From: a virus
Virus record (IMG/VR): IMGVR_UViG_3300028361_000023
Coordinates: 1 to 64,000 of that record
Strand: one strand, 5' to 3'
DNA: 64,000 bases
Part shown: positions 1 to 64,000 of the stretch, piece after piece
Numbering within the stretch: position 1 is the first letter of the stretch
Layout of the letters: every line of letters begins with the position of its first letter
Translations under genes and position numbers: made by a program
The notes under the pieces: generated by a model
What the model was told of the DNA's origin: nothing
The model's database searches: none
The model's input: only the letters and a program-made list of their open reading frames with translations

Positions 1-175
1 AAAAGAAATGGTTCTTAGTCTTTCTGTAGGTACAGAAGAAACAAAACAAGAATATGTAAAAGAACTTAACGAGGATTTAAAGTTAATAAGTACTGCACCT
101 ACAGAAGAATTAAAAAACTACTACATTCAACAATATAATCTTAAAGTAGAAGGATTACAAAAATTAAATAAATAA
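1..175 (+). CDS. C-terminal end of an unrecognised protein (5' truncated by window edge)
   Basis: An open frame runs from the window edge and ends with TAA at 173-175. About 57 codons are visible, starting KEMVLSLSVGTEE and ending GLQKLNK. The visible part is Lys/Glu-rich and probably helical. Its stop overlaps the next ATG as TAATG, the same arrangement as between the next two giant genes, so it is probably the upstream member of the same virion-protein operon. No function can be assigned. Confidence 0.6.
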   Translation, partial: KEMVLSLSVGTEETKQEYVKELNEDLKLISTAPTEELKNYYIQQYNLKVEGLQKLNK

Positions 176-3100
176 TGCCAATATTAGAAGACATAGCAAA
201 ACAAGCTGCCGAAAGTCCTCAAAATGTTGAGAACAATAAAAACACTACTGATAATTCTGTTTATACACCTAATTACGGTTTAGTTTCTCAAATTGACTTA
301 AAAGGTAAATTTCCAGAATTAATTGGAAAATCAATTACAGACGAAAGTAGTAATCCTAATGAAGTTCTATTCGACCCTACTGGTGGTTATGCTACTGAAA
401 ATTTAAAAGCAAGACAACAAAATATTCTTGAATTGTTAGGTAATACTGCTGTTCAAATTAGTGCAGAAGTTGTTAGTGGTATACCTAGTGCTATTGGTGC
501 TTTATTAGAACTTCCTTCTCTTTTACAAGGTGAGTCTGATTTTGATAATTGGTTTTTAGAAGCTGGAGAAGATATAAAAGAATGGTCAAGAGAAAGTAAT
601 CCTATATATAGAAAAAACAGAACAGCAACTTTTAATATGACTGATACAGCTTGGTGGGCAGAAGGTAGTGTTAGTGCTATAGGTAGTACTTTAAGTCTTA
701 TGATTCCTGGTGGTCTTGGTGCTAAAGGTCTTAGTATTTTAGGGGCTAAAGCTTTTACTTCTACTTTAGGTAAAGTAGCTAGATTTTCAAATGCAGCTGA
801 AAAATACGGTAAAATAACTGATGAGGTTGCACGTGCTGTTTATATGGGTAGTATTATGCGTAATACTGAAAACTTTATGGAAGGTTATCAAGTTAAGAAA
901 ACTTTTCAACTTGAAAAAGCAAATGATTTTTTTAATATTGATGCTAAAGATAAAGACGGTAATAGCAGTTACGTAACTGATAATGAGATAGAAGAAATAA
1001 AACAAAAAAACAACTTAGATAAAGACGCAACTAGACAACAAGTATTAGAATTTTTAGGTAATAAATCTGCTGCTCATAGTTATAAAGTTAATAGTGTTAA
1101 TTTCTTATTTGATATAGTTCAAAGTTACGGTATATTAAAAGGTGTTAAAAATGTAGGTAGATTATCTACTAAAGCTGCTAGTGTTGAAGCTCAACAACTT
1201 ACAGGTAAAGCATTTACCAAAGCAGGTAGATGGGGATATAGAGGTAAAACTTTAGGATACAACATACTTACACAAGGACTTGGAGAAGGAGTAGAAGAAC
1301 TTATCAACCATATTGGAACAGAAGAAGGTCTTCATTATGGTAATAAACTTTTAAAAGGAGGAGAAGATAAAGGATTTATAGGAACATATACAGATCCTAA
1401 TAATGGTTTTAGTGGTAGAGTTTCTGAATATTTACAAGATCCTCATGCTTGGGAAGCTGCTTTTTGGGGTGTAATAGGTGGCAGTATTATGCCTGGTTTA
1501 ATGAGTGAATCTGGTAAACTATATAATAAAGCTAGAGGTAATCCTAATGTAGATGTTAGACTTACAGAAATAACTGCAAGAGAAACTGAAATGATGAAAA
1601 ATAACGGAATGCTTGCTAAGTTAAATCAAGGTATTAATCCTTATACTGGAGAAACTCTAAAAGATAGTGAGGAGGAAATAGAAGATCAAAAAAACGAAAT
1701 AGCTGAACAATTAAATTATCAACTCGCAATTCAACTTGCTAATAACGCTAGAAGAGCTGAAAACACTAAAGGACTTACTAGTTTTTTAAATAGCGAACAT
1801 GTTCAAAAAACAATGGAAAAAAACGGTGTAACTGCTGAACAATTTTCTAATGTTAAAAAAGAAACAGAAAATATGTTAGGTAGTATTGATAATATATCTA
1901 ATTATTTTAAATCTAGTAACGAACATATTAGTAGTATATTAACTACTAAAGCTATAAATTCTCAAACTCAATCTAAATTTTATAACAATATAGCTGAAAA
2001 ATCTAGACAAAGATTTGAAAATAAAAAAAATAAAGATGATTATTACAATAATTTAACAGAAGAAGAAAAATTCGAATATGATTATATTTCTGAATATCAA
2101 AGCAATAATAATACTATAATAGATTTACAAAATCATTTAAAAAAAGAAGAAGAACGTAAAGGCAGTAAAAGTATAGCAAATAAAACATTTAATAATAATG
2201 TTAAAAAAAGTATAGAAGAATTACAAGCTAAAAATAAAGAACTAGAAGAAACATATAAAGAAAGTCTTGATCCTAATCTTGTAAAAAATGTTTCAAAATC
2301 TAAAGCAATTAGAGATTTACATAGAGCTAAAGTGTATGAAGAACTTACCAAAGCTGAAAAAGTTAGAACAAAGTCTATATATGATAATGTATCTCAAATT
2401 ACAAAAGAAGTACAAAACGAAATAAAAGAAATCGTATTAGAAACACAAGATGAAGCTAATGAAAATGCTCAAATAGCTTTAAATGATATTGATGAAAATA
2501 CTGAAAATTATTCTGATAAAATTAAAGAAATAAAGAAAAAGTTTAAAGAAACTAATCCTAAAGATACTTCTATTGATTTTGCTGGTAAAATTAAAGAACT
2601 TGACCAAATAAATAAAAAAGCAAAACTTGTAGCGATAGAAAAAGAAGACGTAGAAACAGAACAAAAAAATTCTTTAGAAAGCGTTAAAGAATCTATAACA
2701 GAAGAGACAGGTATAGAGTTACCTAAAGATTTATTTATGGATAATTTCCAAGATACAAATAAAACTATAGAAACTACTGAAAAAATCATTAAAATACTTC
2801 AAACAAAAGAACAAACTCCAGAAATAGTAGAAAAGTTAAAAATAGTTTCAAATGCGTTAGAGGTTTATAAGACTAAACAGTTAAATAAAATAAATTATAA
2901 TGTAGAAAACAATGATAGTGCTGAAAGTTCTAATCAAGTTAATATATATCTATCTTCTGTAGCTGAAGCAAATAATAAAAGAAAAGACGGTAATATAGTT
3001 ATAAGTGATCTTAATACGGCTGTAACTTTAGGACAACTAACTAATAATTTAATTAACGGAGAAAAGCTTATCATAAGTTACGCTACTAAAGAATCTGATT

Positions 3101-5685
3101 TTCCTAATAGAAAGTCTTATGAAGAACATAAAAAAGATATAGGAGATAAAAACAATGCTCCTATTGTTTTACGAAGTAGAAGTGGACAACTTATAGGACA
3201 TATAAATTCTCTTAGATATTTAATACAAGAAGGTAATTTAACTAATAAAATATTACAATTAAATCCTATTGAAATAGTAGAATTAGCTACATTACTTGAC
3301 ACTTATTTAAAAGAAAGCACTGATATAAATAAAAGTAATCTTATTAATTCTAAATCATTTGCAAAAGCTACTGGCATAACTAAAGAACAAAGTGAAGTAG
3401 CAGAAGAAAGAACAAATAAAGCAATTAATCATATTACTAATCTTGTTTTATTTACTAAAAGCAAAACAAACGAAAATACTTTTGAAGCTAAAGAAATTAT
3501 TGACAGTTTAAAAATTTGGCAAAATAAAATAAAAAGAGATTACAGAAATAATAAAAAAATTAGAAACAACATTAAAGAAGGTAATCAAACGATAGAAATA
3601 GGACATATAAGCTCTGGGTCTATTGTTAGTCTTAAAGATAACAATGGAAAAAATATTTATAAACCTTTAAAAGAAACTATTGTTCAAGATAATATTAAAA
3701 TTACTTTTACTAGACCTAACGACAAGACTACTTTAGTTACATTAGACAAAGACGTTAAACTTATAACAAAAGAAGAAGAATACAAAGAAGACTTTTATAC
3801 TTTATTAGAAAGTAAAGGTAATTACATTCCTGTGCCTATTTTTAGAACATATCTTAATCAATCTAAAAACAAAGAAATGTATGAATATGTTAAAACTAAT
3901 TTATACAACATAATTAGTATTCTTGATAAAGGAGAACCTATGAACTCTCAAACATATTTAGATGCTATTGCAAAACTAAGAAACGTAGTTTATGTAGAAC
4001 AAAGAGAAAACGGTAAAGGTTTTAATAAAGGTAAAAAAAATCAAGAAACTGGAATAACTTCTAAAGCTAGATTTGAATTTCAAACAGAAAAAAACGGTAA
4101 AATATATTTTAATATAGATAAAAACGGTAAGTTAAGAGTTAAAGTAGAAGGTAAAAATTCCTCTATGGAAGCTGCTGATATTGACGAAGCTATAGGTCAA
4201 ATGAAAAGACATGCTGATTTTAGATTGCTAGAAAAAAATGATCCTTTTGTAGATGTTAGAACAGGTAAAGCTTATAAATCTTATAAAGATTTTCTTGTAG
4301 ATACAGATGTTTTTCAATCTAATATAGGTAAAGTTATATTTAAAAATGGAGAAAATACTGCCGAAATATCTAATTTTACTGCTTCTAATAAAAATAATGG
4401 ATATGGATTACCTTTAATATTAAATCTAAATGCTGATACTTTAGAAAGTGAAACAAGTGAAACAAGTGAAACAAATACTAACAAAGCTGATACAACGGAA
4501 AGTATCTCTTCTATAGGCAGAATTAACAGTGTCAAGGAATTAACAGACTTGTTAAAAGAAAAATATTCTGTAGTTGCTAATTTAATAAATAATAACTATG
4601 TTTCTATTAATCCCGAAATAATAGACAGTAGTACGTTACCTGAAAGTATACAAACTGCTTTTGGTATTCATAAAGATGGTGTAATTTCTTTTACTGATAA
4701 TATAAATAATAAAAGACTTGAAAATGGTTTTTTAGATTTTAACGATATTACTGCAACAGTTGTTCATGAAGTTATTCATAGTGTTATAGCTAATCTTACA
4801 CCTAACGGAAAAACAGAATTATACCAAAATTTAAACACATTTTATACAGAGTTAAACCAGCATATAAGTAATAATAAAGTTGTAGTTCCTGCTAGAGTAC
4901 AAAACTTATTATCTTTTATAGATAAAGAAATAAAAAAGGACTCAAATAACATAGAAGAATTAGTTACTTACGCTTTTACTAAAGATTATCTTGCTAAATT
5001 TTTAAATGATTTAACTATTGATAGAACTTCTAAAACTAAATCAAATACTTTTTTTGGTAAATTAAAAGAAATAATATTAGGATTATTAGAAAATACAGGA
5101 TTTACACAATTAGATAAGTTAAACAAAGTAATAGATGATACACTTTTCGGAAAAACAAAATTAGAAGAAGTTAAAGAAACTAATAGTAAAGAAAAAATTG
5201 ATACCGAACAAAAAAAACAAAACAAACAAAAAGTTGATGAAAATAACACAACTAAAACAATAAAAAAAGAAACAATTGATGATGATATAGAAGATATTGA
5301 TATTGATGTTGTTTTTAATGATAATTTTCAAGATCAAGATTTTCCTTCTAATCAAAGACCACAAAGATACGTTCAAACTATTAAACAACAAATTAGAAAC
5401 GAATTAATAAGCAAAAATCTCATTGATAAGTACCACGTTTTTAGTATATTTGACGATAACGGAAATTCTAATTTAGATAAGATAAATAAAATTGTAAATA
5501 CATATAGAACTGCTGCTTTTAAAGCGGGTAAAACTTTACCTGTTGATATATATGAATTTGACGATAATTATATTAATGATTGGGGTACTAAAGGTAAGAT
5601 TAATTTTAACCCAGAATTAGCAAATGTAAGATTTGATTCTTTTGTAGAAAATAAAGGTAGAGAACTTAAAAAATATTGTAAATAA
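175..5685 (+). CDS. Giant virion (ejection/cargo) protein with C-terminal zincin peptidase motif
   Basis: A 1,836-residue protein placed directly before the virion RNA polymerase gene, as expected for a crAss-like virion cargo protein. Near the N-terminus there are two glycine-rich hydrophobic stretches (about residues 164-195 and 426-443) that could insert into membranes. They are followed by a long Lys/Glu-rich, probably coiled-coil, middle (about 500-900). A HEVIH zincin motif lies at residues 1531-1535. It is followed by EELVTYAFTKD from residue 1594, which can give the third metal ligand as in polyvalent-protein metallopeptidases. SET is repeated three times near residue 1425. Two D-N-F peptides (853-860, 1713-1720) match ones in the next protein. 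The stop overlaps the next start as TAATG. The role in ejection is inferred from position and size. Confidence 0.75.
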   Translation: MPILEDIAKQAAESPQNVENNKNTTDNSVYTPNYGLVSQIDLKGKFPELIGKSITDESSNPNEVLFDPTGGYATENLKARQQNILELLGNTAVQISAEVVSGIPSAIGALLELPSLLQGESDFDNWFLEAGEDIKEWSRESNPIYRKNRTATFNMTDTAWWAEGSVSAIGSTLSLMIPGGLGAKGLSILGAKAFTSTLGKVARFSNAAEKYGKITDEVARAVYMGSIMRNTENFMEGYQVKKTFQLEKANDFFNIDAKDKDGNSSYVTDNEIEEIKQKNNLDKDATRQQVLEFLGNKSAAHSYKVNSVNFLFDIVQSYGILKGVKNVGRLSTKAASVEAQQLTGKAFTKAGRWGYRGKTLGYNILTQGLGEGVEELINHIGTEEGLHYGNKLLKGGEDKGFIGTYTDPNNGFSGRVSEYLQDPHAWEAAFWGVIGGSIMPGLMSESGKLYNKARGNPNVDVRLTEITARETEMMKNNGMLAKLNQGINPYTGETLKDSEEEIEDQKNEIAEQLNYQLAIQLANNARRAENTKGLTSFLNSEHVQKTMEKNGVTAEQFSNVKKETENMLGSIDNISNYFKSSNEHISSILTTKAINSQTQSKFYNNIAEKSRQRFENKKNKDDYYNNLTEEEKFEYDYISEYQSNNNTIIDLQNHLKKEEERKGSKSIANKTFNNNVKKSIEELQAKNKELEETYKESLDPNLVKNVSKSKAIRDLHRAKVYEELTKAEKVRTKSIYDNVSQITKEVQNEIKEIVLETQDEANENAQIALNDIDENTENYSDKIKEIKKKFKETNPKDTSIDFAGKIKELDQINKKAKLVAIEKEDVETEQKNSLESVKESITEETGIELPKDLFMDNFQDTNKTIETTEKIIKILQTKEQTPEIVEKLKIVSNALEVYKTKQLNKINYNVENNDSAESSNQVNIYLSSVAEANNKRKDGNIVISDLNTAVTLGQLTNNLINGEKLIISYATKESDFPNRKSYEEHKKDIGDKNNAPIVLRSRSGQLIGHINSLRYLIQEGNLTNKILQLNPIEIVELATLLDTYLKESTDINKSNLINSKSFAKATGITKEQSEVAEERTNKAINHITNLVLFTKSKTNENTFEAKEIIDSLKIWQNKIKRDYRNNKKIRNNIKEGNQTIEIGHISSGSIVSLKDNNGKNIYKPLKETIVQDNIKITFTRPNDKTTLVTLDKDVKLITKEEEYKEDFYTLLESKGNYIPVPIFRTYLNQSKNKEMYEYVKTNLYNIISILDKGEPMNSQTYLDAIAKLRNVVYVEQRENGKGFNKGKKNQETGITSKARFEFQTEKNGKIYFNIDKNGKLRVKVEGKNSSMEAADIDEAIGQMKRHADFRLLEKNDPFVDVRTGKAYKSYKDFLVDTDVFQSNIGKVIFKNGENTAEISNFTASNKNNGYGLPLILNLNADTLESETSETSETNTNKADTTESISSIGRINSVKELTDLLKEKYSVVANLINNNYVSINPEIIDSSTLPESIQTAFGIHKDGVISFTDNINNKRLENGFLDFNDITATVVHEVIHSVIANLTPNGKTELYQNLNTFYTELNQHISNNKVVVPARVQNLLSFIDKEIKKDSNNIEELVTYAFTKDYLAKFLNDLTIDRTSKTKSNTFFGKLKEIILGLLENTGFTQLDKLNKVIDDTLFGKTKLEEVKETNSKEKIDTEQKKQNKQKVDENNTTKTIKKETIDDDIEDIDIDVVFNDNFQDQDFPSNQRPQRYVQTIKQQIRNELISKNLIDKYHVFSIFDDNGNSNLDKINKIVNTYRTAAFKAGKTLPVDIYEFDDNYINDWGTKGKINFNPELANVRFDSFVENKGRELKKYCK
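4447..4473 (+). repeat. Three perfect 9-bp tandem repeats inside the first giant gene
   Basis: The unit AGTGAAACA occurs three times in a row, encoding a Ser-Glu-Thr triplet repeat in a linker about 100 residues before the zincin motif. Copy-number change would stay in frame, so this is a place where linker length could vary between isolates. Confidence 0.9.
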
Positions 5686-8600
5686 TGAGTAAATGTCCAA
5701 ATAAAAATCATCCTGCATTTATTGATGCAGCTAATGTATTAGGTGAAAATGTAACTTATTCTTTGTATGAAGCTTCTAATGACACATTAGTAGATGAACA
5801 TCCTTTGTATGAAGAGTTTGTAAATGCTTATGGGATAGAAAATGGTATTAAGAAAATTGCTGATAGAGTACTTAATCAAGGCAAAGTAAATTATACTTTA
5901 AAATCTATAAATTTATTATCTTCTGATAAAGCTATACAAGTATTTGAAAAAGGGGAAAAAAATAATTGGAGTTTAGATAAAATTCTTACAGAACTTCAAA
6001 TACCTAAAGAGCAAAAGCAAATTATTCTTGATAAATATAAAAATAATAATATATTAAATCAATTAATTTTTCAAGATGGAACTTTAAATTCAAATAAGTT
6101 ATTAGAAAAATTTGTAGATGATTCTTTTGCAGGTAAATTAATAGATTTGTTAAATAAAAAAGGATTATTTAAAAATATTTCTGAAATTAAATTAAAAGAA
6201 AATAATAGTAGTGCATTAGGTTATTATACACCAGAAGGTTATTTAGAAGTTGATGCCCCTGTATCTCATCAACAAAGAACAGTTTTACACGAAGCTTTAC
6301 ATTCTGTAACAAATATTAAAATTGAAGAATACTTTAAATTATTTCCTAATAAAAATATAGGAAACAATATTTATACAGAAGTACCTAGTTATGGAAATAT
6401 CAACTTAACTAAACAAGATATAAATAATTTAGATTCTTTAGTATCTATATTTCAAAAAGTTTTAGATTCTAATTTAAAATTTAATGAAGATCCAAATATA
6501 GCTATAAGTAATAACAATTACGGTTTAGACAACTTACATGAATTTTTATCAGAAGCGTTAAGTAATCCGTATTTTGTAGAACAATTAAAAACACTACCTT
6601 CTATTAATAATAAAAGGTCTAATTTATTTAAAGATTTTATAGAAAATATTTTATCTTTTTTAAATATAAATAAAAATATATCTATTTATGATGATATTGT
6701 GAATAATTTTGAAGATTTATTTTTAACTAAAAAAACAACCAAAAATAATTCTAAAACTAACCTAAGAGAAGATATTATTACATCTTTATTAGCTGAGAAT
6801 GCTGTAGTTACAGATGTTACTAACATTCAATATTCTGAAAATAAAACTTCTTATATTAATTCTAAATTAGAAAATACTGGCAGTAACCTAAGAGAAAAAG
6901 ATGTAGAAACACCAAAACAAAAATCTTTAACACCAGAGCAAAATAAATCTATAGAAAATTTAAAATCTATAGAACCTGCTTATGCTGATTATAGTAATGA
7001 ACAGATACAATCTTTTATAGAAAGTAAGATACCTGATAGTCAAGCTAAGCAAGTTTTGTTTCATGGAGGTACTTTAATAAAAGACGAAAAATTTAAAGAT
7101 AATTATACAGGGTCAAAAGGAATATACTTTACAGGAAGTAAAAAAAGAGCAGAAAGTTATATTAAAGCAAAAGGTAGTACGGAATATAGTAACAATAGTA
7201 AAATATATGCTACTTTACTAGATATTAAATCTCCTTTAAATAAAAAAGTATGGAGTAAATGGAAATTTAATGCAGACACTATTAACGACAAAGAATTTAA
7301 ACAAATACAAGATAATAATGCAGATAGTATTATAGATAAAGATTTTTTTAGTAAAATAGGTTTAACTAATTACAATACGCAATATATAGTATTTGAACCT
7401 TCTCAAATAACAATATTAAACTCTCCAGAAACAATACAAGAGTTTAAGGAGTTTATTAATGCTAAAAGTGAAAAAAATCAAAATAAAAAAATATTACTTG
7501 ATAATTTTGATGAAAATAATAAAACTAATCAAGACAAAGTAAATTACACTTTAAAATCTATAAATTTATTATCTTCTGATAAAGCTATAGAAATATTTGA
7601 AAAAGGAGAAAAAAACAATTGGAGTTTAGATAAAATTCTTACAGAACTTCAAATACCTAAAGAGCAAAAGCAAATTATATTAGATAAATATAAAGATAAA
7701 ATAGCAGGTAAAAAATTATCTATAGTAGCAGAAAGAAGAAAATTAGCAACTGATAAAGATTTAGAAAATTCCCAACTTATTAAAGATATAAGAGTAGATA
7801 AATCTCAACCTAAAGAATTAAAACCTAATGGATATGATAATAATTTAGCAGCAATTATGCTCTATGGTATGAAAATGTCTGAATTAGAAGATAAAGGATT
7901 ACCTGAAGAAATGCAAGAAGCTAATGTGTTAGCTTATAGAATATTAAATAATTTCATGTTTAATATTAATGAAATAACGGAATTTATGGACGTTATGACA
8001 CCTCAATATGCAAATGTTTTAACTACTAATGAAAATCCAGTTAAAGAATTTTTTGAAAATGATGTGTTTGAAGAAAGTGATAAAATTAATCTTAACCTAA
8101 GAGAAGATATTATTACATCTTTATTAGCTGATAATAGTTTTGTGGTTGAAGTTAATGTTGCTAAAGAAAATGATAAATTAGGAAAACAACCTCATCCTAT
8201 GGAGGGTGAACGATCTTTTACAGTAAATGGAGATATATACACTTTAAATAGTGATGTAGAACCAGATGGCGAAGGAGGTATAAGTAATTTTACTACTGCT
8301 TATAAAAATGATAAAGAAATAACAATTGAAGAATATTTAAAAGGTAAAAAATTAGCAAGTGATAAAGGAATTAACACATCTTATTACTCTAATCTAACAG
8401 TTCCAGGTGGTACTAATTATACAGAAAACGAAATATCTACACCTGATATTATACCTAATATTAAAGGTCATGCACAGTTTAGTACTAATAATGGTATAGG
8501 ATGGTTTAGAAGTGATGATAAATCTAGTATAATTACAAAAGAAATAGAAACTACTGAAAAATATGACCCTGAATATGATGAACAAGGTTTTTACTCTAAA

Positions 8601-11600
8601 ACCCAAAAAGAAGAAATCACTAGCTTTTTTGTTGAATATAAAGAAGCTAAAGAAAAAGGTGTTTATATTAAAAGTGAGAACGGTTATAAATTAGGAGATT
8701 TTTTATATAAAGAATTTGACTTAGCTTTTGAAGGTATAAAATATGTAAAATATTTATACAAAGGAGAGTTAAAAGATACTAAAATCCGTAGAATACTAGA
8801 AGTACAATCTGATTTATTTCAGAAAGGCAGAGATAAAAAAGATTTAATAAGTAACATAGAAGATGAAACTTTTAGAAAATTAGCTGATAATCAATTTTTA
8901 CAATTATTAAACAAAAAAGGTAATTGGGTTAATTTCTTTATACAATCTATAGTACAAGATAGTGTTAAAAAGGGTTATAAAAAAGTATTATTTCCTACAG
9001 GAGAAACTGCTGCTAAAGTAGAAGGTCATGAAACTATTGCTGAAGAATTACTTAAGCTAGAAAATGAAATTATAAATAAAAAGCAAAGGTTAAAAGAAAT
9101 AGGAAATAAAACCACAGAATACATAATAGCAGACCCTTTTGAAGGAGAGGAAGTTTATAATAACAAAGAAGAAGCTGAAAAAGTAGCTAAACGTAAGGGT
9201 TTAAAAGTTCATATAGGTAGTGTAATTGATAATAACTTAGAAGAGGAATTAGAAATACTAGAAAAAAATAAAAACAATCTTAAAACTCAAGGTATAGAAA
9301 AACTTAAACCTGTTGAAGCTTTTTATACTAATAGAGTTACTAACATTCTTAATAAATTATATGATGTAACTCAAATTACTGATGAACATAGTAATACTTG
9401 GAATGAAGTAGATATTACTAAAAAAGAAAATCAAAGTAATGATATTTTTCTTGATAATTTTGATGATTCTCCTATTAAACCTGAAATCAAATTACATAAT
9501 ATGGAAGGTTATCTTGCTAATAATATATCTTTTAATTCTGATAGTATTAATTTAAACGCAATTGAAAGTTTAGAGGTTAAAAACGTAACAGCTTTTATTG
9601 TAGCTCAAGTTAATACTTATTTAGAAAAAAATAAACTAAAAATTTCAGATGAAAAACTCAAAGAACAAGTAATAAAAATTATAAAGAGCAAACTTAATGT
9701 AGATAATTTTACAGCCGAACAAAGAAACTTCGTAGAAAACAAATGGATAGCTGGACTTGAAAGAGATAATTCTTATTTATGGGGACAAATTAAAAATATA
9801 AGTAATAGTAAATACGGTAAAGTTCTTACCGAATTTAACGAAGAATTTGCTTTAGACGTTAATACTAAAGATTTTGATGATAGTAAAAGATTTAAAGAAA
9901 GTACTTTAAAAGGAGAACAAGATTTAAAAAACAAAATAAATCAAATAATTAAAACACCAAAAGAACAAAGTTACTCTGGTTTTGATGTTTATTTTGATTT
10001 TCGTCAAATTGCTGGAAAATTACATAGACATTTACAAAATACTAATAATAAAAATTTTATAAATAACTTTAGTGATCTTATTTTAATAGATAAAAGTTAT
10101 GAAAAAATATTAAATAAAGTTAATGAAGATGAAAATTTTAAAATAAAGTTAGCTAATTTTACAAATGTAGAATATATACAACCTAATCTTGATATAATTA
10201 CTGTAAATTCAAAAGGAATTACAAGTTACAAAACAGAAGATGAAACAAAAGGACAACAACCTGGAATTAAACTTGCTAATAGTTGGATAAATGAATATAA
10301 AAAAATAGTAACTATCCGTGATTTACAAAAAGAAAATTTTTTAGACGAAATAACTGACATAGAAAAAGAATTTAAACAACATTTAATAGCAGAAGATTAT
10401 AATAATGCTGCTAAAACTTTAGTAGAACTTTTTGCAAATATTAATATAAATATAACTAAAAATGATTTATCTAAATTTATAAAAATAAATCCTGAATTAA
10501 TAATATCTGAATATTTATCACAACAATTTGATACTTATAAAGCATTTAAAGACTACGCTATTTCTTATGAAGGTGGCGATACAAAAACTACTTATCCAAA
10601 TATAAATAAATTATTTAGTCCTTTAAATAATTTTGCTGTTGATATGAGTATTGTAAGTTCTGAAGAAAAAGAATTAAGATACGCAGATGTTAATCAAAAT
10701 ATGTCTAGTGCTGTTGTTTCTAACTACCATTTAAGAAGATTTTTTAATACACTTAAAGGAGATAATGGTAAAGCTTTTCTTGTTGAATCGTTACTTGAAA
10801 AAGGTATACAACATTCTAATTGGTTAATTAGTGGTAAAATAATTATACCTCAATCAGACAAAACAGAAATCATATTTGATAGTAATGGTATACCTGTAAT
10901 TTTTGATATAAATAAAGAAGTTGTAAATATTATGATAGACCAACCACTTGCAGGTTCTGTTAATAAATTTACTAGACAAGGTAAAACGTATGAAGATTTC
11001 GTAGAAAAAGATTCTATGATATTGCAATTTGTAAAATACGTAACGAATAAAGAAAAACTAACTACTAAAACTACTGGTATGAGTATTATAAATATGAATA
11101 CTCCGTCAGAAGGTAAAGGTTTTGATTTAACTGTTCCTATAACAACTGTTATACCAAATATGGTAAACGAATTAGAACGAATTGAAAAAATAAACCAACC
11201 TAAAGTAGTTAAAAAAATAGACCAAAGAGGTCTGCCTATAGAAAGAATATTTTCTATAGATGAACAAAAAGAAGCTGCCTTAAAGTACTTATTTATAGAG
11301 ACTGAAACAATAGATAATAAAGTTGTAGAAAAAAGAAATAGTCCTATACTACAAGCTTTTATGAATATAGCTTTACAAGAAATAGAAAGAATACAAGAAG
11401 CTAATGAAGATTTTGGAGATATACTTGATGGAAAAACTACAGATAGAACTCTTGATATTCCTAAAATGCAAATGTTTTATGATTATAAAACAAAAACCAC
11501 AGTTAAAAAAGACGGAACTAAAATAACTACTTTAATAAAAGGTAATAAATTTAAATTTAATACTTTATCTTATCTAAATGATTTTTTAATTAAAGAAGAC

Positions 11601-14600
11601 GTAGATATAAATAAACTAACTAAACAAGACATTATAATAAATGGTGTTTACACTAAGTTAGGTAAAATGTTAAGATACGAAATAATTAAAAATATAGCTA
11701 ACAAAAGTTTAAACGCTAGTAAACAATATACAAAACTATATCCTGAATTAAAAAGTTTAAACAAGAATATTGATATTTTTAAAAACGATGCTGCTGAATT
11801 TGTTTTAAATTACGAAATTACTCAAAATGAATTAAGTAATTTTGTTACAGGTAAATTAGGAGAATTTAAGTCTGGTGTAGATTTTATTAAAAGAAACAAA
11901 AAAACAACTACATTAGGTAAACCTCAAAACGTAGAAAACGAAAACGAACATTATGTTAGTTTGAATTTAAAAGACATAATAGTTGTTAGTCCTAATTTTA
12001 ATATTCCTATAGAAATTACAGATGCACAATCGGTAATAACACTTGGATTATTTGAAGAAAAATCTAAAAGAAGAGGTGCTCTTACTCCTAAAAGAAAAGA
12101 AGCTATAGAAAATATAAAAAATGGAATTAAAACAACTGAACAACTAAACCAATTAAAAAACTTTCATACTTCTTATAGATTTGATAAAAAAATAAATGGT
12201 AAAGGTTTAAATAGAAGAGTATCTAAACAAGTTAAAAATAGTGAATTAGTTGTTCATTCTTCTATGTTTCCTGGAACTCAATTTGGAGAGTTTATGAAAT
12301 ATATAGAAGAATTAGAAGAAAAAATAGGTAAAAAAATTCAAATAAATGTAAGTTCTGGTCAAAAGCATGGTACTTTTAAAGAAGTAGATATAGTAGACAA
12401 AGATGGAAATTTAGACCTTAATGATATTACTAAAGAATTATTAGAAACTAGTTTAGATAACAAATATTATAGTGATGAAACAGAACAACTTAGTTACGAA
12501 GCTGAAGAAAAAAACCACGATAATAATATAGGTTCTCAATTACATAAAGTATTATTAACTAATCTTAGTAATGATGCTGTATATGAAATAGGAAATAAAA
12601 AACTTACTGGTCCAGAAGTTCAAAAATTAATAGGAGAATTACGTTCTATTGATGTTGAAAACGCAGCAAAAGAAGTTGTTAAAGATTTAGAAGACGAAAA
12701 TGGAAATGTAACAGAATTAAGTTTAGCTAGTTTTTTAAGAAATCACGGACTTAAACAAGATTGGGCTAATAATATATTAGATATGTTACAAGAAGACAAA
12801 GAAAGAGGACAAACATTGTTACCTTTTTATTTTAGTAGTGTTAATACTAAGATACAACAAGCTCTTACTTCTTTGTTTACTAATAACGTACTTAAAGAAA
12901 AATTTAATGGAAGTCACAAGTTTCAATTTGCTAATTTTTTAACAGATAAAAAACCTATAACAGAAAGTGAAATTAAAGAAGAAGATTCTTTTAATAGTAT
13001 AACATGGATAAATGGAAAAGTAGAAGAACTAACTTCTACTATTTTAGATGGTGAAAGTAGATTACATGCAAAAGTACTTCTACCTTTTACTATGAAAGAA
13101 TTTATGACTAGTGATGTTAAAAATCTTGACAAAAAAGCTTTACAAATGTTAGGTTATAGAATACCAACAGAAGGTAAATACTCTGTTTATAGTTTTGAAG
13201 TGGTAGGATTTTTACCTGAAGCTTTAGGTAGTGCTGTAGTTTTACCTAACGATTGGATTGCTTTATCTGGCTCTGATTTTGATATAGATAGTTTATATAT
13301 TGTTTCTTATTATCTTGATAATGAAGGTAAAGTTATAGAATATTTAGATGACACTAATAGTACTGTAGAAGAAAGATTTTATAAAGTAAATAAACCTAAA
13401 CAATTTGAAAAATCTAAAAAGTTAGTTGAGTTATTAGAAAATAAAAACAAAACAACAGAAGAATTACTTACACAAATAAGAGAAGAATTAGAAGTTAATT
13501 TTAATTTTAAAGACTTAAATAATAAAGAAATCATAAAGCTATTAAAAATAGAGAGCACTAAAAGAGTAACTACTATTGCGGAAGCAAAACAAGAATTACA
13601 AAAAGCAGAAGATAATAACAATAATTTAGAAGCTGTTTCTATATCTAAAACTATTAAAAACCAAACAGAAACTCTTAATTATCTTAATGATTTAAAAAAC
13701 TTTTTCTTTGAAAATAGTAAAGATATATCTCAAGAGACTAATAATCTTTTTGAAAAAGAAATAAAAATCTCTAATGCTCAAAAATTTGAAGAATTTAAAA
13801 AACTTCCTATATCTAAGCAAAATACTAAATTTGCTAGAAAAAATCTAGTATTAGAAAGTTATCAAGAAATTATTTTAAACCCTAATTCACATGCAGAAAT
13901 CAAAGAAAGATCTAGTTTTGATTCTATAAAACAAAGTACTACTCGACTTGAAAATCTTTTAAAAAGTAAAAATAAAGAAGAACTTCATCCTTATGATTTT
14001 TTTGATCAATTAAAAACTACTAGTTTAGTTCTTGCAGGTAAAAAACTTAAAGGGATGGCTGTTCAATTAAAATCTACTACTGATATAGCAAATGCAGTAG
14101 GAGGCATAACGTTAAGTAAACCTTTACAAATAAAACTTAGTAAAAATCGAATAAAAGAAGTAGGCATTAAAAACATTAAAAAAGTATTCGGCAATTCTTT
14201 TAACGAAACTACAAGAATACTTACTTTAAGTACTATAGGTAAAACAACAACTGGAAGTAATGTAAATATTGATAATATTTTTATAACAGGATTAACTTCT
14301 CAAACTACAGCATACACTCTTGATATTGTTAAAGAAGGAGGCATTCCTGGAGTTACTACAGATACTCTTACTACTTTTGTTTTACCTGCTATGTTAGGTT
14401 TAGAAAATTATGATTTTTCTATAATGTTACTTAATCAACCAATAATTAAGTATTATTTAACACTAGAAGATAATGAAAAAGGTCATTTTAATACAGGAAA
14501 CTACGCTAGTAATAGTCTTTATAGAGATTATAATAATCTTATTAATAGGGCTAAAAACCCAGAAAGTAAATTTGATAAATATATTAAAAAAGAAGACAGA

Positions 14601-17600
14601 ATTAAATTATTAGAATTAAATACTGTTCCTGATATAGAAGAACTAGAGAAAAACATAACTATTCAAAAACAAGGAGCTAAAAAAACTTTATCTAATGCTA
14701 AATATATAGAATACTTAGAAAACCAAATAGCTTTATTTAATTATTTTTTATCTGTTCAAGATATTAGTAAAGACATAGCAAATTTAAACGAAGTATTAAG
14801 TTATGATAAAATAGGAGGTGGTCCAACTTTAAATACTACTGTAAATCAAACTTATAAAGTTGTAGATATTGAAGGTAAATTTAGTATTAATGGTATTGAT
14901 TTAGTAGAAGCTATATTTGGTGAAAATTCTGTTTATCCTATGTTAAAAACATTTAAAGAACAAGTAAATGATACTAGTTATAATTTGTTTAAAGATTTCT
15001 TTATAACAGAAGGTGACACTGTAGTTTCAGAAATTGTTTCTACTGTAAATGGTAAAGATAATCAAGAAGCATTAAAAAAATACATAGTAAATGTTTTTCT
15101 TATAGGCAGACCTTCTAGTCCTACTTATTTTGGCGAACTAGAAAACGATATGATAAGTAAAAGAAGAATACTTAATCCAAAAAACAAAGAAAATATCTCT
15201 GCTTTTGATTATCAATACGTAAATATAACTGATTTAAGTCAAAAGAATTTTGAAGTATTTCAAAGTCTTACAACTTCTAATAAATTAGATTTAATTAAAA
15301 ATCAAATAAGTAAATTAATTTCAGAAACACAATTATTTGATGGTATTAATTTTAATCCTGAAATTAGACTAAAGTATGATAAGTTAAATTTAGATTTAGA
15401 TAGTGATGTTGATATACTTATAGAAGAATATAAGAAAGCATTAAATTCTAGTAATCCTTTTGTTAAAAATTTAGCTTACGAATTAATAGGTTATGAATAC
15501 CTTACAACTGGTTTAGAGTTCGGTAAAGGATTAGCTAAAATAATACCTGCTGAAGTTTTTAGACAAAAACAAAGTGTAGTTGGTAATTTAGACATAAATG
15601 GAACCCTTAGAGACATACATAACAAGCTTAAAAATAAAACATACCCTGATCTTTTTGACGTATTAGATGGTTTTTTAAGAAGCAATTATAGTAATGATAC
15701 TCTTGTTCCTACTTTAAGCCGTGAAATTAAAGATAATATAAAAAAAGGAGTAGAAAAAGATACTATTTTTAATCTTGATGATTTACCTATAAAAATACAA
15801 AAAAATACAATATTTAAATATGTAAATAAAGACCAAGAAACTACTGAACTATATAAAAAATTTACAAATGAAAATGATGTATTTTTTAGAGAAGTAAATA
15901 AATTAGAAAAATTTGAAAAAGGGGATGAAAGTTATTATAAACCTAATAATACAGTTAATACTGCTGATACTTTTATGGATAACTTTCAAGAATCTTTATT
16001 ACATAACAACAATGAAGCAGTAAGAGAAGCTTTAGTTAAGCAATTTGAAGCTGCTAATTATTCTAAAATAACAGGAGAGTTAGAACATTTTACTAAAGAA
16101 TTTTTTCATAGGTCTATAAAACAAGATTTTACTAAACTAACTGAAAGAGAATTATACTTATCTATTTATGGTAATATAAAGAAAAAACCTTTATTACAAG
16201 ATATAGTAATGGTTGAAAATATTCAAATTAATAAATTACCACTAAGTGATCTTGCAAAACTAGCTAAAAGATTTGAGGATAAGTTAGATTTAAGTGATAT
16301 TGATTTAGTTTCTTTACCTGTTTATAAAAAAATAGAAGAACTAGATACCGAAGGTTTATATAGAGGATTACTTCAAATATATTTATACAATCAAGAAAAA
16401 TCTATATTTCTTAAAGACAAACTTGATAAATTAAATATAGATGAAAATACTCTTAATAATCCAAGTAGTAAAAAAGAAGCTACAAAAATATTAGACGAAT
16501 TAAAAAGATTTGTAGAAAGTTATAAAGATTTTGAAAATCTTAAATTTTATAAACAAGAAGAAGATACAAATAAACTAAATATACTTCAACAAAAAATAAA
16601 TACAGTTATAGGTAAAATTCAAGATCAAAAAAATCAAATAGAAAATCTTGATGCTAATAGAGATATTAAATTTACCCAACTGCTTGTAGAACTTTACAAG
16701 AAAAACTCAACACAAGACATAGGTAAAAACGATGAAGAAGTCAAAAATTTTGTAATAAATTCATTAAAGCAACTACACGATATAAGTTTTTTTGCTGAAA
16801 AAGGAGATACTATATTCGATTCTGGTCAAGCTTTTATTAGTATATTAGGAAAAGAAATAAGAACTAATATGGCAGAAGGAAATATAACACAACTTGACTT
16901 ATTAAAAGAATGGAATACGATATATAAAAAAATAGGAAAAATAGAAAATATACTTGAAACAAAAGAAGTTACAGACGTAAAAGGAACTAGAACTATTAAT
17001 ACTGGTAAATGGGACATAACTAAAACAGATGCTATAGGAAAAGAAGTTACAGCTTTTTTTGTTAAACTACAAAAATTAGCTATAGAAGTGTCTCCTGATG
17101 GAAGTATTGCACAGGGTTATTTACCTTCTATACCTAATTTAAAAGGAGACAGTTTAGATACTTTTATAAAAAATAGTTTATCTTATTATGATGATATTTC
17201 TTTAAATAATAAAAATAATGTAAAAGACAGTTTAGGTACTAAATTTAGTAATATAACATTACCTTTTGATACTCTAATTGTTAAAAAGAAAAGTATAACT
17301 TATAGGAAACAAGAAAAAGACGAAAGTATAGGAGAATATAATTCTAGTGTAATACATGATGTATTTATAACTACTGGTAAAACTTTTAACAGTGTTAAAG
17401 ACATTAGAACATATAATAAACTTGTTGCTGATAGAAATAAAAAACTTAAAAGCGATCTTCATGGTGAAAATATAGACTATAATATGGCAGAAATTATTCC
17501 TATATTTATAGAAAAAATTACACAAACTAAAAGTAAAGCAGATAATGTAGACTTAGCTAGACTTCTTGTAAATGAAGTTAAAAGCAGAAAAAATATCAAA

Positions 17601-19247
17601 AAATCTAGACATGAAAGTTACTTAAACTTAGCTGCTAAAAGGTTTTCTACAAAAGCAGAAGATACTGTAGATGGTAAAAATGCTAAAATAGTTGAACAAC
17701 TCGATTGGATGCTTGATAATACTTTTTATGACGATAAAAATAGAAGTGGAAACGATGCTACTAAATATGGAAGAGTTTTAAGAAACTACACATCTTTATT
17801 AGGTATGGGTTTTAATGTTTTTAGTGGTCTTAATAACATTATTTATGGGCGTATGCAAACTGCTTTTAAAGCATTAGGTAAAGACGATTATTCTCATAAA
17901 CATTGGAGAAAAGCAGGCAAATTATATTATAGAGATGGTGCTTTAGGTAGTTATATAGCAGATGCAGGAAGAAAAGATCAAAAAGTTACAAGTAAACAAA
18001 GCGGTATATTTAATTTATTTAATATATTAAATAATCAAACTGAAGTTCCTGAACATGGTAAAATAGATCTTACAGCAGAAGAAGATAAGAATAGTATGAA
18101 AGCAATAGTTAAAAATAATTTTTCTGTACAAATATTAAACAATATAGGAGAACATGCTTTACAAAATAAACTATTAATTGCAATGTTATTAAGTCATAAA
18201 ATTGTAGATAATAGAGCAGTTAGTTTTAAACAGTTTATTAATAACAAACTTACTAAAGTTGAAGGTACTATAGAAGAAAAAAAGAAAATTATAGAGAACA
18301 ACAAATCCGTAGAAAAAAAGGCGTTAGAAGAATTTGAAAAACTAGATAGTGTTTATAGTTTGTTTGAGTTTAATAAAGAAGAAGGTTATATTAATTGGGA
18401 TAAAAGTAAACTTACTAAAAAAGCTTTTGGAGAATTAAGAGAAAAAATACTAAGAAAAAATCACGATCTTCATGGTATTTATAATCAAGAAGATTTATCT
18501 GTTATTCATGCTTATGAAATAGGTAGACTCGTTATGATGTTTCGTAAATGGATGAGACCTGGTTGGAATAAGCGTTTTGGTAGTCATTTTTTAAAAGAAG
18601 GTGGTTATAGAGAATTAGCACAAACTGAAGATAAGGGAACTTATACTAGTTTATATGAATTTGGTACGTCTGCCTATAGAGAAAATAATTTCTCTCAAAA
18701 CCGTGAAGAGTTTAATACTTTAGCAGCAGTAAGTGCTCTAGTAAGAGATCATATTCTTTTTGTTAAAAATGCAGGTTTTCATTATAATAGTCTTTCTTAT
18801 AACGATAGAGCTAGAGTTAAAGAATCTACAATAGAACTTGTTACGTGGTTTACAAGTATAGGATTATTTGCAGCACTTAAAGGGTGGGGAGAAGACGACG
18901 AAGAATTAAAAGAAGCTTATTTATATAATATGGGTGTTTATCAATTAGATAGATTATCTGTTGAACTCGGTACTTATACTCCTATATATGGTTGGTTTAA
19001 TGAAGGTCTTAAACTTTCTGCTTCTCCTTCTGCTAATTCAAATACAGTTTTAAAATTAATAAAACTTATACAAGCTGGTGCAAATTTAAGTGATTTTGAG
19101 ATTGATCCTACTGATGTATATAGAGGAGGTAAGTATAAAGAAGAACTTAAAGTTAAAATAAAAGCTATGCAATTAGTTCCTTTTGCTACTCAATATATGA
19201 GAATAAAATACCTTAAAGAAAATAACAAAGCTTTTGCGTTAATGTAA
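5685..19247 (+). CDS. Giant virion RNA polymerase polypeptide with N-terminal zincin and ADP-ribosyltransferase-like domains
   Basis: A 4,520-residue polypeptide. The catalytic signature DFDID is at residues 2531-2535 in the context GSDFDIDSLYIV, preceded by a GYRIPTEG..S stretch, as in the single-chain double-psi-barrel RNA polymerases of crAss-like phages, in which the Asp triad binds the catalytic metal. Before it lies a mosaic. A zincin HEALH is at 202-206 with HEFLSEALSNP from 285. An ADP-ribosyltransferase-like (ART-PolyVal type) domain spans about 455-580 (FHGG at 459, GIYFT at 479, VFEPSQI near 570). A polyvalent-type domain spans about 1039-1244 (LEVQSD, FPTGETAA at 1103, WNEVDI). 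A 53-residue block is duplicated (67-119, 618-670). Hydrophobic segments lie near 4033 and 4385. Three D-N-F peptides are present. It is presumably packaged and injected to transcribe early genes. It starts on the TAATG overlap. Confidence 0.88.
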   Translation: MSKCPNKNHPAFIDAANVLGENVTYSLYEASNDTLVDEHPLYEEFVNAYGIENGIKKIADRVLNQGKVNYTLKSINLLSSDKAIQVFEKGEKNNWSLDKILTELQIPKEQKQIILDKYKNNNILNQLIFQDGTLNSNKLLEKFVDDSFAGKLIDLLNKKGLFKNISEIKLKENNSSALGYYTPEGYLEVDAPVSHQQRTVLHEALHSVTNIKIEEYFKLFPNKNIGNNIYTEVPSYGNINLTKQDINNLDSLVSIFQKVLDSNLKFNEDPNIAISNNNYGLDNLHEFLSEALSNPYFVEQLKTLPSINNKRSNLFKDFIENILSFLNINKNISIYDDIVNNFEDLFLTKKTTKNNSKTNLREDIITSLLAENAVVTDVTNIQYSENKTSYINSKLENTGSNLREKDVETPKQKSLTPEQNKSIENLKSIEPAYADYSNEQIQSFIESKIPDSQAKQVLFHGGTLIKDEKFKDNYTGSKGIYFTGSKKRAESYIKAKGSTEYSNNSKIYATLLDIKSPLNKKVWSKWKFNADTINDKEFKQIQDNNADSIIDKDFFSKIGLTNYNTQYIVFEPSQITILNSPETIQEFKEFINAKSEKNQNKKILLDNFDENNKTNQDKVNYTLKSINLLSSDKAIEIFEKGEKNNWSLDKILTELQIPKEQKQIILDKYKDKIAGKKLSIVAERRKLATDKDLENSQLIKDIRVDKSQPKELKPNGYDNNLAAIMLYGMKMSELEDKGLPEEMQEANVLAYRILNNFMFNINEITEFMDVMTPQYANVLTTNENPVKEFFENDVFEESDKINLNLREDIITSLLADNSFVVEVNVAKENDKLGKQPHPMEGERSFTVNGDIYTLNSDVEPDGEGGISNFTTAYKNDKEITIEEYLKGKKLASDKGINTSYYSNLTVPGGTNYTENEISTPDIIPNIKGHAQFSTNNGIGWFRSDDKSSIITKEIETTEKYDPEYDEQGFYSKTQKEEITSFFVEYKEAKEKGVYIKSENGYKLGDFLYKEFDLAFEGIKYVKYLYKGELKDTKIRRILEVQSDLFQKGRDKKDLISNIEDETFRKLADNQFLQLLNKKGNWVNFFIQSIVQDSVKKGYKKVLFPTGETAAKVEGHETIAEELLKLENEIINKKQRLKEIGNKTTEYIIADPFEGEEVYNNKEEAEKVAKRKGLKVHIGSVIDNNLEEELEILEKNKNNLKTQGIEKLKPVEAFYTNRVTNILNKLYDVTQITDEHSNTWNEVDITKKENQSNDIFLDNFDDSPIKPEIKLHNMEGYLANNISFNSDSINLNAIESLEVKNVTAFIVAQVNTYLEKNKLKISDEKLKEQVIKIIKSKLNVDNFTAEQRNFVENKWIAGLERDNSYLWGQIKNISNSKYGKVLTEFNEEFALDVNTKDFDDSKRFKESTLKGEQDLKNKINQIIKTPKEQSYSGFDVYFDFRQIAGKLHRHLQNTNNKNFINNFSDLILIDKSYEKILNKVNEDENFKIKLANFTNVEYIQPNLDIITVNSKGITSYKTEDETKGQQPGIKLANSWINEYKKIVTIRDLQKENFLDEITDIEKEFKQHLIAEDYNNAAKTLVELFANININITKNDLSKFIKINPELIISEYLSQQFDTYKAFKDYAISYEGGDTKTTYPNINKLFSPLNNFAVDMSIVSSEEKELRYADVNQNMSSAVVSNYHLRRFFNTLKGDNGKAFLVESLLEKGIQHSNWLISGKIIIPQSDKTEIIFDSNGIPVIFDINKEVVNIMIDQPLAGSVNKFTRQGKTYEDFVEKDSMILQFVKYVTNKEKLTTKTTGMSIINMNTPSEGKGFDLTVPITTVIPNMVNELERIEKINQPKVVKKIDQRGLPIERIFSIDEQKEAALKYLFIETETIDNKVVEKRNSPILQAFMNIALQEIERIQEANEDFGDILDGKTTDRTLDIPKMQMFYDYKTKTTVKKDGTKITTLIKGNKFKFNTLSYLNDFLIKEDVDINKLTKQDIIINGVYTKLGKMLRYEIIKNIANKSLNASKQYTKLYPELKSLNKNIDIFKNDAAEFVLNYEITQNELSNFVTGKLGEFKSGVDFIKRNKKTTTLGKPQNVENENEHYVSLNLKDIIVVSPNFNIPIEITDAQSVITLGLFEEKSKRRGALTPKRKEAIENIKNGIKTTEQLNQLKNFHTSYRFDKKINGKGLNRRVSKQVKNSELVVHSSMFPGTQFGEFMKYIEELEEKIGKKIQINVSSGQKHGTFKEVDIVDKDGNLDLNDITKELLETSLDNKYYSDETEQLSYEAEEKNHDNNIGSQLHKVLLTNLSNDAVYEIGNKKLTGPEVQKLIGELRSIDVENAAKEVVKDLEDENGNVTELSLASFLRNHGLKQDWANNILDMLQEDKERGQTLLPFYFSSVNTKIQQALTSLFTNNVLKEKFNGSHKFQFANFLTDKKPITESEIKEEDSFNSITWINGKVEELTSTILDGESRLHAKVLLPFTMKEFMTSDVKNLDKKALQMLGYRIPTEGKYSVYSFEVVGFLPEALGSAVVLPNDWIALSGSDFDIDSLYIVSYYLDNEGKVIEYLDDTNSTVEERFYKVNKPKQFEKSKKLVELLENKNKTTEELLTQIREELEVNFNFKDLNNKEIIKLLKIESTKRVTTIAEAKQELQKAEDNNNNLEAVSISKTIKNQTETLNYLNDLKNFFFENSKDISQETNNLFEKEIKISNAQKFEEFKKLPISKQNTKFARKNLVLESYQEIILNPNSHAEIKERSSFDSIKQSTTRLENLLKSKNKEELHPYDFFDQLKTTSLVLAGKKLKGMAVQLKSTTDIANAVGGITLSKPLQIKLSKNRIKEVGIKNIKKVFGNSFNETTRILTLSTIGKTTTGSNVNIDNIFITGLTSQTTAYTLDIVKEGGIPGVTTDTLTTFVLPAMLGLENYDFSIMLLNQPIIKYYLTLEDNEKGHFNTGNYASNSLYRDYNNLINRAKNPESKFDKYIKKEDRIKLLELNTVPDIEELEKNITIQKQGAKKTLSNAKYIEYLENQIALFNYFLSVQDISKDIANLNEVLSYDKIGGGPTLNTTVNQTYKVVDIEGKFSINGIDLVEAIFGENSVYPMLKTFKEQVNDTSYNLFKDFFITEGDTVVSEIVSTVNGKDNQEALKKYIVNVFLIGRPSSPTYFGELENDMISKRRILNPKNKENISAFDYQYVNITDLSQKNFEVFQSLTTSNKLDLIKNQISKLISETQLFDGINFNPEIRLKYDKLNLDLDSDVDILIEEYKKALNSSNPFVKNLAYELIGYEYLTTGLEFGKGLAKIIPAEVFRQKQSVVGNLDINGTLRDIHNKLKNKTYPDLFDVLDGFLRSNYSNDTLVPTLSREIKDNIKKGVEKDTIFNLDDLPIKIQKNTIFKYVNKDQETTELYKKFTNENDVFFREVNKLEKFEKGDESYYKPNNTVNTADTFMDNFQESLLHNNNEAVREALVKQFEAANYSKITGELEHFTKEFFHRSIKQDFTKLTERELYLSIYGNIKKKPLLQDIVMVENIQINKLPLSDLAKLAKRFEDKLDLSDIDLVSLPVYKKIEELDTEGLYRGLLQIYLYNQEKSIFLKDKLDKLNIDENTLNNPSSKKEATKILDELKRFVESYKDFENLKFYKQEEDTNKLNILQQKINTVIGKIQDQKNQIENLDANRDIKFTQLLVELYKKNSTQDIGKNDEEVKNFVINSLKQLHDISFFAEKGDTIFDSGQAFISILGKEIRTNMAEGNITQLDLLKEWNTIYKKIGKIENILETKEVTDVKGTRTINTGKWDITKTDAIGKEVTAFFVKLQKLAIEVSPDGSIAQGYLPSIPNLKGDSLDTFIKNSLSYYDDISLNNKNNVKDSLGTKFSNITLPFDTLIVKKKSITYRKQEKDESIGEYNSSVIHDVFITTGKTFNSVKDIRTYNKLVADRNKKLKSDLHGENIDYNMAEIIPIFIEKITQTKSKADNVDLARLLVNEVKSRKNIKKSRHESYLNLAAKRFSTKAEDTVDGKNAKIVEQLDWMLDNTFYDDKNRSGNDATKYGRVLRNYTSLLGMGFNVFSGLNNIIYGRMQTAFKALGKDDYSHKHWRKAGKLYYRDGALGSYIADAGRKDQKVTSKQSGIFNLFNILNNQTEVPEHGKIDLTAEEDKNSMKAIVKNNFSVQILNNIGEHALQNKLLIAMLLSHKIVDNRAVSFKQFINNKLTKVEGTIEEKKKIIENNKSVEKKALEEFEKLDSVYSLFEFNKEEGYINWDKSKLTKKAFGELREKILRKNHDLHGIYNQEDLSVIHAYEIGRLVMMFRKWMRPGWNKRFGSHFLKEGGYRELAQTEDKGTYTSLYEFGTSAYRENNFSQNREEFNTLAAVSALVRDHILFVKNAGFHYNSLSYNDRARVKESTIELVTWFTSIGLFAALKGWGEDDEELKEAYLYNMGVYQLDRLSVELGTYTPIYGWFNEGLKLSASPSANSNTVLKLIKLIQAGANLSDFEIDPTDVYRGGKYKEELKVKIKAMQLVPFATQYMRIKYLKENNKAFALM
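5883..6041 (+). repeat. Copy 1 of a 159-bp near-identical duplication in the RNA polymerase gene
   Basis: This encodes residues 67-119 (KVNYTLKSINLL... to ...LDKYK). The copy at 7536-7694 is nearly identical in DNA, with only a handful of mismatches by eye, and differs in two residues. The two copies flank the ART-like domain. Confidence 0.9.
7536..7694 (+). repeat. Copy 2 of the 159-bp duplication in the RNA polymerase gene
   Basis: This encodes residues 618-670, pairing with 5883-6041. A second shared block, NLREDIITSLLA, occurs at residues 359 and 804, so a larger module seems to have been copied and then diverged. Confidence 0.9.
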
Positions 19248-19276
19248 TTCTTAATGTAATTTGTTAATTATTGTTA

Positions 19277-19315
19277 GTAAAGTAACCCTATACTTATAGT
19301 ATAGGGATTACTTAC
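19277..19315. terminator. Strong hairpin between convergent operons
   Basis: CCCTATAC pairs perfectly with GTATAGGG around a TTATA loop, and the stem is extended on both sides by GTAAAGTAA/TTACTTAC with two single-base bulges (about 16 bp in all). It sits 30 bp after the stop of the RNA polymerase gene and 80 bp from the stop of the opposing operon. A bidirectional transcription terminator is the simplest reading, although there is no long U tract. Confidence 0.6.
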
Positions 19316-19394
19316 TTGAACCAACGTTTACTGGTATCTTTGTATGTACGATAGTACAGGATGAAAAATTCTACGCCACGTATGACACCTTAAT

Positions 19395-19613
19395 TTACGT
19401 TAAATTATACTTTTTAGCAAAATAATTAACGACTTCTGGAATATGTTTTTTGTAATAAGGTTGATTATCTTTACACCACTTTTTTAATTCTGTTTTATTT
19501 GTTATCTTAGCTAACCAAGATTCTCCTATTTGTATAGAGTGTAACATAGGTTCTAATTCATCAATAAAATTTTGAACAGTCCAACCTTCCCAAATGTGTT
19601 TATTTAAATTCAT
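19395..19613 (-). CDS. Small conserved-looking hypothetical protein (last gene of minus operon)
   Basis: A 72-residue Trp/Tyr-rich protein (IWEGWTVQNF, KKWCKDNQPYYKKH, VVNYFAKKYNL). It looks helical and basic at the C-terminus, with no signal peptide or membrane segment. It starts 1 nt after the dCTP deaminase stop, so it is translated from the same mRNA. The family was not recognised. Confidence 0.75.
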   Translation of the reverse strand: MNLNKHIWEGWTVQNFIDELEPMLHSIQIGESWLAKITNKTELKKWCKDNQPYYKKHIPEVVNYFAKKYNLT

Positions 19614-19614
19614 A

Positions 19615-20154
19615 TTATATATTAAAATTTTTAAACATTTTACTTTCTACTGGTTTACCTTCTTGATTTTGATATTTAGAAGTACTTTTACTACCGTAAG
19701 GATTATTAATATTACCAACAACTTCATGATAATATATTTGAGCTATTGGTACATTAGGATATATCTTTAAAGGTCTTTGAACTATTATTTCTAATGTCCA
19801 ATGTCCTTTAAAACCTACATCACCTTTACCTGCTGTAATATGTATCATCATACCTAAACGACCAATAGAAGACTTACCATCAATGATAGGTAGATGTTCT
19901 AAAGTTTCAGTATATTCAACAGTAGAACCTAAATATAACCAACCAGGATGTAATGTATAACCTTCTTCAGGAATTTCAAAATGTTTAATCTTATTATGAT
20001 CTTTCATATCAAGACTAAGTTTTTTATAAGTAGCTAGATGTTTACTTAAATGTAAATCATAACTATTAGGTCCAAGATTTGCAATGTTAAAAGGTTCTAT
20101 AATTATAGAACCTTTTTCTTTTTTTCTTATTATTTCACTATCACTTAATATCAT
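19615..20154 (-). CDS. dcd: dCTP deaminase (Dcd/dUTPase superfamily)
   Basis: A 179-residue enzyme of the trimeric dUTPase fold that deaminates dCTP to dUTP, feeding thymidylate synthesis by ThyX a few genes upstream. Visible motifs are the N-terminal MILSDSEI, LGPNSYDLHL, the phosphate-binding GKSSIGRLG (93-101), HITAGKGDVGFKG (105-117), and TLEI (120-123) with the likely catalytic Glu122. The C-terminal KYQNQEGKPVESKMF resembles the flexible tail of Dcd. The length is normal for the family. Whether it also hydrolyses dUTP, as bifunctional relatives do, cannot be read here. Confidence 0.88.
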   Translation of the reverse strand: MILSDSEIIRKKEKGSIIIEPFNIANLGPNSYDLHLSKHLATYKKLSLDMKDHNKIKHFEIPEEGYTLHPGWLYLGSTVEYTETLEHLPIIDGKSSIGRLGMMIHITAGKGDVGFKGHWTLEIIVQRPLKIYPNVPIAQIYYHEVVGNINNPYGSKSTSKYQNQEGKPVESKMFKNFNI

Positions 20155-20155
20155 A

Positions 20156-20857
20156 TTAATTTAACGTATTTATAAATTCGTAAAGTTTTTTATTCCATTT
20201 TGCATCATCTAAACTATTATGTTCATTGCTTTGTGTAGGGTATTTACTATTAGTTTTTAAGTATTTTAATTTACTTTCTAAAGTTAAATTAGAGTGTTGG
20301 TCATCATCATAAATTTTTGCTGCTTCATTAAGTGTTACTTTTAAATCGTTGCTAAACATAGGAAAACCCTTAGGCAAATTTAACATTCTACCAAATATCC
20401 AACAAAACACAACCCAATCATAATTACCATAATAACCATAAAATTCAATAGGATCGTCAGGAAGAAGAGTATCTAATTGTAAAGCTCCATTTACAGTATA
20501 ATCATTATAAACATAATGTGTAATTTCTTCTTTAATAGTTTTTTTAGGCTTACCTATTTTATTTATACAAGCTTTAAAGTTATCTAAAGTAAAATTAAAA
20601 GTAGCTTTTTGTGGTACATATTCTCTAAAAATAGAATAAAGAACATTATTTCTAATCCAGTAGTTATCTTTTTCTTTGTCTTTAGAATCATTCCTGTACC
20701 AAGCTTCGTAAATATCAAATTCATTACTTATAGCATAGTAAGTATTTCCATTAGTATTAGTTATTCCTATACTGATAAGGTCTATAGTAGGATCGCTATG
20801 TGTTTTACTTATTGTTTTAGTTCCTTCTAAGAACTCTGTGTCAAAAAAATATTTCAT
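20156..20857 (-). CDS. DEDDh 3'-5' exonuclease (Rv2179c-like)
   Basis: A 233-residue exonuclease of the RNase T/DEDDh fold. Motif I is FFDTEFL with Asp6 and Glu8. Motif II is the YYGNYDWVVFCW region in mid-protein. Motif III is HNSLDDA at 213-219. The LISIGITNTNG...YYAIS stretch following motif I is characteristic of the Rv2179c-like subgroup. The substrate (RNA or DNA ends) cannot be told from sequence. It is packed 1 nt from dcd in the nucleotide-metabolism operon. Confidence 0.8.
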   Translation of the reverse strand: MKYFFDTEFLEGTKTISKTHSDPTIDLISIGITNTNGNTYYAISNEFDIYEAWYRNDSKDKEKDNYWIRNNVLYSIFREYVPQKATFNFTLDNFKACINKIGKPKKTIKEEITHYVYNDYTVNGALQLDTLLPDDPIEFYGYYGNYDWVVFCWIFGRMLNLPKGFPMFSNDLKVTLNEAAKIYDDDQHSNLTLESKLKYLKTNSKYPTQSNEHNSLDDAKWNKKLYEFINTLN

Positions 20858-20859
20858 TA

Positions 20860-21105
20860 TTACTTTTCTTCTATTTGATATGTTATATTTATTTTTAATT
20901 TTACTTTTTTCATATATTCTTTTACATCATTACTAACATTCATTAATAAAGATTTTCCTAATATATAAGCATCAGCAAGTTCTTTAGATTGTTTTAAATT
21001 TAAACCAGTACAGATTCTTACAAGTTTAACTGCTTGTAGTTTTTCACCAGTATCTCTATAATGGTTATATAATTGTATAAATTGTTTTTGTGTCATATTT
21101 TTCAT
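20860..21105 (-). CDS. Ribosomal protein L7/L12 C-terminal-domain-like small protein
   Basis: An 81-residue protein. Residues 22-47 (KLQAVKLVR..TGLNLKQSKELAD) match the helix-turn-helix of the L7/L12 C-terminal domain, which in bacteria recruits translation GTPases. The L7/L12 N-terminal dimerisation part and hinge are absent. Phages carry such stand-alone copies, and their role is not established. Its start overlaps the preceding gene's stop by 4 nt (ATGA). Confidence 0.7.
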   Translation of the reverse strand: MKNMTQKQFIQLYNHYRDTGEKLQAVKLVRICTGLNLKQSKELADAYILGKSLLMNVSNDVKEYMKKVKLKINITYQIEEK

Positions 21106-21383
21106 TCTAAACTTGTACCATCAATAGGACTAGTACTTTGTCCTTCCATATAATCATCTTTTCTATATGGGTAATTGTTTTCATAATGAAAGTCGCAATA
21201 ATTACCTGTAAAAATACCATGAAAATCACTATAAGGTTCCCCTTCTTTTTCACAATCTTTATGTCTACAAGTAGGTACACTCCTATAATTATAATCTGTA
21301 TTGAATGTAAAGTCTTTTACTTCTTCTTCAAATTGACTTCTCATTACTTCATTACATTCGTCATCTTCTACTATATATATCAT
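21102..21383 (-). CDS. Small Cys/His-containing hypothetical protein
   Basis: A 93-residue acidic protein with a compact metal-site candidate: CRHKDCE in the middle, then NYCDFHYENN. The Cys-x4-Cys and Cys-x2-His pairs could bind zinc. The NYPYRKDDYMEG segment is Tyr-rich. It overlaps both neighbours by 4 nt (ATGA), so it is translationally coupled. The family is unknown. Confidence 0.7.
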   Translation of the reverse strand: MIYIVEDDECNEVMRSQFEEEVKDFTFNTDYNYRSVPTCRHKDCEKEGEPYSDFHGIFTGNYCDFHYENNYPYRKDDYMEGQSTSPIDGTSLE

Positions 21384-21535
21384 ATTACTTCTTGTATTTT
21401 AATTGACATAAAGAAAGGAGAACCTTTTAGTTTAACTCTTATTTTTTCTCCTTTTTCATACTTTTCTACTACTTCTGCATTTCTAATATCTCCTTTAACA
21501 TTTATTCTTATTGTTTCTCTTTTTGTATATATCAT
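21380..21535 (-). CDS. 51-residue hypothetical protein held by ATGA overlaps on both sides
   Basis: This short gene reads MIYTKRETIRINVKGD at the start and MSIKIQEVI at the end. It fills exactly the gap between the dNMP kinase and the Cys/His protein. Its ATG overlaps the kinase TGA (ATGA, 21532-21535) and its own TGA overlaps the next ATG (21380-21383). The double coupling and alternating hydrophobic/charged pattern (beta-rich) argue that it is real. The function is unknown. Confidence 0.7.
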   Translation of the reverse strand: MIYTKRETIRINVKGDIRNAEVVEKYEKGEKIRVKLKGSPFFMSIKIQEVI

Positions 21536-22326
21536 ATTATTTTTTCTTTTCTTAATATTATTTTTTCTTTTCTTAATATTATTTTAACTGCTTCTATTAA
21601 TTCTTCAATAGTACCATTATTATGTATAGTATAATCAAATTGAGCATCATCAAGAGCAGTTTCAGAGTGGTGTTCATATAAATTATCACCTCCTTCTAAT
21701 GTAACTCTAGGTCTATTAATTCTAACACTAATACCACCTTTACTTTTAACAGCTTCAAGTTCATTTGGAAATCTCATATCTGTAATAATCCAATTAGATT
21801 CTACATAATTAATACCAGAGATAATTCCTCTATTTTCAGATATATACTTACTCATCAAAGCATTTACCCAAATATTAGGATGAATTATATCTCTACCACA
21901 ATCAGTACCTAAAAGTTGAAGAAGTTTTCTTGGTGTGAGTTTAATAATATAAGTATCAACTTCTGCTTCATCTAAAGGACTAAATACAGTACTATTTACA
22001 GTTTGTATAAATAACTTTCTATCTGAAATAGGAAGCATAATATTATCAAATTTATAATACCACCACTCTTCACCTAATTCTTTCTCTTTAAACTCTCTAT
22101 CTTCTAATTCTTCTCTAGTACAATTAAGTAATAAACAAACTATATCTTTAAGTTTATCGGCAAATCTTTTAATTTTCCAATATGATTTTTTAATATTAGG
22201 AGTTTTTTGAAATTTTTCAAAACTTTCCTTATAGTTATGATTATATTGACTATCTACATATTGAATAATAGCAGCAAGAGTATCCTTACCACTATTAATT
22301 TTTCCGCTAATCGCTAAAATACTCAT
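21532..22326 (-). CDS. Deoxynucleoside monophosphate kinase
   Basis: A 264-residue P-loop kinase that would phosphorylate dNMPs (dTMP, dGMP or modified dCMP) to feed phage DNA synthesis. The Walker A loop is GKINSGKDT (8-16). RFADKLK, LLQLLGTDCGRD and NWIITDMRFPNE follow the order seen in phage dNMP kinases, and INRPR and HHSETALDD lie in the C-terminal half. The last residues are a tandem copy of IILRKEK created by a 21-bp DNA duplication. It is followed by ThyX upstream and dcd downstream, forming a dTTP-supply group. Confidence 0.85.
   Translation of the reverse strand: MSILAISGKINSGKDTLAAIIQYVDSQYNHNYKESFEKFQKTPNIKKSYWKIKRFADKLKDIVCLLLNCTREELEDREFKEKELGEEWWYYKFDNIMLPISDRKLFIQTVNSTVFSPLDEAEVDTYIIKLTPRKLLQLLGTDCGRDIIHPNIWVNALMSKYISENRGIISGINYVESNWIITDMRFPNELEAVKSKGGISVRINRPRVTLEGGDNLYEHHSETALDDAQFDYTIHNNGTIEELIEAVKIILRKEKIILRKEKII
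21535..21576. repeat. 21-bp perfect tandem duplication at the 3' end of the dNMP kinase gene
   Basis: Two identical 21-bp units, 21535-21555 and 21556-21576, are followed by a partial third copy. The duplication adds seven residues in frame to the kinase C-terminus and abuts the start codon of the next small gene. Confidence 0.92.
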
Positions 22327-22331
22327 ACTTT

Positions 22332-23036
22332 TTAATCTATTATAAGTTCATCGTTAATCCAACCTCTAGCTTTACTAATAATTGGACATTGTTCTATAAG
22401 TATAGCTTTCATTTCCTTAGCTATAAGTTGTATTTCTTTTTGAGCATGACCATCATCACGAATATCAATAAGATGTATCCAACTTCTAATAGTACCAGTC
22501 ATGTATATAGTTGTAGATGTTGCCATAGGAAGAACCATTCTAGCACACTCTTTAGCAACTCCGGCATTTATAAGTTTGTTATATAAATCTTTAGTTTGCT
22601 CTATGTGTCCTTCTATAAGATCAGTTGCTGCTATACTTCCAGGAGCGTAACCTCCTAAATAACTTTCTGTTTTTATTGTAGGATTAAACACATTAGTACT
22701 ACTTTGTCTATTAGTAACAGCTCGTTTTCTAATTTCAATAGGTTCTATATCAGTAACTCTAGCGTATCTTTGACTAAATTCTTGAAAAGTAAAACTTCTA
22801 TGTCTAAGTAATTGTATTCCAATAGCTTTACTTGTAGCTATTTCCATAGTAATACTAGCATGCTCAAAAACAGACCAATGATTATTTTTTATACAATGAT
22901 TTAATAAAGGTATAGGATCGTCTAGTTTATCTTTTCTTGAAGAAGAAACTCTAGCTATTGAAACACTTATTTCTTCTAATGATTTACCTGCTAACTCTCC
23001 TTGTCCTTGTGTTGTTGCAATTAATTTTACATTCAT
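22332..23036 (-). CDS. thyX: Flavin-dependent thymidylate synthase ThyX
   Basis: A 234-residue FAD-dependent enzyme making dTMP from dUMP with methylenetetrahydrofolate and NAD(P)H. The ThyX signature RHR-x7-S is present as RHRSFTFQEFS (78-88), followed by QRYARV. C-terminal TIRSWIHLIDIR carries the arginines that bind dUMP in the family. The length is typical. The start region is duplicated in tandem by 19 bp. The second ATG, in frame with the protein, is used here, because the outer ATG is shifted by one base and reads into another frame. Confidence 0.92.
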   Translation of the reverse strand: MNVKLIATTQGQGELAGKSLEEISVSIARVSSSRKDKLDDPIPLLNHCIKNNHWSVFEHASITMEIATSKAIGIQLLRHRSFTFQEFSQRYARVTDIEPIEIRKRAVTNRQSSTNVFNPTIKTESYLGGYAPGSIAATDLIEGHIEQTKDLYNKLINAGVAKECARMVLPMATSTTIYMTGTIRSWIHLIDIRDDGHAQKEIQLIAKEMKAILIEQCPIISKARGWINDELIID

Positions 23037-23059
23037 TTTTTAATTTTACATTCATTTTT
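23022..23059. repeat. 19-bp perfect tandem duplication spanning the thyX start
   Basis: The unit TAATTTTACATTCATTTTT is present at 23022-23040 and 23041-23059. It duplicates the thyX leader and first codons. Because 19 is not a multiple of three, the upstream ATG is out of frame with ThyX. Confidence 0.93.
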
Positions 23060-23421
23060 TAATATTTCATTTGTTTTAATTTATATTTTTTTATTAATTT
23101 ATTACCTTCTACTCTACTTATAAAAATATACCCAAAATAAGAAGGTTCATTATGTAAAGTACTTACACATAACTCAAATTTTTCATTAAAATTTGGATGT
23201 TGTACGTCTTTATCTATAAAAGTATTATGACTTGTAGGAGATAAAAATTTATCTAATATTTCATATATCGTAAATTCTTTGTCTATTTTTCTAGACCAAG
23301 AAACATTACAATCTAGTTTATGTACAACTACACTATCCGCAACTGCTATAGCATCTTCGTAAAATTCTATTAATTTAGCTGTTGTATCGAATTGTTTTAA
23401 TTCGTAAAATCCATTATTCAT
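23059..23421 (-). CDS. Hypothetical protein upstream of thyX
   Basis: A 120-residue soluble protein (MNNGFYELKQFDTTAKLIEFYED..., ending KYKLKQMKY) with a lysine-rich tail. There is no signal peptide, membrane segment or motif that I recognise. It overlaps the amidoligase-like gene before it by 4 nt. Its stop lies within the duplicated thyX leader, so the duplication slightly separates the two genes. Confidence 0.7.
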   Translation of the reverse strand: MNNGFYELKQFDTTAKLIEFYEDAIAVADSVVVHKLDCNVSWSRKIDKEFTIYEILDKFLSPTSHNTFIDKDVQHPNFNEKFELCVSTLHNEPSYFGYIFISRVEGNKLIKKYKLKQMKY

Positions 23422-24077
23422 ATTTGTTCTGTTCTATTATTTAATACTTTTCTTATGTTTTCTTGGTATAATAAAGAAGGATTATGATTTAAAGTTTCGC
23501 CCCATATTAATTTTTCTTTTAAATCTCTAGTAATACTATTACAATGTATAATTCTTTTAACTAATAAATCATAATCAAAAGTCATTTCACCTATTCTATA
23601 TTCTAAAGTTTTACAATGTCCATGTACTCTTACCCAACAACGTCTACGAGAAACGTCTCTTCTATTATATTTACCTTTATAATCCCAAGTATCTAATTCT
23701 TTTAAAATTTCTTCTTTATATTTTGTAATTACTTCATCAGTTATTAAGTCATAATTATCTGTAAAATCTACATGATAATGTACACCACTTAAAGGATTTA
23801 GTTCACTATTTAGTTTAAGTTGTATGGATATATCATAAAGACAAATTAAACCTTTTAAACCACTAGGAATTTGAAATCTTTGTTCGTAACTGTCAATTTT
23901 ACATTCAATTAAATTAGGTATATTTTTAAAGCTATCTAAATTAAAATCAGATGCTTGACTACATTCAACTTCAAAACCTGTTTTATAAGGTAAATAATAA
24001 TTTGCTAATTCTTGCAAACTACTATTTACCTTTAAAACTTTAGGTGTTGTTAATAGTATACTATCAATACTCTCCAC
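23418..24077 (-). CDS. Putative amidoligase-fold (COOH-NH2 ligase) protein
   Basis: A 219-residue protein with three features that recur in order in phage and bacterial amidoligase-like proteins (glutamine-synthetase-type fold). KTGFEVECS lies near residue 32, resembling the metal-binding 'GxExE' start. GVHYHVDF lies near 100, resembling 'GxHxH'. LEYRIGEMTFDYDLLVKRI lies near 165, resembling the 'E-R' strand and following helix. Such enzymes would join an amine to a carboxylate on peptides or cell-wall components. Substrate and even activity are unproven. It overlaps the basic protein gene by 14 nt. Confidence 0.5.
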   Translation of the reverse strand: MESIDSILLTTPKVLKVNSSLQELANYYLPYKTGFEVECSQASDFNLDSFKNIPNLIECKIDSYEQRFQIPSGLKGLICLYDISIQLKLNSELNPLSGVHYHVDFTDNYDLITDEVITKYKEEILKELDTWDYKGKYNRRDVSRRRCWVRVHGHCKTLEYRIGEMTFDYDLLVKRIIHCNSITRDLKEKLIWGETLNHNPSLLYQENIRKVLNNRTEQI

Positions 24078-24525
24078 TTGATCTTTTAGAACTTGGAGCA
24101 GATTTAGCTTTAGGTATTCTAGCTAATACAGCTCTAGCTTCAGCTATTTCCTCATCTGTGGGTGTACCTTTACTTGCTTTAGGTTTTGGTTTGCTAGAAG
24201 TAGGAGTTTTAGTATTACTTTTCTTAGCTGCTTTTGTTTCAGCTTTTTTTGCTGTTTTGTCTTTTTCCATAGAACTAATAATTCTACTTTTTTTAGTAGG
24301 TGTATTAGCTTTATTAAAAGATTCAACAGATTTTAAAATGTTATCTCTTTCTTCTTTATCAGCAATACTTCTAGAATATTTCCTACCATCAATAGACATT
24401 ACAATAGTTCTACCAAATTGTTTAGCAGCTATTTGTTCTTTAGTTGATGTCTTCTGTGATTTTGATACTACTTTTGGTGTTGTTTTTTTCGTAGATTTCT
24501 TTTTGTTTGTTGTTGTCTTTACCAT
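24064..24525 (-). CDS. Lys/Ala/Ser/Thr-rich basic protein (histone H1-like composition)
   Basis: A 153-residue highly basic protein with low-complexity arms (KKKSTKKTTPK at the start, KKAETKAAKKSNTKTP in the second half) around a short ordered segment (FGRTIVMSIDGRKYSRSIADKEERDNILKSV). The composition suggests nucleic-acid binding. Its first 86 nt overlap the 3' end of the RIIA-like gene in another frame. A long open frame on the opposite strand here is only a by-product of this repetitive composition. Confidence 0.75.
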   Translation of the reverse strand: MVKTTTNKKKSTKKTTPKVVSKSQKTSTKEQIAAKQFGRTIVMSIDGRKYSRSIADKEERDNILKSVESFNKANTPTKKSRIISSMEKDKTAKKAETKAAKKSNTKTPTSSKPKPKASKGTPTDEEIAEARAVLARIPKAKSAPSSKRSSGEY

Positions 24526-26779
24526 AATAATTTTCGTTAAATTTTAATACTTTTTTGTTACTGATTATTTCTCTTATATACTTATCTGGACTACCTAATT
24601 TTATATAATTTAATATGTCCAATTTCTCGTGTAATTCTATTAATTTATTTATTTTATCTTCATATTGTAATTGATTAATTGTTAAATTTTTTTTCTTTTG
24701 TAAAGATATGTTATCTATAGTATCTTTAAAATATAGATAATAATCTCCTTCGTGATCTCTAAAACTTTGTTTATTTACTGTTAAGTACTTACCTGTATTA
24801 AATTGTGTATTTATTTTATAGTTTTGAGTTATAAAATTATAAAATTTACTGTAATAAGTACTATAGTTAAATACATAACTTCCCCATAATTTTTGTCTAA
24901 TTAAATAAGAAACTCTTAATCTATTAAAATGATTTTTAAATATACTTATTTTAAACACATCTGAAATATGTTTAAATCCTTCTTTTTTTCTTATCTTTTT
25001 AACAGTTGTTGGATTAACAAATATAAGTTTTATTTTTGGTTTTACTTGTATTTTTTGTTTTACTAATTGACCTTTAAATCTACCTTTTACATTTTTATAT
25101 GTAGTAGTTTTTTTAACATAATAATCAGGAAGATTCTCAAATAAATAATTATAATTAATACAATCTAAAGGATTACTTCTTCTATCAGCATAAAATACAA
25201 ATTTATATTGATCTGCTAAATACCCATAAGAAATAGTGTGTCTTTCACCATCTAAATTATAATATGTTATTAGTTCTTTTCTAGCTTGTGTTAATTCTTT
25301 TTGTTCTTGTCTGATTTGTTCTTTCCATTTTTCTGGAGCTATTCCATCATAAAGAGGGATTTTTTTTATAACATAACTTTCTATAAATTTTATTAAGTTA
25401 TATACTACATGAGCAGTATTTTCTTTATAGGCAGTCTTAAAAATATTTGTAGAACTTGTAGGTTCATGATTATATATAACTCTATTTAGTTTATTAGCGA
25501 TAAACTTGAAATATTTTTGTCGTATTTTTCTTTTACTAATGATAAAACCATTATCAATATATTTACTATCATAACCATTAATACTGTCTTGTAAATAAAA
25601 CAAATTTTCATTTTGATGAATTATAGTATTTTTTTCAAAAAAATTTTCTGTTAATTTACCAAAACTTAATTTTTGAATTTTAAACATAGATAAAAAATTA
25701 GAAATATCTTCTTTTTTTAAATCTAAATCTGGATAATGAGAAAAAGAAACTTTAGTTTTAATATTAGACATATTTATTTCGATGCCTTTTATTTTTAATT
25801 TAGGTTTTTTATCTAAACCTCCTACAACTCTAAGATAACTAAAAAAATCATCCATTTTAAGTTGTTCTTCGTATTTATTAATTAATAAACATTTTACTTT
25901 TTCGATTTTTTCAAGTACTAAAGCAATAACAGGTTCAGTATAATTAATTTCTTCTCTACTTAAAGTTACTTCTAATTCACTAATATCAAATTTAATAGCT
26001 ACAGGTATATCAACTCTAGGTATACCTAAAGTATTCCAATTAATAGGATAAGCAACTTGACCTAAAGCAATATGCATTTCGTCACCAAAAGGACGATCTT
26101 GGTTTCTTAATTTATAAAACTCATTTTCATATATTTTAAAATGATTATCATAACCATATATATTATGTTTTACATAAACATTATTAAAATAAGCTAATTG
26201 CTTAACACAAGCTTGGTAAAATTTCCACACATCGTCATAGTTTTTTATAATTACTTTAACTATAGTTCCGCTATTTTTATCAGTAACGCTGTTTTCTAAT
26301 AATGTTGCTATAGGTAAATTAGTTTCTGTATCCCAACCTACAATATAAGAATTTAATATTCCATTATTAATAGTCGTAATTTCATATGAATCTTGATAAG
26401 CTAAAGGCGTTTTTGAACCTAATCCCCAACCGCCTATATTTTCATCACTGTCTCTTTTATCAGAATTAAACCATTTCATATAAGTGTTCTTAAACTTATT
26501 GGCCGACATACCTAAGCCTTCGTCTTTAACTTCTATATAATAATCGTCTCCTTCTTTATCTACTATAACTAAAACAGGCTTCTCAGAACCAGCTTCAGTA
26601 TTTGCATCTACTCCATTAGAAGCTAATTCTCGAACCATAGAAGAAATAGAATCAGAATATAGATTACGAGATACAGCTCCAAGAGCTATACCTAAATCTT
26701 GTTTCCTAATACTAGAAGCTATTTCTCCTCCAAATTCTCCTACTTTTTTTGTCTCTAAATTGTTTTGTTTTAATTTCAT
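24440..26779 (-). CDS. RIIA-like GHKL-fold ATPase
   Basis: A 779-residue protein whose N-terminal 200 residues show the Bergerat ATP fold. The N box is MVRELASNGVDAN (48-60, Glu51 and Asn55). The G1 box is DEGLGMS (86-92). The G2 box is GGWGLGSK (116-123). T4 RIIA, a membrane-associated protein that protects against superinfecting prophage exclusion, shares this architecture with a long unassigned C-terminus. No obvious RIIB partner is adjacent. The last third is Lys/Tyr/Asn-rich and unrecognised. The cellular role is inferred from the family. Confidence 0.8.
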   Translation of the reverse strand: MKLKQNNLETKKVGEFGGEIASSIRKQDLGIALGAVSRNLYSDSISSMVRELASNGVDANTEAGSEKPVLVIVDKEGDDYYIEVKDEGLGMSANKFKNTYMKWFNSDKRDSDENIGGWGLGSKTPLAYQDSYEITTINNGILNSYIVGWDTETNLPIATLLENSVTDKNSGTIVKVIIKNYDDVWKFYQACVKQLAYFNNVYVKHNIYGYDNHFKIYENEFYKLRNQDRPFGDEMHIALGQVAYPINWNTLGIPRVDIPVAIKFDISELEVTLSREEINYTEPVIALVLEKIEKVKCLLINKYEEQLKMDDFFSYLRVVGGLDKKPKLKIKGIEINMSNIKTKVSFSHYPDLDLKKEDISNFLSMFKIQKLSFGKLTENFFEKNTIIHQNENLFYLQDSINGYDSKYIDNGFIISKRKIRQKYFKFIANKLNRVIYNHEPTSSTNIFKTAYKENTAHVVYNLIKFIESYVIKKIPLYDGIAPEKWKEQIRQEQKELTQARKELITYYNLDGERHTISYGYLADQYKFVFYADRRSNPLDCINYNYLFENLPDYYVKKTTTYKNVKGRFKGQLVKQKIQVKPKIKLIFVNPTTVKKIRKKEGFKHISDVFKISIFKNHFNRLRVSYLIRQKLWGSYVFNYSTYYSKFYNFITQNYKINTQFNTGKYLTVNKQSFRDHEGDYYLYFKDTIDNISLQKKKNLTINQLQYEDKINKLIELHEKLDILNYIKLGSPDKYIREIISNKKVLKFNENYYGKDNNKQKEIYEKNNTKSSIKITEDIN

Positions 26780-26791
26780 AATTGTTTTGTT

Positions 26792-27646
26792 TTAAAATAT
26801 GTACCTAATAATACACCATTTAATATGTTTATTATGTATTTGTTTAAATTGTTGAATATAATTAAATTTAAGATAACTTTTATATCTTAAATTTCTTCCT
26901 CCATATTGTGATTGTTTATATTCTTGTAACGAAGGTTGCCATAATATTTTTTCTGATTTATTATTAGAATCAACATTAGCTATATGTTTTTTATCGTTAT
27001 GAGTCAGAAAAATAACTTCACATTTTACTTTATCTTTGTTTTTTACTAAATTATTAACCAGTATAAAAAGTTCTTCATAATCTTTTAACCATGTTTTATA
27101 AACAATAACAGGACTAAAATTTATATGAACATCATAACCAGCTTTAATAAAAATATCAATAGCTTTTATTCTTTCTATAATTAAAGAAGTATTAGGTTCT
27201 ACTAATTTTCTAAGAACTTCTGGCATTAAACTAAACCTAATTCTAATCTTATTATTAGGATTATAGTTAAGAAATTCTTTTGGAACATATTTAGTAGCAA
27301 AAGTGGCTTTTGCTTTTGGATGATTTTTAAAAAAATTAAATATACTTTTCCAATCATAATATTTATTATGTAGTGCAAAATCTTCATTACAACTTATATC
27401 ATAAGTTACAAAATCAGAATCAGTTTGGTTAGGTTTTTCTACTTCACAAAAAGCTACGTGAGTATTAATTGTACTTAATATTTGTGTAATATTAGTAGCA
27501 ACAGTTAATCCTTCAGGCTTATGTCTTTTCATATAACAATAATGACAATTATATAAACAACCAAAACCAAAAGAAGGACTAATATAATCACTACTCCTAC
27601 CACTAAATCTAATTTTCATAGATTTTCTATTTACTTTTTCTATCAT
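26792..27646 (-). CDS. Radical SAM enzyme of the spore-photoproduct-lyase (SPL) family
   Basis: A 284-residue protein with the 4Fe-4S motif C-x3-C-x2-C as GCLYNCHYC (Cys30, Cys34, Cys37). The RIRFSLMPE...EP.TS.I.ERI.AI...AGYDVHINFSPVI stretch matches the SAM-binding barrel of the SPL subfamily. SPL repairs the spore photoproduct thymine dimer in DNA using S-adenosylmethionine. Here the target could be phage DNA damage or another thymine/RNA modification, and sequence does not decide. It lies 12 nt from the RIIA-like gene in the same operon. Confidence 0.75.
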   Translation of the reverse strand: MIEKVNRKSMKIRFSGRSSDYISPSFGFGCLYNCHYCYMKRHKPEGLTVATNITQILSTINTHVAFCEVEKPNQTDSDFVTYDISCNEDFALHNKYYDWKSIFNFFKNHPKAKATFATKYVPKEFLNYNPNNKIRIRFSLMPEVLRKLVEPNTSLIIERIKAIDIFIKAGYDVHINFSPVIVYKTWLKDYEELFILVNNLVKNKDKVKCEVIFLTHNDKKHIANVDSNNKSEKILWQPSLQEYKQSQYGGRNLRYKSYLKFNYIQQFKQIHNKHIKWCIIRYIF

Positions 27647-27649
27647 TTT

Positions 27650-28063
27650 TTAAATTAACTTATAAACAGCTACAATATTACTAAAATTAAAATTAACTAA
27701 CTCTTTATTATATACATAATAATGACGATTATTGTCAGAAATCTCTAAATAATTTCCAGAAACATTAAAATGAGTTTTAACATAAAAAACATGTAAATTA
27801 TTATTTTGTTTTTTAATAATCATATAACGACCTCTTTCTTTAACGATATGTACTCCTGCAACTTCTGTAATAAACTCTCTTACATCTTCATCTGGACCTG
27901 TATATAACAAAAAAAGCATAGGAAAATCTCTTCCCATGCTTTTAACTTTATCAGCAACTTGTTCTATAGTTGGATTAATTATATTTACATCTACATTATA
28001 AATATTCTTAAAGAAAAACGCTACACACTTACTTGATTGTAAACCTTGTTTGTCCGATTTCAT
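27650..28063 (-). CDS. Hypothetical protein
   Basis: A 137-residue alpha/beta-looking soluble protein (IEQVADKVKSMGRDFPMLFLLYTGPDEDVREF in the middle is the most ordered part). No known motif. It starts inside the preceding gene (35-nt overlap) and stops 3 nt before the radical SAM gene, so it is coupled to both. Confidence 0.7.
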   Translation of the reverse strand: MKSDKQGLQSSKCVAFFFKNIYNVDVNIINPTIEQVADKVKSMGRDFPMLFLLYTGPDEDVREFITEVAGVHIVKERGRYMIIKKQNNNLHVFYVKTHFNVSGNYLEISDNNRHYYVYNKELVNFNFSNIVAVYKLI

Positions 28064-28631
28064 TGTAAGTAGGTAATGTAACTTCTACAAATTCTTGACC
28101 ATTTGGAACTATTTCAAAATTACAATCTTGTTCCTTAATCATATTAACAACATCTGGACCAATAGTAAAAGTTCCACCTTTTAAAGTATCTTTAGCACCA
28201 CGTGCAGCAATTGCTTTAGTTTGAAGTTCTTTTTCTACAATTTTAAGTCTAGTTTTAATAGCTAATTCAGCAGCTTTCAATTCTAAATATTCTGGATGGT
28301 TACATTCAGACCAATTAAAATATTTTCTATTAGCACTACTAACTTTACTTAACCCATCTGGAAGTATACCGTGTTCGTCTTGGTATTCTTCTAAAGCAGA
28401 ATCTACTTTCTTTTTAAAAGCTTTACCTTTTTCAAGTTTAATTCCTGTTTGACCAACTCCAAAAGCCTTTTCAACTAATTTTTCAGCTTTTTTAACTCCC
28501 ATAGCAAAAATTACAAACTCTTCAGGTTCTAATTCTTCAGCTTTACTATGAAAATTATCTATTAGTTCTGTCATTGGTGTTGCCTGTAATTGCGGCAACA
28601 ACTTCTTATAATCTGATATCTCGTTCTCCAT
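28029..28631 (-). CDS. Hypothetical phage protein
   Basis: A 200-residue protein with a helical charged N-terminal half (ELEPEEFVIFAMGVKKAEKLVEKAFG) and a more beta-like C-terminal end (GGTFTIGPDVVNMI, EFVEVTLPTYNE). No membrane segment. It overlaps both neighbours (26 and 35 nt). The family was not recognised. The position between the chaperonin-like gene and the SPL gene gives no clear hint. Confidence 0.7.
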   Translation of the reverse strand: MENEISDYKKLLPQLQATPMTELIDNFHSKAEELEPEEFVIFAMGVKKAEKLVEKAFGVGQTGIKLEKGKAFKKKVDSALEEYQDEHGILPDGLSKVSSANRKYFNWSECNHPEYLELKAAELAIKTRLKIVEKELQTKAIAARGAKDTLKGGTFTIGPDVVNMIKEQDCNFEIVPNGQEFVEVTLPTYNEIGQTRFTIK

Positions 28632-29052
28632 TTACTTCTTGTATTTTTTCCATTGTTAAACTCACATCTATTGTTCTAATTTGCATACAGTGGTATTCAT
28701 CATTAGATATAAAACCGTTAAAACTAAAACTAGAAGTTTGTGCATGTTTAGATAACATAACTCTTTTACCAACAAGATCTTGTTCTTCTTTATCACCTAC
28801 AGCAATCACTAATAAACCTTTAGCATAAGCGATACTTGCTTCTTTACTACGATTATCGTCTTTAACATCCATATTAGTAGAAAGTAGTAAACCTGATTTA
28901 GTTATTCTTGGTACTCTTGAAGGTATAATCATAGTATAACCTTTTCTTGGCTTGTAATAATCTTTATACTTTTTCACTAATTCAACATCTGTAAGAGTAC
29001 TCTCTTCGTATTGTTTTCTTTGAACTTGTAATTCTGTTTTTTTTTGTTCCAT
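28606..29052 (-). CDS. Possible GroES/Cpn10-like co-chaperonin (weak)
   Basis: A 148-residue protein. After a charged N-terminus, the order RKGYTMIIPSRVPRITKSGLLLS, then YAKGLLVIAVGDKEEQDLVGKRVMLSKHA, then EYHCMQIRTIDVSL follows the co-chaperonin pattern: a conserved opening strand, a mobile-loop position, a 'G-x-V-x-A-V-G' strand, 'G-D/K-x-V', and a closing 'R-x-x-D-I'. Phages such as T4 (gp31) use their own co-chaperonin to fold capsid protein. The match is by pattern only and the N-terminal extension is unusual. Confidence 0.5.
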   Translation of the reverse strand: MEQKKTELQVQRKQYEESTLTDVELVKKYKDYYKPRKGYTMIIPSRVPRITKSGLLLSTNMDVKDDNRSKEASIAYAKGLLVIAVGDKEEQDLVGKRVMLSKHAQTSSFSFNGFISNDEYHCMQIRTIDVSLTMEKIQEVNGERDIRL

Positions 29053-29071
29053 TTTATTATTTATTTATTTA

Positions 29072-29410
29072 TTATTTTGGTTTACCACTTGAGTAATATA
29101 ATTCAGTAGCTTTATTTGGTTCTCCTATTACAGGATTATAAGCAGGAGGTTTTTGAACATCAATAAATCTTGGTAAAGTACCAGTAGTACCAGTACCGAC
29201 TTTTTCATGATAATATTTAGCAGATATACTTTTTAATACACCACTACTAAACAACTCCATTAAAAGATAAACTCCAGAATCAAAATCATCCGGTTTTACA
29301 CCATTAGGAAAATATCCATGATTTATATAAAGTTTATTATTTCTAACATTTCTAACTAAACTACCTTTAGCTGCTGCTTTTTTATTAGCTTCTATTTGTT
29401 TAATTCCCAT
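29072..29410 (-). CDS. Hypothetical protein
   Basis: A 112-residue basic-then-neutral protein (MGIKQIEANKKAAAKGSLVRNVRNNKLYINHGYFPNG...). The C-terminus is Pro/Tyr-rich (KPPAYNPVIGEPNKATELYYSSGKPK). No domain was recognised. Its start overlaps the ligase stop by 1 nt, consistent with co-translation. Its own stop is 19 nt before the chaperonin-like gene. Confidence 0.7.
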   Translation of the reverse strand: MGIKQIEANKKAAAKGSLVRNVRNNKLYINHGYFPNGVKPDDFDSGVYLLMELFSSGVLKSISAKYYHEKVGTGTTGTLPRFIDVQKPPAYNPVIGEPNKATELYYSSGKPK

Positions 29411-30624
29411 TATTCATAATCTCTAATCACTATTCCAACTGCTTGAAAAGGTAACTTATTAATAGTTCTTTCTCTAAACTCTACAGTAAGTTGTTTTCCT
29501 ATATATGTAGTTTTATTTTTAAGATATTCAGCTTTTTGAATATGTGTACCTTCGGGTACTACTTCAAATGTGTTTTCTGTAATATCATTCATACATTTAA
29601 ACATACCTAATTCTTGATTAACTTTCATAGGTATTACATCTATAATTAAAAACTCTTTACTTTCTTTACGTTTGAGTTTAGTCATAGTTCTTGGACGTTT
29701 TCCATATTGATATAAAGCATCAGGATTCCTAAATATACCTCCTTCATAACCTTCATTAATACACACATCAGTAAACTTTTCAGCTTCTTCAACAGTATTA
29801 ATTAAACTAGTTGTAATAAATACAATTGCGTTTAAGTTTGAATGTTCGTCTCTAATATCTTCTAATATAGCTATACGAGCACTTTGAACTAAATCTACAG
29901 CTAAATCAAAAAGATAATGTTGTAACTTAGGTACATTTATATGTGTATTTTTGTTTAATATAGTAGATTTACACATACCAGCAATAGTTGCTACTTTAGT
30001 ATTTGGTAAATATAATTCACCGTCAAATATAACATCTTTATTAATATTTCCAGCTAAATATATATCTCTATAAGCTTGTTGGATATGTGGTATATTGTAA
30101 GTTTGTCCATTTTTAGACTTAATAACGACATCATCATTATACCAATAAACAGTTGATCTGACACCATTTATTTTAGGTTGACCAAGACAAGGAAAAGTAG
30201 CTATTAATTTACCTGTTTTAACATTATAGAAAGGTTGAGCTTTCATAGGTTTAGGTAAACCATCACTATCTGTTCTTACTTTTATATTAGCTTCAAGTTC
30301 ACTTAAACTATCCATAGGAAGAAGATCTTTAAGACTATTTGGTGGTAACACATAACCCTCTCTATCTAATTTATGTTCCCAAAAAGATTGAGCTTCAGCT
30401 ATAGCTTGTTTTATTATAGTTGTTTCATTTATTTTACCTATATTTTTACCTTCTCGTATAATATAAGTATTAGGTGAGTTTGTAAGAGAAGCTCCATATA
30501 AACCACTTTGTTTGGTTATAACTCCTTGACCAAATTCATTTTCACTAACCGAAATATTCCATTCAATTATCTTATTATTACTATTCTTACTATAAAGAGT
30601 AGGGAAAGATTTAATTTTATTCAT
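29410..30624 (-). CDS. ATP-dependent DNA ligase with atypical motif I
   Basis: A nucleotidyltransferase-fold ligase of 404 residues that seals nicks using ATP. Motif I reads QPKINGVRS with the likely adenylated Lys151. The family usually has K-x-D-G and here the Asp is Asn. Motif III is VIFDGELYL (ends near 206). Motif IV is GYEGGIFR (292-299). Motif V is TKLKRKESKEF (from 315). The internal ATG at 30624 is preferred over a start 42 nt further up, because it leaves only an 8-nt overlap with the upstream gene. It sits among the primase and helicase genes, fitting Okazaki-fragment joining. Confidence 0.85.
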   Translation of the reverse strand: MNKIKSFPTLYSKNSNNKIIEWNISVSENEFGQGVITKQSGLYGASLTNSPNTYIIREGKNIGKINETTIIKQAIAEAQSFWEHKLDREGYVLPPNSLKDLLPMDSLSELEANIKVRTDSDGLPKPMKAQPFYNVKTGKLIATFPCLGQPKINGVRSTVYWYNDDVVIKSKNGQTYNIPHIQQAYRDIYLAGNINKDVIFDGELYLPNTKVATIAGMCKSTILNKNTHINVPKLQHYLFDLAVDLVQSARIAILEDIRDEHSNLNAIVFITTSLINTVEEAEKFTDVCINEGYEGGIFRNPDALYQYGKRPRTMTKLKRKESKEFLIIDVIPMKVNQELGMFKCMNDITENTFEVVPEGTHIQKAEYLKNKTTYIGKQLTVEFRERTINKLPFQAVGIVIRDYE

Positions 30625-31021
30625 TTGTTTCTTTGATTGTGTAATATATAAAATACATACCTTCAAGATTTTTTAAATTATCAGTACATTTTTCTATGTA
30701 TTTCTTGTGTAAAATAGGAGCAGTAATATCACTTTCTGTAATTTTACCTCCATTAGTTGTAGTAACGTCGTCTGTTATATGATGTTGCCAACCTAGTTTT
30801 CCTTCAAAAACTTGTTCAGTTAGTTTGTCGTAGTTTTCTTTACCACATTCGTTTCCATATAATATCTTTAATATATTATATTTATAAATAGTTTTTTCTT
30901 TGGCAATTATATCTATTGCTGTTGCTTCTTTACTTAATATAAGAGTTTTAAATTCTTCTTTTGTCAGTACAGAAACTCTTACATTTCTTTTAGTTGTTTT
31001 AGTGACTGTTTGTCGATTCAT
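30617..31021 (-). CDS. Hypothetical protein in replication block
   Basis: A 134-residue protein with a basic N-terminus (MNRQTVTKTTKRNVRVSVLTKEEF) and a C-terminal YIEKCTDNLKNLEGMYFIYYTIKETNE. It overlaps the primase start side by 4 nt and the ligase by 8 nt, so it is part of a coupled primase-X-ligase run. No domain was recognised. Confidence 0.7.
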   Translation of the reverse strand: MNRQTVTKTTKRNVRVSVLTKEEFKTLILSKEATAIDIIAKEKTIYKYNILKILYGNECGKENYDKLTEQVFEGKLGWQHHITDDVTTTNGGKITESDITAPILHKKYIEKCTDNLKNLEGMYFIYYTIKETNE

Positions 31022-32001
31022 AAAAAGTTATTTTTAAATTTGTTTACAAGTTTAAGACTTTCTTCCGTGCCAAATTCAGTTTGAAAATCTGCTGGGTCTT
31101 TAGTTTTAGGCATTAAAATACAATTATACCCATATTTTTGATAATGTAATATAGAAAATTTTTTACCTTGATGATCGTTATCGAACAAAGTATACACATT
31201 ACTAGCTTTATTTACTTTAGTTAATATAAATTCATGTTCAGCTTCAGTTACCATTTTATTTTCATTTCCAGTTGCGGCTACATTTAAACCAAAACTATCT
31301 ATTACTAATAAGTCTTTATAACTACCTACTAATAATAAATGATTATCTTTTCTAATTTGATCAAAACCTTTAGAATGACAAACATTATTAATATATCTAT
31401 GTACTTTATCTTTATAAGGAAAATAAGCTTGAAAAATGATTTTCTTAGATTCGTTATGTCTGCCTATAAGAAAAATATATGCTGGCTTTGCAACGTCATA
31501 TCTATACACAGCAACATCATCTATAAAAAAATTATAAAGCCTATATACTCTACGTTTTTCTAATTGTTTTAAAGTAACATTAAGTGTTTGCCAAAACGCA
31601 ACATCTAATGAATTAAACTTACAAAGTGTATAGTCAAATTGTGTAGCTCCTTTTACTACGTTATCTTTATCTGTTTGTATTAAATCTTCTTTATCGAGAA
31701 GTTTAAAGTCTATTGCTATTATATTTAATACTCTTTTAAAACCACCTGTAGCTTTAATATTAATCCTATTTAACTTAGCAACTAAATCAAAACAATCTCC
31801 ATCAAAAGTACCAAAATCCTTAAATCTAGGTCTATTATCGTGTTTATTATAATATATAACTCCAGAAGGCACATTATCACGCCTAAAAGGTGTGCTAATT
31901 TTGATATCAAAATCATTTATTTTAAGATAATGTTTTAATATACTTTTTTCTGTTACTTTAGTTAATATCCAGTCTTTTGTAAATGTGTTATATATTAGCA
32001 T
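31018..32001 (-). CDS. DnaG-like primase with TOPRIM domain
   Basis: A 327-residue primase. The TOPRIM core is visible: LLLVGSYKDLLVIDSFGLNVAATG (222-245), where Ser replaces the usual Gly before Tyr-Lys-Asp, then TLFDNDHQGKKF (271-282) with the metal-binding Asp pair, then KDPADF (301-306). The N-terminus (TPFRRDNVPSGVIYY...RFKDFGTFDGDCFDLVAKL) follows the DnaG zinc-domain layout but lacks the cysteines, so it probably keeps the fold without zinc. It would make RNA primers for the family A polymerase. A terminator-like hairpin follows the preceding gene. Confidence 0.85.
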   Translation of the reverse strand: MLIYNTFTKDWILTKVTEKSILKHYLKINDFDIKISTPFRRDNVPSGVIYYNKHDNRPRFKDFGTFDGDCFDLVAKLNRINIKATGGFKRVLNIIAIDFKLLDKEDLIQTDKDNVVKGATQFDYTLCKFNSLDVAFWQTLNVTLKQLEKRRVYRLYNFFIDDVAVYRYDVAKPAYIFLIGRHNESKKIIFQAYFPYKDKVHRYINNVCHSKGFDQIRKDNHLLLVGSYKDLLVIDSFGLNVAATGNENKMVTEAEHEFILTKVNKASNVYTLFDNDHQGKKFSILHYQKYGYNCILMPKTKDPADFQTEFGTEESLKLVNKFKNNFL

Positions 32002-32015
32002 ATTAATTTAAACAT

Positions 32016-32050
32016 AAAAAGGTGTACATAATAAATACATACACCTTTTA
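32016..32050 (-). terminator. Intrinsic terminator-like hairpin between SSB-like and primase genes
   Basis: AAAAGGTGTA pairs with TACACCTTTT across a 14-nt loop. On the minus strand the stem ends in a short U run. It lies 20 nt after the SSB-like stop and 15 nt before the primase start, so it could make primase expression depend on read-through. Confidence 0.6.
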
Positions 32051-32069
32051 ATTGTTGTATTATAACCTA

Positions 32070-32690
32070 TTAAAATATAGGTAAATCTTCAAGACCTGTT
32101 CCAGCAACACCATCATTTCCAGATGCAGCTCCTACTACTTCAGGAGTTAAAGGATGTAAATTTGGATCAACTACAAGAGTAGTAGCTTTACCCGATACAA
32201 CAGGTTCTATAAAGTTTTTAACAGCAAGTCCAGGAAGACTTTGATATTTACCATTAAAACAACTAATCAACCATACAGGTTGAGTTTTGTAACCTTCTAC
32301 TTTTTCAAGACCTTCGGCAAAAGCAGCAAAAAGAACATTATAAGCAGTATCATCTTCAGGTACATCAAATTCTGGCATAACACTAAAAGCATTATAAATG
32401 TGTTTTACTTTTTTAGCCATACGAAGAAGTGCAGCTAAGTTTTTTTCAACACTACTGTCAAAATTCATATAACGCTTACTAGGGAAAAACCTATCTGTAA
32501 GAACTCTAGTTTCTTGGTCTTTTTCAGTTGGAATACTTACAAATTTAAGTTCCAAACAAGGTGTAGTATTACCTGCTTTTGTTTTATATTCTTTATGGTG
32601 TATAACTTCTACAAGGTTCACCATACTAATTCCGGGTATTAAATCTAAATCTGCTTTACCTGCAATGTTATTTCCTATTTTAAATGACAT
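32070..32690 (-). CDS. Probable single-stranded DNA-binding protein
   Basis: A 206-residue protein. The beta-rich first part (SMVNLVEVIHHKEYKTKAGN...CLELKFVSIP) looks like an OB fold. The protein ends in a Gly-rich linker and an acidic-hydrophobic tip, GTGLEDLPIF, closely resembling the D-D-x-x-P-F tail with which SSB proteins recruit replication partners. It sits between primase and RecT-like genes. The fold assignment is by pattern and the tail is directly visible. Confidence 0.6.
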   Translation of the reverse strand: MSFKIGNNIAGKADLDLIPGISMVNLVEVIHHKEYKTKAGNTTPCLELKFVSIPTEKDQETRVLTDRFFPSKRYMNFDSSVEKNLAALLRMAKKVKHIYNAFSVMPEFDVPEDDTAYNVLFAAFAEGLEKVEGYKTQPVWLISCFNGKYQSLPGLAVKNFIEPVVSGKATTLVVDPNLHPLTPEVVGAASGNDGVAGTGLEDLPIF

Positions 32691-32736
32691 AATTTTTGTT
32701 TATTTTTATTATTATTGTTAATTGAATTTTTTTAGA

Positions 32737-32766
32737 TAAAAAAAGGGCAATTTTCATTACCCTTTA
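32737..32766 (-). terminator. Intrinsic terminator, minus strand
   Basis: On the minus strand AAAGGGTAA pairs with TTGCCCTTT (one G-T wobble) around a short loop, followed directly by a run of seven T. It is positioned just after the stop of the 193-residue gene, making that gene and the SSB-like gene separate transcription steps. Confidence 0.8.
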
Positions 32767-32785
32767 GTTTAAACTTTAGTCTTAA

Positions 32786-33367
32786 TTACATAGAGATTTC
32801 ATCTGAATCATCTTCATAAGATGTTTCAGAAACTTGATTTGCATCATTACTATTAATAGTAGTCTCAACATCACTAGTTTCTTTTGTTTTAGCTTTTCTT
32901 GCAGTTTTAGCTTCTACTTTATCAAATTGAATAGCAAATACTTTAACTGTTTCTCCGTTTAAAAGACTTACAGTAGGTGCTTGTTCTATTTCTTCTTCTG
33001 TTTCAAGACCTAAAACAGAAAAGTAACGGTTTTCTTCGTTGTTACCTTCAAGAAAATCCCAAACATTAGCAGAACTAAAAGAAGTATCACTACCTATAGA
33101 ACCGCCATTCCAAGCAAGTTTTGATCCTTGCTTTTTAATAGCAGGTGTGGCTTCTTTATCTCCACCTTGTCCTTTCATTATGTAGTGGTTTCCATCACCT
33201 AGTTTTGCTACAAATACATAATCTCCTGCTGTAAGGCCCATTGATTGAGTAGCACTACTACTTAGTGTACATTGACTAGATGTTGTTTTAGCGATAAGTA
33301 CGTTTCCTATCTCTTTTTTTTGTGGTCTTTGATTACTTAATCCTTCTACGATTTCTAAATTGCTCAT
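32786..33367 (-). CDS. Hypothetical protein with acidic C-terminal tail
   Basis: A 193-residue protein. The ordered part (GLTAGDYVFVAKLGDGNHYIMKG) is beta-rich and is followed by a disordered Glu/Asp/Ser tail ending YEDDSDEISM. It lies next to the SSB-like gene, is followed by its own terminator, and is preceded by a TAnnTTTG element, so it is probably a well-expressed single gene. A DNA-binding or DNA-mimic role is possible but not shown. Confidence 0.75.
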   Translation of the reverse strand: MSNLEIVEGLSNQRPQKKEIGNVLIAKTTSSQCTLSSSATQSMGLTAGDYVFVAKLGDGNHYIMKGQGGDKEATPAIKKQGSKLAWNGGSIGSDTSFSSANVWDFLEGNNEENRYFSVLGLETEEEIEQAPTVSLLNGETVKVFAIQFDKVEAKTARKAKTKETSDVETTINSNDANQVSETSYEDDSDEISM

Positions 33368-33409
33368 AATTTTGTGTTTTTAAATGTGTTTATTGTTATT
33401 ATTGTTCTA

Positions 33410-33417
33410 CAAATATA
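33410..33417 (-). promoter_or_regulatory. Bacteroidetes-type -7 element (TATATTTG)
   Basis: On the minus strand TATATTTG fits TAnnTTTG. It lies 42 nt before the start of the 193-residue gene. A clear TTTG at the -33 position is not visible, so strength is uncertain. Confidence 0.45.
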
Positions 33418-33460
33418 CTTAAAGTTTCCATTTCTACTAGTGTTTGTTGATTAATTTTTT

Positions 33461-34261
33461 CTAATTTTCATTTTTTTTTGCTTTGTTAATGTTTGATTGA
33501 TTCTCATTTATTGTAGGTTCTTTGTCGAGTATGGTTATTTTACTAACAATGCTTTCATCGTTAACAGCATACTCAATTTCTTTTGCATCCATCATTTCAG
33601 TAGTTTCATAAGGCATAGCAAGCATAAAATCATCGCCAATATATCTAAAACCTTTTGATAGAGCTCTAACTAAACATTGATTAGCAGGATCTATATCCCA
33701 AGCACCTCCAGGTTTTATAAGTTTAGCTCTTATAGCAGTACTAAGCTTATAAGTACTAATAAAAGTTCTATTAGGTTTGTCTTTAATTTGTCTAGTTAAA
33801 AGTACTTTAGTAACTCTTTCAGAACTAACTACTATTATCTTAATAGCTTTTGCTACTATCTTTGCTTTACTAGCTTCATTACTTAATTGAGCTTTAGTAA
33901 CTACTTGCCAAACTCCTTCTTTTTCGTTTAATTTAACTTCTTCTTCGTCATAAAGATTACCTTCCCCATCTGTATAAGTTCTTTCTATTTCAAAATCTTT
34001 TAAAACTTCAAAACTTACATCATTATTAATAGCTAAAGCATTCATTAAATGTATACTTGGAGTAGCTTTACCTCCTACATCATAAATATTATTTATAGCA
34101 GCCATAGGAGGTATACCTAATTCTCTACCAGAAATGATAGCTATCATAACCGCACTTTCAGAAGGTAAAGGACTTAATCCAGATTTAATAACTTCTTGTG
34201 CTAGTATTCTAAGGTCTTCAAAACTACCTTTTTCTAAATTTTGTATTACTTTATTATCCAT
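33461..34261 (-). CDS. Putative RecT-like single-strand annealing protein
   Basis: A 266-residue protein. ISGRELGIPPMAAINNIYDVGGKATPSIHLMNAL (about 48-82) matches the 'G-x-E-L-G-I-x-P-x-x-A' plus 'G-K-x-x-x-S' signature of phage RecT-type recombinases. A conserved 'RALSKGFR' helix lies near 204. The C-terminus is a short charged tail. RecT proteins anneal complementary single strands in recombination-dependent replication. The position beside SSB-like and helicase genes fits. It was not confirmed by search. Confidence 0.55.
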   Translation of the reverse strand: MDNKVIQNLEKGSFEDLRILAQEVIKSGLSPLPSESAVMIAIISGRELGIPPMAAINNIYDVGGKATPSIHLMNALAINNDVSFEVLKDFEIERTYTDGEGNLYDEEEVKLNEKEGVWQVVTKAQLSNEASKAKIVAKAIKIIVVSSERVTKVLLTRQIKDKPNRTFISTYKLSTAIRAKLIKPGGAWDIDPANQCLVRALSKGFRYIGDDFMLAMPYETTEMMDAKEIEYAVNDESIVSKITILDKEPTINENQSNINKAKKNEN

Positions 34262-34262
34262 T

Positions 34263-34529
34263 TTATTTATTAAATAATTCTATTATTTCGTTTGATTTGT
34301 CTGTGAATTTTATTTTATTATTTTTATCTCTTTCAGCATATCCTTTATCTATAAAATCTTCTACCATATATTTACTTAATATTTGATTTCCGTTTCCTAT
34401 ATCATAACCATTGATTTTTTTATACTTATCATATAAAAAAGAATCTACTTTATTTGCGTAAATAACTAAAAAATGATTTAAAGTTATTTTATTATCTATA
34501 CAATATTGTAATACTTCATTAAATTGCAT
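34263..34529 (-). CDS. Small hypothetical protein, winged-helix-like
   Basis: An 88-residue protein (FNEVLQYCIDNKITLNHFLVIYANK...LSKYMVEDFIDKGYAERDKNNKIKFTDKSNEIIELF). The helix-helix-then 'G-Y-A-E-R...K-F-T' hairpin resembles a winged-helix module. It is packed between SF2 helicase and RecT-like genes (1-nt spacings). DNA binding is a guess from shape. Confidence 0.7.
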   Translation of the reverse strand: MQFNEVLQYCIDNKITLNHFLVIYANKVDSFLYDKYKKINGYDIGNGNQILSKYMVEDFIDKGYAERDKNNKIKFTDKSNEIIELFNK

Positions 34530-35932
34530 TAATTTATATATTTATCTATTTCATTTATATTTTTTATCCAAATAATTTTACTAGAATTAGTGCGACTTTG
34601 TCGTTTTCTTAAAGAGAAAGCTTCTTTTGTATCTATACCATAAAGATTAACAATAATAGATTTTTTATCTTTAAAACTACGTTTAGTTCTACCGCTTCTT
34701 TGTTTGTGTTGAATATATTTAGATGTACCACTTGTAATAATAGCGATCTCTAAATCTTCAACATTAAATCCAGCATCTAAAGCTTTAGCTGTTATTAAGA
34801 CATTTGATTTACCTTCTTTAATCTGTTTAATTGACCAATCTTTTAATCTTTTAATACCAAAAGTAACTAATTTACCTTTATCGTTAGTGATTTTTCTACT
34901 TTTAATACTACTATGATACAGTATAGAAAAAGTATTCTCTTTACAGGCAGACTTATTAAATTCATTTTCTATTTGATTATGTATAGAGTCTGCAAATTTA
35001 GTATCTTCACTAAATATCATAATTTTTTTACTTTTAAATTTTTCGACTAAATCTAATGTAACTACACTTTTATCTATTAAATGATTAAGAAGTTTCTTAC
35101 GTTGTTGTGTTGTAGTGATTAACGTTTTAGCACTATCCATAATAATTTTAGGATTATACTTATTATCTATATCAATACCAACACGAGAACTTCTATAATC
35201 TATTCTTTGCCAACCATTTTTAATAGCTAAAGACAAAGCATATTGGTAATTAGATATTTTTTTATCTCCACTTAAACAATTTAAAGCTAATTTAAAATCA
35301 CCATCAAATAAAGTTAGTTTTTCTTTTATTATCTCTGAAAAATGGTCATAACGTGTTTTTTCAAATTCAGTTAAATTAACAGGCATATTAAGTTCTACAT
35401 AATCAGAAATCCAACCATTTATTATAGCTTCTTCTTCGGTTATAACACTAACTATAGGGCAATAATTTTTTACTACAGAACCGTAAACACCATTTTCATC
35501 TTCTGGAGTAGCAGTTAAACCTAATATATGAGTGTATGTTATAATTTCTTTAGTAATAAATTTTAATCTTTCTGTAGAATAAAAAGTATGTATTTCGTCT
35601 ATAATTAACAGATCATAAACGTCTCTTTTATTATGATATAAGTAATATTGTGCAGTTTCTACAACTATATAATTAGTATTAAGACAATGATTCACAATTG
35701 CTTCTTTCCAATCTTCTACTTTATCACTTATAGCTACGAATATACCAATTTTAGCATCAGGATTTTTTTCTTTATATTTATTAATAAGGAGACAAGTCTC
35801 ATAAGTTTTACCAAAACCAGTTACGTGTTTAAAAATACCACAACCGTTTATTTTTGAACCATATAATTTACTTTTACGCCATTTTTCTATTTCTGCATGT
35901 TGTTTTTTTAATTTTAATTCATCTATCTTCAT
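34529..35932 (-). CDS. SF2 DNA helicase (SNF2/DEAD-like)
   Basis: A 467-residue superfamily 2 helicase. Walker A is VTGFGKTYE (37-45). Walker B is LLIIDEIH (108-115). Motif III is LGLTATPE (137-144). NVLITAKALDAGFN and KQRSGRTKR near the C-terminus are motifs V and VI. crAss-like phages carry a SNF2-type helicase in the same replication block. It may open the origin or restart forks. Start codon overlaps its neighbour by 1 nt. Confidence 0.82.
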   Translation of the reverse strand: MKIDELKLKKQHAEIEKWRKSKLYGSKINGCGIFKHVTGFGKTYETCLLINKYKEKNPDAKIGIFVAISDKVEDWKEAIVNHCLNTNYIVVETAQYYLYHNKRDVYDLLIIDEIHTFYSTERLKFITKEIITYTHILGLTATPEDENGVYGSVVKNYCPIVSVITEEEAIINGWISDYVELNMPVNLTEFEKTRYDHFSEIIKEKLTLFDGDFKLALNCLSGDKKISNYQYALSLAIKNGWQRIDYRSSRVGIDIDNKYNPKIIMDSAKTLITTTQQRKKLLNHLIDKSVVTLDLVEKFKSKKIMIFSEDTKFADSIHNQIENEFNKSACKENTFSILYHSSIKSRKITNDKGKLVTFGIKRLKDWSIKQIKEGKSNVLITAKALDAGFNVEDLEIAIITSGTSKYIQHKQRSGRTKRSFKDKKSIIVNLYGIDTKEAFSLRKRQSRTNSSKIIWIKNINEIDKYIN

Positions 35933-36159
35933 TTTTTAATATTAAAAAGTCTTAATCTATCTAATTCAATTTCAATTTGTTGCTCTAAATCAAAATCTCT
36001 TATTTTATAGTCTTGTTTTTTATAAGTAATAAATAATGTAATTAAATTATCTTGTACTTCTATTAATTTTTTTTTGTTTTTTCTTTGTTTTCTTTCTAAT
36101 TCTAATTTTAAATTATGTAATTCTTTTAATTGTTTTTCTATATTTTCCATATTTTCCAT
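35929..36159 (-). CDS. Small coiled-coil protein
   Basis: A 76-residue protein, almost entirely charged helix (MENMENIEKQLKELHNLKLE, then KKKLIEVQDNL). A start 30 nt further up would overlap the polymerase stop by 29 nt. The ATG at 36159, 1 nt after that stop, is preferred. It overlaps the helicase start by 4 nt. It is possibly a bridging subunit between polymerase and helicase, but nothing in the sequence proves it. Confidence 0.65.
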   Translation of the reverse strand: MENMENIEKQLKELHNLKLELERKQRKNKKKLIEVQDNLITLFITYKKQDYKIRDFDLEQQIEIELDRLRLFNIKK

Positions 36160-36160
36160 A

Positions 36161-38542
36161 TTATTTAACCCAAGTTTCTTTAATTTCATAATCTACTTCC
36201 ATTTCAATATAAGATAAATATTTGTTAGCAGTATCTACCATTATTTTTCCTATAATTTCAGGAACAGTTAATTGTTCTTCTTTGTAAGGAAATTTAACAT
36301 CATAATCAATAAGAGATTTATGAACTCTAACTACAAGTTCATCATGTACTTGTATTAAAATACCACATTTTTCTCTACCTATGTGTTTTTGTATAAATTT
36401 ATATAAAACAACCATAGCTTCTTTAATCATATCTGCTTGTGTACCACTAATTGTAATATTTCTAACAGTATTTTTCCAATCTTGTAATTCTTTCCATTCT
36501 GGTTCAATACCGTATCTTTCTTGTCTAAATAAAGGAGGTATTATTATACTATTATGACTTCTTGTATTAAATACAGCTTTACCTGTTCCTTTTTGTAAAT
36601 ATTCCCCACCATAAGTAGTAACACCAAATACTTCTCTAAGTACGTTTTCAACCATAATAAAAGTCATAGGAATAATAGCTTTAATACTATGAATTATAAC
36701 TTCTCCTTCTTCTATACTAACATTAAGAGTTCTAGCTATTTTTTTAGCATAAGCTCCGTAAACTACACCAAATGTAATAGCTTTAAATTCTCCTCTTTTA
36801 TCTTTATTAAGTGTTTTATTAATAATAAATGTTTCAGACAATTCGTATAACTTTATAGCACTTGGTTCTGCAAACATCATAGTACTAACTATATGTTTTT
36901 TCTCTATAAAATCTTTACTTGTAATCCATAATCCTTCAATAACTCCAGCTCTATAAAGATAAATATTTCTCCAACAAAGTTGAGCAACAGGACTATGAGT
37001 ATCACCACCTTCGTGCATATTTTTAAGAGAAGCATCTTGAGCTTTATCGGACATAATAACTACTTCAGCTCCAGAAAGATCAGCAGTAATTATATAATGT
37101 TCTTTATAATAAAAACATTCTCTATATTCATTAGGTCTAGGTACGTTTTGACTGTTAAATTTATCAGGTTGTGACCTACCGCCTCCGGATTGTAGTCTAC
37201 CATTAAGAGCGTTATTTTGTCTATATATAGTATGTATTTTTCCAGTTTTAGGTTGAATTTTATCTAAATAATTTTGACCATAATTAGTAATACGAGTTGT
37301 ATATAAGCTATATTGTTCTAGTAAATTTATAAAATTAGTTGCAGGGTGATTTTTTCTAGCTTTAATCATTTCTTTTAAAGCAGGAACACCAACAGTAAAT
37401 CCAGCAGTTATTTTAACTACTCCATTATGAGTGTATTCTGAAATTTTCTTATCAGTATCAGGATAACCTATATCATTAGTATTAACAAACTTTATGTCTT
37501 TTTTTAATATACCAAAATTAAGTACTTTCTTATCTTGAAATACAGGTATATGAAAATTACCTTCTTTATTAGGTAATATAAATTGCCAAATTGCAAATAA
37601 ATACTTTAATTGAGTATCACTAGAATAGTTAACATATTTTTCTTTTTCAGAAGAATGTTCTTTAAATTTTATAGAATCACCAAACAAATCAATTGAGGTA
37701 ATTTCTATTTTATCATTACGTTCTCTATTATACTTACCTCCACTAATATATTGTTTTCTATTTCCACTATATTGTTCTGTTAGTTTAATTCTTTCAGCAT
37801 CTAATTGTAATTCTAATTCGTATTTTTTCTTTTTATTAAAAACAATATTTTGCTCCCATTTAGGTACATTTAAGTGGAAACCGTCTAATTCCATATCTCC
37901 TAATATATATACTAAAGGCATAGAAACAGCTTTAACCCAATCATATTTTTTATGTAATTTAAGATACTCTATTTGCTTATCGTGTATAGTTTTTAAATCA
38001 CAAATATCGTCTTTTAAATATTGATAATCTTCAGCAACTGGAACATAAGTTTCACGAGTAAAACCTATAAAATGAGTTCTAATATCTTTACTTGTACGAA
38101 CTCTATCAGGTAAATATCGTTTTGTTTGAGCGGCTAAATTAAAAAATATACCTCCAGGATTTTTTTTACTTACTTGAAGTCCTTGATATAGTCTTCTATC
38201 GGCTATTTCTGTATCCCATACATTAGTACATAAAAAACCATAAGTAGTATAAAGAAATTTTATATCAAATTTAAAATTACTGCCTATAAAGAACATATCT
38301 TTTAATGAAGTCATAAGTTTTATAACTCCTTCATCTAATATCATATCAGCAGCTATAATAATAGTAGTGCCTTCAGAATAAAGACCAAATAAAAGCAAAT
38401 CTTGATACTCATTTAAACCTTCAGTTTCACCATCACCACAAGCATATTTCCAATGTTTAGTGATTTCCATTGCAAATTCAGGCGTAATACTTTCAAACCC
38501 AAAAGTTTCGCCTTTTGTTATTATATAATCTTTTTCTATCAT
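36161..38542 (-). CDS. Family A DNA polymerase with 3'-5' exonuclease domain
   Basis: A 793-residue PolA-type replicase. In the exonuclease part, motif I is GDGETEG (Asp37, Glu39), then SNFKFD and YLKDDICDLKTIHD. The polymerase part has RLQSGGGRSQ before motif A, DLSGAE (Asp488), motif B with KAITFGVVYG (Tyr595, Gly596), and motif C QVHDE (His733-Glu735). The 5' nuclease domain of bacterial Pol I is absent, as in phage enzymes. A terminator lies just upstream, so it probably begins a new transcription unit within the block. Confidence 0.93.
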   Translation of the reverse strand: MIEKDYIITKGETFGFESITPEFAMEITKHWKYACGDGETEGLNEYQDLLLFGLYSEGTTIIIAADMILDEGVIKLMTSLKDMFFIGSNFKFDIKFLYTTYGFLCTNVWDTEIADRRLYQGLQVSKKNPGGIFFNLAAQTKRYLPDRVRTSKDIRTHFIGFTRETYVPVAEDYQYLKDDICDLKTIHDKQIEYLKLHKKYDWVKAVSMPLVYILGDMELDGFHLNVPKWEQNIVFNKKKKYELELQLDAERIKLTEQYSGNRKQYISGGKYNRERNDKIEITSIDLFGDSIKFKEHSSEKEKYVNYSSDTQLKYLFAIWQFILPNKEGNFHIPVFQDKKVLNFGILKKDIKFVNTNDIGYPDTDKKISEYTHNGVVKITAGFTVGVPALKEMIKARKNHPATNFINLLEQYSLYTTRITNYGQNYLDKIQPKTGKIHTIYRQNNALNGRLQSGGGRSQPDKFNSQNVPRPNEYRECFYYKEHYIITADLSGAEVVIMSDKAQDASLKNMHEGGDTHSPVAQLCWRNIYLYRAGVIEGLWITSKDFIEKKHIVSTMMFAEPSAIKLYELSETFIINKTLNKDKRGEFKAITFGVVYGAYAKKIARTLNVSIEEGEVIIHSIKAIIPMTFIMVENVLREVFGVTTYGGEYLQKGTGKAVFNTRSHNSIIIPPLFRQERYGIEPEWKELQDWKNTVRNITISGTQADMIKEAMVVLYKFIQKHIGREKCGILIQVHDELVVRVHKSLIDYDVKFPYKEEQLTVPEIIGKIMVDTANKYLSYIEMEVDYEIKETWVK

Positions 38543-38555
38543 TTCATTTTATCTG

Positions 38556-38593
38556 TTTAAAAAAAGTACAAGTAGTATTAATACTTGTACTTT
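38556..38593 (-). terminator. Intrinsic terminator, minus strand
   Basis: A perfect 12-bp stem, AAAGTACAAGTA with TACTTGTACTTT, around a 7-nt loop. On the minus strand it is followed by TTTTTTT. It would stop transcripts coming from the transglycosylase gene before the DNA polymerase gene. Confidence 0.85.
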
Positions 38594-38696
38594 AAATTAT
38601 TGTTATATAACATTAATATTCATTTTTTCAAGGGTTTGTTGAAAAGTAACCGTGTCAAAAAACGTAATCAAAAAATATGGCATAACTTTTAACAAA

Positions 38697-39251
38697 CTAC
38701 TTAATTAAAGTCCAATCAAATTTATTCATAAATTTAGTTTCTAATTTAGTCCACTTTTTAGGATTTTTCCATCTTCCTCTAGCATAAGCATATCTAACTT
38801 TAGTGTAATCATTATCATATTTAATTAACAAATCAGACATATAAGCAACACTACATTCTAATAAAGTCAATCTAGTTATAGTATCTATATTTAATTTATC
38901 TAAATAATAATCTCTAGTAGGTTTGTATATTTGTAAATCACCTAAACTATCTTCATTAGGATCAAGACAAACTCTAATATAATCTAAACTATCTGGATAT
39001 CTCCAACCACTTTCATTATCTCCAACAAGATGAATAAATAATACATCTACATCGTACTTATCAGAAAACATATCTACGTAATAAAATATACTATTTTCGT
39101 TTAAGTCTAAAGCAGGTTCTTCTATTGCAGTTATAGGTTCAATATTTTCATAATTTTTCAAATCAACAACAGTTAATAAGTAATAAAAACTAAAAAAAAT
39201 TAATACAGTTAATAACAATAAATAAAAATAAGGTTTAAGTTGATTCCACAT
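38697..39251 (-). CDS. Membrane-anchored lytic transglycosylase-like protein (endolysin candidate)
   Basis: A 184-residue protein with an N-terminal membrane anchor (about residues 8-29), then a goose-type/SLT lysozyme pattern. GDNESGW carries the catalytic Glu80. SLGDLQI (102-108) replaces the usual G-L-M-Q-I. AYARG near the end replaces A-Y-N-x-G. It would cleave peptidoglycan from the periplasmic side. The start at 39251 keeps the hydrophobic segment at the N-terminus. A start 36 nt upstream is less likely. The neighbouring single-pass protein could be a lysis partner. Confidence 0.65.
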   Translation of the reverse strand: MWNQLKPYFYLLLLTVLIFFSFYYLLTVVDLKNYENIEPITAIEEPALDLNENSIFYYVDMFSDKYDVDVLFIHLVGDNESGWRYPDSLDYIRVCLDPNEDSLGDLQIYKPTRDYYLDKLNIDTITRLTLLECSVAYMSDLLIKYDNDYTKVRYAYARGRWKNPKKWTKLETKFMNKFDWTLIK

Positions 39252-39555
39252 AATGATTATCTTTAAGTGACCATTTAAGATTTGCATCTTTTATAACTTC
39301 TTCTATTATATCAACAATCTCAGATCGCTTTTTTAAAGGATATATTAAATGAATAGTAGTAATTGTTTTTGTTTTGTTGATTTTTAATAAACATTCATAA
39401 ATATATTGCTTATTAACAAAATCAGAATCCTCGTTATCGTCGTTCTCTTCTTTATTTGTTATTATTGTATCATTATATTTCTTATAAAAAATAATGACAA
39501 AAGATAAAAGTATACAAGTTATACTTATTAGTAATAATATTTCTATTTTATTCAT
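39235..39555 (-). CDS. Single-pass membrane protein, possible lysis accessory
   Basis: A 106-residue protein with one N-terminal transmembrane helix (residues 4-24, IEILLLISITCILLSFVIIF) followed by Lys, an acidic Asn/Glu/Asp stretch and a soluble C-terminal domain. It overlaps the transglycosylase start by 17 nt. Size and topology fit a holin/spanin-type or anchor protein, but no family was recognised. Confidence 0.65.
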   Translation of the reverse strand: MNKIEILLLISITCILLSFVIIFYKKYNDTIITNKEENDDNEDSDFVNKQYIYECLLKINKTKTITTIHLIYPLKKRSEIVDIIEEVIKDANLKWSLKDNHYVEST

Positions 39556-39568
39556 AATAATTTTTTAG

Positions 39569-39913
39569 TTAATTGTTTAAATCTTTAATTTTTAATAATC
39601 TTTTTCTAAGATTATGGCTTTTAGGAGATATTCTTCCTTCTTTAGGTATTTTTATACTAAGACCTATAGACCAACCTTTTTTAGTTTGTACTATTTCCAT
39701 AGAATTTAAAGTATAAACGTGTTCTTTATATACTTTAACAGTTCCATCAGTAAAATGTTTACTCTTTTTTTTAATAATAGGCAACATAAAACTATTTTTT
39801 GGTATAGAACCACTAAAATGTTTTACAGATATACCTTTTTTAATTGTTTCACCATTATCCCCGATTACAGGAGGAACATGTACAAATTTTCTACCACGTG
39901 TGTTTTTTTTCAT
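39569..39913 (-). CDS. Basic hypothetical protein
   Basis: A 114-residue Lys/Arg-rich protein (MKKNTRGRKFVHVPPV..., KSHNLRKRLLKIKDLNN at the end) with a beta-like centre (VYKEHVYTLNSMEIVQTKKGWSIGLSIKIP). No known motif. It lies between the helicase and the membrane protein gene and could bind nucleic acid. Confidence 0.65.
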   Translation of the reverse strand: MKKNTRGRKFVHVPPVIGDNGETIKKGISVKHFSGSIPKNSFMLPIIKKKSKHFTDGTVKVYKEHVYTLNSMEIVQTKKGWSIGLSIKIPKEGRISPKSHNLRKRLLKIKDLNN

Positions 39914-39931
39914 TTTTTTTTTATTTTTATT

Positions 39932-41266
39932 TTAAATTAATATATAAGCAGTTTCAGATGCTCTACTTAAAGCAACATATAATAATCTTTTCATTTCAAG
40001 ATTATTAGGATTTCTAACTAAATTTTTGTAATTTACAATTACAGAAGTATATGTACTTCCTTGTGATTTGTGTGTAGTACAAGAATAACCAAAAGTAAAG
40101 TTTTTCTTTTCTATAACAGTACCTCTATTAGTTTTTAAATCAAAAGCTAAAACAAACTTTAATCTAAATCTATAATACTTACTCCAACCTTTTCCACCAC
40201 CAGTACGTTTGGCGATTTCTTGTTGAGCATAACACATCTCAGTAATAACATCTTTACTAGGACTACCAACACAAAATAACTCTGTTATGTCGTTTCCATT
40301 TCTAATTTTTAATGTTTTACCTGTTAGTTTAATTCTTTCAACTATTTTAGTACTAGGAGTAATGCTAAGTATAACATAATCTTTACTATTAACAAGTAAA
40401 GGTTCATTTTTACCTTCTCTTAACGTTTGAGTAGCTGTAATTATTTGTTTTTCGTGTAGCCTTAAACTGCCAAATACTTTTTCAACTATTTTATTATTCC
40501 AAGCAGTTACAGCATTGTTAGACCAATTAAGACATTTACAATCTATATTATGTGAGATTAAAAATACTACTTTTTCTAAAATTTTTGCTCCTTCATTATA
40601 AATAATATAACCTTTATTGTTGTATAATACTTCAGTAGGTTCTTTAATTAGTTCTAAATAATTATTAGTATCGTTAATAACGTCTTTTCTTAAAACAGAT
40701 AATAGTTGAATAAGAGGATTATCTTTTTCTTGTCTAACTATTTCAGTAAGAGTTATAACATCTACATCTGTATTACTAAATACATAAGATATTTCCTCAT
40801 TAACAGGATTAACTTGAACTTCATCACCTATAAATAAAACTTTAATGTAATTTCTATAACATATAGCTTTAAGCGTTTCATATAATTCTTCATTAATCTG
40901 AGAAGCTTCATCTATAATTACAAAACTATAGTCTTCTATTATTTGTTTATTAACAACATGAAATATCGGATTTAAAGGGTCAAATTCAGATATATCTAAA
41001 TTAATACCAATACCTAAAAGTTGATGTAATGTATAAGCATCAAGAGGACAGTTTTTACCTATAACTTCTTTAGCTTTATGAGTAGGAGCCGCAACACAAC
41101 AATTATTAGGGTTAAGTTTTAATACTTTTATTAAATGTTGAGCTAACCAAGTTTTACCAGTACCAGCAGGACCGTTCAAAGTAGTGAAATAACTATTACT
41201 ATTATACCAATTGTTTAACCTAATTAAAGCTTCGTTTTGGTCGTTAGTTAATATTACTTCATTCAT
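39932..41266 (-). CDS. SF1 helicase, Dda/RecD-like
   Basis: A 444-residue superfamily 1B helicase. Walker A is NGPAGTGKTW (31-40). Motif Ia is AAPTHKAK. Walker B is FVIIDEAS (115-122). TLTEIVRQ is motif IV. GYSCTTHKSQGSTYTSVIVN and LLYVALSRA are motifs V and VI, which place it with Dda/RecD2 enzymes moving 5'-3'. It likely helps replication fork progression or removes bound proteins. It overlaps the small upstream gene by 8 nt. Confidence 0.88.
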   Translation of the reverse strand: MNEVILTNDQNEALIRLNNWYNSNSYFTTLNGPAGTGKTWLAQHLIKVLKLNPNNCCVAAPTHKAKEVIGKNCPLDAYTLHQLLGIGINLDISEFDPLNPIFHVVNKQIIEDYSFVIIDEASQINEELYETLKAICYRNYIKVLFIGDEVQVNPVNEEISYVFSNTDVDVITLTEIVRQEKDNPLIQLLSVLRKDVINDTNNYLELIKEPTEVLYNNKGYIIYNEGAKILEKVVFLISHNIDCKCLNWSNNAVTAWNNKIVEKVFGSLRLHEKQIITATQTLREGKNEPLLVNSKDYVILSITPSTKIVERIKLTGKTLKIRNGNDITELFCVGSPSKDVITEMCYAQQEIAKRTGGGKGWSKYYRFRLKFVLAFDLKTNRGTVIEKKNFTFGYSCTTHKSQGSTYTSVIVNYKNLVRNPNNLEMKRLLYVALSRASETAYILI

Positions 41267-41471
41267 TTGTTCTTTTATAATTTGCTAATCTTTTACGAAA
41301 ACCTATCAAAGTAGTTTCACTCATATTTGTAGGTAATTTTGGATAATATTGATCGTGTATTTTATTTGTTTTATGTATTTCAATTTCTTTATTACTCATA
41401 AGTTCAACTTTTTTAACGTTAGTTGTTGTTTTATTTTGATTAATTCCTTCTGTTATTTCTAATTTTTTCAT
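41259..41471 (-). CDS. Small hypothetical protein
   Basis: A 70-residue polar protein (NQNKTTTNVKKVELMSNKEIE...LPTNMSETTLIGFRKRLANYK). Probably disordered at the start with a C-terminal basic helix. It is coupled to the helicase by an 8-nt overlap. Unrecognised. Confidence 0.6.
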   Translation of the reverse strand: MKKLEITEGINQNKTTTNVKKVELMSNKEIEIHKTNKIHDQYYPKLPTNMSETTLIGFRKRLANYKRTNE

Positions 41472-41488
41472 ATTATTATTGTTATTAA

Positions 41489-41749
41489 TTAAGCTACAGA
41501 TAAAGTAAAACCAGGAATAGTTTCTTCTTTAAAAGGTATAGGTGTAAATGTAGGTATACTAATTACTTGAACGTTAAGTTTAGCTAAAGCTTCAATAATT
41601 AATTCAGGATTTTCTATTCCTACAATTATTACACTTTTTTTGTTAGTTACTACATTTTTTATAGCTTCTATTTGTTTAGTTCTTTTATTGATACTTTTAC
41701 AGTTACCAATAGACCATCTCATTGTTGGTTGTTTTTTTAATCTATTCAT
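41489..41749 (-). CDS. Small hypothetical protein
   Basis: An 86-residue protein from ATG 41749 (MNRLKKQPTMRWSIGNCKS...). The open frame extends 33 nt further to a TTG inside a hairpin, which is less likely as a start. The basic N-terminus leads into an alpha/beta segment (KSVIIVGIENPELIIEALAKLNVQVISIP) with Rossmann-like alternation. Unrecognised. Confidence 0.6.
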   Translation of the reverse strand: MNRLKKQPTMRWSIGNCKSINKRTKQIEAIKNVVTNKKSVIIVGIENPELIIEALAKLNVQVISIPTFTPIPFKEETIPGFTLSVA

Positions 41750-42098
41750 TTTTAGTTGTTTGTTAAATTTATAATACCTCAATAAAGAGGTCGCACAATA
41801 TGAAGTTGAGTAGTAATTAATAACTCTACGTTGTTAGTTATTATTTATACATCTTCATTAGGACTAATACTTTCATATTAGAACGCAAAATAGTAATTAT
41901 TACGAATTACCTTACTATAATGCTGCCAGATTAATCAATAGTTCTCCAACTATATCATAAAATTTATAATTACCTATACGGTATTAATAATGTAACTTGC
42001 CTTATTACAAACTATTTAAGATTTTTTCCTCTCTAGTAGTTTTCCTCTCTTATCAACTTGGTAAAGGTTAATATTGAGTCAATCAAAGAACATAATTC
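41750..42098. other. 349-bp gene-free stretch rich in small inverted repeats
   Basis: Several short stems follow each other: CCTC/GAGG (41777-41790), AATAACT/AGTTATT (about 41819-41842), CTAATA/TATTAG (41864-41881), GTAATT/AATTAC (41893-41910) and ATAGTT/AACTAT with a 4-nt loop (41938-41953). An 11-bp direct repeat TTTTCCTCTCT occurs at 42024 and 42040. No coding frame or tRNA was found. It may be a folded leader or non-coding RNA. Confidence 0.5.
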
Positions 42099-42578
42099 TT
42101 ATTCTTCTTGTTCGTCTTTAGTCGCTGCTTCTGTAATACTACTATCAGAAGGTGTATCTACAGCAGTTTTCCAATTAATAAGATCATATTCAATATTATT
42201 TTGATCTAAAATAGATTTTAAATAATTTATATCATCTACTCTTTCAGCGTATTCAGACGTTAAAACATCATAATCCATACATTTATTAAGGATTTCTGTT
42301 TTACGATTTTTAATTTCTATTATATGATTTTCATTACGTAACTTTAAAAGACGTATTTTATCTTCTAAATCGTGTCTAATATTGATATTGTGTTTAAAAT
42401 CAGCTTTAAGTCTATTATGATTCATAAGTAATAAAGCTACAAAAGCTCTACTACCTCCTTTAATTCTGTTCAAAGCCGCACTAGTAATTTCGACATTACC
42501 TACTAACACTGAAGGAACGTTAATTACTTTACCTTTGTAAATAAATTTTATTTTTTGTTTTTGTTTTTTATTTTTCAT
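42099..42578 (-). CDS. Hypothetical coiled-coil protein
   Basis: A 159-residue protein. A Lys-rich start is followed by a short beta segment (IKFIYKGKVINVPSVLVGNVEI), then a long charged helix (about residues 55-125) and an acidic Ser/Thr tail ending KDEQEE. It stands alone, with gene-free hairpin-bearing spacers on both sides. No family was recognised. Confidence 0.7.
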   Translation of the reverse strand: MKNKKQKQKIKFIYKGKVINVPSVLVGNVEITSAALNRIKGGSRAFVALLLMNHNRLKADFKHNINIRHDLEDKIRLLKLRNENHIIEIKNRKTEILNKCMDYDVLTSEYAERVDDINYLKSILDQNNIEYDLINWKTAVDTPSDSSITEAATKDEQEE

Positions 42579-42602
42579 TTGTTTTTGTTTGTTAATAAAG
42601 AA

Positions 42603-42642
42603 GCTCTCCTACTTCTACTTGATGATAAGTAGTTCGGAGAGC
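42603..42642. other. Stem-loop in the leader of the coiled-coil gene
   Basis: A 7-bp outer stem GCTCTCC/GGAGAGC encloses an inner TACTT/AAGTA stem. A second long-range pairing follows, CTTAATATTA (42651-42660) with TAATATTAAG (42707-42716). Read on the minus strand these lie between the stop of one gene and the start of the next, so they may act as a terminator or a structured leader. There is no clear U tract. Confidence 0.5.
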
Positions 42643-42739
42643 ATCAATAACTTAATATTAGTACTTCTACTTTTACTACAAGTGTCCTTATTCTGTAATC
42701 TTCTAGTAATATTAAGATTAGTATTTTAATTAATTTGTA

Positions 42740-42964
42740 TTAATTATTTTGTTCATTTCTACCGTCTACAAAACCTCTATTATAACCGTCAGAATAACTA
42801 TCATCATCTTCTTGCATATTAGGTAATGGTGCATAAGGAGCATAAGGAGCTATACAATTTTCTATTTGATAACAATAACCTTCTTCCCAACCATCTTCAT
42901 ATCCTCTTTCAAAATCTGTTGTCATACTTACCATAGTAAGCATTAATATTATTAATAATTTCAT
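42740..42964 (-). CDS. Small secreted or membrane-tethered Gly/Tyr/Asp-rich protein
   Basis: A 74-residue protein with a short hydrophobic N-terminus (MKLLIILMLTMVSM) that could be a signal sequence or anchor. Two related segments follow, FERGYEDGWEEGY and YSDGYNRGFVDGRN, separated by an APYAPYAPLP linker and two Cys residues. It looks like an exported envelope protein. The function is unknown. Confidence 0.65.
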   Translation of the reverse strand: MKLLIILMLTMVSMTTDFERGYEDGWEEGYCYQIENCIAPYAPYAPLPNMQEDDDSYSDGYNRGFVDGRNEQNN

Positions 42965-42987
42965 TTTATTTATTTTATTTTATTTAT

Positions 42988-43098
42988 TTATCTTAATTCA
43001 GGTGGATAATTATCACTATCATCAAACATCCAATATATTATTACACCAATTACTATTAGTGTTAATGTTATTTTTATTATTTTTATTATTAACACCAT
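42988..43098 (-). CDS. 36-residue single-pass membrane protein
   Basis: Residues 1-23 are almost wholly hydrophobic (MVLIIKIIKITLTLIVIGV...) and the last 12 are acidic (FDDSDNYPPELR). The start overlaps the end of the preceding 45-residue gene by 10 nt. Its small size makes it uncertain, but the membrane pattern and placement between genes of one strand support it. Confidence 0.5.
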   Translation of the reverse strand: MVLIIKIIKITLTLIVIGVIIYWMFDDSDNYPPELR

Positions 43099-43226
43099 CT
43101 TTTATTACAGTCAAAACATTGAAAACAATTAAAAGATTTAATTAAATCCATAAACTGATTGCAACAAGGTGATTTTGGTTTGTTTTTAAGTTTGTTTATC
43201 ATTTTGTTTATTATTTTCTTTATCAT
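43089..43226 (-). CDS. 45-residue Cys-rich small protein
   Basis: It starts MIKKIINKMINKLKNKPKS (basic) and ends with a cysteine cluster, CCNQ..., then FNCFQCFDCNKRWC, giving seven Cys in 25 residues and suggesting a zinc-binding site. A strong hairpin lies 17 nt before its ATG. It overlaps the next small gene by 10 nt. Confidence 0.5.
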   Translation of the reverse strand: MIKKIINKMINKLKNKPKSPCCNQFMDLIKSFNCFQCFDCNKRWC

Positions 43227-43242
43227 AATTTTTTTAAATTAA

Positions 43243-43301
43243 AATACAACAGGTTTCGATGATTTTTGTGCTACCTCTACATTGGTAGTTCCTGTTGTAT
43301 T
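43243..43301. other. Long structured RNA element in the leader of the Cys-rich gene
   Basis: AATACAACAGG (43243-43253) pairs perfectly with CCTGTTGTATT (43291-43301), 11 bp. Inside is a second stem CTACC/GGTAG (43271-43275 and 43284-43288) with an 8-nt loop. It lies 17 nt before the ATG at 43226 on the minus strand. It could be a terminator for the upstream membrane gene or a regulatory leader. Confidence 0.65.
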
Positions 43302-43366
43302 ATATTATAAATTGTCTTTAATCCATTCTATAATAGAACAGATGTTTGTTTATAAATTTGATTGTT

Positions 43367-43573
43367 TCATAAAAGTAAATATATAATTGTTAAATAAAGT
43401 AATATTATACTAATAGTTACATATAATATTCTATTAGGTACAATATCTTCTGTTTTTTTATCTATATAATTAACTATATATATAGCAGGTACAAAAATAA
43501 CTGCTAAACTTACTATAAGAAATATAATAATAAGTATTATAAGTCCTATACATTCTTTTGGTGTTGATATCAT
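43367..43573 (-). CDS. Small two-helix membrane protein
   Basis: A 68-residue protein with two transmembrane helices (about 8-31 and 48-68) and a charged loop (DKKTEDIVPNR). Size and topology resemble class II holins, but it is far from the transglycosylase gene, so a lysis role is not supported by context. It stands in the accessory zone. Confidence 0.6.
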   Translation of the reverse strand: MISTPKECIGLIILIIIFLIVSLAVIFVPAIYIVNYIDKKTEDIVPNRILYVTISIILLYLTIIYLLL

Positions 43574-43596
43574 AATTTTATTTTTAATGTTAAATG

Positions 43597-43914
43597 TTAA
43601 TTTTTTATTACTATTGATTCAATTATTGGTATTACAGTAGAATAATCTCTAACCCCATTATAATAAGAATCATCATTTGCATCTATTAATTGAACAAGAC
43701 GTATATTATAATATAACTCATCATAAACATCACAAGTATCTTGTTGTAATGTTTCATTTCCCTCTTTTGTAATGGTTTGACCTAAAACTTCTGCTAATAC
43801 TCCTAAACAACAATGAGAATTATCTTTTTTAAGTCGTCCATTTGTTTGAGTATAATTACCACTTTTTAAAGCTTCTAACCATTTATCTTTTATTTCTTGT
43901 GTTATTTTATTCAT
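43597..43914 (-). CDS. Phage 'CCLGVL' family hypothetical protein
   Basis: A 105-residue protein. The opening KDKWLEALKSGNYTQTNGRLKK followed by SHCCLGVLAEVLG is a pattern seen in many phage small proteins of unknown function (Trp, then Ala-Leu-x-Ser-Gly-x-Tyr-x-Gln, then Cys-Cys-Leu-Gly-Val-Leu), with LIDANDD and IPIIESI at the C-terminal end. It overlaps the preceding gene by 8 nt. Confidence 0.75.
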   Translation of the reverse strand: MNKITQEIKDKWLEALKSGNYTQTNGRLKKDNSHCCLGVLAEVLGQTITKEGNETLQQDTCDVYDELYYNIRLVQLIDANDDSYYNGVRDYSTVIPIIESIVIKN

Positions 43915-44200
43915 TAAGCTTATAATTTTTTAATTTAATTCTATGTGCTTTACATTTATCAGGTCTTTTAGTAACACCTGTTATGTATTCTTCTATTCCA
44001 TTATAAGAATATTCTAAATCTAAAGCTTTACCTTTACCATCAGTTATTTCCTCTATAATAAGTTCTTCTTTGTATAACACAGTTATTACATTAAGAAAAT
44101 AAGTTATATCACCTAAAATAACAACAGCTTCTACTCCAGATTTTAAGTGATTTATAACTTCATTAGCTGTTGCTGTAATTTTACTTTTATTTCTTTTCAT
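43907..44200 (-). CDS. Small hypothetical protein
   Basis: A 97-residue protein with a basic N-terminus (MKRNKSKITATANEVINHLKSG) leading into alternating hydrophobic strands (EAVVILGDITYFLNVITVLY). Soluble; no motif recognised. First gene after the large non-coding gap and coupled to the CCLGVL gene. Confidence 0.6.
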   Translation of the reverse strand: MKRNKSKITATANEVINHLKSGVEAVVILGDITYFLNVITVLYKEELIIEEITDGKGKALDLEYSYNGIEEYITGVTKRPDKCKAHRIKLKNYKLNE

Positions 44201-44530
44201 AATTACCTATTCCATTTATTTATTGTTTAAGTTTTGTAAGTGCTAATATATACTAATTCCATACATATTAATAATTATTGTTGAAAAAAGTTTATTTATT
44301 ATTTCCAGATGTTCTGAGTTAAGAATGTTGTTATTATTAAAGTGATTGTTTTGGTTAGCTGGGTGAGTTGATAAATTATTATTGGGTTGAAGTTATATAT
44401 TAGTAGTGGAATGATGTTTTGGGTTATAATTGAGAGGTTGTTTTATATGTGGTAGTATAAGTCTACGCTAATAACTGCTATCACTATTAAATCTATCACC
44501 ACCAAAATCATTATTAAAATTAATTAACAC

Positions 44531-44539
44531 TTATCCACA
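44531..44539 (+). promoter_or_regulatory. DnaA box (TTATCCACA)
   Basis: An exact match to the strongest bacterial DnaA-binding consensus, in a non-coding region directly after a strand-composition switch. It is the only exact copy I found in the region. Confidence 0.55.
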
Positions 44540-44874
44540 ACTAATTAACATCACTATCAATTACCATTTATTTATTGTAACTTCGATCTATAGATGCGAA
44601 AGCAACTAAATAATCATTATTAATAATTGTATTAAAGGAATATAATATATTTTTTTTAAGAGGAAAAAAAGAAAACAAAAATTAAAAATTTTCTTATTTC
44701 TTTTTTTAAATTTTTTTATTAATTATTATTATTATCTCCAAAATCAATATTTTATTTATCTGATTAATTAATAACTAAATAACTATGTTTGAATCTATTA
44801 TTGGAAATTTACAAATAATATCTCTAAAATCATTTTATTTATTATTATTATCTTCAAAATTATTATAACTCATT

Positions 44875-44898
44875 CCCTTTCCTCTCCCCTCTCCCCCC
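44875..44898. other. Polypyrimidine tract (polypurine/G-run on minus strand)
   Basis: About 24 nt of only C and T, with C runs of 3, 2, 4 and 6. On the minus strand these are runs of G that could form a G-quadruplex or a triplex. It begins 8 nt after the stop of the 125-residue gene. This is very unusual in DNA this AT-rich. Confidence 0.8.
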
Positions 44899-44906
44899 AA
44901 ATAAAA

Positions 44907-45284
44907 TTAATCTTCTTTTTCTAAATTATCATTGATAGAAATACCAAGTTGATTTCCAATTTCAAGAGATTCAACAATTTCTGATGATTTTACGAAATTT
45001 TCAAATAAAATTAATGTTCTATTAGTTCCAACACTATTAACAGTAATTAATTCTTTTATTTGAAAATTTGTTTTTTTTATTTTTATAATATCAAGTTCAA
45101 TATTTATTCTAGCTTCAACTTCAGTATTGAATAATGTAATATTAAAGGGAATTAATACATTATTACCTTTAAAAGAAGGTGTAGATATTATAATACCATT
45201 AAATTTATCAATAGTATGAGTGTTTTTTAAGTTAGTGAAACCTCTAATGGTTACAAAACTATAAGTTGTAAATTTATTTATCAT
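44907..45284 (-). CDS. Hypothetical beta-rich protein
   Basis: A 125-residue protein of alternating hydrophobic strands (FTTYSFVTIRGFTNLK, NVLIPFNITLFNTEVEARINIELDIIKIK, RTLILFENFV) ending in an acidic tail. Jelly-roll or OB-like by eye, but unrecognised. Two 19-bp operator-like tandem repeats lie 40 nt before its start. It borders the origin-like region, so a replication-initiation or regulatory role is conceivable but unproven. Confidence 0.7.
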   Translation of the reverse strand: MINKFTTYSFVTIRGFTNLKNTHTIDKFNGIIISTPSFKGNNVLIPFNITLFNTEVEARINIELDIIKIKKTNFQIKELITVNSVGTNRTLILFENFVKSSEIVESLEIGNQLGISINDNLEKED

Positions 45285-45324
45285 TTTTTATGTTTATGTT
45301 TATTATTATGTTTATTATTATTTT

Positions 45325-45362
45325 GATGTTTTGGGTTTAAACCGATGTTTTGGGGTTAAACC
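45325..45362. repeat. Two 19-bp tandem operator-like repeats
   Basis: GATGTTTTGGGTTTAAACC (45325-45343) and GATGTTTTGGGGTTAAACC (45344-45362) differ at one base. The first contains the palindrome GGTTTAAACC. A third partial copy (GATGTTTTGGGTT) lies at 44413-44425 in the origin-like region. They look like binding sites of a regulator, 41-78 nt before the minus-strand start at 45284. Confidence 0.7.
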
Positions 45363-45410
45363 GAATAACCACAACAATCAGACTCGAATTTAACGAGTAC
45401 CTGTGTCGCA

Positions 45411-45429
45411 AAAACAAGTAGATGTAGTA
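45411..45429. repeat. 19-bp direct repeat, copy 1
   Basis: AAAACAAGTAGATGTAGTA. The second copy is at 46207-46225. Each lies in the leader of a minus-strand gene, 127 and 108 nt from the respective start codon, so it may be a shared upstream control element. No TAnnTTTG follows it at a fixed distance. Confidence 0.75.
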
Positions 45430-45493
45430 TTATCGGTAATATAGGGAAGAAAAGAAGATAAATTTAAAAACAATTTTAGAAAAGTATATTAGA

Positions 45494-45531
45494 AACAAAA
45501 AATGCAAGCATATCCGAAGATACACTTGCAT
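45494..45531 (-). terminator. Strong intrinsic terminator with UUCG loop
   Basis: On the minus strand ATGCAAG pairs with CTTGCAT, and inside it TATC-TTCG-GATA gives a stable UUCG tetraloop. Six T follow immediately. It starts 11 nt after the stop of the 185-residue gene. Confidence 0.88.
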
Positions 45532-45541
45532 ATTAATTGGA

Positions 45542-46099
45542 TTACATACCCATAGCTGCTTCCATTTCAGCTTCAATAGACATTGCAGGAGTTGCAGAGT
45601 GACTAGAAGCTACCATAGTTTTAACAGCATTTTGATTAGCTGCAAGAGTAGTTAAACTCCAAGCTGGTAAACCTATTTCGTAATAAGTTTTTTCACCACT
45701 ATTAAGGTTCTTACGAAATGAAGCAGTTTTATAGATAAATATATCACCTATTTGAGCTTTATCTCCGGCTTTTACAGTAATAATTTTACCGTCACGTGTA
45801 AGTTCAGTATCACGAGAAGCACCTTCAGTAACAAGAGTACTATTAGTGTCTAAAACTAGCTTATGACCGGCTTTATAATCTACGAAATCAGCTGTAAGAG
45901 TACAACCTTTAAGAGCAGCAGTAATTATACCACTAGCATCAGTAGTTTTAGTACCAAGTTGAGAAGCAAACTCTCTTTTAAGAGCATTTGCTTCAGAAGC
46001 TCTTAAATTAATTGATTTATCGTTACTAAGTCTAACGATAGAAAATTCTCCATTACTGGCATCCTTGATGTCAGTAATTGTAAACGTTTGTTTGTTCAT
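45542..46099 (-). CDS. Unknown protein, monocistronic and probably highly expressed
   Basis: A 185-residue protein from ATG 46099 (MNKQTFTITDIKDASNGEFSI...). The open frame extends 54 nt further, but the inner start gives a normal leader. It is Ala/Thr-rich with a beta-like first half (TLTADFVDYKAGHKLVLD) and an Ala/Met/Glu C-terminus (SIEAEMEAAMGM). It has richer codon use than neighbours, a 19-bp shared leader repeat, and its own UUCG terminator, all signs of independent strong expression. No family was recognised. Confidence 0.75.
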   Translation of the reverse strand: MNKQTFTITDIKDASNGEFSIVRLSNDKSINLRASEANALKREFASQLGTKTTDASGIITAALKGCTLTADFVDYKAGHKLVLDTNSTLVTEGASRDTELTRDGKIITVKAGDKAQIGDIFIYKTASFRKNLNSGEKTYYEIGLPAWSLTTLAANQNAVKTMVASSHSATPAMSIEAEMEAAMGM

Positions 46100-46206
46100 A
46101 ATGTTTAAATGTTTAAAAGTTGAGTTGTTGAGAAAAATAATATACTTTAACATTTCAGCTAAAAAGTTCGTTAATTATAAAATCAATTATATTAAGGAGT
46201 ATATCA

Positions 46207-46225
46207 AAAACAAGTAGATGTAGTA
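46207..46225. repeat. 19-bp direct repeat, copy 2
   Basis: AAAACAAGTAGATGTAGTA, identical to 45411-45429, lying 108 nt before the start codon of the 185-residue gene on the minus strand. Confidence 0.75.
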
Positions 46226-46241
46226 ATCTCTGATTATGTTG

Positions 46242-46268
46242 TAATAGTGTAGTTAACCTACACTATTA
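46242..46268 (-). terminator. Hairpin across the stop codon of the membrane protein gene
   Basis: A perfect 11-bp stem, TAATAGTGTAG with CTACACTATTA, and a 5-nt loop. The TAA stop of the minus-strand gene lies in the stem-loop. Probably a transcription terminator or 3'-end stabiliser. No U tract follows. Confidence 0.6.
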
Positions 46269-46573
46269 TCAAGATTATTAAAAGCTTTAGCTATGATATT
46301 ATTCATAGCTTGTTTCCTTTTCTTTTGCTCATCTATCTCTTCACGTACTGTACGTATAGTAACTACATCTACAGTAGTAGTATCATACTCCTTAGTACTA
46401 AGATAAATAAGTTTCAATGCTACAATAGTAAGCACAACACTAACAATTGTCATTGTCATAATAATACTAGCACTAGTATTAGTAACAAGTATAAGAAATA
46501 CAATAGCATACCAAGAGAGACATACTAATGTTGTTGTAATGATACGTAGTGTATCCATAAATTTATTTGTCAT
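46253..46573 (-). CDS. Two-helix membrane protein
   Basis: A 106-residue protein with two hydrophobic helices (about residues 10-30 and 33-55, TTTLVCLSWYAIVFLILV... and SIIMTMTIVSVVLTIVALKLIYL) followed by a charged cytoplasmic tail (VREEIDEQKKRKQAMNNII). Holin-like in layout but outside any lysis cluster. The leader contains two GGGGGTAT boxes. The function is unknown. Confidence 0.7.
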   Translation of the reverse strand: MTNKFMDTLRIITTTLVCLSWYAIVFLILVTNTSASIIMTMTIVSVVLTIVALKLIYLSTKEYDTTTVDVVTIRTVREEIDEQKKRKQAMNNIIAKAFNNLDNSVG

Positions 46574-46616
46574 AATTTTCTAATTAAGTTTTAAGTTAAA
46601 TGTTTATTGAAATGTA

Positions 46617-46655
46617 CGGGGGTATGTTCATTTCAAAATTAAGTAGCGGGGGTAT
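46617..46655. repeat. Pair of GGGGGTAT boxes in a leader
   Basis: CGGGGGTATGTTC (46618-46630) and CGGGGGTATCATC (46647-46659) are 29 nt apart. The first lies in the loop of a TGAAATG/CATTTCA stem (46608-46635). They stand 45-85 nt before the start of the two-helix membrane gene on the minus strand. G5 runs are rare here, so a protein or RNA-structure site is possible. Confidence 0.55.
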
Positions 46656-46733
46656 CATCTAGGTGGGTTACACGTTAGACAAAAACATCTTCTTTAAAAA
46701 TAATAAAATAATAAAAAATTTACAAATCACGAA

Positions 46734-46976
46734 TCATAAAACATAATCATCCCAATCTTTTTAATTATCTTCATAAGCATCCAAAAAATCCCCACCAAAT
46801 TAATGATGAGGATTAACGGTAGCGAAACCATCAGCGTCCGTAACAGACAACTATTTTACAACCCAATTACCAATCTTTATCTTATAATCAATAATAGGAA
46901 TATCTTTAAACTCTAACAAACAATATAAAGTAATCATAGCTTTAAATACAAGTAATAAAACATCATTACTAATACG
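46734..46976 (-). pseudogene. Possible decayed small gene (three in-frame stops)
   Basis: One minus-strand frame reads as protein-like sequence through stops: RISNDVLLLVFKAM...IKIGNWVVK, TAG, LSVTDADGFATVNPHH, TAA, FGGDFLDAYEDN, TAA, KDWDDYVL, TGA. The segments are acidic/aromatic at the end, like a normal protein tail. The first segment overlaps the 55-residue gene in another frame. Decay of a gene is the simplest reading. A short ATG start at 46937 could still make a 28-residue peptide. Confidence 0.35.
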
Positions 46977-47101
46977 CTAGTAGTTACTATATAAAAATAT
47001 AAAAACAAAACTTTATTAGTTTTTTCAGCTCTTTCTATATAAGCTTTATATAAATAATAACTTCTAGCAAATAAGCTTACTATTAATATAATATCGTACA
47101 T
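46934..47101 (-). CDS. 55-residue small membrane protein
   Basis: MYDIILIVSLFARSYY at the start, a charged turn (ERAEKTNK) and a second hydrophobic helix (VLFLYFYIVTTSVLVMMFYY). Its start lies 18 nt inside the 33-residue gene before it. Two-helix topology suggests an envelope protein. Short length limits confidence. Confidence 0.45.
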   Translation of the reverse strand: MYDIILIVSLFARSYYLYKAYIERAEKTNKVLFLYFYIVTTSVLVMMFYYLYLKL

Positions 47102-47184
47102 AATTTAGTTATTATAAAAACTACAAATACTATAACTAATAACACTAAAACAAATATATCTTCAGTTGAATATTTATTGTTCAT
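47083..47184 (-). CDS. 33-residue single-pass membrane protein
   Basis: MNNKYSTED is followed by a transmembrane run of about 16 residues (IFVLVLLVIVFVVFII) and a short tail. The ATG directly follows the TAA of the 83-residue gene (TAAATG), a typical coupled arrangement. Confidence 0.5.
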   Translation of the reverse strand: MNNKYSTEDIFVLVLLVIVFVVFIITKLCTILY

Positions 47185-47436
47185 TTATCTATAACTAATT
47201 AATATTCTATACCACTTAACAAACCAATTATGTCTAACAGCAGGTAAACCTTTTGCCATATTACGTAAAGTATTATTATCAATTAATGCAGCAGTAAGTT
47301 TTCCTTTCACATAATATTTAATTTCAATTAAAGGATTAGAAATAAGACCTTCATATTCATCAATAGACACTATTCTTACTAGGAGAATCTCACTGTTAGT
47401 ATTTATTTTAATATTTATAAATTTATTCTTTTTCAT
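47185..47436 (-). CDS. Small hypothetical protein
   Basis: An 83-residue protein: basic start (MKKNKFINIKINTNSEILLVRIVSIDEYEG), beta-like centre, and a basic aromatic end (RHNWFVKWYRILISYR). Followed directly by the 33-residue membrane gene. Unrecognised. Confidence 0.65.
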   Translation of the reverse strand: MKKNKFINIKINTNSEILLVRIVSIDEYEGLISNPLIEIKYYVKGKLTAALIDNNTLRNMAKGLPAVRHNWFVKWYRILISYR

Positions 47437-47453
47437 ATTATGTTAATTTTTAT

Positions 47454-47639
47454 TTAAACAGTTTGTATTGTATTAATTACATCCTCTTCTTTGATACAAT
47501 GATTTTCACCTCTTATAGTATCTACTCCGTAATGACCTTTCATTGTTTTATAAATAATACCAACTTTAATAGTGCCTTTAATACCATTAATATTATCTAT
47601 TGCAATAAAAGATATTCTAGTTCCTATTTTGTGTTTCAT
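47454..47639 (-). CDS. Small beta-rich hypothetical protein
   Basis: A 61-residue protein (KIGTRISFIAIDNINGIKGTIKVGIIYKT..., GHYGVDTIRGENHCIKEEDV). The alternating pattern and 'G-x-K-G-x-I...V-D-T' order resemble a small SH3/KOW-like barrel. The inverted TCTGCCTATA hairpin lies 11 nt before its start. Unrecognised. Confidence 0.65.
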   Translation of the reverse strand: MKHKIGTRISFIAIDNINGIKGTIKVGIIYKTMKGHYGVDTIRGENHCIKEEDVINTIQTV

Positions 47640-47650
47640 AAAAAATGTTC

Positions 47651-47686
47651 TTCTTATAGGCAGATTTAATAGGTCTGCCTATAGAA
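47651..47686. other. Hairpin made of two inverted TATAGGCAGA boxes
   Basis: TATAGGCAGA (47655-47664) and TCTGCCTATA (47674-47683) form a perfect 10-bp stem, extended by TTC/GAA, with a 9-nt loop. The same decamer recurs at least five more times in the window (4512, 11231, 15101, 18669, 31459). The hairpin is the leader of the 61-residue gene. A second stem (AAAGCAT/ATGCTTT, about 47698-47725) follows. Confidence 0.75.
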
Positions 47687-47741
47687 AGAATACTTTTAAA
47701 GCATCACAAACAATAGTAATGCTTTATTGACATAAACAAAC

Positions 47742-48380
47742 TTATCCTTTATAGAATAACAATTTAACAAAGTTCATTTGAGAATCTAAACCCGTATTAA
47801 CCGCATGACTAAACAATCTTTGAGTGTTTTGATTTTTATCTCTACTTTCATTAAAAGCATTAGCAGCATTTAATACTTTAGCAAAACTAGTTTTAATAAA
47901 TTCAACTTTTTCATCTCCACTTGGATTAAATGTAAGTCCGACTAATTTACCACCAAAAGTTTCATGAAGATTAGTTTCGTCTTTACTTTCTTGTATTGTT
48001 TCTTTTTCAGTAGTTGTAGAAGTAGTTGTAGAAGTAAGCATTGGAATACAAGCTTCGACTATACTTTTAAATATAAAATCTTTAGCTTTTTCTTTATTTT
48101 CGAGTTTATCATAAGGAATTAAACTAGGATGAGTTTTCTTTATCAAGTCTTTTTCTGTACCATAAACAAAACCATCTTCTATTTTAAATTTCATCCAATT
48201 TTCGTGCATTTCAGCAGCAGTAACATTAGGGTTATCTATTCGGTATTTAACACTATTAACAGCACTATCTTTAATATTTTGAGAAACATTATCCCAATCT
48301 ACTTGGCTATTGTCTCCTAAACTTTCACAATAGCCTTTATTGGCTTGGTGAGCGATTTTTGCTATGTCTATTATATTCAT
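47742..48380 (-). CDS. RyR domain fused to Acb2/Tad1-like hairpin domain (probable anti-defence nucleotide sponge)
   Basis: A 212-residue protein from ATG 48380. Residues 5-110 match the ryanodine-receptor (RyR) domain: IAKIAHQANKGYCESLGDNS, MHENWMKFKIEDGFVYG, KDLIKKTHPSLIPYDKL and KAKDFIFKSIV. A Thr/Ser-rich linker (113-138) follows. Residues 141-208 then match the Acb2/Tad1 hairpin family: GGKLVGLTFNPSGDEKVEFIKTSF and a C-terminal SQMNFVKLL. Acb2 and Tad1 bind cyclic nucleotide or cADPR-type signals and so silence CBASS or Thoeris. The ATG at 48380 is chosen because a TACATTTG promoter element lies 4 nt upstream. The longer frame would begin upstream of that promoter. It is the first gene of the accessory zone. 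Confidence 0.75.
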   Translation of the reverse strand: MNIIDIAKIAHQANKGYCESLGDNSQVDWDNVSQNIKDSAVNSVKYRIDNPNVTAAEMHENWMKFKIEDGFVYGTEKDLIKKTHPSLIPYDKLENKEKAKDFIFKSIVEACIPMLTSTTTSTTTEKETIQESKDETNLHETFGGKLVGLTFNPSGDEKVEFIKTSFAKVLNAANAFNESRDKNQNTQRLFSHAVNTGLDSQMNFVKLLFYKG

Positions 48381-48384
48381 AATA

Positions 48385-48414
48385 CAAATGTAATCTTTTT
48401 TACTAAAATGCAAC
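48385..48414 (-). promoter_or_regulatory. Bacteroidetes-type promoter for the RyR-Acb2/Tad1 gene
   Basis: On the minus strand GTTG, 18 nt, then TACATTTG (48385-48392), fitting the -33 TTTG and -7 TAnnTTTG form. Only 4 nt separate the -7 box from the ATG, so the mRNA would begin at or very near the start codon. Confidence 0.65.
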
Positions 48415-48451
48415 ATTATTATATACTATTTTTAAAAAATTTTAAAGAAAT

Positions 48452-48482
48452 TTTGTAGTTATTAATATATGTATTATTTTTG
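48452..48482 (+). promoter_or_regulatory. Bacteroidetes-type promoter for the morphogenesis operon
   Basis: TTTG (48452-48455), exactly 19 nt, then TATTTTTG (48475-48482): a full match to the Bacteroidetes housekeeping promoter form. The ATG of the IHF-like gene follows 20 nt later. It is divergent from the RyR gene promoter 60 nt away. Confidence 0.75.
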
Positions 48483-48502
48483 TAGGTATAAAAGTAAATG
48501 TA

Positions 48503-48811
48503 ATGAGTTTTCCAAAAATAGATATAACATTAGAACGTACTTTAAAAGAGGTTCAAACTAAATTTAAAGATAAATTTGGTACTGATATATCATTACGTCA
48601 AGTTTATTTAATTATAGCTATACAAGAAGAGCTTACAACTAATGCAGTATTTACTGGCAAAGGAATTAGATTACCAAATATAGGTAAGTTCGGAATTACA
48701 GCTAAAAAAAGTAAATATATGACAACAGAAGATATTCAAAAACAAGAACATTTACAAACTAACGGTTGTTTAATTCAAACTTGTTTAGCTGACGATACTA
48801 TTGGTTATTAA
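48503..48811 (+). CDS. IHF/HU-like DNA-bending protein
   Basis: A 102-residue protein. TLKEVQTKFKDKFGTDISLRQVYLIIAIQEEL is the helical dimer part. GKGIRLPNIGKFGITAKK (52-69) replaces the 'V-x-L-x-x-F-G-x-F' strand leading to the DNA-binding arm of HU/IHF. The arm itself is short. crAss-like phages encode IHF-like subunits in this region next to structural genes. It probably shapes DNA for packaging or transcription. First gene after the plus-strand promoter. Confidence 0.65.
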   Translation: MSFPKIDITLERTLKEVQTKFKDKFGTDISLRQVYLIIAIQEELTTNAVFTGKGIRLPNIGKFGITAKKSKYMTTEDIQKQEHLQTNGCLIQTCLADDTIGY

Positions 48812-48813
48812 TA

Positions 48814-49482
48814 ATGTTTAGATTATTTGAATTTAATGATAATAGAGTTTCTTTAGCTACAGATAGTCTTAAAGTAATTCCTGAATTTAATTACATTCTT
48901 ACTCTTAAATATAACACTAGAGAAGGAGACGCTACAGGTATAAAAAGACACCAAGCTACTAAGATTTTCACTTATATTTATTATATGTATGATATTAGAA
49001 GTCCTTATTCTAGTATAGCAGAAGATAAAGAACGTCATAAAAAAGCAGCTAAAGATTCAGGACTTGGTATAAATTTTAAACCTAATAATAAAGAAAAACA
49101 AGCAATAGTTAAATTTAAAGAATTATCTGAATATACTTATCCTGAAATTAAGTTACTTAAAAGTTTAAAAGATAGTATGGAAATTAGTGATAAGTTTATT
49201 AGCTTAACTAATAAAAAAATGTTAAATCTTTTAGAAAAAGTTGAGACTGTTGATCTAAATGAATTACAAGATGAAGATCAAGCAGAATCAATATTAAATG
49301 TATTAAGTGTAGTTACTAGTAGTATAAAAGAAGAAATTAATTTTGTTATGCCTTTTATTGATAAAGTAAAAAAAGGTATACAAAGCATTAACGAAATAGA
49401 AAAAGAGTTAATGAAACAATTTAAAGAAGATACAGTAGCTAAAGGTGGACATCAAATAGGCAATAGAGCAGACCCTAGATAA
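48814..49482 (+). CDS. Hypothetical protein of the morphogenesis operon
   Basis: A 222-residue protein. The first part (FRLFEFNDNRVSLATDSLKVIPEFNYILTLKY) is beta-like. The rest is mostly charged helix (ELSEYTYPEIKLLKSLKDSMEISDKFI..., SIKEEINFVMPFIDKVKKGIQ). It overlaps the next gene by 1 nt (TAATG). crAss-like genomes have a conserved gene of this type before the nuclease. The function is unknown. Confidence 0.75.
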   Translation: MFRLFEFNDNRVSLATDSLKVIPEFNYILTLKYNTREGDATGIKRHQATKIFTYIYYMYDIRSPYSSIAEDKERHKKAAKDSGLGINFKPNNKEKQAIVKFKELSEYTYPEIKLLKSLKDSMEISDKFISLTNKKMLNLLEKVETVDLNELQDEDQAESILNVLSVVTSSIKEEINFVMPFIDKVKKGIQSINEIEKELMKQFKEDTVAKGGHQIGNRADPR

Positions 49483-49835
49483 TGATATTAAAAACAAATG
49501 TATTTATAAATACAATATACGCTATAGGTAAAGATGAATTTAATATTCGTAAACTTACTGATAAAGATAAAGACGAAAATGAAAAATATACTCCTTTTAA
49601 TTTAAACTTATTATTTGTAGTTCATTATTACCAAAGTAATGACGGTAAAACTGTTGTTGTTTTAAGTACAGAACAACATTTAAAACTAGACGAAGATTTT
49701 GATGCTTTTGAAAAATTAATGTTTTTGGTTAGTCCAGTAAGACAACTAGAATTGATAAGTCCTCATGGAACTGTTTCGCAAAGAACTCTTAATGTACATA
49801 ATAATATAGTTAGTGAAATAGTTTCTTTAGAGTAG
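49482..49835 (+). CDS. Hypothetical protein of the morphogenesis operon
   Basis: A 117-residue soluble protein (MILKTNVFINTIYAIGKDEFNIRKLTDK..., LLFVVHYYQSNDGKTVVVLSTEQHL). Beta-rich centre with no membrane segment. It begins on the stop codon of the preceding gene and lies 19 nt before the nuclease gene. Unrecognised. Confidence 0.7.
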   Translation: MILKTNVFINTIYAIGKDEFNIRKLTDKDKDENEKYTPFNLNLLFVVHYYQSNDGKTVVVLSTEQHLKLDEDFDAFEKLMFLVSPVRQLELISPHGTVSQRTLNVHNNIVSEIVSLE

Positions 49836-49854
49836 TAATTAAGAATTATAACTA

Positions 49855-50745
49855 ATGATAGATATAGGATTAAATAGAGTTAAAGGTTATTTTGACGGAC
49901 CTTCTCATAAATATAGTGATGATAATCAAACAAAATATACTAGTTGTACTACTTTTATACATCAGTTTGAAAAACCATTTGATAAACATTATTGGGCTGA
50001 ATATAAAGCTAAAGAAAGAGGAATAAGTAAACAAGCAATATTAGATGAATGGGCAGGAATTAACAAAGCTTCTTTAGATAGAGGTAATAAAATTCACGAT
50101 GCATTTGAAGATGGTATTAATAAAGTTTATGTAGACGCAGCTAAGAAAGAAGATATTCTCTTTACAGGCAGCCATTCTGATGCTCGTTATCAAAAACCCA
50201 CAGGAATTACTACTATTATAGAACTTAGAAGTTCTCCTGCTTATGTTGCTTATCCTTTAATTAGGCAATATATGGAGAAACTTATATTTGCTGGTTATGT
50301 TATATATGCTGAATATAGATTATTTAGACCTGAAATTCAAATTGCAGGTATGGTTGATATTTTAGCAATTAAAGGTAATGATGTTATAATAGTAGATTGG
50401 AAAACTAATAAAAAACCAATGTTAATGACTTCTGGTTATTATCGAAAAAAGATACAAAATGGTGTTAAAGTAGAAACTACTACTTTTGTTAGAACGTTAG
50501 ATTTTATGAAACCGCCTATAAATGACATATATCATTGTTTAGGAATGACTTATACATTACAACTAAGTTTATACGCTTATATGATAGCTATGTATGGTTT
50601 TAATATTAAAGGTTTAGTTTTATTTCACATTAAACCTGAAAGAGATAAAACTACTAATTCTAATATAGATGTCGTAACTGCTTATTCGCTTGAATTTAAA
50701 AGAGAAGCAATTGTTAAAATGTTACAACATGATAAAAGGATATGA
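49855..50745 (+). CDS. PD-(D/E)XK nuclease (Cas4/RecB-like)
   Basis: A 296-residue nuclease. The RG.KIH motif with His81 is followed by EYRLF (Glu153), AGMVDIL (Asp168), VIIVDWKTNKK (Asp181, Lys183) and QLSLYAYM (near 240): the complete RecB/Cas4-type active-site order. The N-terminal TTFIHQFEKPFDKHYWAEYKA stretch is also typical of phage members. crAss-like phages keep this gene beside the terminase, so it may trim DNA ends during packaging or recombination. It overlaps the next gene by 4 nt. Confidence 0.85.
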   Translation: MIDIGLNRVKGYFDGPSHKYSDDNQTKYTSCTTFIHQFEKPFDKHYWAEYKAKERGISKQAILDEWAGINKASLDRGNKIHDAFEDGINKVYVDAAKKEDILFTGSHSDARYQKPTGITTIIELRSSPAYVAYPLIRQYMEKLIFAGYVIYAEYRLFRPEIQIAGMVDILAIKGNDVIIVDWKTNKKPMLMTSGYYRKKIQNGVKVETTTFVRTLDFMKPPINDIYHCLGMTYTLQLSLYAYMIAMYGFNIKGLVLFHIKPERDKTTNSNIDVVTAYSLEFKREAIVKMLQHDKRI

Positions 50746-51140
50746 AAAAAATATTATTAATAACAAGTAGCGAACGTATAGCTAAAGAGTTTTTAGATAA
50801 TAAAAAATTTATTACAACTTTAGGAGATATAAATAATATAGTTAAATTAAGATTTCATTTATTTGATTGTGATGCTTGTGTTATTAGTGTATTACCTAAA
50901 GATTATAATGCAGAAGATTTTATATTACTTTTAAATGCTATTAATTTAGTTAAAAATGGTTATATTTTTTTTGTAACTAGAAACAATGACTACTCTAAAC
51001 AAATATTAAGTAAAGAAACTTATAAACAATTTAAACAAATTAGCACTATAGCTAATGATAAAAATAATTTTTTATATCTTAATCATTTAGATTTTTTAAT
51101 AAAAGAACTTGAAGGAAATCCAATTACATACGAACGATAA
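50742..51140 (+). CDS. Hypothetical Rossmann-like protein
   Basis: A 132-residue protein with alternating strand and helix (KKILLITSSERIAKEFL, FDCDACVISVLPKDY, LVKNGYIFFVTRNNDYSKQIL). No catalytic motif was recognised. Its 3' end overlaps the terminase start by 32 nt, so the two are translationally linked. The position suggests a packaging-related role, but this is only from context. Confidence 0.65.
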   Translation: MKKILLITSSERIAKEFLDNKKFITTLGDINNIVKLRFHLFDCDACVISVLPKDYNAEDFILLLNAINLVKNGYIFFVTRNNDYSKQILSKETYKQFKQISTIANDKNNFLYLNHLDFLIKELEGNPITYER

Positions 51141-53238
51141 GTTAACTACTGCTTATGAATACGAAGATGTTGCTTTTTGTAATACTTCTTTGTTTACAGA
51201 AACTTCTAGATACTTTACTAAACATGGAGTATATACTCACGCACCTAACGGAACTTTAGATCATAAAGATTTTTGGGATAGAGAAGAAAATAGAATACTT
51301 AACGGTATAACTGTTCCTGGAAAACTATTACCTGATGGTAGCATACAAAAAGTACACATTACTGGAGAACATTATAGTTATCTTAATTATACTAGAATAA
51401 AACTTACTAAAGACAAAGAAGCAAGTACAGAACAATTAATAGCTGCTAAAAAACAAGAAAGTAAAGCTAGAAAAAAGATAGAAACTTTTCCTGCTTTTTG
51501 GGATGGTGATTATCATTACTTTAAAGCTAGAGCTTTGGCTAGAGAACTTGGACTTCACATGGTTGTTTCTAAAGGTAGACGTAAAGGTTACTCTTATAAA
51601 AACGGTTCTGTTGTTAGTCGTACTGCTACTTTTGTTCCTAAAAGTGTTACTATACTTGGTGCTTATGATAAGAAATATCTTACACAAAAAGGGGCTATAA
51701 CAACAATGGCTAAAACTGGTCTTGATTGGTTTCAATTACATACTGACTTTAATAGAGGTTGGTTAAAAGAAACTATGGAAGATTTGCAACTTGGTTATAG
51801 GAGACAAGGTAGTCAAATGAATCACGGTTATCAAAGTGGTGTTTTATCTTTATCTTTTATGGATAATCCTGATGCTGCTATTGGTAAAGATGCAGAAGAA
51901 ATAATATTTGAAGAAGCGGGTAATTTTCCTAATCTTTTAGATGCTCTTGATGTTACAATGAGTACTATGGAAGATGGAGACTTTACTACAGGTATGATAA
52001 CCGTTTTTGGTACGGGTGGTGTTAAAGAAGGTAATTATGCCGCATTTGAAAGTATCTTTTACGAACCTGAATCTTATGGATTTATGCCTTTTCATAATAT
52101 TTTTGACGACGAAGCTACAGGTTCTGTTTGTGGATTTTTTCACGGACAACAACAAAATTTTGCACCTTATTTAGATAAAGACGGTAATAGTGATATTAAA
52201 GGAGCTTTAGAATCTATTGAAAAAGATAGAATACTAAAGAAAACTAAAACAACAAATCCGCAAGTATACAACAGGTATGTTGCTCAAAGATGTATTAAAC
52301 CTAGTGAAGCTTTTGGTGGAACTAATGTTAGTATATTTGATAGTCAAGAATTACGAGATCATATTAGTATTGTAGAACATAATCCTTTTTATAAAAATTT
52401 ACGTAGAGACGGTAAATTAGAAGAAACCGCTATAGGTATAAAATATTTAGATAATAGTGTTTTACCTTATAAAGATAAACATAACTATTTAGATGGTAAA
52501 AAAAGTTTAGATAACGATTTAACTGGATGTTATTCAGAATGGTTTAGACCATATCGTGATGCTAATGGAAATATACCTAGTGGATTATATAGAGTATGGA
52601 ATGATCCTTATGCTTTTGAAATTGAACAAGGAGAAATAACAATAGCTGATTCTTTGGGTTCTACTTATGTATACGAACGACCTAATAATTTTACACCTAC
52701 TAAAGGAGATTGTATAGTTGCTTGTTATGTTGGTAGACCTAGTAATCCAGATGACTATAATCAACAATTACTTAATATTACTAAATATTGGAACGCTATA
52801 TGTCAATTTGAAAGAGATAGAGGTGATGTTAGGAATTACTTTAAAAGAGCTGGTGCTTGGAATTTACTTGCAGATTCTCCTGATTTTGATTGGAAAAGAG
52901 AGTTACAAGGTAAAAGAACAGTAGATAAAGGTATTGTATTATCACACGGTTCGGATAGGAAAGGTAATGCTGCTATAATACTTAAGCAATGGTTATATAC
53001 TAAAAGAGGATTTGACGAAGAAACCAAAAAAATAGTGTATAACTTGCATAATATTTATGATTTAGGATTGCTTCGAGAGTTGTCTAAGTGGCATTTAAAG
53101 GGTAATTTTGACCGAGTTTCGAGCTTTCTAATAGGTATGCTTGATAAAAATGAGATTTCTCATACTGCTATTAAAAATGAAGAAACTAAAGCTAAAAATG
53201 GATTTTTTACAAGGCTTCAAAAAGGTCAATTTTATTAA
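51109..53238 (+). CDS. terL: Terminase large subunit
   Basis: A 709-residue packaging motor. The ATPase domain has a deviant Walker A, VSKGRRKGYS (153-162), and Walker B EEIIFEEAGNF (263-273) with Glu268/Glu269. TVFGTGGVKEGN further on resembles the coupling motif. The RNase H-like nuclease should lie in the C-terminal 250 residues (GDCIVACYVGR near 535 is a candidate core strand). No ATG exists before Walker A, so the TTG at 51109 is the best start in the track, overlapping the preceding gene by 32 nt. It pumps DNA into the portal encoded next. Confidence 0.85.
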   Translation: MKEIQLHTNDKLTTAYEYEDVAFCNTSLFTETSRYFTKHGVYTHAPNGTLDHKDFWDREENRILNGITVPGKLLPDGSIQKVHITGEHYSYLNYTRIKLTKDKEASTEQLIAAKKQESKARKKIETFPAFWDGDYHYFKARALARELGLHMVVSKGRRKGYSYKNGSVVSRTATFVPKSVTILGAYDKKYLTQKGAITTMAKTGLDWFQLHTDFNRGWLKETMEDLQLGYRRQGSQMNHGYQSGVLSLSFMDNPDAAIGKDAEEIIFEEAGNFPNLLDALDVTMSTMEDGDFTTGMITVFGTGGVKEGNYAAFESIFYEPESYGFMPFHNIFDDEATGSVCGFFHGQQQNFAPYLDKDGNSDIKGALESIEKDRILKKTKTTNPQVYNRYVAQRCIKPSEAFGGTNVSIFDSQELRDHISIVEHNPFYKNLRRDGKLEETAIGIKYLDNSVLPYKDKHNYLDGKKSLDNDLTGCYSEWFRPYRDANGNIPSGLYRVWNDPYAFEIEQGEITIADSLGSTYVYERPNNFTPTKGDCIVACYVGRPSNPDDYNQQLLNITKYWNAICQFERDRGDVRNYFKRAGAWNLLADSPDFDWKRELQGKRTVDKGIVLSHGSDRKGNAAIILKQWLYTKRGFDEETKKIVYNLHNIYDLGLLRELSKWHLKGNFDRVSSFLIGMLDKNEISHTAIKNEETKAKNGFFTRLQKGQFY

Positions 53239-53241
53239 ATA

Positions 53242-55566
53242 ATGACTAACTTAACACAAGAAGATAATTACAATACTAATAATGAAGGTAATGCTACTGG
53301 TTTACCTTCTCGTTTAGTTACTACTGCTCAAAAATACGCTAATGATATGCGTTGGGCTAAGAACTTTATTGATTATATAATTAACGAAGCTGGTTTTACT
53401 GATCCTATTTATACTGAAATGTTTACTCTTTATCGAGCAAGAGAAGGTAAATTAAACGCTAATGATTATGAACATATTCTTAATCCTTTTAAATTTAACG
53501 AAGATCAAGCTAATAAATTTAGACAACCTGCTAAATTAAAAAATTATCCTTTAATTGCTCCTGTTGCTGATTTGCAACTTGCTGAATTTAGTAAACGTCC
53601 TAAAATAGCAAGAGTTCTTGCTTTGGATAGTACATTTGAAAATGAATTTCAAAAAGGTATTGGAGCTATTATTAATAAAAGTCTTAAACAAAAATTTGTT
53701 AATGAGTTAAACGAACAAGGTGTTGAAACTGAACAACCTAGCGTTCCTGAAGAACAAATAAGTAAAGATAAAGAAGAAGCAATTGAAAGTTTAGTAGAAG
53801 AACTGACTCAACAAGGTCAAGATGCTATTGATTATCTTAAATATGATTTAGATTTAGAAGACATACATCAAACTGGTTATAACGATTGGCTTACAGTAGG
53901 GACTGTTATAAGTTATAAAGAAGTAAGTGATTTTGGTATTAATTATGAAATAATACCACCTTATAAATTAAGTTTTCTTAAAAGAGATAATGTGACTTTT
54001 ATAGAAGATTTATCTGAAATATTAAGAAGAGAAAGATTTACATTTAATGAACTTGTTGATAGATTTGAATTTACAGAAGAGGAATTAAAATCTTTAGAAG
54101 GTAAACATGATTTTGGTTTAACTTTTGACGGTACTATTTTTGTTAATAATGATGCAGATGAAAATTGGGATTCAAATAATTTAGGTAATCTTAATAGTTA
54201 TGGTTATGATTGTTGTCATGTCCAGTTTACAGCAGGTAAAAAAGTTGGAATAGTTTCTTATATAACTCCTATAGGATCTATTGAAACTAAAGATGTTGAT
54301 GATACTTATGTTTTGAATAAAGAAGCTGGAGATATAAATATTGAATGGCGATATGTAAATGAAATTTGGGAAGGTTGGAGAATAGAAGATAGTATTTATA
54401 AAAAAGTAAGACTTTTAAAAGTACAAAGAGAAGAAATTAACGCACATGCTGGTAGAAAATTATCTTACAATGGTCGTTGGATTAGAACTAAAACAGGAGG
54501 AATAAATAGTTTAGTTAAGACTGGACTTAATTATCAATATACTTATAATTACATAAACTTTAAATTTGAAAAGATTATGAATAAGAATAAAGATAAGATA
54601 GCTATGATACCTTTAAGTATTATTCCTACCGGTGATGGTTGGGATGAAGATACATTTATGTATACAGCTGATGCTTTAGGTTTTGGTTTTTATGATGATA
54701 CTGCTCCTGGTGCTGCTGCTGCTTTACAAGGTATGAAAGTATTAGATATGGGATTAGCTGATTATGCTTCTGCTACTTATAATCTTTTACAGCAAGTAAA
54801 ACAAGAATATTGGGATGCTATAGGTATGAATCGTCAAAGATTCGGTAATACTAATTCAAGTGACGGTAAAGCTGTTACAGAACAAGCTATATTTAGAAGT
54901 AGTTTAATAACAGAAGAATATTCAAGACAATATGATTCTTTCTATCAAAGTGACTTAAATGGTCTTTTAGATTATAGTAAAGTTGCTTGGATTAAAGGTA
55001 AAAAAGCAAAATTTAGCAACTCTAATAAACGAATTGTTACTCTTGATATTATGGGTGAAGATTGGTTACATAGAGATTGGAAAATTTTTATAGGTAACAG
55101 TGAAGAAGAAGCAAGAAAATTAAACGAAATTAGACCTCTTGCAATGCATCTTATACAAAATAGTAGTGAAAAAAGTTTAGCTATAGATGTTATAGATACT
55201 GATAATGTAACTGACATTAAACGTATATTTAAACAATACGATAAATTACAATCTGAACTTGCAGAAAGACAACAAGCAAGTCAAGAAGAAGCTAATAAAG
55301 TAGCTATGGCTGATATAGAAAAGAAAGCTGAAATTGCTCAATATAAAATAGATGTAGAAAGTAATACTAAAATTAAAGTAGCTGAAATTACGCAAAATGG
55401 TCAAGAAGACGGTAATGAAGACAATGAAAAACAAGCATTAGATAGAGATAAACTAAATCATACTATAACAAAAGATAATAAAGATTTAGCACAAAGACAA
55501 AAAGAACATAACGATAAAATTAATTTAGACAATAAAAAACTAAATGTACAGAAAAAAAGTGTATAA
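53242..55566 (+). CDS. Portal protein
   Basis: A 774-residue protein directly after TerL (3-nt gap), the right size and place for a crAss-like portal. The first 500 residues mix helices and strands. LPSRLVTTAQKYANDMRWAKNFIDYIINEAG opens the protein. AALQGMKVLDMGLADYASATYNLLQQVKQEYWDAIGMNRQRFG (near 495) looks like the clip/stem helices. The last 150 residues are a charged, probably coiled, tail rich in Gln/Lys/Glu. The portal forms the dodecameric DNA gate at one capsid vertex. The call rests on position, size and helical pattern. Confidence 0.78.
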   Translation: MTNLTQEDNYNTNNEGNATGLPSRLVTTAQKYANDMRWAKNFIDYIINEAGFTDPIYTEMFTLYRAREGKLNANDYEHILNPFKFNEDQANKFRQPAKLKNYPLIAPVADLQLAEFSKRPKIARVLALDSTFENEFQKGIGAIINKSLKQKFVNELNEQGVETEQPSVPEEQISKDKEEAIESLVEELTQQGQDAIDYLKYDLDLEDIHQTGYNDWLTVGTVISYKEVSDFGINYEIIPPYKLSFLKRDNVTFIEDLSEILRRERFTFNELVDRFEFTEEELKSLEGKHDFGLTFDGTIFVNNDADENWDSNNLGNLNSYGYDCCHVQFTAGKKVGIVSYITPIGSIETKDVDDTYVLNKEAGDINIEWRYVNEIWEGWRIEDSIYKKVRLLKVQREEINAHAGRKLSYNGRWIRTKTGGINSLVKTGLNYQYTYNYINFKFEKIMNKNKDKIAMIPLSIIPTGDGWDEDTFMYTADALGFGFYDDTAPGAAAALQGMKVLDMGLADYASATYNLLQQVKQEYWDAIGMNRQRFGNTNSSDGKAVTEQAIFRSSLITEEYSRQYDSFYQSDLNGLLDYSKVAWIKGKKAKFSNSNKRIVTLDIMGEDWLHRDWKIFIGNSEEEARKLNEIRPLAMHLIQNSSEKSLAIDVIDTDNVTDIKRIFKQYDKLQSELAERQQASQEEANKVAMADIEKKAEIAQYKIDVESNTKIKVAEITQNGQEDGNEDNEKQALDRDKLNHTITKDNKDLAQRQKEHNDKINLDNKKLNVQKKSV

Positions 55567-55644
55567 TGGTTTGATATCTGTTAGAGGTATTTATTTGGGT
55601 TAAAAAGTATTTTAAATAAACTATATAAAAATAAGTAAATATAT

Positions 55645-55652
55645 TAAATTTG
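55645..55652 (+). promoter_or_regulatory. Bacteroidetes-type -7 element (TAAATTTG), near-leaderless
   Basis: TAAATTTG fits TAnnTTTG and ends 5 nt before the ATG at 55658. No clear TTTG lies at -33. It could give extra transcription of the scaffold-like and capsid genes, again with a very short leader. Confidence 0.45.
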
Positions 55653-55657
55653 TAATA

Positions 55658-57034
55658 ATGAAAGTAAACAAGAACAACAACGAATGTAATCTTAATATAA
55701 AAGAAATTTCGGGTTATTTAAACTTTTTTCCAGTTTTGGATGAAGGAAATATCGCTAATCTTGATGATATTGAAGAAGAAGAAAATGATGATGATGGTTT
55801 TTTAGGTATAGATAACGATCCTACTATTGATCCTCCTAGTGATCCTGTCATTGATGAAACTGATGAAGATAAAGCTGCAAGAGAACTACTTGAAAAGAAA
55901 ACTGAAGATGAAAAAATAACAGACAAAGATAATAAAGAAGTTACAACTAATTTATATGATAAAGAAGGTAATCAAGTTAATGCGGAAGGTAAGATATTAA
56001 AAACTAAAGAAGAATTAACAGAAGAAGAAACTAAAGCTGCTGATATTAAGAAAAAAGAACTAGAAGCTAAAAATGAAAAAGTTTTTTATGATAAAGAAGG
56101 TAATCAAGTTGATACTAAAGGTGAAATAGTTAAAACTAAAGAAGAACTAGAAACAGAAAATTTTGATTCTTTACCCGCTATTAAACAACTTCAAATTCTT
56201 GACGGTTATGATCTAAAAGATGAAAAAGGAGAAATTTTACAATTTGAAGATACTATAGAAGGTTTTCAAGCTTATAATGAAGCTGTTTCTACACATAGAG
56301 CAACTGAACTTTATAATGACAAAGTAAAACAAGAGGAAAATGATACTCCTGAAATTGTAAAAAAATTTAATGCTCATATTAAAGCTGGATTTGGTGTTTC
56401 TGATTTTTTTAATAGTCCTTTACACGATATACAAAATGTAAAACTAGAAAAAAGTAATGAAAACCAATTAAAAGAAATTATTAAGCGTAGTTTTGTTCAT
56501 AGAAAGTACGATGAAAATAGAGCAATAGAAATGGTTAAACGTTCTGAAGCTGCTGATGCTCTTTTTGAAGATGCTGAAATAGCTCTTAAAGAATTACAAA
56601 ATGCGGATAAAGAACAAACAACAATTAATCAACAAAAAATCAAAGAAGAAAAAGAAAAAGAAAACGCTGCAAGTGTAAATTATTTCAATGATGTTAAAGA
56701 AATTGTTACTAAAGGTAAAGTAAAAGATGTAGTTATCCCGAATGCGGATAAAAAAGCATTTTATGAATACTTATCTAAACCTGTTAAGTCTGTAAATGGC
56801 CAACTTCTTAGTCAACATGATATTGATATGCAAAAAGAACCTTTAGAAATCGACTTATTAAACGCGTTTCATAGGTTTAAAGGTTATGACCTTAATTCGG
56901 TAATTAAAGATAAAGCTAATTCACATAAAGCTAGAACTTTAACTGAACGTATAGTTAAACCAACTAGTACTAATAGTACAATAGTTGATAGTAAAAACAT
57001 TACTTCTGAAATTGATTGGGATAATGTTAAGTAA
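55658..57034 (+). CDS. Acidic scaffold-like protein upstream of the capsid gene
   Basis: A 458-residue, strongly Glu/Asp/Lys-rich protein placed between portal and capsid genes, where phages usually encode scaffolding. Two copies of a YDKEGNQV...G.I.KTKEEL block begin at residues 100 and 144. The middle (DSLPAIKQLQILDGYDLKDEKGE) is more ordered. The end is helical. No protease motif was seen. A role as internal scaffold or chaperone of the capsid is inferred from order and composition. It has its own candidate promoter. Confidence 0.6.
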   Translation: MKVNKNNNECNLNIKEISGYLNFFPVLDEGNIANLDDIEEEENDDDGFLGIDNDPTIDPPSDPVIDETDEDKAARELLEKKTEDEKITDKDNKEVTTNLYDKEGNQVNAEGKILKTKEELTEEETKAADIKKKELEAKNEKVFYDKEGNQVDTKGEIVKTKEELETENFDSLPAIKQLQILDGYDLKDEKGEILQFEDTIEGFQAYNEAVSTHRATELYNDKVKQEENDTPEIVKKFNAHIKAGFGVSDFFNSPLHDIQNVKLEKSNENQLKEIIKRSFVHRKYDENRAIEMVKRSEAADALFEDAEIALKELQNADKEQTTINQQKIKEEKEKENAASVNYFNDVKEIVTKGKVKDVVIPNADKKAFYEYLSKPVKSVNGQLLSQHDIDMQKEPLEIDLLNAFHRFKGYDLNSVIKDKANSHKARTLTERIVKPTSTNSTIVDSKNITSEIDWDNVK

Positions 57035-57051
57035 ATTAGTTTAAAATTTTT

Positions 57052-57071
57052 AAAAAAAAGAAAAAAGAAAA
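57052..57071 (+). promoter_or_regulatory. A-rich leader before the capsid gene
   Basis: A run of A with three single G positions ends at the ATG of the capsid gene. Bacteroidetes ribosomes rely on A-rich, unstructured leaders rather than Shine-Dalgarno pairing, so this is a plausible strong translation start. Confidence 0.55.
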
Positions 57072-58553
57072 ATGAACAATGCAAGATTGGTCTTTGGTCA
57101 AAACTTTGATTCCAAAGGACACACAAACGAAAATAGTTTAGCTGCTGCTAGACTAACTGAACCAGATAAGATTAACAAAACGTTAACTTATCTTCAAGGA
57201 AAAGATAGTGATAGATTTCCGTTAACTTTCTTAACAGAAGGACAAACAAAAGGTAACAAAGGTATTGGTATTAATGATATTCAATATACTTGGGATTTTA
57301 TTGAGCAAATGGATAAAGCTGACGGAGTTGTTAGTAGTAATTATACAATGACAAGTACACCGGGTAAGTCTGGTTCTGAAGTTGAAGTTACAATGAAAAC
57401 TAGATGGCTTAAACATCAACATACTGTTGTAGCTGAAAATGGAACTCGTGCTAGAATTGTTGCTATGCCTATTAAAGTAAGTAATGGTTGGTTATATAGA
57501 TTTACTCTTAAATCTATGAATTCTGAAGATTATATTGCTCCTTATTTATTACAAACTGGAGCTAAATGGGCAATGGAAGGTCCAGGTACTGTTTCTGAAA
57601 GTTTATCTCATGGTAATGAAAGTAATATTGTTACTCCTGGTAAACTTACTAATCAGATAAGTGTATTAAGAAAATCTTATCATATTGCTGGTAATGTTGG
57701 TAATAAAGTAGTTGAATGTTATTTACCTAAAAAAGGAGGAGGTAATAGTAAACTATGGATGCCTTTTGAAGAGTATCAACACGAAATGGTATGGAAACAA
57801 CATTGTGAAGAACATTCTTGGTATTCTGAATATAACAGAGATAGTAAAGGAAGAATAACAGATATAGACGAAGAAACAGGTCTTCCTATTCCTGAAGGTG
57901 CTGGACTTATAGCTCAAATACCAAATCAAGATACTTATAGTTATCTTACTGCTGAAAAACTAGATAAAACAGTTTTATCTGTTATGTATGGTAGAAACGA
58001 CGGTATTGGTGCTAGAGATATAGTTCTTTATACTGGTATTGGGGGGGAAAGAGAGTTTGATAGAGCACTTAAAGATAAAAGTGCAGGAGTTTCTCAAATA
58101 ATCGGTGATAAATTTGTAACTGGTTCTGGTTCTACTCTTATGTATGGCGGTTACTTTAACGCATATAAAACCCGTGAAGGTAATAGAATAATTGTTAAAC
58201 GTCTTGGTATTCTTGACCACGGTAGTAGAGCAAAAGTTGCACCTAAACATCCCGAAACAGGTTTGCCTATAACTTCTTACAATATGTATTACGTAGATCA
58301 AACTGTATATGATGGAGTACCTAATATTAGAATGGTACACCAAAAAGGTAGAAGTCTTATAAGAGGTGTAGAACAAGGTATGGCTCTTAAAGGCGGAACT
58401 TCTTTTGCCGATTATGGAGGTAATGCGACCAATTTAAATCTTTCTACTGGTCAAGATAAAACTAGTATTCACTTCCTTAAAACAAGTGGAATACAACTTA
58501 ATAGAAATTCTCATTGTTTTTCTTTAGAAATGGATATATCTATCGCAGTTTAA
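57072..58553 (+). CDS. Major capsid protein
   Basis: A 493-residue protein with the size and place of the crAss-like HK97-fold capsid protein, preceded by a scaffold-like gene and followed by a strong terminator. It is rich in Gly and beta structure (TMTSTPGKSGSEVEVTMKTRWLKHQ, GWLYRFTLKSMNSEDYIAPYLL, KFVTGSGSTLMYGGYFNAY). Codon use is less AT-biased than in neighbours, suggesting high expression. It contains a G7 run at 58041-58047 (codons GGG GGG). The fold itself was not verified. Confidence 0.75.
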   Translation: MNNARLVFGQNFDSKGHTNENSLAAARLTEPDKINKTLTYLQGKDSDRFPLTFLTEGQTKGNKGIGINDIQYTWDFIEQMDKADGVVSSNYTMTSTPGKSGSEVEVTMKTRWLKHQHTVVAENGTRARIVAMPIKVSNGWLYRFTLKSMNSEDYIAPYLLQTGAKWAMEGPGTVSESLSHGNESNIVTPGKLTNQISVLRKSYHIAGNVGNKVVECYLPKKGGGNSKLWMPFEEYQHEMVWKQHCEEHSWYSEYNRDSKGRITDIDEETGLPIPEGAGLIAQIPNQDTYSYLTAEKLDKTVLSVMYGRNDGIGARDIVLYTGIGGEREFDRALKDKSAGVSQIIGDKFVTGSGSTLMYGGYFNAYKTREGNRIIVKRLGILDHGSRAKVAPKHPETGLPITSYNMYYVDQTVYDGVPNIRMVHQKGRSLIRGVEQGMALKGGTSFADYGGNATNLNLSTGQDKTSIHFLKTSGIQLNRNSHCFSLEMDISIAV

Positions 58554-58583
58554 TATAGTATTAACTATTATAATGTAAAAAGT

Positions 58584-58618
58584 AAAAAGTAGGAGAATTA
58601 ATATCTCCTACTTTTTTA
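58584..58618 (+). terminator. Strong intrinsic terminator after the capsid gene
   Basis: A perfect 13-bp stem, AAAAAGTAGGAGA with TCTCCTACTTTTT, a 7-nt loop and a run of six T. It starts 31 nt after the capsid stop and would limit transcription of downstream genes relative to capsid. Confidence 0.92.
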
Positions 58619-58649
58619 AACTATAAACAAAAATAAATAAATAAATAAA

Positions 58650-59663
58650 ATGTCACAATATAAAATAAGTAAAAAAATATCTATAAAAAGAAAACCTGTT
58701 CCTACTCTTCCCGGACTTACAGAAGATATGAGAACAAGAAAACTAGGTTCTGGTGTTACTAAACCTCCTTTAACTGAATTAGAAAAAATAAAGTATATGC
58801 CAACTTTAGTAGGCGTTGCTCACGATGCCGTTAATTTTGAAGAAGCTTGTCGTAATTATTTTGCAAATATTTCCGTTCCTGTTCCTTCTAATGAAGAAGG
58901 TGACGGTAAGGGTTTAGTTCTTGAAATAGGTTTTGAATATAAAGACGAAACAAGTTTCAAATCAAAAGACATTAGTATTAATTCAAAAAACATTAAAGAC
59001 GGTACTTTTCCGTTATCTGTACAAGATTACGTTCTTTGGAAACATTGCTTAGTGTATGGTCGTGTTGCTAAAGATTACAAAGATGCAGGTAAAAGTCCTA
59101 AAATTATGTTTTATATGCAAGACGATGAAGTAATCAAAAAAGCTAAATTAATTAAAAGTAAAAACACTACTACTGCAATGGCTAAAGCTGCTGGAATATT
59201 AGGAGACACTATTAAGAAAAAATATATAGTTTCTGTAGCTACTCAAATGCTTAATTCTAATGAATTTGATACAATTAAACCATTAGATCAATTAGATGAT
59301 GATGATTTAGATTTGCTTATATTAGCTGAACTTGCTCCTAAACATCCTCTTATGTTTATAGAAATAACACAAGATAAAGAACTTGAATTTAAGTTTTTGC
59401 TTACTATGGCTATAAATAAAGGTATAGTAAAAAGACTTTCTAATGGGAGTACTTTAGTTTATGAATCTAAAACAGGTCAAACGATTTTAGGTAGTGATTT
59501 GCAAGAAGCTATTATTACATTAAGAAAAGATGAAAAAGGTGTTTTATTTACTGAAATTAAATCTGAATTAGTTCTTAAATATGGTGTTAAAGAAGTTTCA
59601 AATATAAAATTACACACTGCTACTGTTGCAACTAACGAAGCTACGGTAACCACTAAACTTTAA
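58650..59663 (+). CDS. Hypothetical virion-module protein after the capsid gene
   Basis: A 337-residue protein with a basic N-terminus (MSQYKISKKISIKRKPVPTLPGL) and a mixed alpha/beta body (GLVLEIGFEYKDETSFKS, HPLMFIEITQDKELEFKFLLTMAINKGIVKRL). crAss-like phages keep a gene of similar size here. A capsid-auxiliary or portal-ring function is possible. The A/T-rich AAAT-repeat leader (58629-58649) follows the capsid terminator. Confidence 0.75.
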   Translation: MSQYKISKKISIKRKPVPTLPGLTEDMRTRKLGSGVTKPPLTELEKIKYMPTLVGVAHDAVNFEEACRNYFANISVPVPSNEEGDGKGLVLEIGFEYKDETSFKSKDISINSKNIKDGTFPLSVQDYVLWKHCLVYGRVAKDYKDAGKSPKIMFYMQDDEVIKKAKLIKSKNTTTAMAKAAGILGDTIKKKYIVSVATQMLNSNEFDTIKPLDQLDDDDLDLLILAELAPKHPLMFIEITQDKELEFKFLLTMAINKGIVKRLSNGSTLVYESKTGQTILGSDLQEAIITLRKDEKGVLFTEIKSELVLKYGVKEVSNIKLHTATVATNEATVTTKL

Positions 59664-59667
59664 ATAA

Positions 59668-60738
59668 ATGACAATACAAGAAGTACATGTAAAAATAGAT
59701 TTACATCTTCAAGAATTAAATTCAAATGTATATGGAAATGTCCTTCCCGAAGAGAAGGACATTTTTCTTAACGAACAAATTTTAGAATTTTTTAGAGATA
59801 ACGAAGATGAAGATAGTAATAAACTAAGAGAAAATTTTCAAGCTACTCAAAAACGTTACGACAATGTAAAAGAACTTATAGTTGAAAACACTTTACCTTT
59901 ATATGTTAGAGATAGTGTTTCTATGTATTGTACTCTTCCAGAAGATTATTTACGTTTAGTGAGTGATGCTACTATTTTAAAATGTAGTACTTATAAAGAT
60001 GTTAACTTAACAGAAAAAAAGGAATATGTTTATGGTTTTGAATTAAAAGAATTTGTAAATAACGCTGGAAATTATTTTACTGGTTTATTTATATATATAT
60101 TAGCACAAGGTACTGATTTTGCCTTAAATACTTTTCCTCATTATACTGGTGGATTTAAGTCTTTTAAAGAGGCTTTTATACTATATGATTTAATTTACGA
60201 AGAGTTAAATAAAGTTAACAGAAATAAAGATAACACTAAAACAAAATATAAAGTTTATAAAGAATGGTATAACGGTAAATATTATGGAACTAAATTACTT
60301 TTTGTTAGTGAAACTCCTATGGCTATTTATTACAGCATTATTGCTGAAGCAAATGTACAAATGGAATTACTAGAAACTATAACAGCTAATCAACCTGATG
60401 TAACGACTAATTTAGAAGTTGAAAATAGACTAACTGCAACAGAAGACGTAAGAAATGTTTTAAATTCTAATTTTAGAACTACTGTTCATACAAGTCCTAT
60501 TAGTGAACTACAACAAGATAGATTAATCGTACATCACGAAAAAAAGTTTATACCAAAAGAACTAAAAATTAAGTACATTAAAAGACCAAATTTTGTTAGC
60601 TTATATTTGAATAGAAATACGGACTTAAACAGTAATGTATTAGGAATGATAGCTAAAAGAACTGCTGAAAGAATTGCAGTTGTTAAAGGTAATACTACAA
60701 GTAACGCTATTGTTCAACACAATAATACTATAGAATAA
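59668..60738 (+). CDS. Probable head-tail connector (ring/stabilisation) protein
   Basis: A 356-residue protein. VYGNVLPEEKDIFLNEQILEFFRDN near the start, followed by helices and LPEDYLRLVSDATIL, is the pattern of crAss-like connector proteins that sit below the portal. The C-terminal half is mixed. The gene carries a perfect 10-bp terminator-like hairpin in its early coding region (59736-59764). The role is inferred from order and weak pattern. Confidence 0.5.
   Translation: MTIQEVHVKIDLHLQELNSNVYGNVLPEEKDIFLNEQILEFFRDNEDEDSNKLRENFQATQKRYDNVKELIVENTLPLYVRDSVSMYCTLPEDYLRLVSDATILKCSTYKDVNLTEKKEYVYGFELKEFVNNAGNYFTGLFIYILAQGTDFALNTFPHYTGGFKSFKEAFILYDLIYEELNKVNRNKDNTKTKYKVYKEWYNGKYYGTKLLFVSETPMAIYYSIIAEANVQMELLETITANQPDVTTNLEVENRLTATEDVRNVLNSNFRTTVHTSPISELQQDRLIVHHEKKFIPKELKIKYIKRPNFVSLYLNRNTDLNSNVLGMIAKRTAERIAVVKGNTTSNAIVQHNNTIE
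59736..59764 (+). terminator. Terminator-like hairpin inside the connector coding region
   Basis: AAATGTCCTT (59736-59745) pairs perfectly with AAGGACATTT (59755-59764), followed by more T. It lies at about codons 23-33 of the connector gene, so it might act as an attenuator that reduces downstream transcription. It may also be a coding coincidence. Confidence 0.5.
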
Positions 60739-60760
60739 AAATTTAAAATAAATAAAAAAA

Positions 60761-61789
60761 ATGATTGGAATGCAATTAATCGGACAAGACAAAGCTTATT
60801 TAGCTAAACGTGGCGGTGGGGTTATCGCTAATGTTAATGAAATTAATCAATTAGATGCTGGTGCAGTTGCTATAATTGATGGTCAAAAATTAATAAATAC
60901 TGTTGCAGCTTTAGCAGATTCTAAATCTGTACAAATAGCTGTAGGTTCTAGTACGCAAGAATTAGGTGCTGTTTTATCTAAAAGAATAGAACGTCAAAGT
61001 AGCGATTTTAAAGAAAATTATTCTTTTAAAGCTTATGCTGCTCCTCGATCTGAAGTTTTATATATAGGAGATAACGGAGACAATCTTACTGATATTGTTT
61101 TACCTATTAGTTTACTTGTAGGAGAAGAAGTTTCAGCAACTATAAGAGATACTAGTAACAATACTATACCTGAAGGTGTAATTAAAACCGCTAATTATAG
61201 TATTAAAAATGGTGACACTAAAGGAACAGTTATAAACGGTTTAGTTGCCGCTATAAACAAATTAAACATGGGAGTAGCTACGGCTATTACACCTACAACA
61301 GCTAATGCTGGTATTAAATTTGTCGGAGCTAAAGTAGGAGTTAGGTATAAAATTAATTTAGGTGGTCTTTTAGTAGGTACATCTATGTTTAGTAAATTTA
61401 ACGAAGCTGGATCTGTTATTACAACAGCAAATGCTCCTGTTGCTCCTTTTATAGGAACCGGAACTTATGAATTAATTAAAGAACAAGCTAATTATCTTTC
61501 TACAGTGTTTGGAGATACTAGTAGGAATATGTTAAGAGAAGAGTTGTTTAATTCTAAAGACGCAATTAATGACGCTGTATTTGGTACTAATTATGATACT
61601 TTTACTTTTAATTATTCTTTATCTGGTTATTATACAACAACTACTCGTTCAAGTGTTCCGCAATTTTTTCAATTAGTAATACCAACTGGTGTTGCTGTTG
61701 TTTCTGTTTTGCAAGGTTTATTTTTAGGAGTTGTTGCTGAATCTCAAGCTAGTGAAACTGGTGAAGCAGAAGAAGCTGAAAACGCTTAA
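60761..61789 (+). CDS. Probable major virion structural protein
   Basis: A 342-residue Ala/Gly/Val/Thr-rich protein with few charges (GGGVIANVNEINQLDAGAVAIIDGQKLI, LGGLLVGTSMFSKFNEAG, a hydrophobic GVAVVSVLQGLFLGVVAES) and an acidic Glu-rich tail. The composition is like tail-tube, head-decoration or fibre-shaft proteins. It ends before a strong hairpin terminator, so it forms an end of a transcription unit. The exact identity is open. Confidence 0.65.
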   Translation: MIGMQLIGQDKAYLAKRGGGVIANVNEINQLDAGAVAIIDGQKLINTVAALADSKSVQIAVGSSTQELGAVLSKRIERQSSDFKENYSFKAYAAPRSEVLYIGDNGDNLTDIVLPISLLVGEEVSATIRDTSNNTIPEGVIKTANYSIKNGDTKGTVINGLVAAINKLNMGVATAITPTTANAGIKFVGAKVGVRYKINLGGLLVGTSMFSKFNEAGSVITTANAPVAPFIGTGTYELIKEQANYLSTVFGDTSRNMLREELFNSKDAINDAVFGTNYDTFTFNYSLSGYYTTTTRSSVPQFFQLVIPTGVAVVSVLQGLFLGVVAESQASETGEAEEAENA

Positions 61790-61809
61790 TTTAATATAGT
61801 TAAATTTTA

Positions 61810-61847
61810 AAATCAAAGGAACTACTAAGTAATAGTTCCTTTGATTT
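61810..61847. terminator. Strong hairpin after the structural gene
   Basis: A perfect 15-bp stem, AAATCAAAGGAACTA with TAGTTCCTTTGATTT, and an 8-nt loop, 20 nt after the stop codon. T-rich sequence follows on both strands. It probably terminates transcription. Confidence 0.85.
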
Positions 61848-61854
61848 ATATATT

Positions 61855-62391
61855 ATGAATTTATTAGAAGTAGTTTATATAGAAAATAATAGTTATACTT
61901 TAACTAATTTAAGTAGTACAAATAGTATTAACGTTGTTATAAACAAACTAGATACAACTACTTATTCTAATTTTAGTTTAAAAGAAACTATAATCCTTAG
62001 TAGTAGTCAAAAACTAACTTACACGTTTGAAGAAGATGGTTTATATCAAATTATATATTCTGGTACTTCAGTTAATTATATTATTACTACTTTTGCTGAT
62101 TCAAACTTTAAACAATGTTTAAATTTAATAACTACGAAAGTAATTTGTGAAGACAACATAAGATGTGATGATATTACTAATTTTAATAGTTTAAGTTTTA
62201 CTTCTGAATTTTTATATAATTTATTAGGAGATAATATAATTAAAAATACAGTAACAACAACAACAGCACCTAATGTATTTTATACAGCAATAGAACCTGT
62301 ATTTTATGATATTTCTATTGCTGAAAAATTAATAAAAAAATTAAACCATTATTGTGCTGTTTTAAAAAATGATAATTGTAATTCATGTTAA
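61855..62391 (+). CDS. Hypothetical protein of tail region
   Basis: A 178-residue Thr/Ser/Asn-rich protein with beta-like alternation (LEVVYIENNSYTLTNLSSTNSINVVINKLDTTTY, GLYQIIYSGTSVNYIITTF) and a Cys-containing C-terminal part (VICEDNIRCDD, KNDNCNSC). The order places it with the tail. It overlaps the next gene by 7 nt. Unrecognised. Confidence 0.7.
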   Translation: MNLLEVVYIENNSYTLTNLSSTNSINVVINKLDTTTYSNFSLKETIILSSSQKLTYTFEEDGLYQIIYSGTSVNYIITTFADSNFKQCLNLITTKVICEDNIRCDDITNFNSLSFTSEFLYNLLGDNIIKNTVTTTTAPNVFYTAIEPVFYDISIAEKLIKKLNHYCAVLKNDNCNSC

Positions 62392-62723
62392 TATTTAAAG
62401 ATAATAAAGATTATTCTTCTCTATTTTTACTTAATAAAAGTGTTTTAGAACTTACAATTAATGATATATATAAAAGCGAAGAGATAAACGAAACTGCTTG
62501 TGTAAATTTAACTAATAAATTTATTTACTATTATGCAGCTTTTATAAAAGCTAAACTTATTAAAGATTACTTAAATGTACCTTTAGATAATGTTTACCAT
62601 ACACCAATTTATGATAGTAGTGATTGGAAAGAAAAATTTAACTATCATAGTTTTAAATCTTGTTTATTTTGCAAAAATATAGATTTTGATAAAATACTAA
62701 ACCAAATAGAATATGACATTTAA
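62385..62723 (+). CDS. Small hypothetical protein of tail region
   Basis: A 112-residue protein (MLIFKDNKDYSSLFLLNKSVLELTINDIY..., KAKLIKDYLNVPLDNVYHTP..., SCLFCKNIDFDKIL). Mixed helix, two Cys in CLFC that could bind metal. Overlaps both neighbours (7 and 11 nt). The family is unknown. Confidence 0.7.
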   Translation: MLIFKDNKDYSSLFLLNKSVLELTINDIYKSEEINETACVNLTNKFIYYYAAFIKAKLIKDYLNVPLDNVYHTPIYDSSDWKEKFNYHSFKSCLFCKNIDFDKILNQIEYDI

Positions 62724-64000
62724 TCAACCAAAAACAATAGACGAACTAAAAAGCCAAATAACACAATTAATGTTTGGTTTAACTAGAAATAATAGTAAAA
62801 GAAATGAAAACATTCAAAAAAACACAGAAATAGCTCATCTATTATGTTCTTTAGCTGAATTAACACAAACAAGTGGTTATGCTACTTCTAATAATTTTTT
62901 AAAGATCAAAAATGATATAGATAATAAAAACTTAAAAATAGGAAAATGGTATTTATTATCTGATTATAGAACAGTACATTTAATACCTTTTACTAGTGTT
63001 TTAAATATTAATAATAATGAACAAATAGAAGTAAATAACGAACCTTTACTTCTTCAAGCTATTTCTACAGATTCTTTTGCAAAAGAAGCAATAAGTTTAC
63101 TTTATCCACAAGATACTATTCATTATACTATTAATAGCGATTGGTGGGGAAATTTAAAAAGCGATCAAAGTAAAGGTGCTATAACATACAGACACATTCC
63201 TACGCAACCTAGTAACTCTACTAGAGGATATAGTAATGTAAAATGTAATTATGATTTTGTAAATGTCTTTATGAGAAGATGGGCAAAAGATAATTCAAAC
63301 CTACATAATGTACCTGATGCTTACGTTTTATGGGATACTTCTGTAACTTGTGGAAGTAATGGTATAGCAAGAACTACTTTTGTAGCTAAAAGTCCAACTG
63401 ATTTTAAAGATGTAAAAACTTTTAACAACACTTCTAAAGAAGGAACAGTTTGGTCTACTGCTGATATAACTATAGGAGAAACAATTTGGTGGCAAAATGG
63501 TTTTAGAGCTAATCCTTTACCCAATATTGTTTTTAATCAGTATGCTAAAGATATTAGAATATTAGCTTGTCAAAATATAACTATTGACGCACCTGTAAAC
63601 CATTTATATACGGTTAATAGAGCTTTTAATACTATATTTAATAGAAATTCTTCTAATTTTGATATTAGAATAACGGGTACTGATGTAGCAATAAATCAGT
63701 GTTTTTTCACTTTTCCACCTTTAATATCTGGTTTTCTTAGTAATACAACACTTGAAACATCTCCTAATAGTTCTAAAAATCTATATACACCCGCATTAGA
63801 ATTTTCAAATTTAACCCTTTGTAATTTTAAAGTTAATTTAATTGCAGGTAATAATATAGAAGGTTTTGTAAAAGGTTGTAAAACTGTATATGGAGAAATT
63901 GCTGGACAACAGTATTTATATTTTATAAATATAGATCAATTAGAACCTAATACTCATAATTATAATGGGGCTGATGCTCCTATAAATTTAAATATACAGT
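62713..64000 (+). CDS. Partial tail appendage/fibre-like protein (3' end outside window)
   Basis: An ATG-started frame (MTFNQPKTIDELKSQITQLM...) stays open for 429 codons to the window edge. A short helical N-terminus is followed by Asn/Thr/Ser-rich, Gly-containing beta-type sequence (WYLLSDYRTVHLIPFTSVLN, DAYVLWDTSVTCGSNGIARTTF, NITIDAPVNHLYTV, NLTLCNFKVNLIAGNN). The last part repeats short strands as in beta-helix fibres. It overlaps the preceding gene by 11 nt. Host binding is a guess. Confidence 0.65.
   Translation, partial: MTFNQPKTIDELKSQITQLMFGLTRNNSKRNENIQKNTEIAHLLCSLAELTQTSGYATSNNFLKIKNDIDNKNLKIGKWYLLSDYRTVHLIPFTSVLNINNNEQIEVNNEPLLLQAISTDSFAKEAISLLYPQDTIHYTINSDWWGNLKSDQSKGAITYRHIPTQPSNSTRGYSNVKCNYDFVNVFMRRWAKDNSNLHNVPDAYVLWDTSVTCGSNGIARTTFVAKSPTDFKDVKTFNNTSKEGTVWSTADITIGETIWWQNGFRANPLPNIVFNQYAKDIRILACQNITIDAPVNHLYTVNRAFNTIFNRNSSNFDIRITGTDVAINQCFFTFPPLISGFLSNTTLETSPNSSKNLYTPALEFSNLTLCNFKVNLIAGNNIEGFVKGCKTVYGEIAGQQYLYFINIDQLEPNTHNYNGADAPINLNIQ

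Follow-up and report, generated by a model that had tools for sequence, protein, structure and literature searches.

A crAss-like phage protein combining a RyDEP-type RyR domain with an Acb2/Tad1-type hairpin, a candidate compound counter-defence protein

Introduction

The closest described relatives of the phage protein analyzed here are RyDEP, Acb2 and Tad1, each of which is already known. RyDEP, the RyR protein gp78 of mycobacteriophage DyoEdafos, is a dimeric glycosidase opening 2'cADPR and 3'cADPR (PMC13232231, a preprint of May 2026). Six of the eight phage RyR homologues tested bind 2'/3'cADPR and two do not, most of the tested RyDEP homologues are binders that leave these signals uncut, and binding as well as cleaving members restore phage growth under Thoeris (PMC13232231). 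Acb2, which corresponds to vs.4 in phage T4 (PMC12657218), is built from a short helix followed by two long antiparallel helices, while the anti-Thoeris protein Tad1 consists of an N-terminal cADPR-binding part and a C-terminal hairpin, the hairpins forming the oligomer core of both proteins (PMC12043709).

No description of a pairing between RyR and hairpin was found in the literature, a search that covered open-licence papers and is weak evidence of absence, and the main text of the RyDEP preprint (PMC13232231) mentions neither Acb2 nor Tad1 nor a hairpin. The protein presented here, encoded within a stretch of 64,000 nucleotides (positions 1 to 64,000 of IMG/VR record IMGVR_UViG_3300028361_000023, in the following the window), connects these two signal-blocking families, which are handled separately in the papers found.

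Results

From the window, a gene encoding a 212-aa RyR-hairpin fusion protein can be deduced (Table 1), an identical copy of which is carried by a second IMG/VR contig. An in-frame ATG is also present upstream at 48416, but the start at 48380 is favoured by homologues. The phage is crAss-like, with a terminase 36% identical to crAssphage ctbg_1 and a capsid protein 39% identical to cr271_1. As stated in the initial annotation, the gene opens an accessory block: it is the first of a leftward block outside the structural module and diverges from the capsid block starting at 48503. The promoter of its own that had been ascribed to it comes down to a weak motif, belonging to a Bacteroidota-type class not enriched over chance genome-wide (4 in the window versus 2.5 expected). 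Among the eight small genes downstream, a PHROGs scan assigned one to a family, of unknown function, and a Pfam scan of three of them gave no match. Elsewhere in the window, a spore photoproduct lyase-like protein (26795-27646, minus strand; PF20903, E=9.5e-23) and a GHKL-type ATPase domain (HATPase_c_3) in a 779-aa protein (24443-26779, minus strand) are encoded, as well as two very long adjoining ORFs on the plus strand (175-5685 and 5685-19247, 1836 and 4520 aa) that likely correspond to the giant crAss-like phage virion proteins.

Table 1. Coordinates of the RyR-hairpin gene, its domains and residues, and nearby promoter-like motifs in the window.
Feature	Position	Strand	Basis
RyR-hairpin fusion gene, 212 aa	47742..48380	(-)	ORF call; stop codon 47742-47744, coding 47745-48380
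RyR / Repeat12 (RyDEP-type) domain, residues 1-115	48036..48380	(-)	PF02026; phage homologues; fold match RyR3 Repeat12
His59, equivalent to RyDEP catalytic H75	48204..48206	(-)	Spacing to W, H and D as in RyDEP; invariant
Trp62, equivalent to RyDEP W78 (adenine stacking)	48195..48197	(-)	Alignment, RyDEP spacing
His84, equivalent to RyDEP H100 (phosphate contact)	48129..48131	(-)	Alignment, RyDEP spacing
Asp101, equivalent to RyDEP catalytic D117	48078..48080	(-)	Alignment, RyDEP spacing
Thr/Ser-rich linker, residues 116-138, predicted disordered	47967..48035	(-)	pLDDT to about 52; <50 at residues 121-125
Acb2/Tad1-type hairpin domain, residues 139-212	47745..47966	(-)	tblastn, PF24729 relatives, hhalign, pLDDT 95.8
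First long helix of hairpin, residues 157-179	47844..47912	(-)	AlphaFold2
Second long helix of hairpin, residues 184-208	47757..47831	(-)	AlphaFold2
TACATTTG, directly before the ATG, resembling the Bacteroidota -7 box (TTG-N18-TACATTTG), weak	48385..48392	(-)	Read from sequence
TTTG-N19-TATTTTTG, weak promoter-like site for the divergent capsid block	48452..48482	(+)	Motif

The RyR-type domain initially placed at residues 5-110 is confirmed by a PF02026 match (E=3.2e-11, 43.8 bits at a cut-off of 27.4), and residues 1-115 show 40-50% identity to the RyR proteins listed among about 290 matching phage records. AlphaFold2 models residues 1-110 with a pLDDT of about 95-98, and the resulting fold matches human RyR3 Repeat12 and a RyR protein from Bacteroides thetaiotaomicron; comparison with 6uhi and the RyR3 R12 chains gives Z values of 8.6-9.2 (rmsd 3.4-4.1 Å, 118-119 aligned residues), above those of unrelated helical proteins (Z ≤6.8). 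The four ligand-contacting or catalytic residues of RyDEP, which has homologues in many tailed phages, are found at identical spacing (3, 25 and 42 residues counted from the first His), and none of them varies in 44 of 44 aligned RyR sequences. The window copy carries two rare substitutions, W71F and C86S. Where a second ligand, a host-protein target or a sensing function had initially been considered for this module, its relatives (PMC13232231) allow a narrower assignment: this probably is the half that binds or cleaves cADPR. In contrast to RyDEP, a C-terminal hairpin is fused to it.

Between both domains lies the Thr/Ser linker already recognized in the initial annotation, predicted to be disordered from its pLDDT. 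For the subsequent C-terminal segment, AlphaFold2 predicts a short helix (residues 142-147) and two long antiparallel ones, hence the paired-helix hairpin that had been proposed, at a mean pLDDT of 95.8 for this domain alone and 92 for the whole protein. The claimed match of this C-terminus to the Acb2/Tad1 family does not hold directly, as residues 139-212, and likewise 141-210, match nothing in Pfam including PF24729 (Acb2_Tad1_hairpin); PHROGs and NCBIfam gave nothing informative. However, tblastn links the segment to stand-alone phage proteins of 65-79 aa (E=2e-6 to 3e-5) from Providencia, Enterobacter and Pasteurella phages and from phage DSL-LC05, and four of the stand-alone relatives match PF24729, three of them above the cut-off. 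Because the segment itself scores nothing while relatives at 35-54% identity, among them many phage proteins of about 78 aa, pass, its homology to PF24729 has to be called indirect. The sequences LVGLTFNPSGDEKV and QMNFVKLL turned out to characterize a large family of stand-alone phage proteins with 515 tblastn-confirmed IMG/VR stretches, the nearest being 52-54% identical to the window hairpin. The hairpin positions FNPSG...K and QM..VK are strongly conserved, 16 out of 25 sampled family members match PF24729, and hhalign connects the family profile to one led by T4 Acb2 (Vs.4) with a probability of 93.5 (E=2e-7). Judged by these relatives, the window hairpin is a divergent member of the Acb2/Tad1 hairpin family.

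Among predicted viral structures, the hairpin is closest to two proteins annotated as Acb2/Tad1 hairpin (TM 0.80 and 0.83). Comparison with solved structures does not discriminate because the shape is generic: unspecific helical pairs score equally at Z 5-7, and the 132 chains shortlisted by Foldseek comprise only unrelated helical matches and no solved Acb2 or Tad1 chain. When the C-terminal family profiles were searched against PDB sequences, all matches were to unrelated or designed proteins, most of them helical. A related canonical hairpin retrieves PDB 9ptq, "Acb2 homolog 43" (E=2e-4), and for another related hairpin Tad1 and Acb2 chains top the PDB list at non-significant E values of 0.2-0.7.

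With Acb2 (T4 Vs.4; PF24729), the window protein has in common a homologous hairpin of one short and two long antiparallel helices with conserved residues preceding helix 1 and in the final part of helix 2, but it represents a divergent clade (FNPSG...QM..VK) with a sub-threshold direct Pfam score and is fused to RyR. It resembles Tad1 (PF24729) in the succession of an N-terminal cADPR-handling part and a C-terminal hairpin. In Tad1, however, an anti-parallel beta sheet makes up the N-terminal part and the pocket spans both parts, whereas in the window protein this place is taken by a RyR domain that has a separate pocket and sits on a flexible linker. The stand-alone hairpin proteins L005:2995-3228, L006:2998-3195 and L008:3001-3225 are encoded beside genes for terminase, portal or internal virion proteins, which is an odd position for an immune sponge.

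Fusion of the two domains recurs in unrelated phages. Including the window protein, six distinct RyR-hairpin fusions were found (the others being SUFG_00048, L120, L133, L206 and L124), with hairpins of visibly different clades. In SUFG_00048 of Sulfitobacter phage phiCB2047-B, a 188-aa "hypothetical protein", both RyR and hairpin exceed the Pfam cut-offs, and the L124 hairpin matches PF24729 with E=1.4e-15. SUFG_00048 shares the RyR plus hairpin architecture with the window protein but has a hairpin of another clade and a shorter linker, and belongs to an unrelated phage (Schitoviridae). In about a dozen further lineages (L016, L060, L061, L086, L097, L112, L116, L123, L153, L156, L230, L234 and L341), RyR and hairpin are encoded by separate neighbouring genes on one strand, ranging from an overlap of about 30 nt to a gap of about 340 nt.

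When scanning by RyR sequence alone, a hairpin was located nearby at 10 of 79 loci, always on the same strand and within 350 nt, most RyR genes thus having no neighbouring hairpin. Among whole records found via RyR alone, the hairpin is fused or adjacent in five of eight lineages, compared to a chance expectation of roughly 1-4% per lineage (P about 1e-7, a crude estimate with lineages picked by eye). As the first RyR scan favoured fusions, loci matched over their whole length were excluded from this estimate. Built from 97 rows and 113 columns, the RyR tree is poorly resolved, the most parsimonious solution requiring five changes for fusion with only two of them forced, and is therefore too weak for counting the number of fusion origins.

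Discussion

Computation establishes the identity of the domains, the conservation of the residues in the RyR pocket, the fold of the hairpin and the recurrence of both parts in fused or paired form. We consider it rather probable that the protein is a compound counter-defence protein made from two signal-handling modules, RyR for cADPR and the hairpin for oligomerisation and probably a second signal. This reading draws on the RyR score above the Pfam cut-off, the Repeat12 fold and the matched RyDEP residues, on the published binding or cleavage and Thoeris rescue by RyR homologues (PMC13232231), on the homology of the hairpin to PF24729 families and T4 Acb2 together with its Acb2-like layout, on guilt by association from the six fusions and the roughly dozen lineages with adjacent genes, and on the precedent of Tad1 with its N-terminal cADPR-binding part and C-terminal hairpin. 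Accordingly, of the two-part nucleotide-signal sponge initially suggested, both domain assignments stand and the sponge is the favoured reading, although the hairpin may only oligomerise.

In the mechanism that we infer, the Repeat12 domain would bind the Thoeris signals 2'cADPR and 3'cADPR via H59, W62, H84 and D101, acting most likely as a sponge, with additional hydrolysis being possible. The hairpin would assemble the protein into an oligomer, like the hairpins of Acb2 and Tad1, and would probably accommodate a different nucleotide signal, for example, a CBASS cyclic oligonucleotide, in a second pocket; no report of ligand binding by the window hairpin clade was found in the open-licence literature. 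Presumably expressed early, one protein could thereby act on more than one signalling defence. Several findings speak against this scheme: the hairpin itself misses Pfam, most RyR genes have no hairpin, the window RyR carries W71F and C86S, and two of the eight RyR homologues in the preprint are non-binding (PMC13232231). Moreover, in several phages stand-alone hairpin and RyR genes lie among structural genes, unlike typical early counter-defence genes.

Alternatively, only RyR may bind a cADPR-type ligand, with the hairpin as a scaffold assembling RyR dimers into multimers of higher avidity. This less probable alternative is in line with hairpins being the oligomer core in Acb2 and Tad1, with RyDEP itself being a dimer and with six fusions involving different hairpin clades, as expected if any oligomerising hairpin suffices. 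A pure scaffold would require fusion, however, whereas adjacent separate genes are commoner, and the strong conservation of FNPSG...K and QM..VK is as in a binding site or interface. We regard it as quite improbable that the pairing has nothing to do with immunity and is metabolic or structural, serving assembly or nucleotide metabolism such as ADP-ribose/NAD handling. RyR homologues have direct biochemistry and phage challenge data (PMC13232231) and the window gene is located outside the structural module, even though several RyR and hairpin genes adjoin terminase, portal, capsid or internal virion genes and the RyR gene of Arthrobacter phage Lewando (gene 74) is two genes away from a PnuC-like nicotinamide riboside transporter (gene 76).

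Hardly credible, finally, is a fusion without functional meaning or a misassigned hairpin. The missing Pfam match of the C-terminus itself, the generic nature of two-helix hairpins and the solely unrelated helical matches among solved structures would fit such an explanation, but tblastn, family alignment and profile-profile comparison as well as the predicted-structure matches argue for the hairpin, and the recurrence in at least six distinct fusions largely refutes it; a purely chance fusion was rejected for this reason.

If the compound counter-defence reading is true, the protein would illustrate how phages overcome Thoeris and CBASS at once, and the known anti-defence repertoire would be widened to crAss-like phages, a group including the main gut phages. 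The large FNPSG-hairpin family would then be a candidate sponge family predicted to act alongside RyR proteins. More tentatively, and somewhat short of probable, phages may repeatedly pair or fuse the unrelated folds of a RyDEP-type RyR and an Acb2-type hairpin, with RyR destroying or holding cADPR and the hairpin holding CBASS or CRISPR cyclic oligonucleotides, in which case a single gene would disarm several defence systems.

RyR domains also occur in other surroundings. In Lewando (L176:2495-3332), the proximity of RyR gene and PnuC-like gene echoes the NAD+ link of RyDEP with NARP1. Nine loci (L010, L344, L347, L348, L349, L358, L361, L362 and L363) from Pseudomonas, Acinetobacter, Zoogloea and related phages or prophages encode RyR with another C-terminal part of about 150 aa ("YIGRRPDWSDHLYGTGLYF...QVRNLP...LRHxDLF") and no hairpin. 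In L012:2183-2848 and L013:2273-2821, RyR is the C-terminal half behind Phage_gp49_66 (PF13876) or a small "YLVVYSKDTPEEYHSWSPKGVF" module; hence, RyR is combined with several partners.
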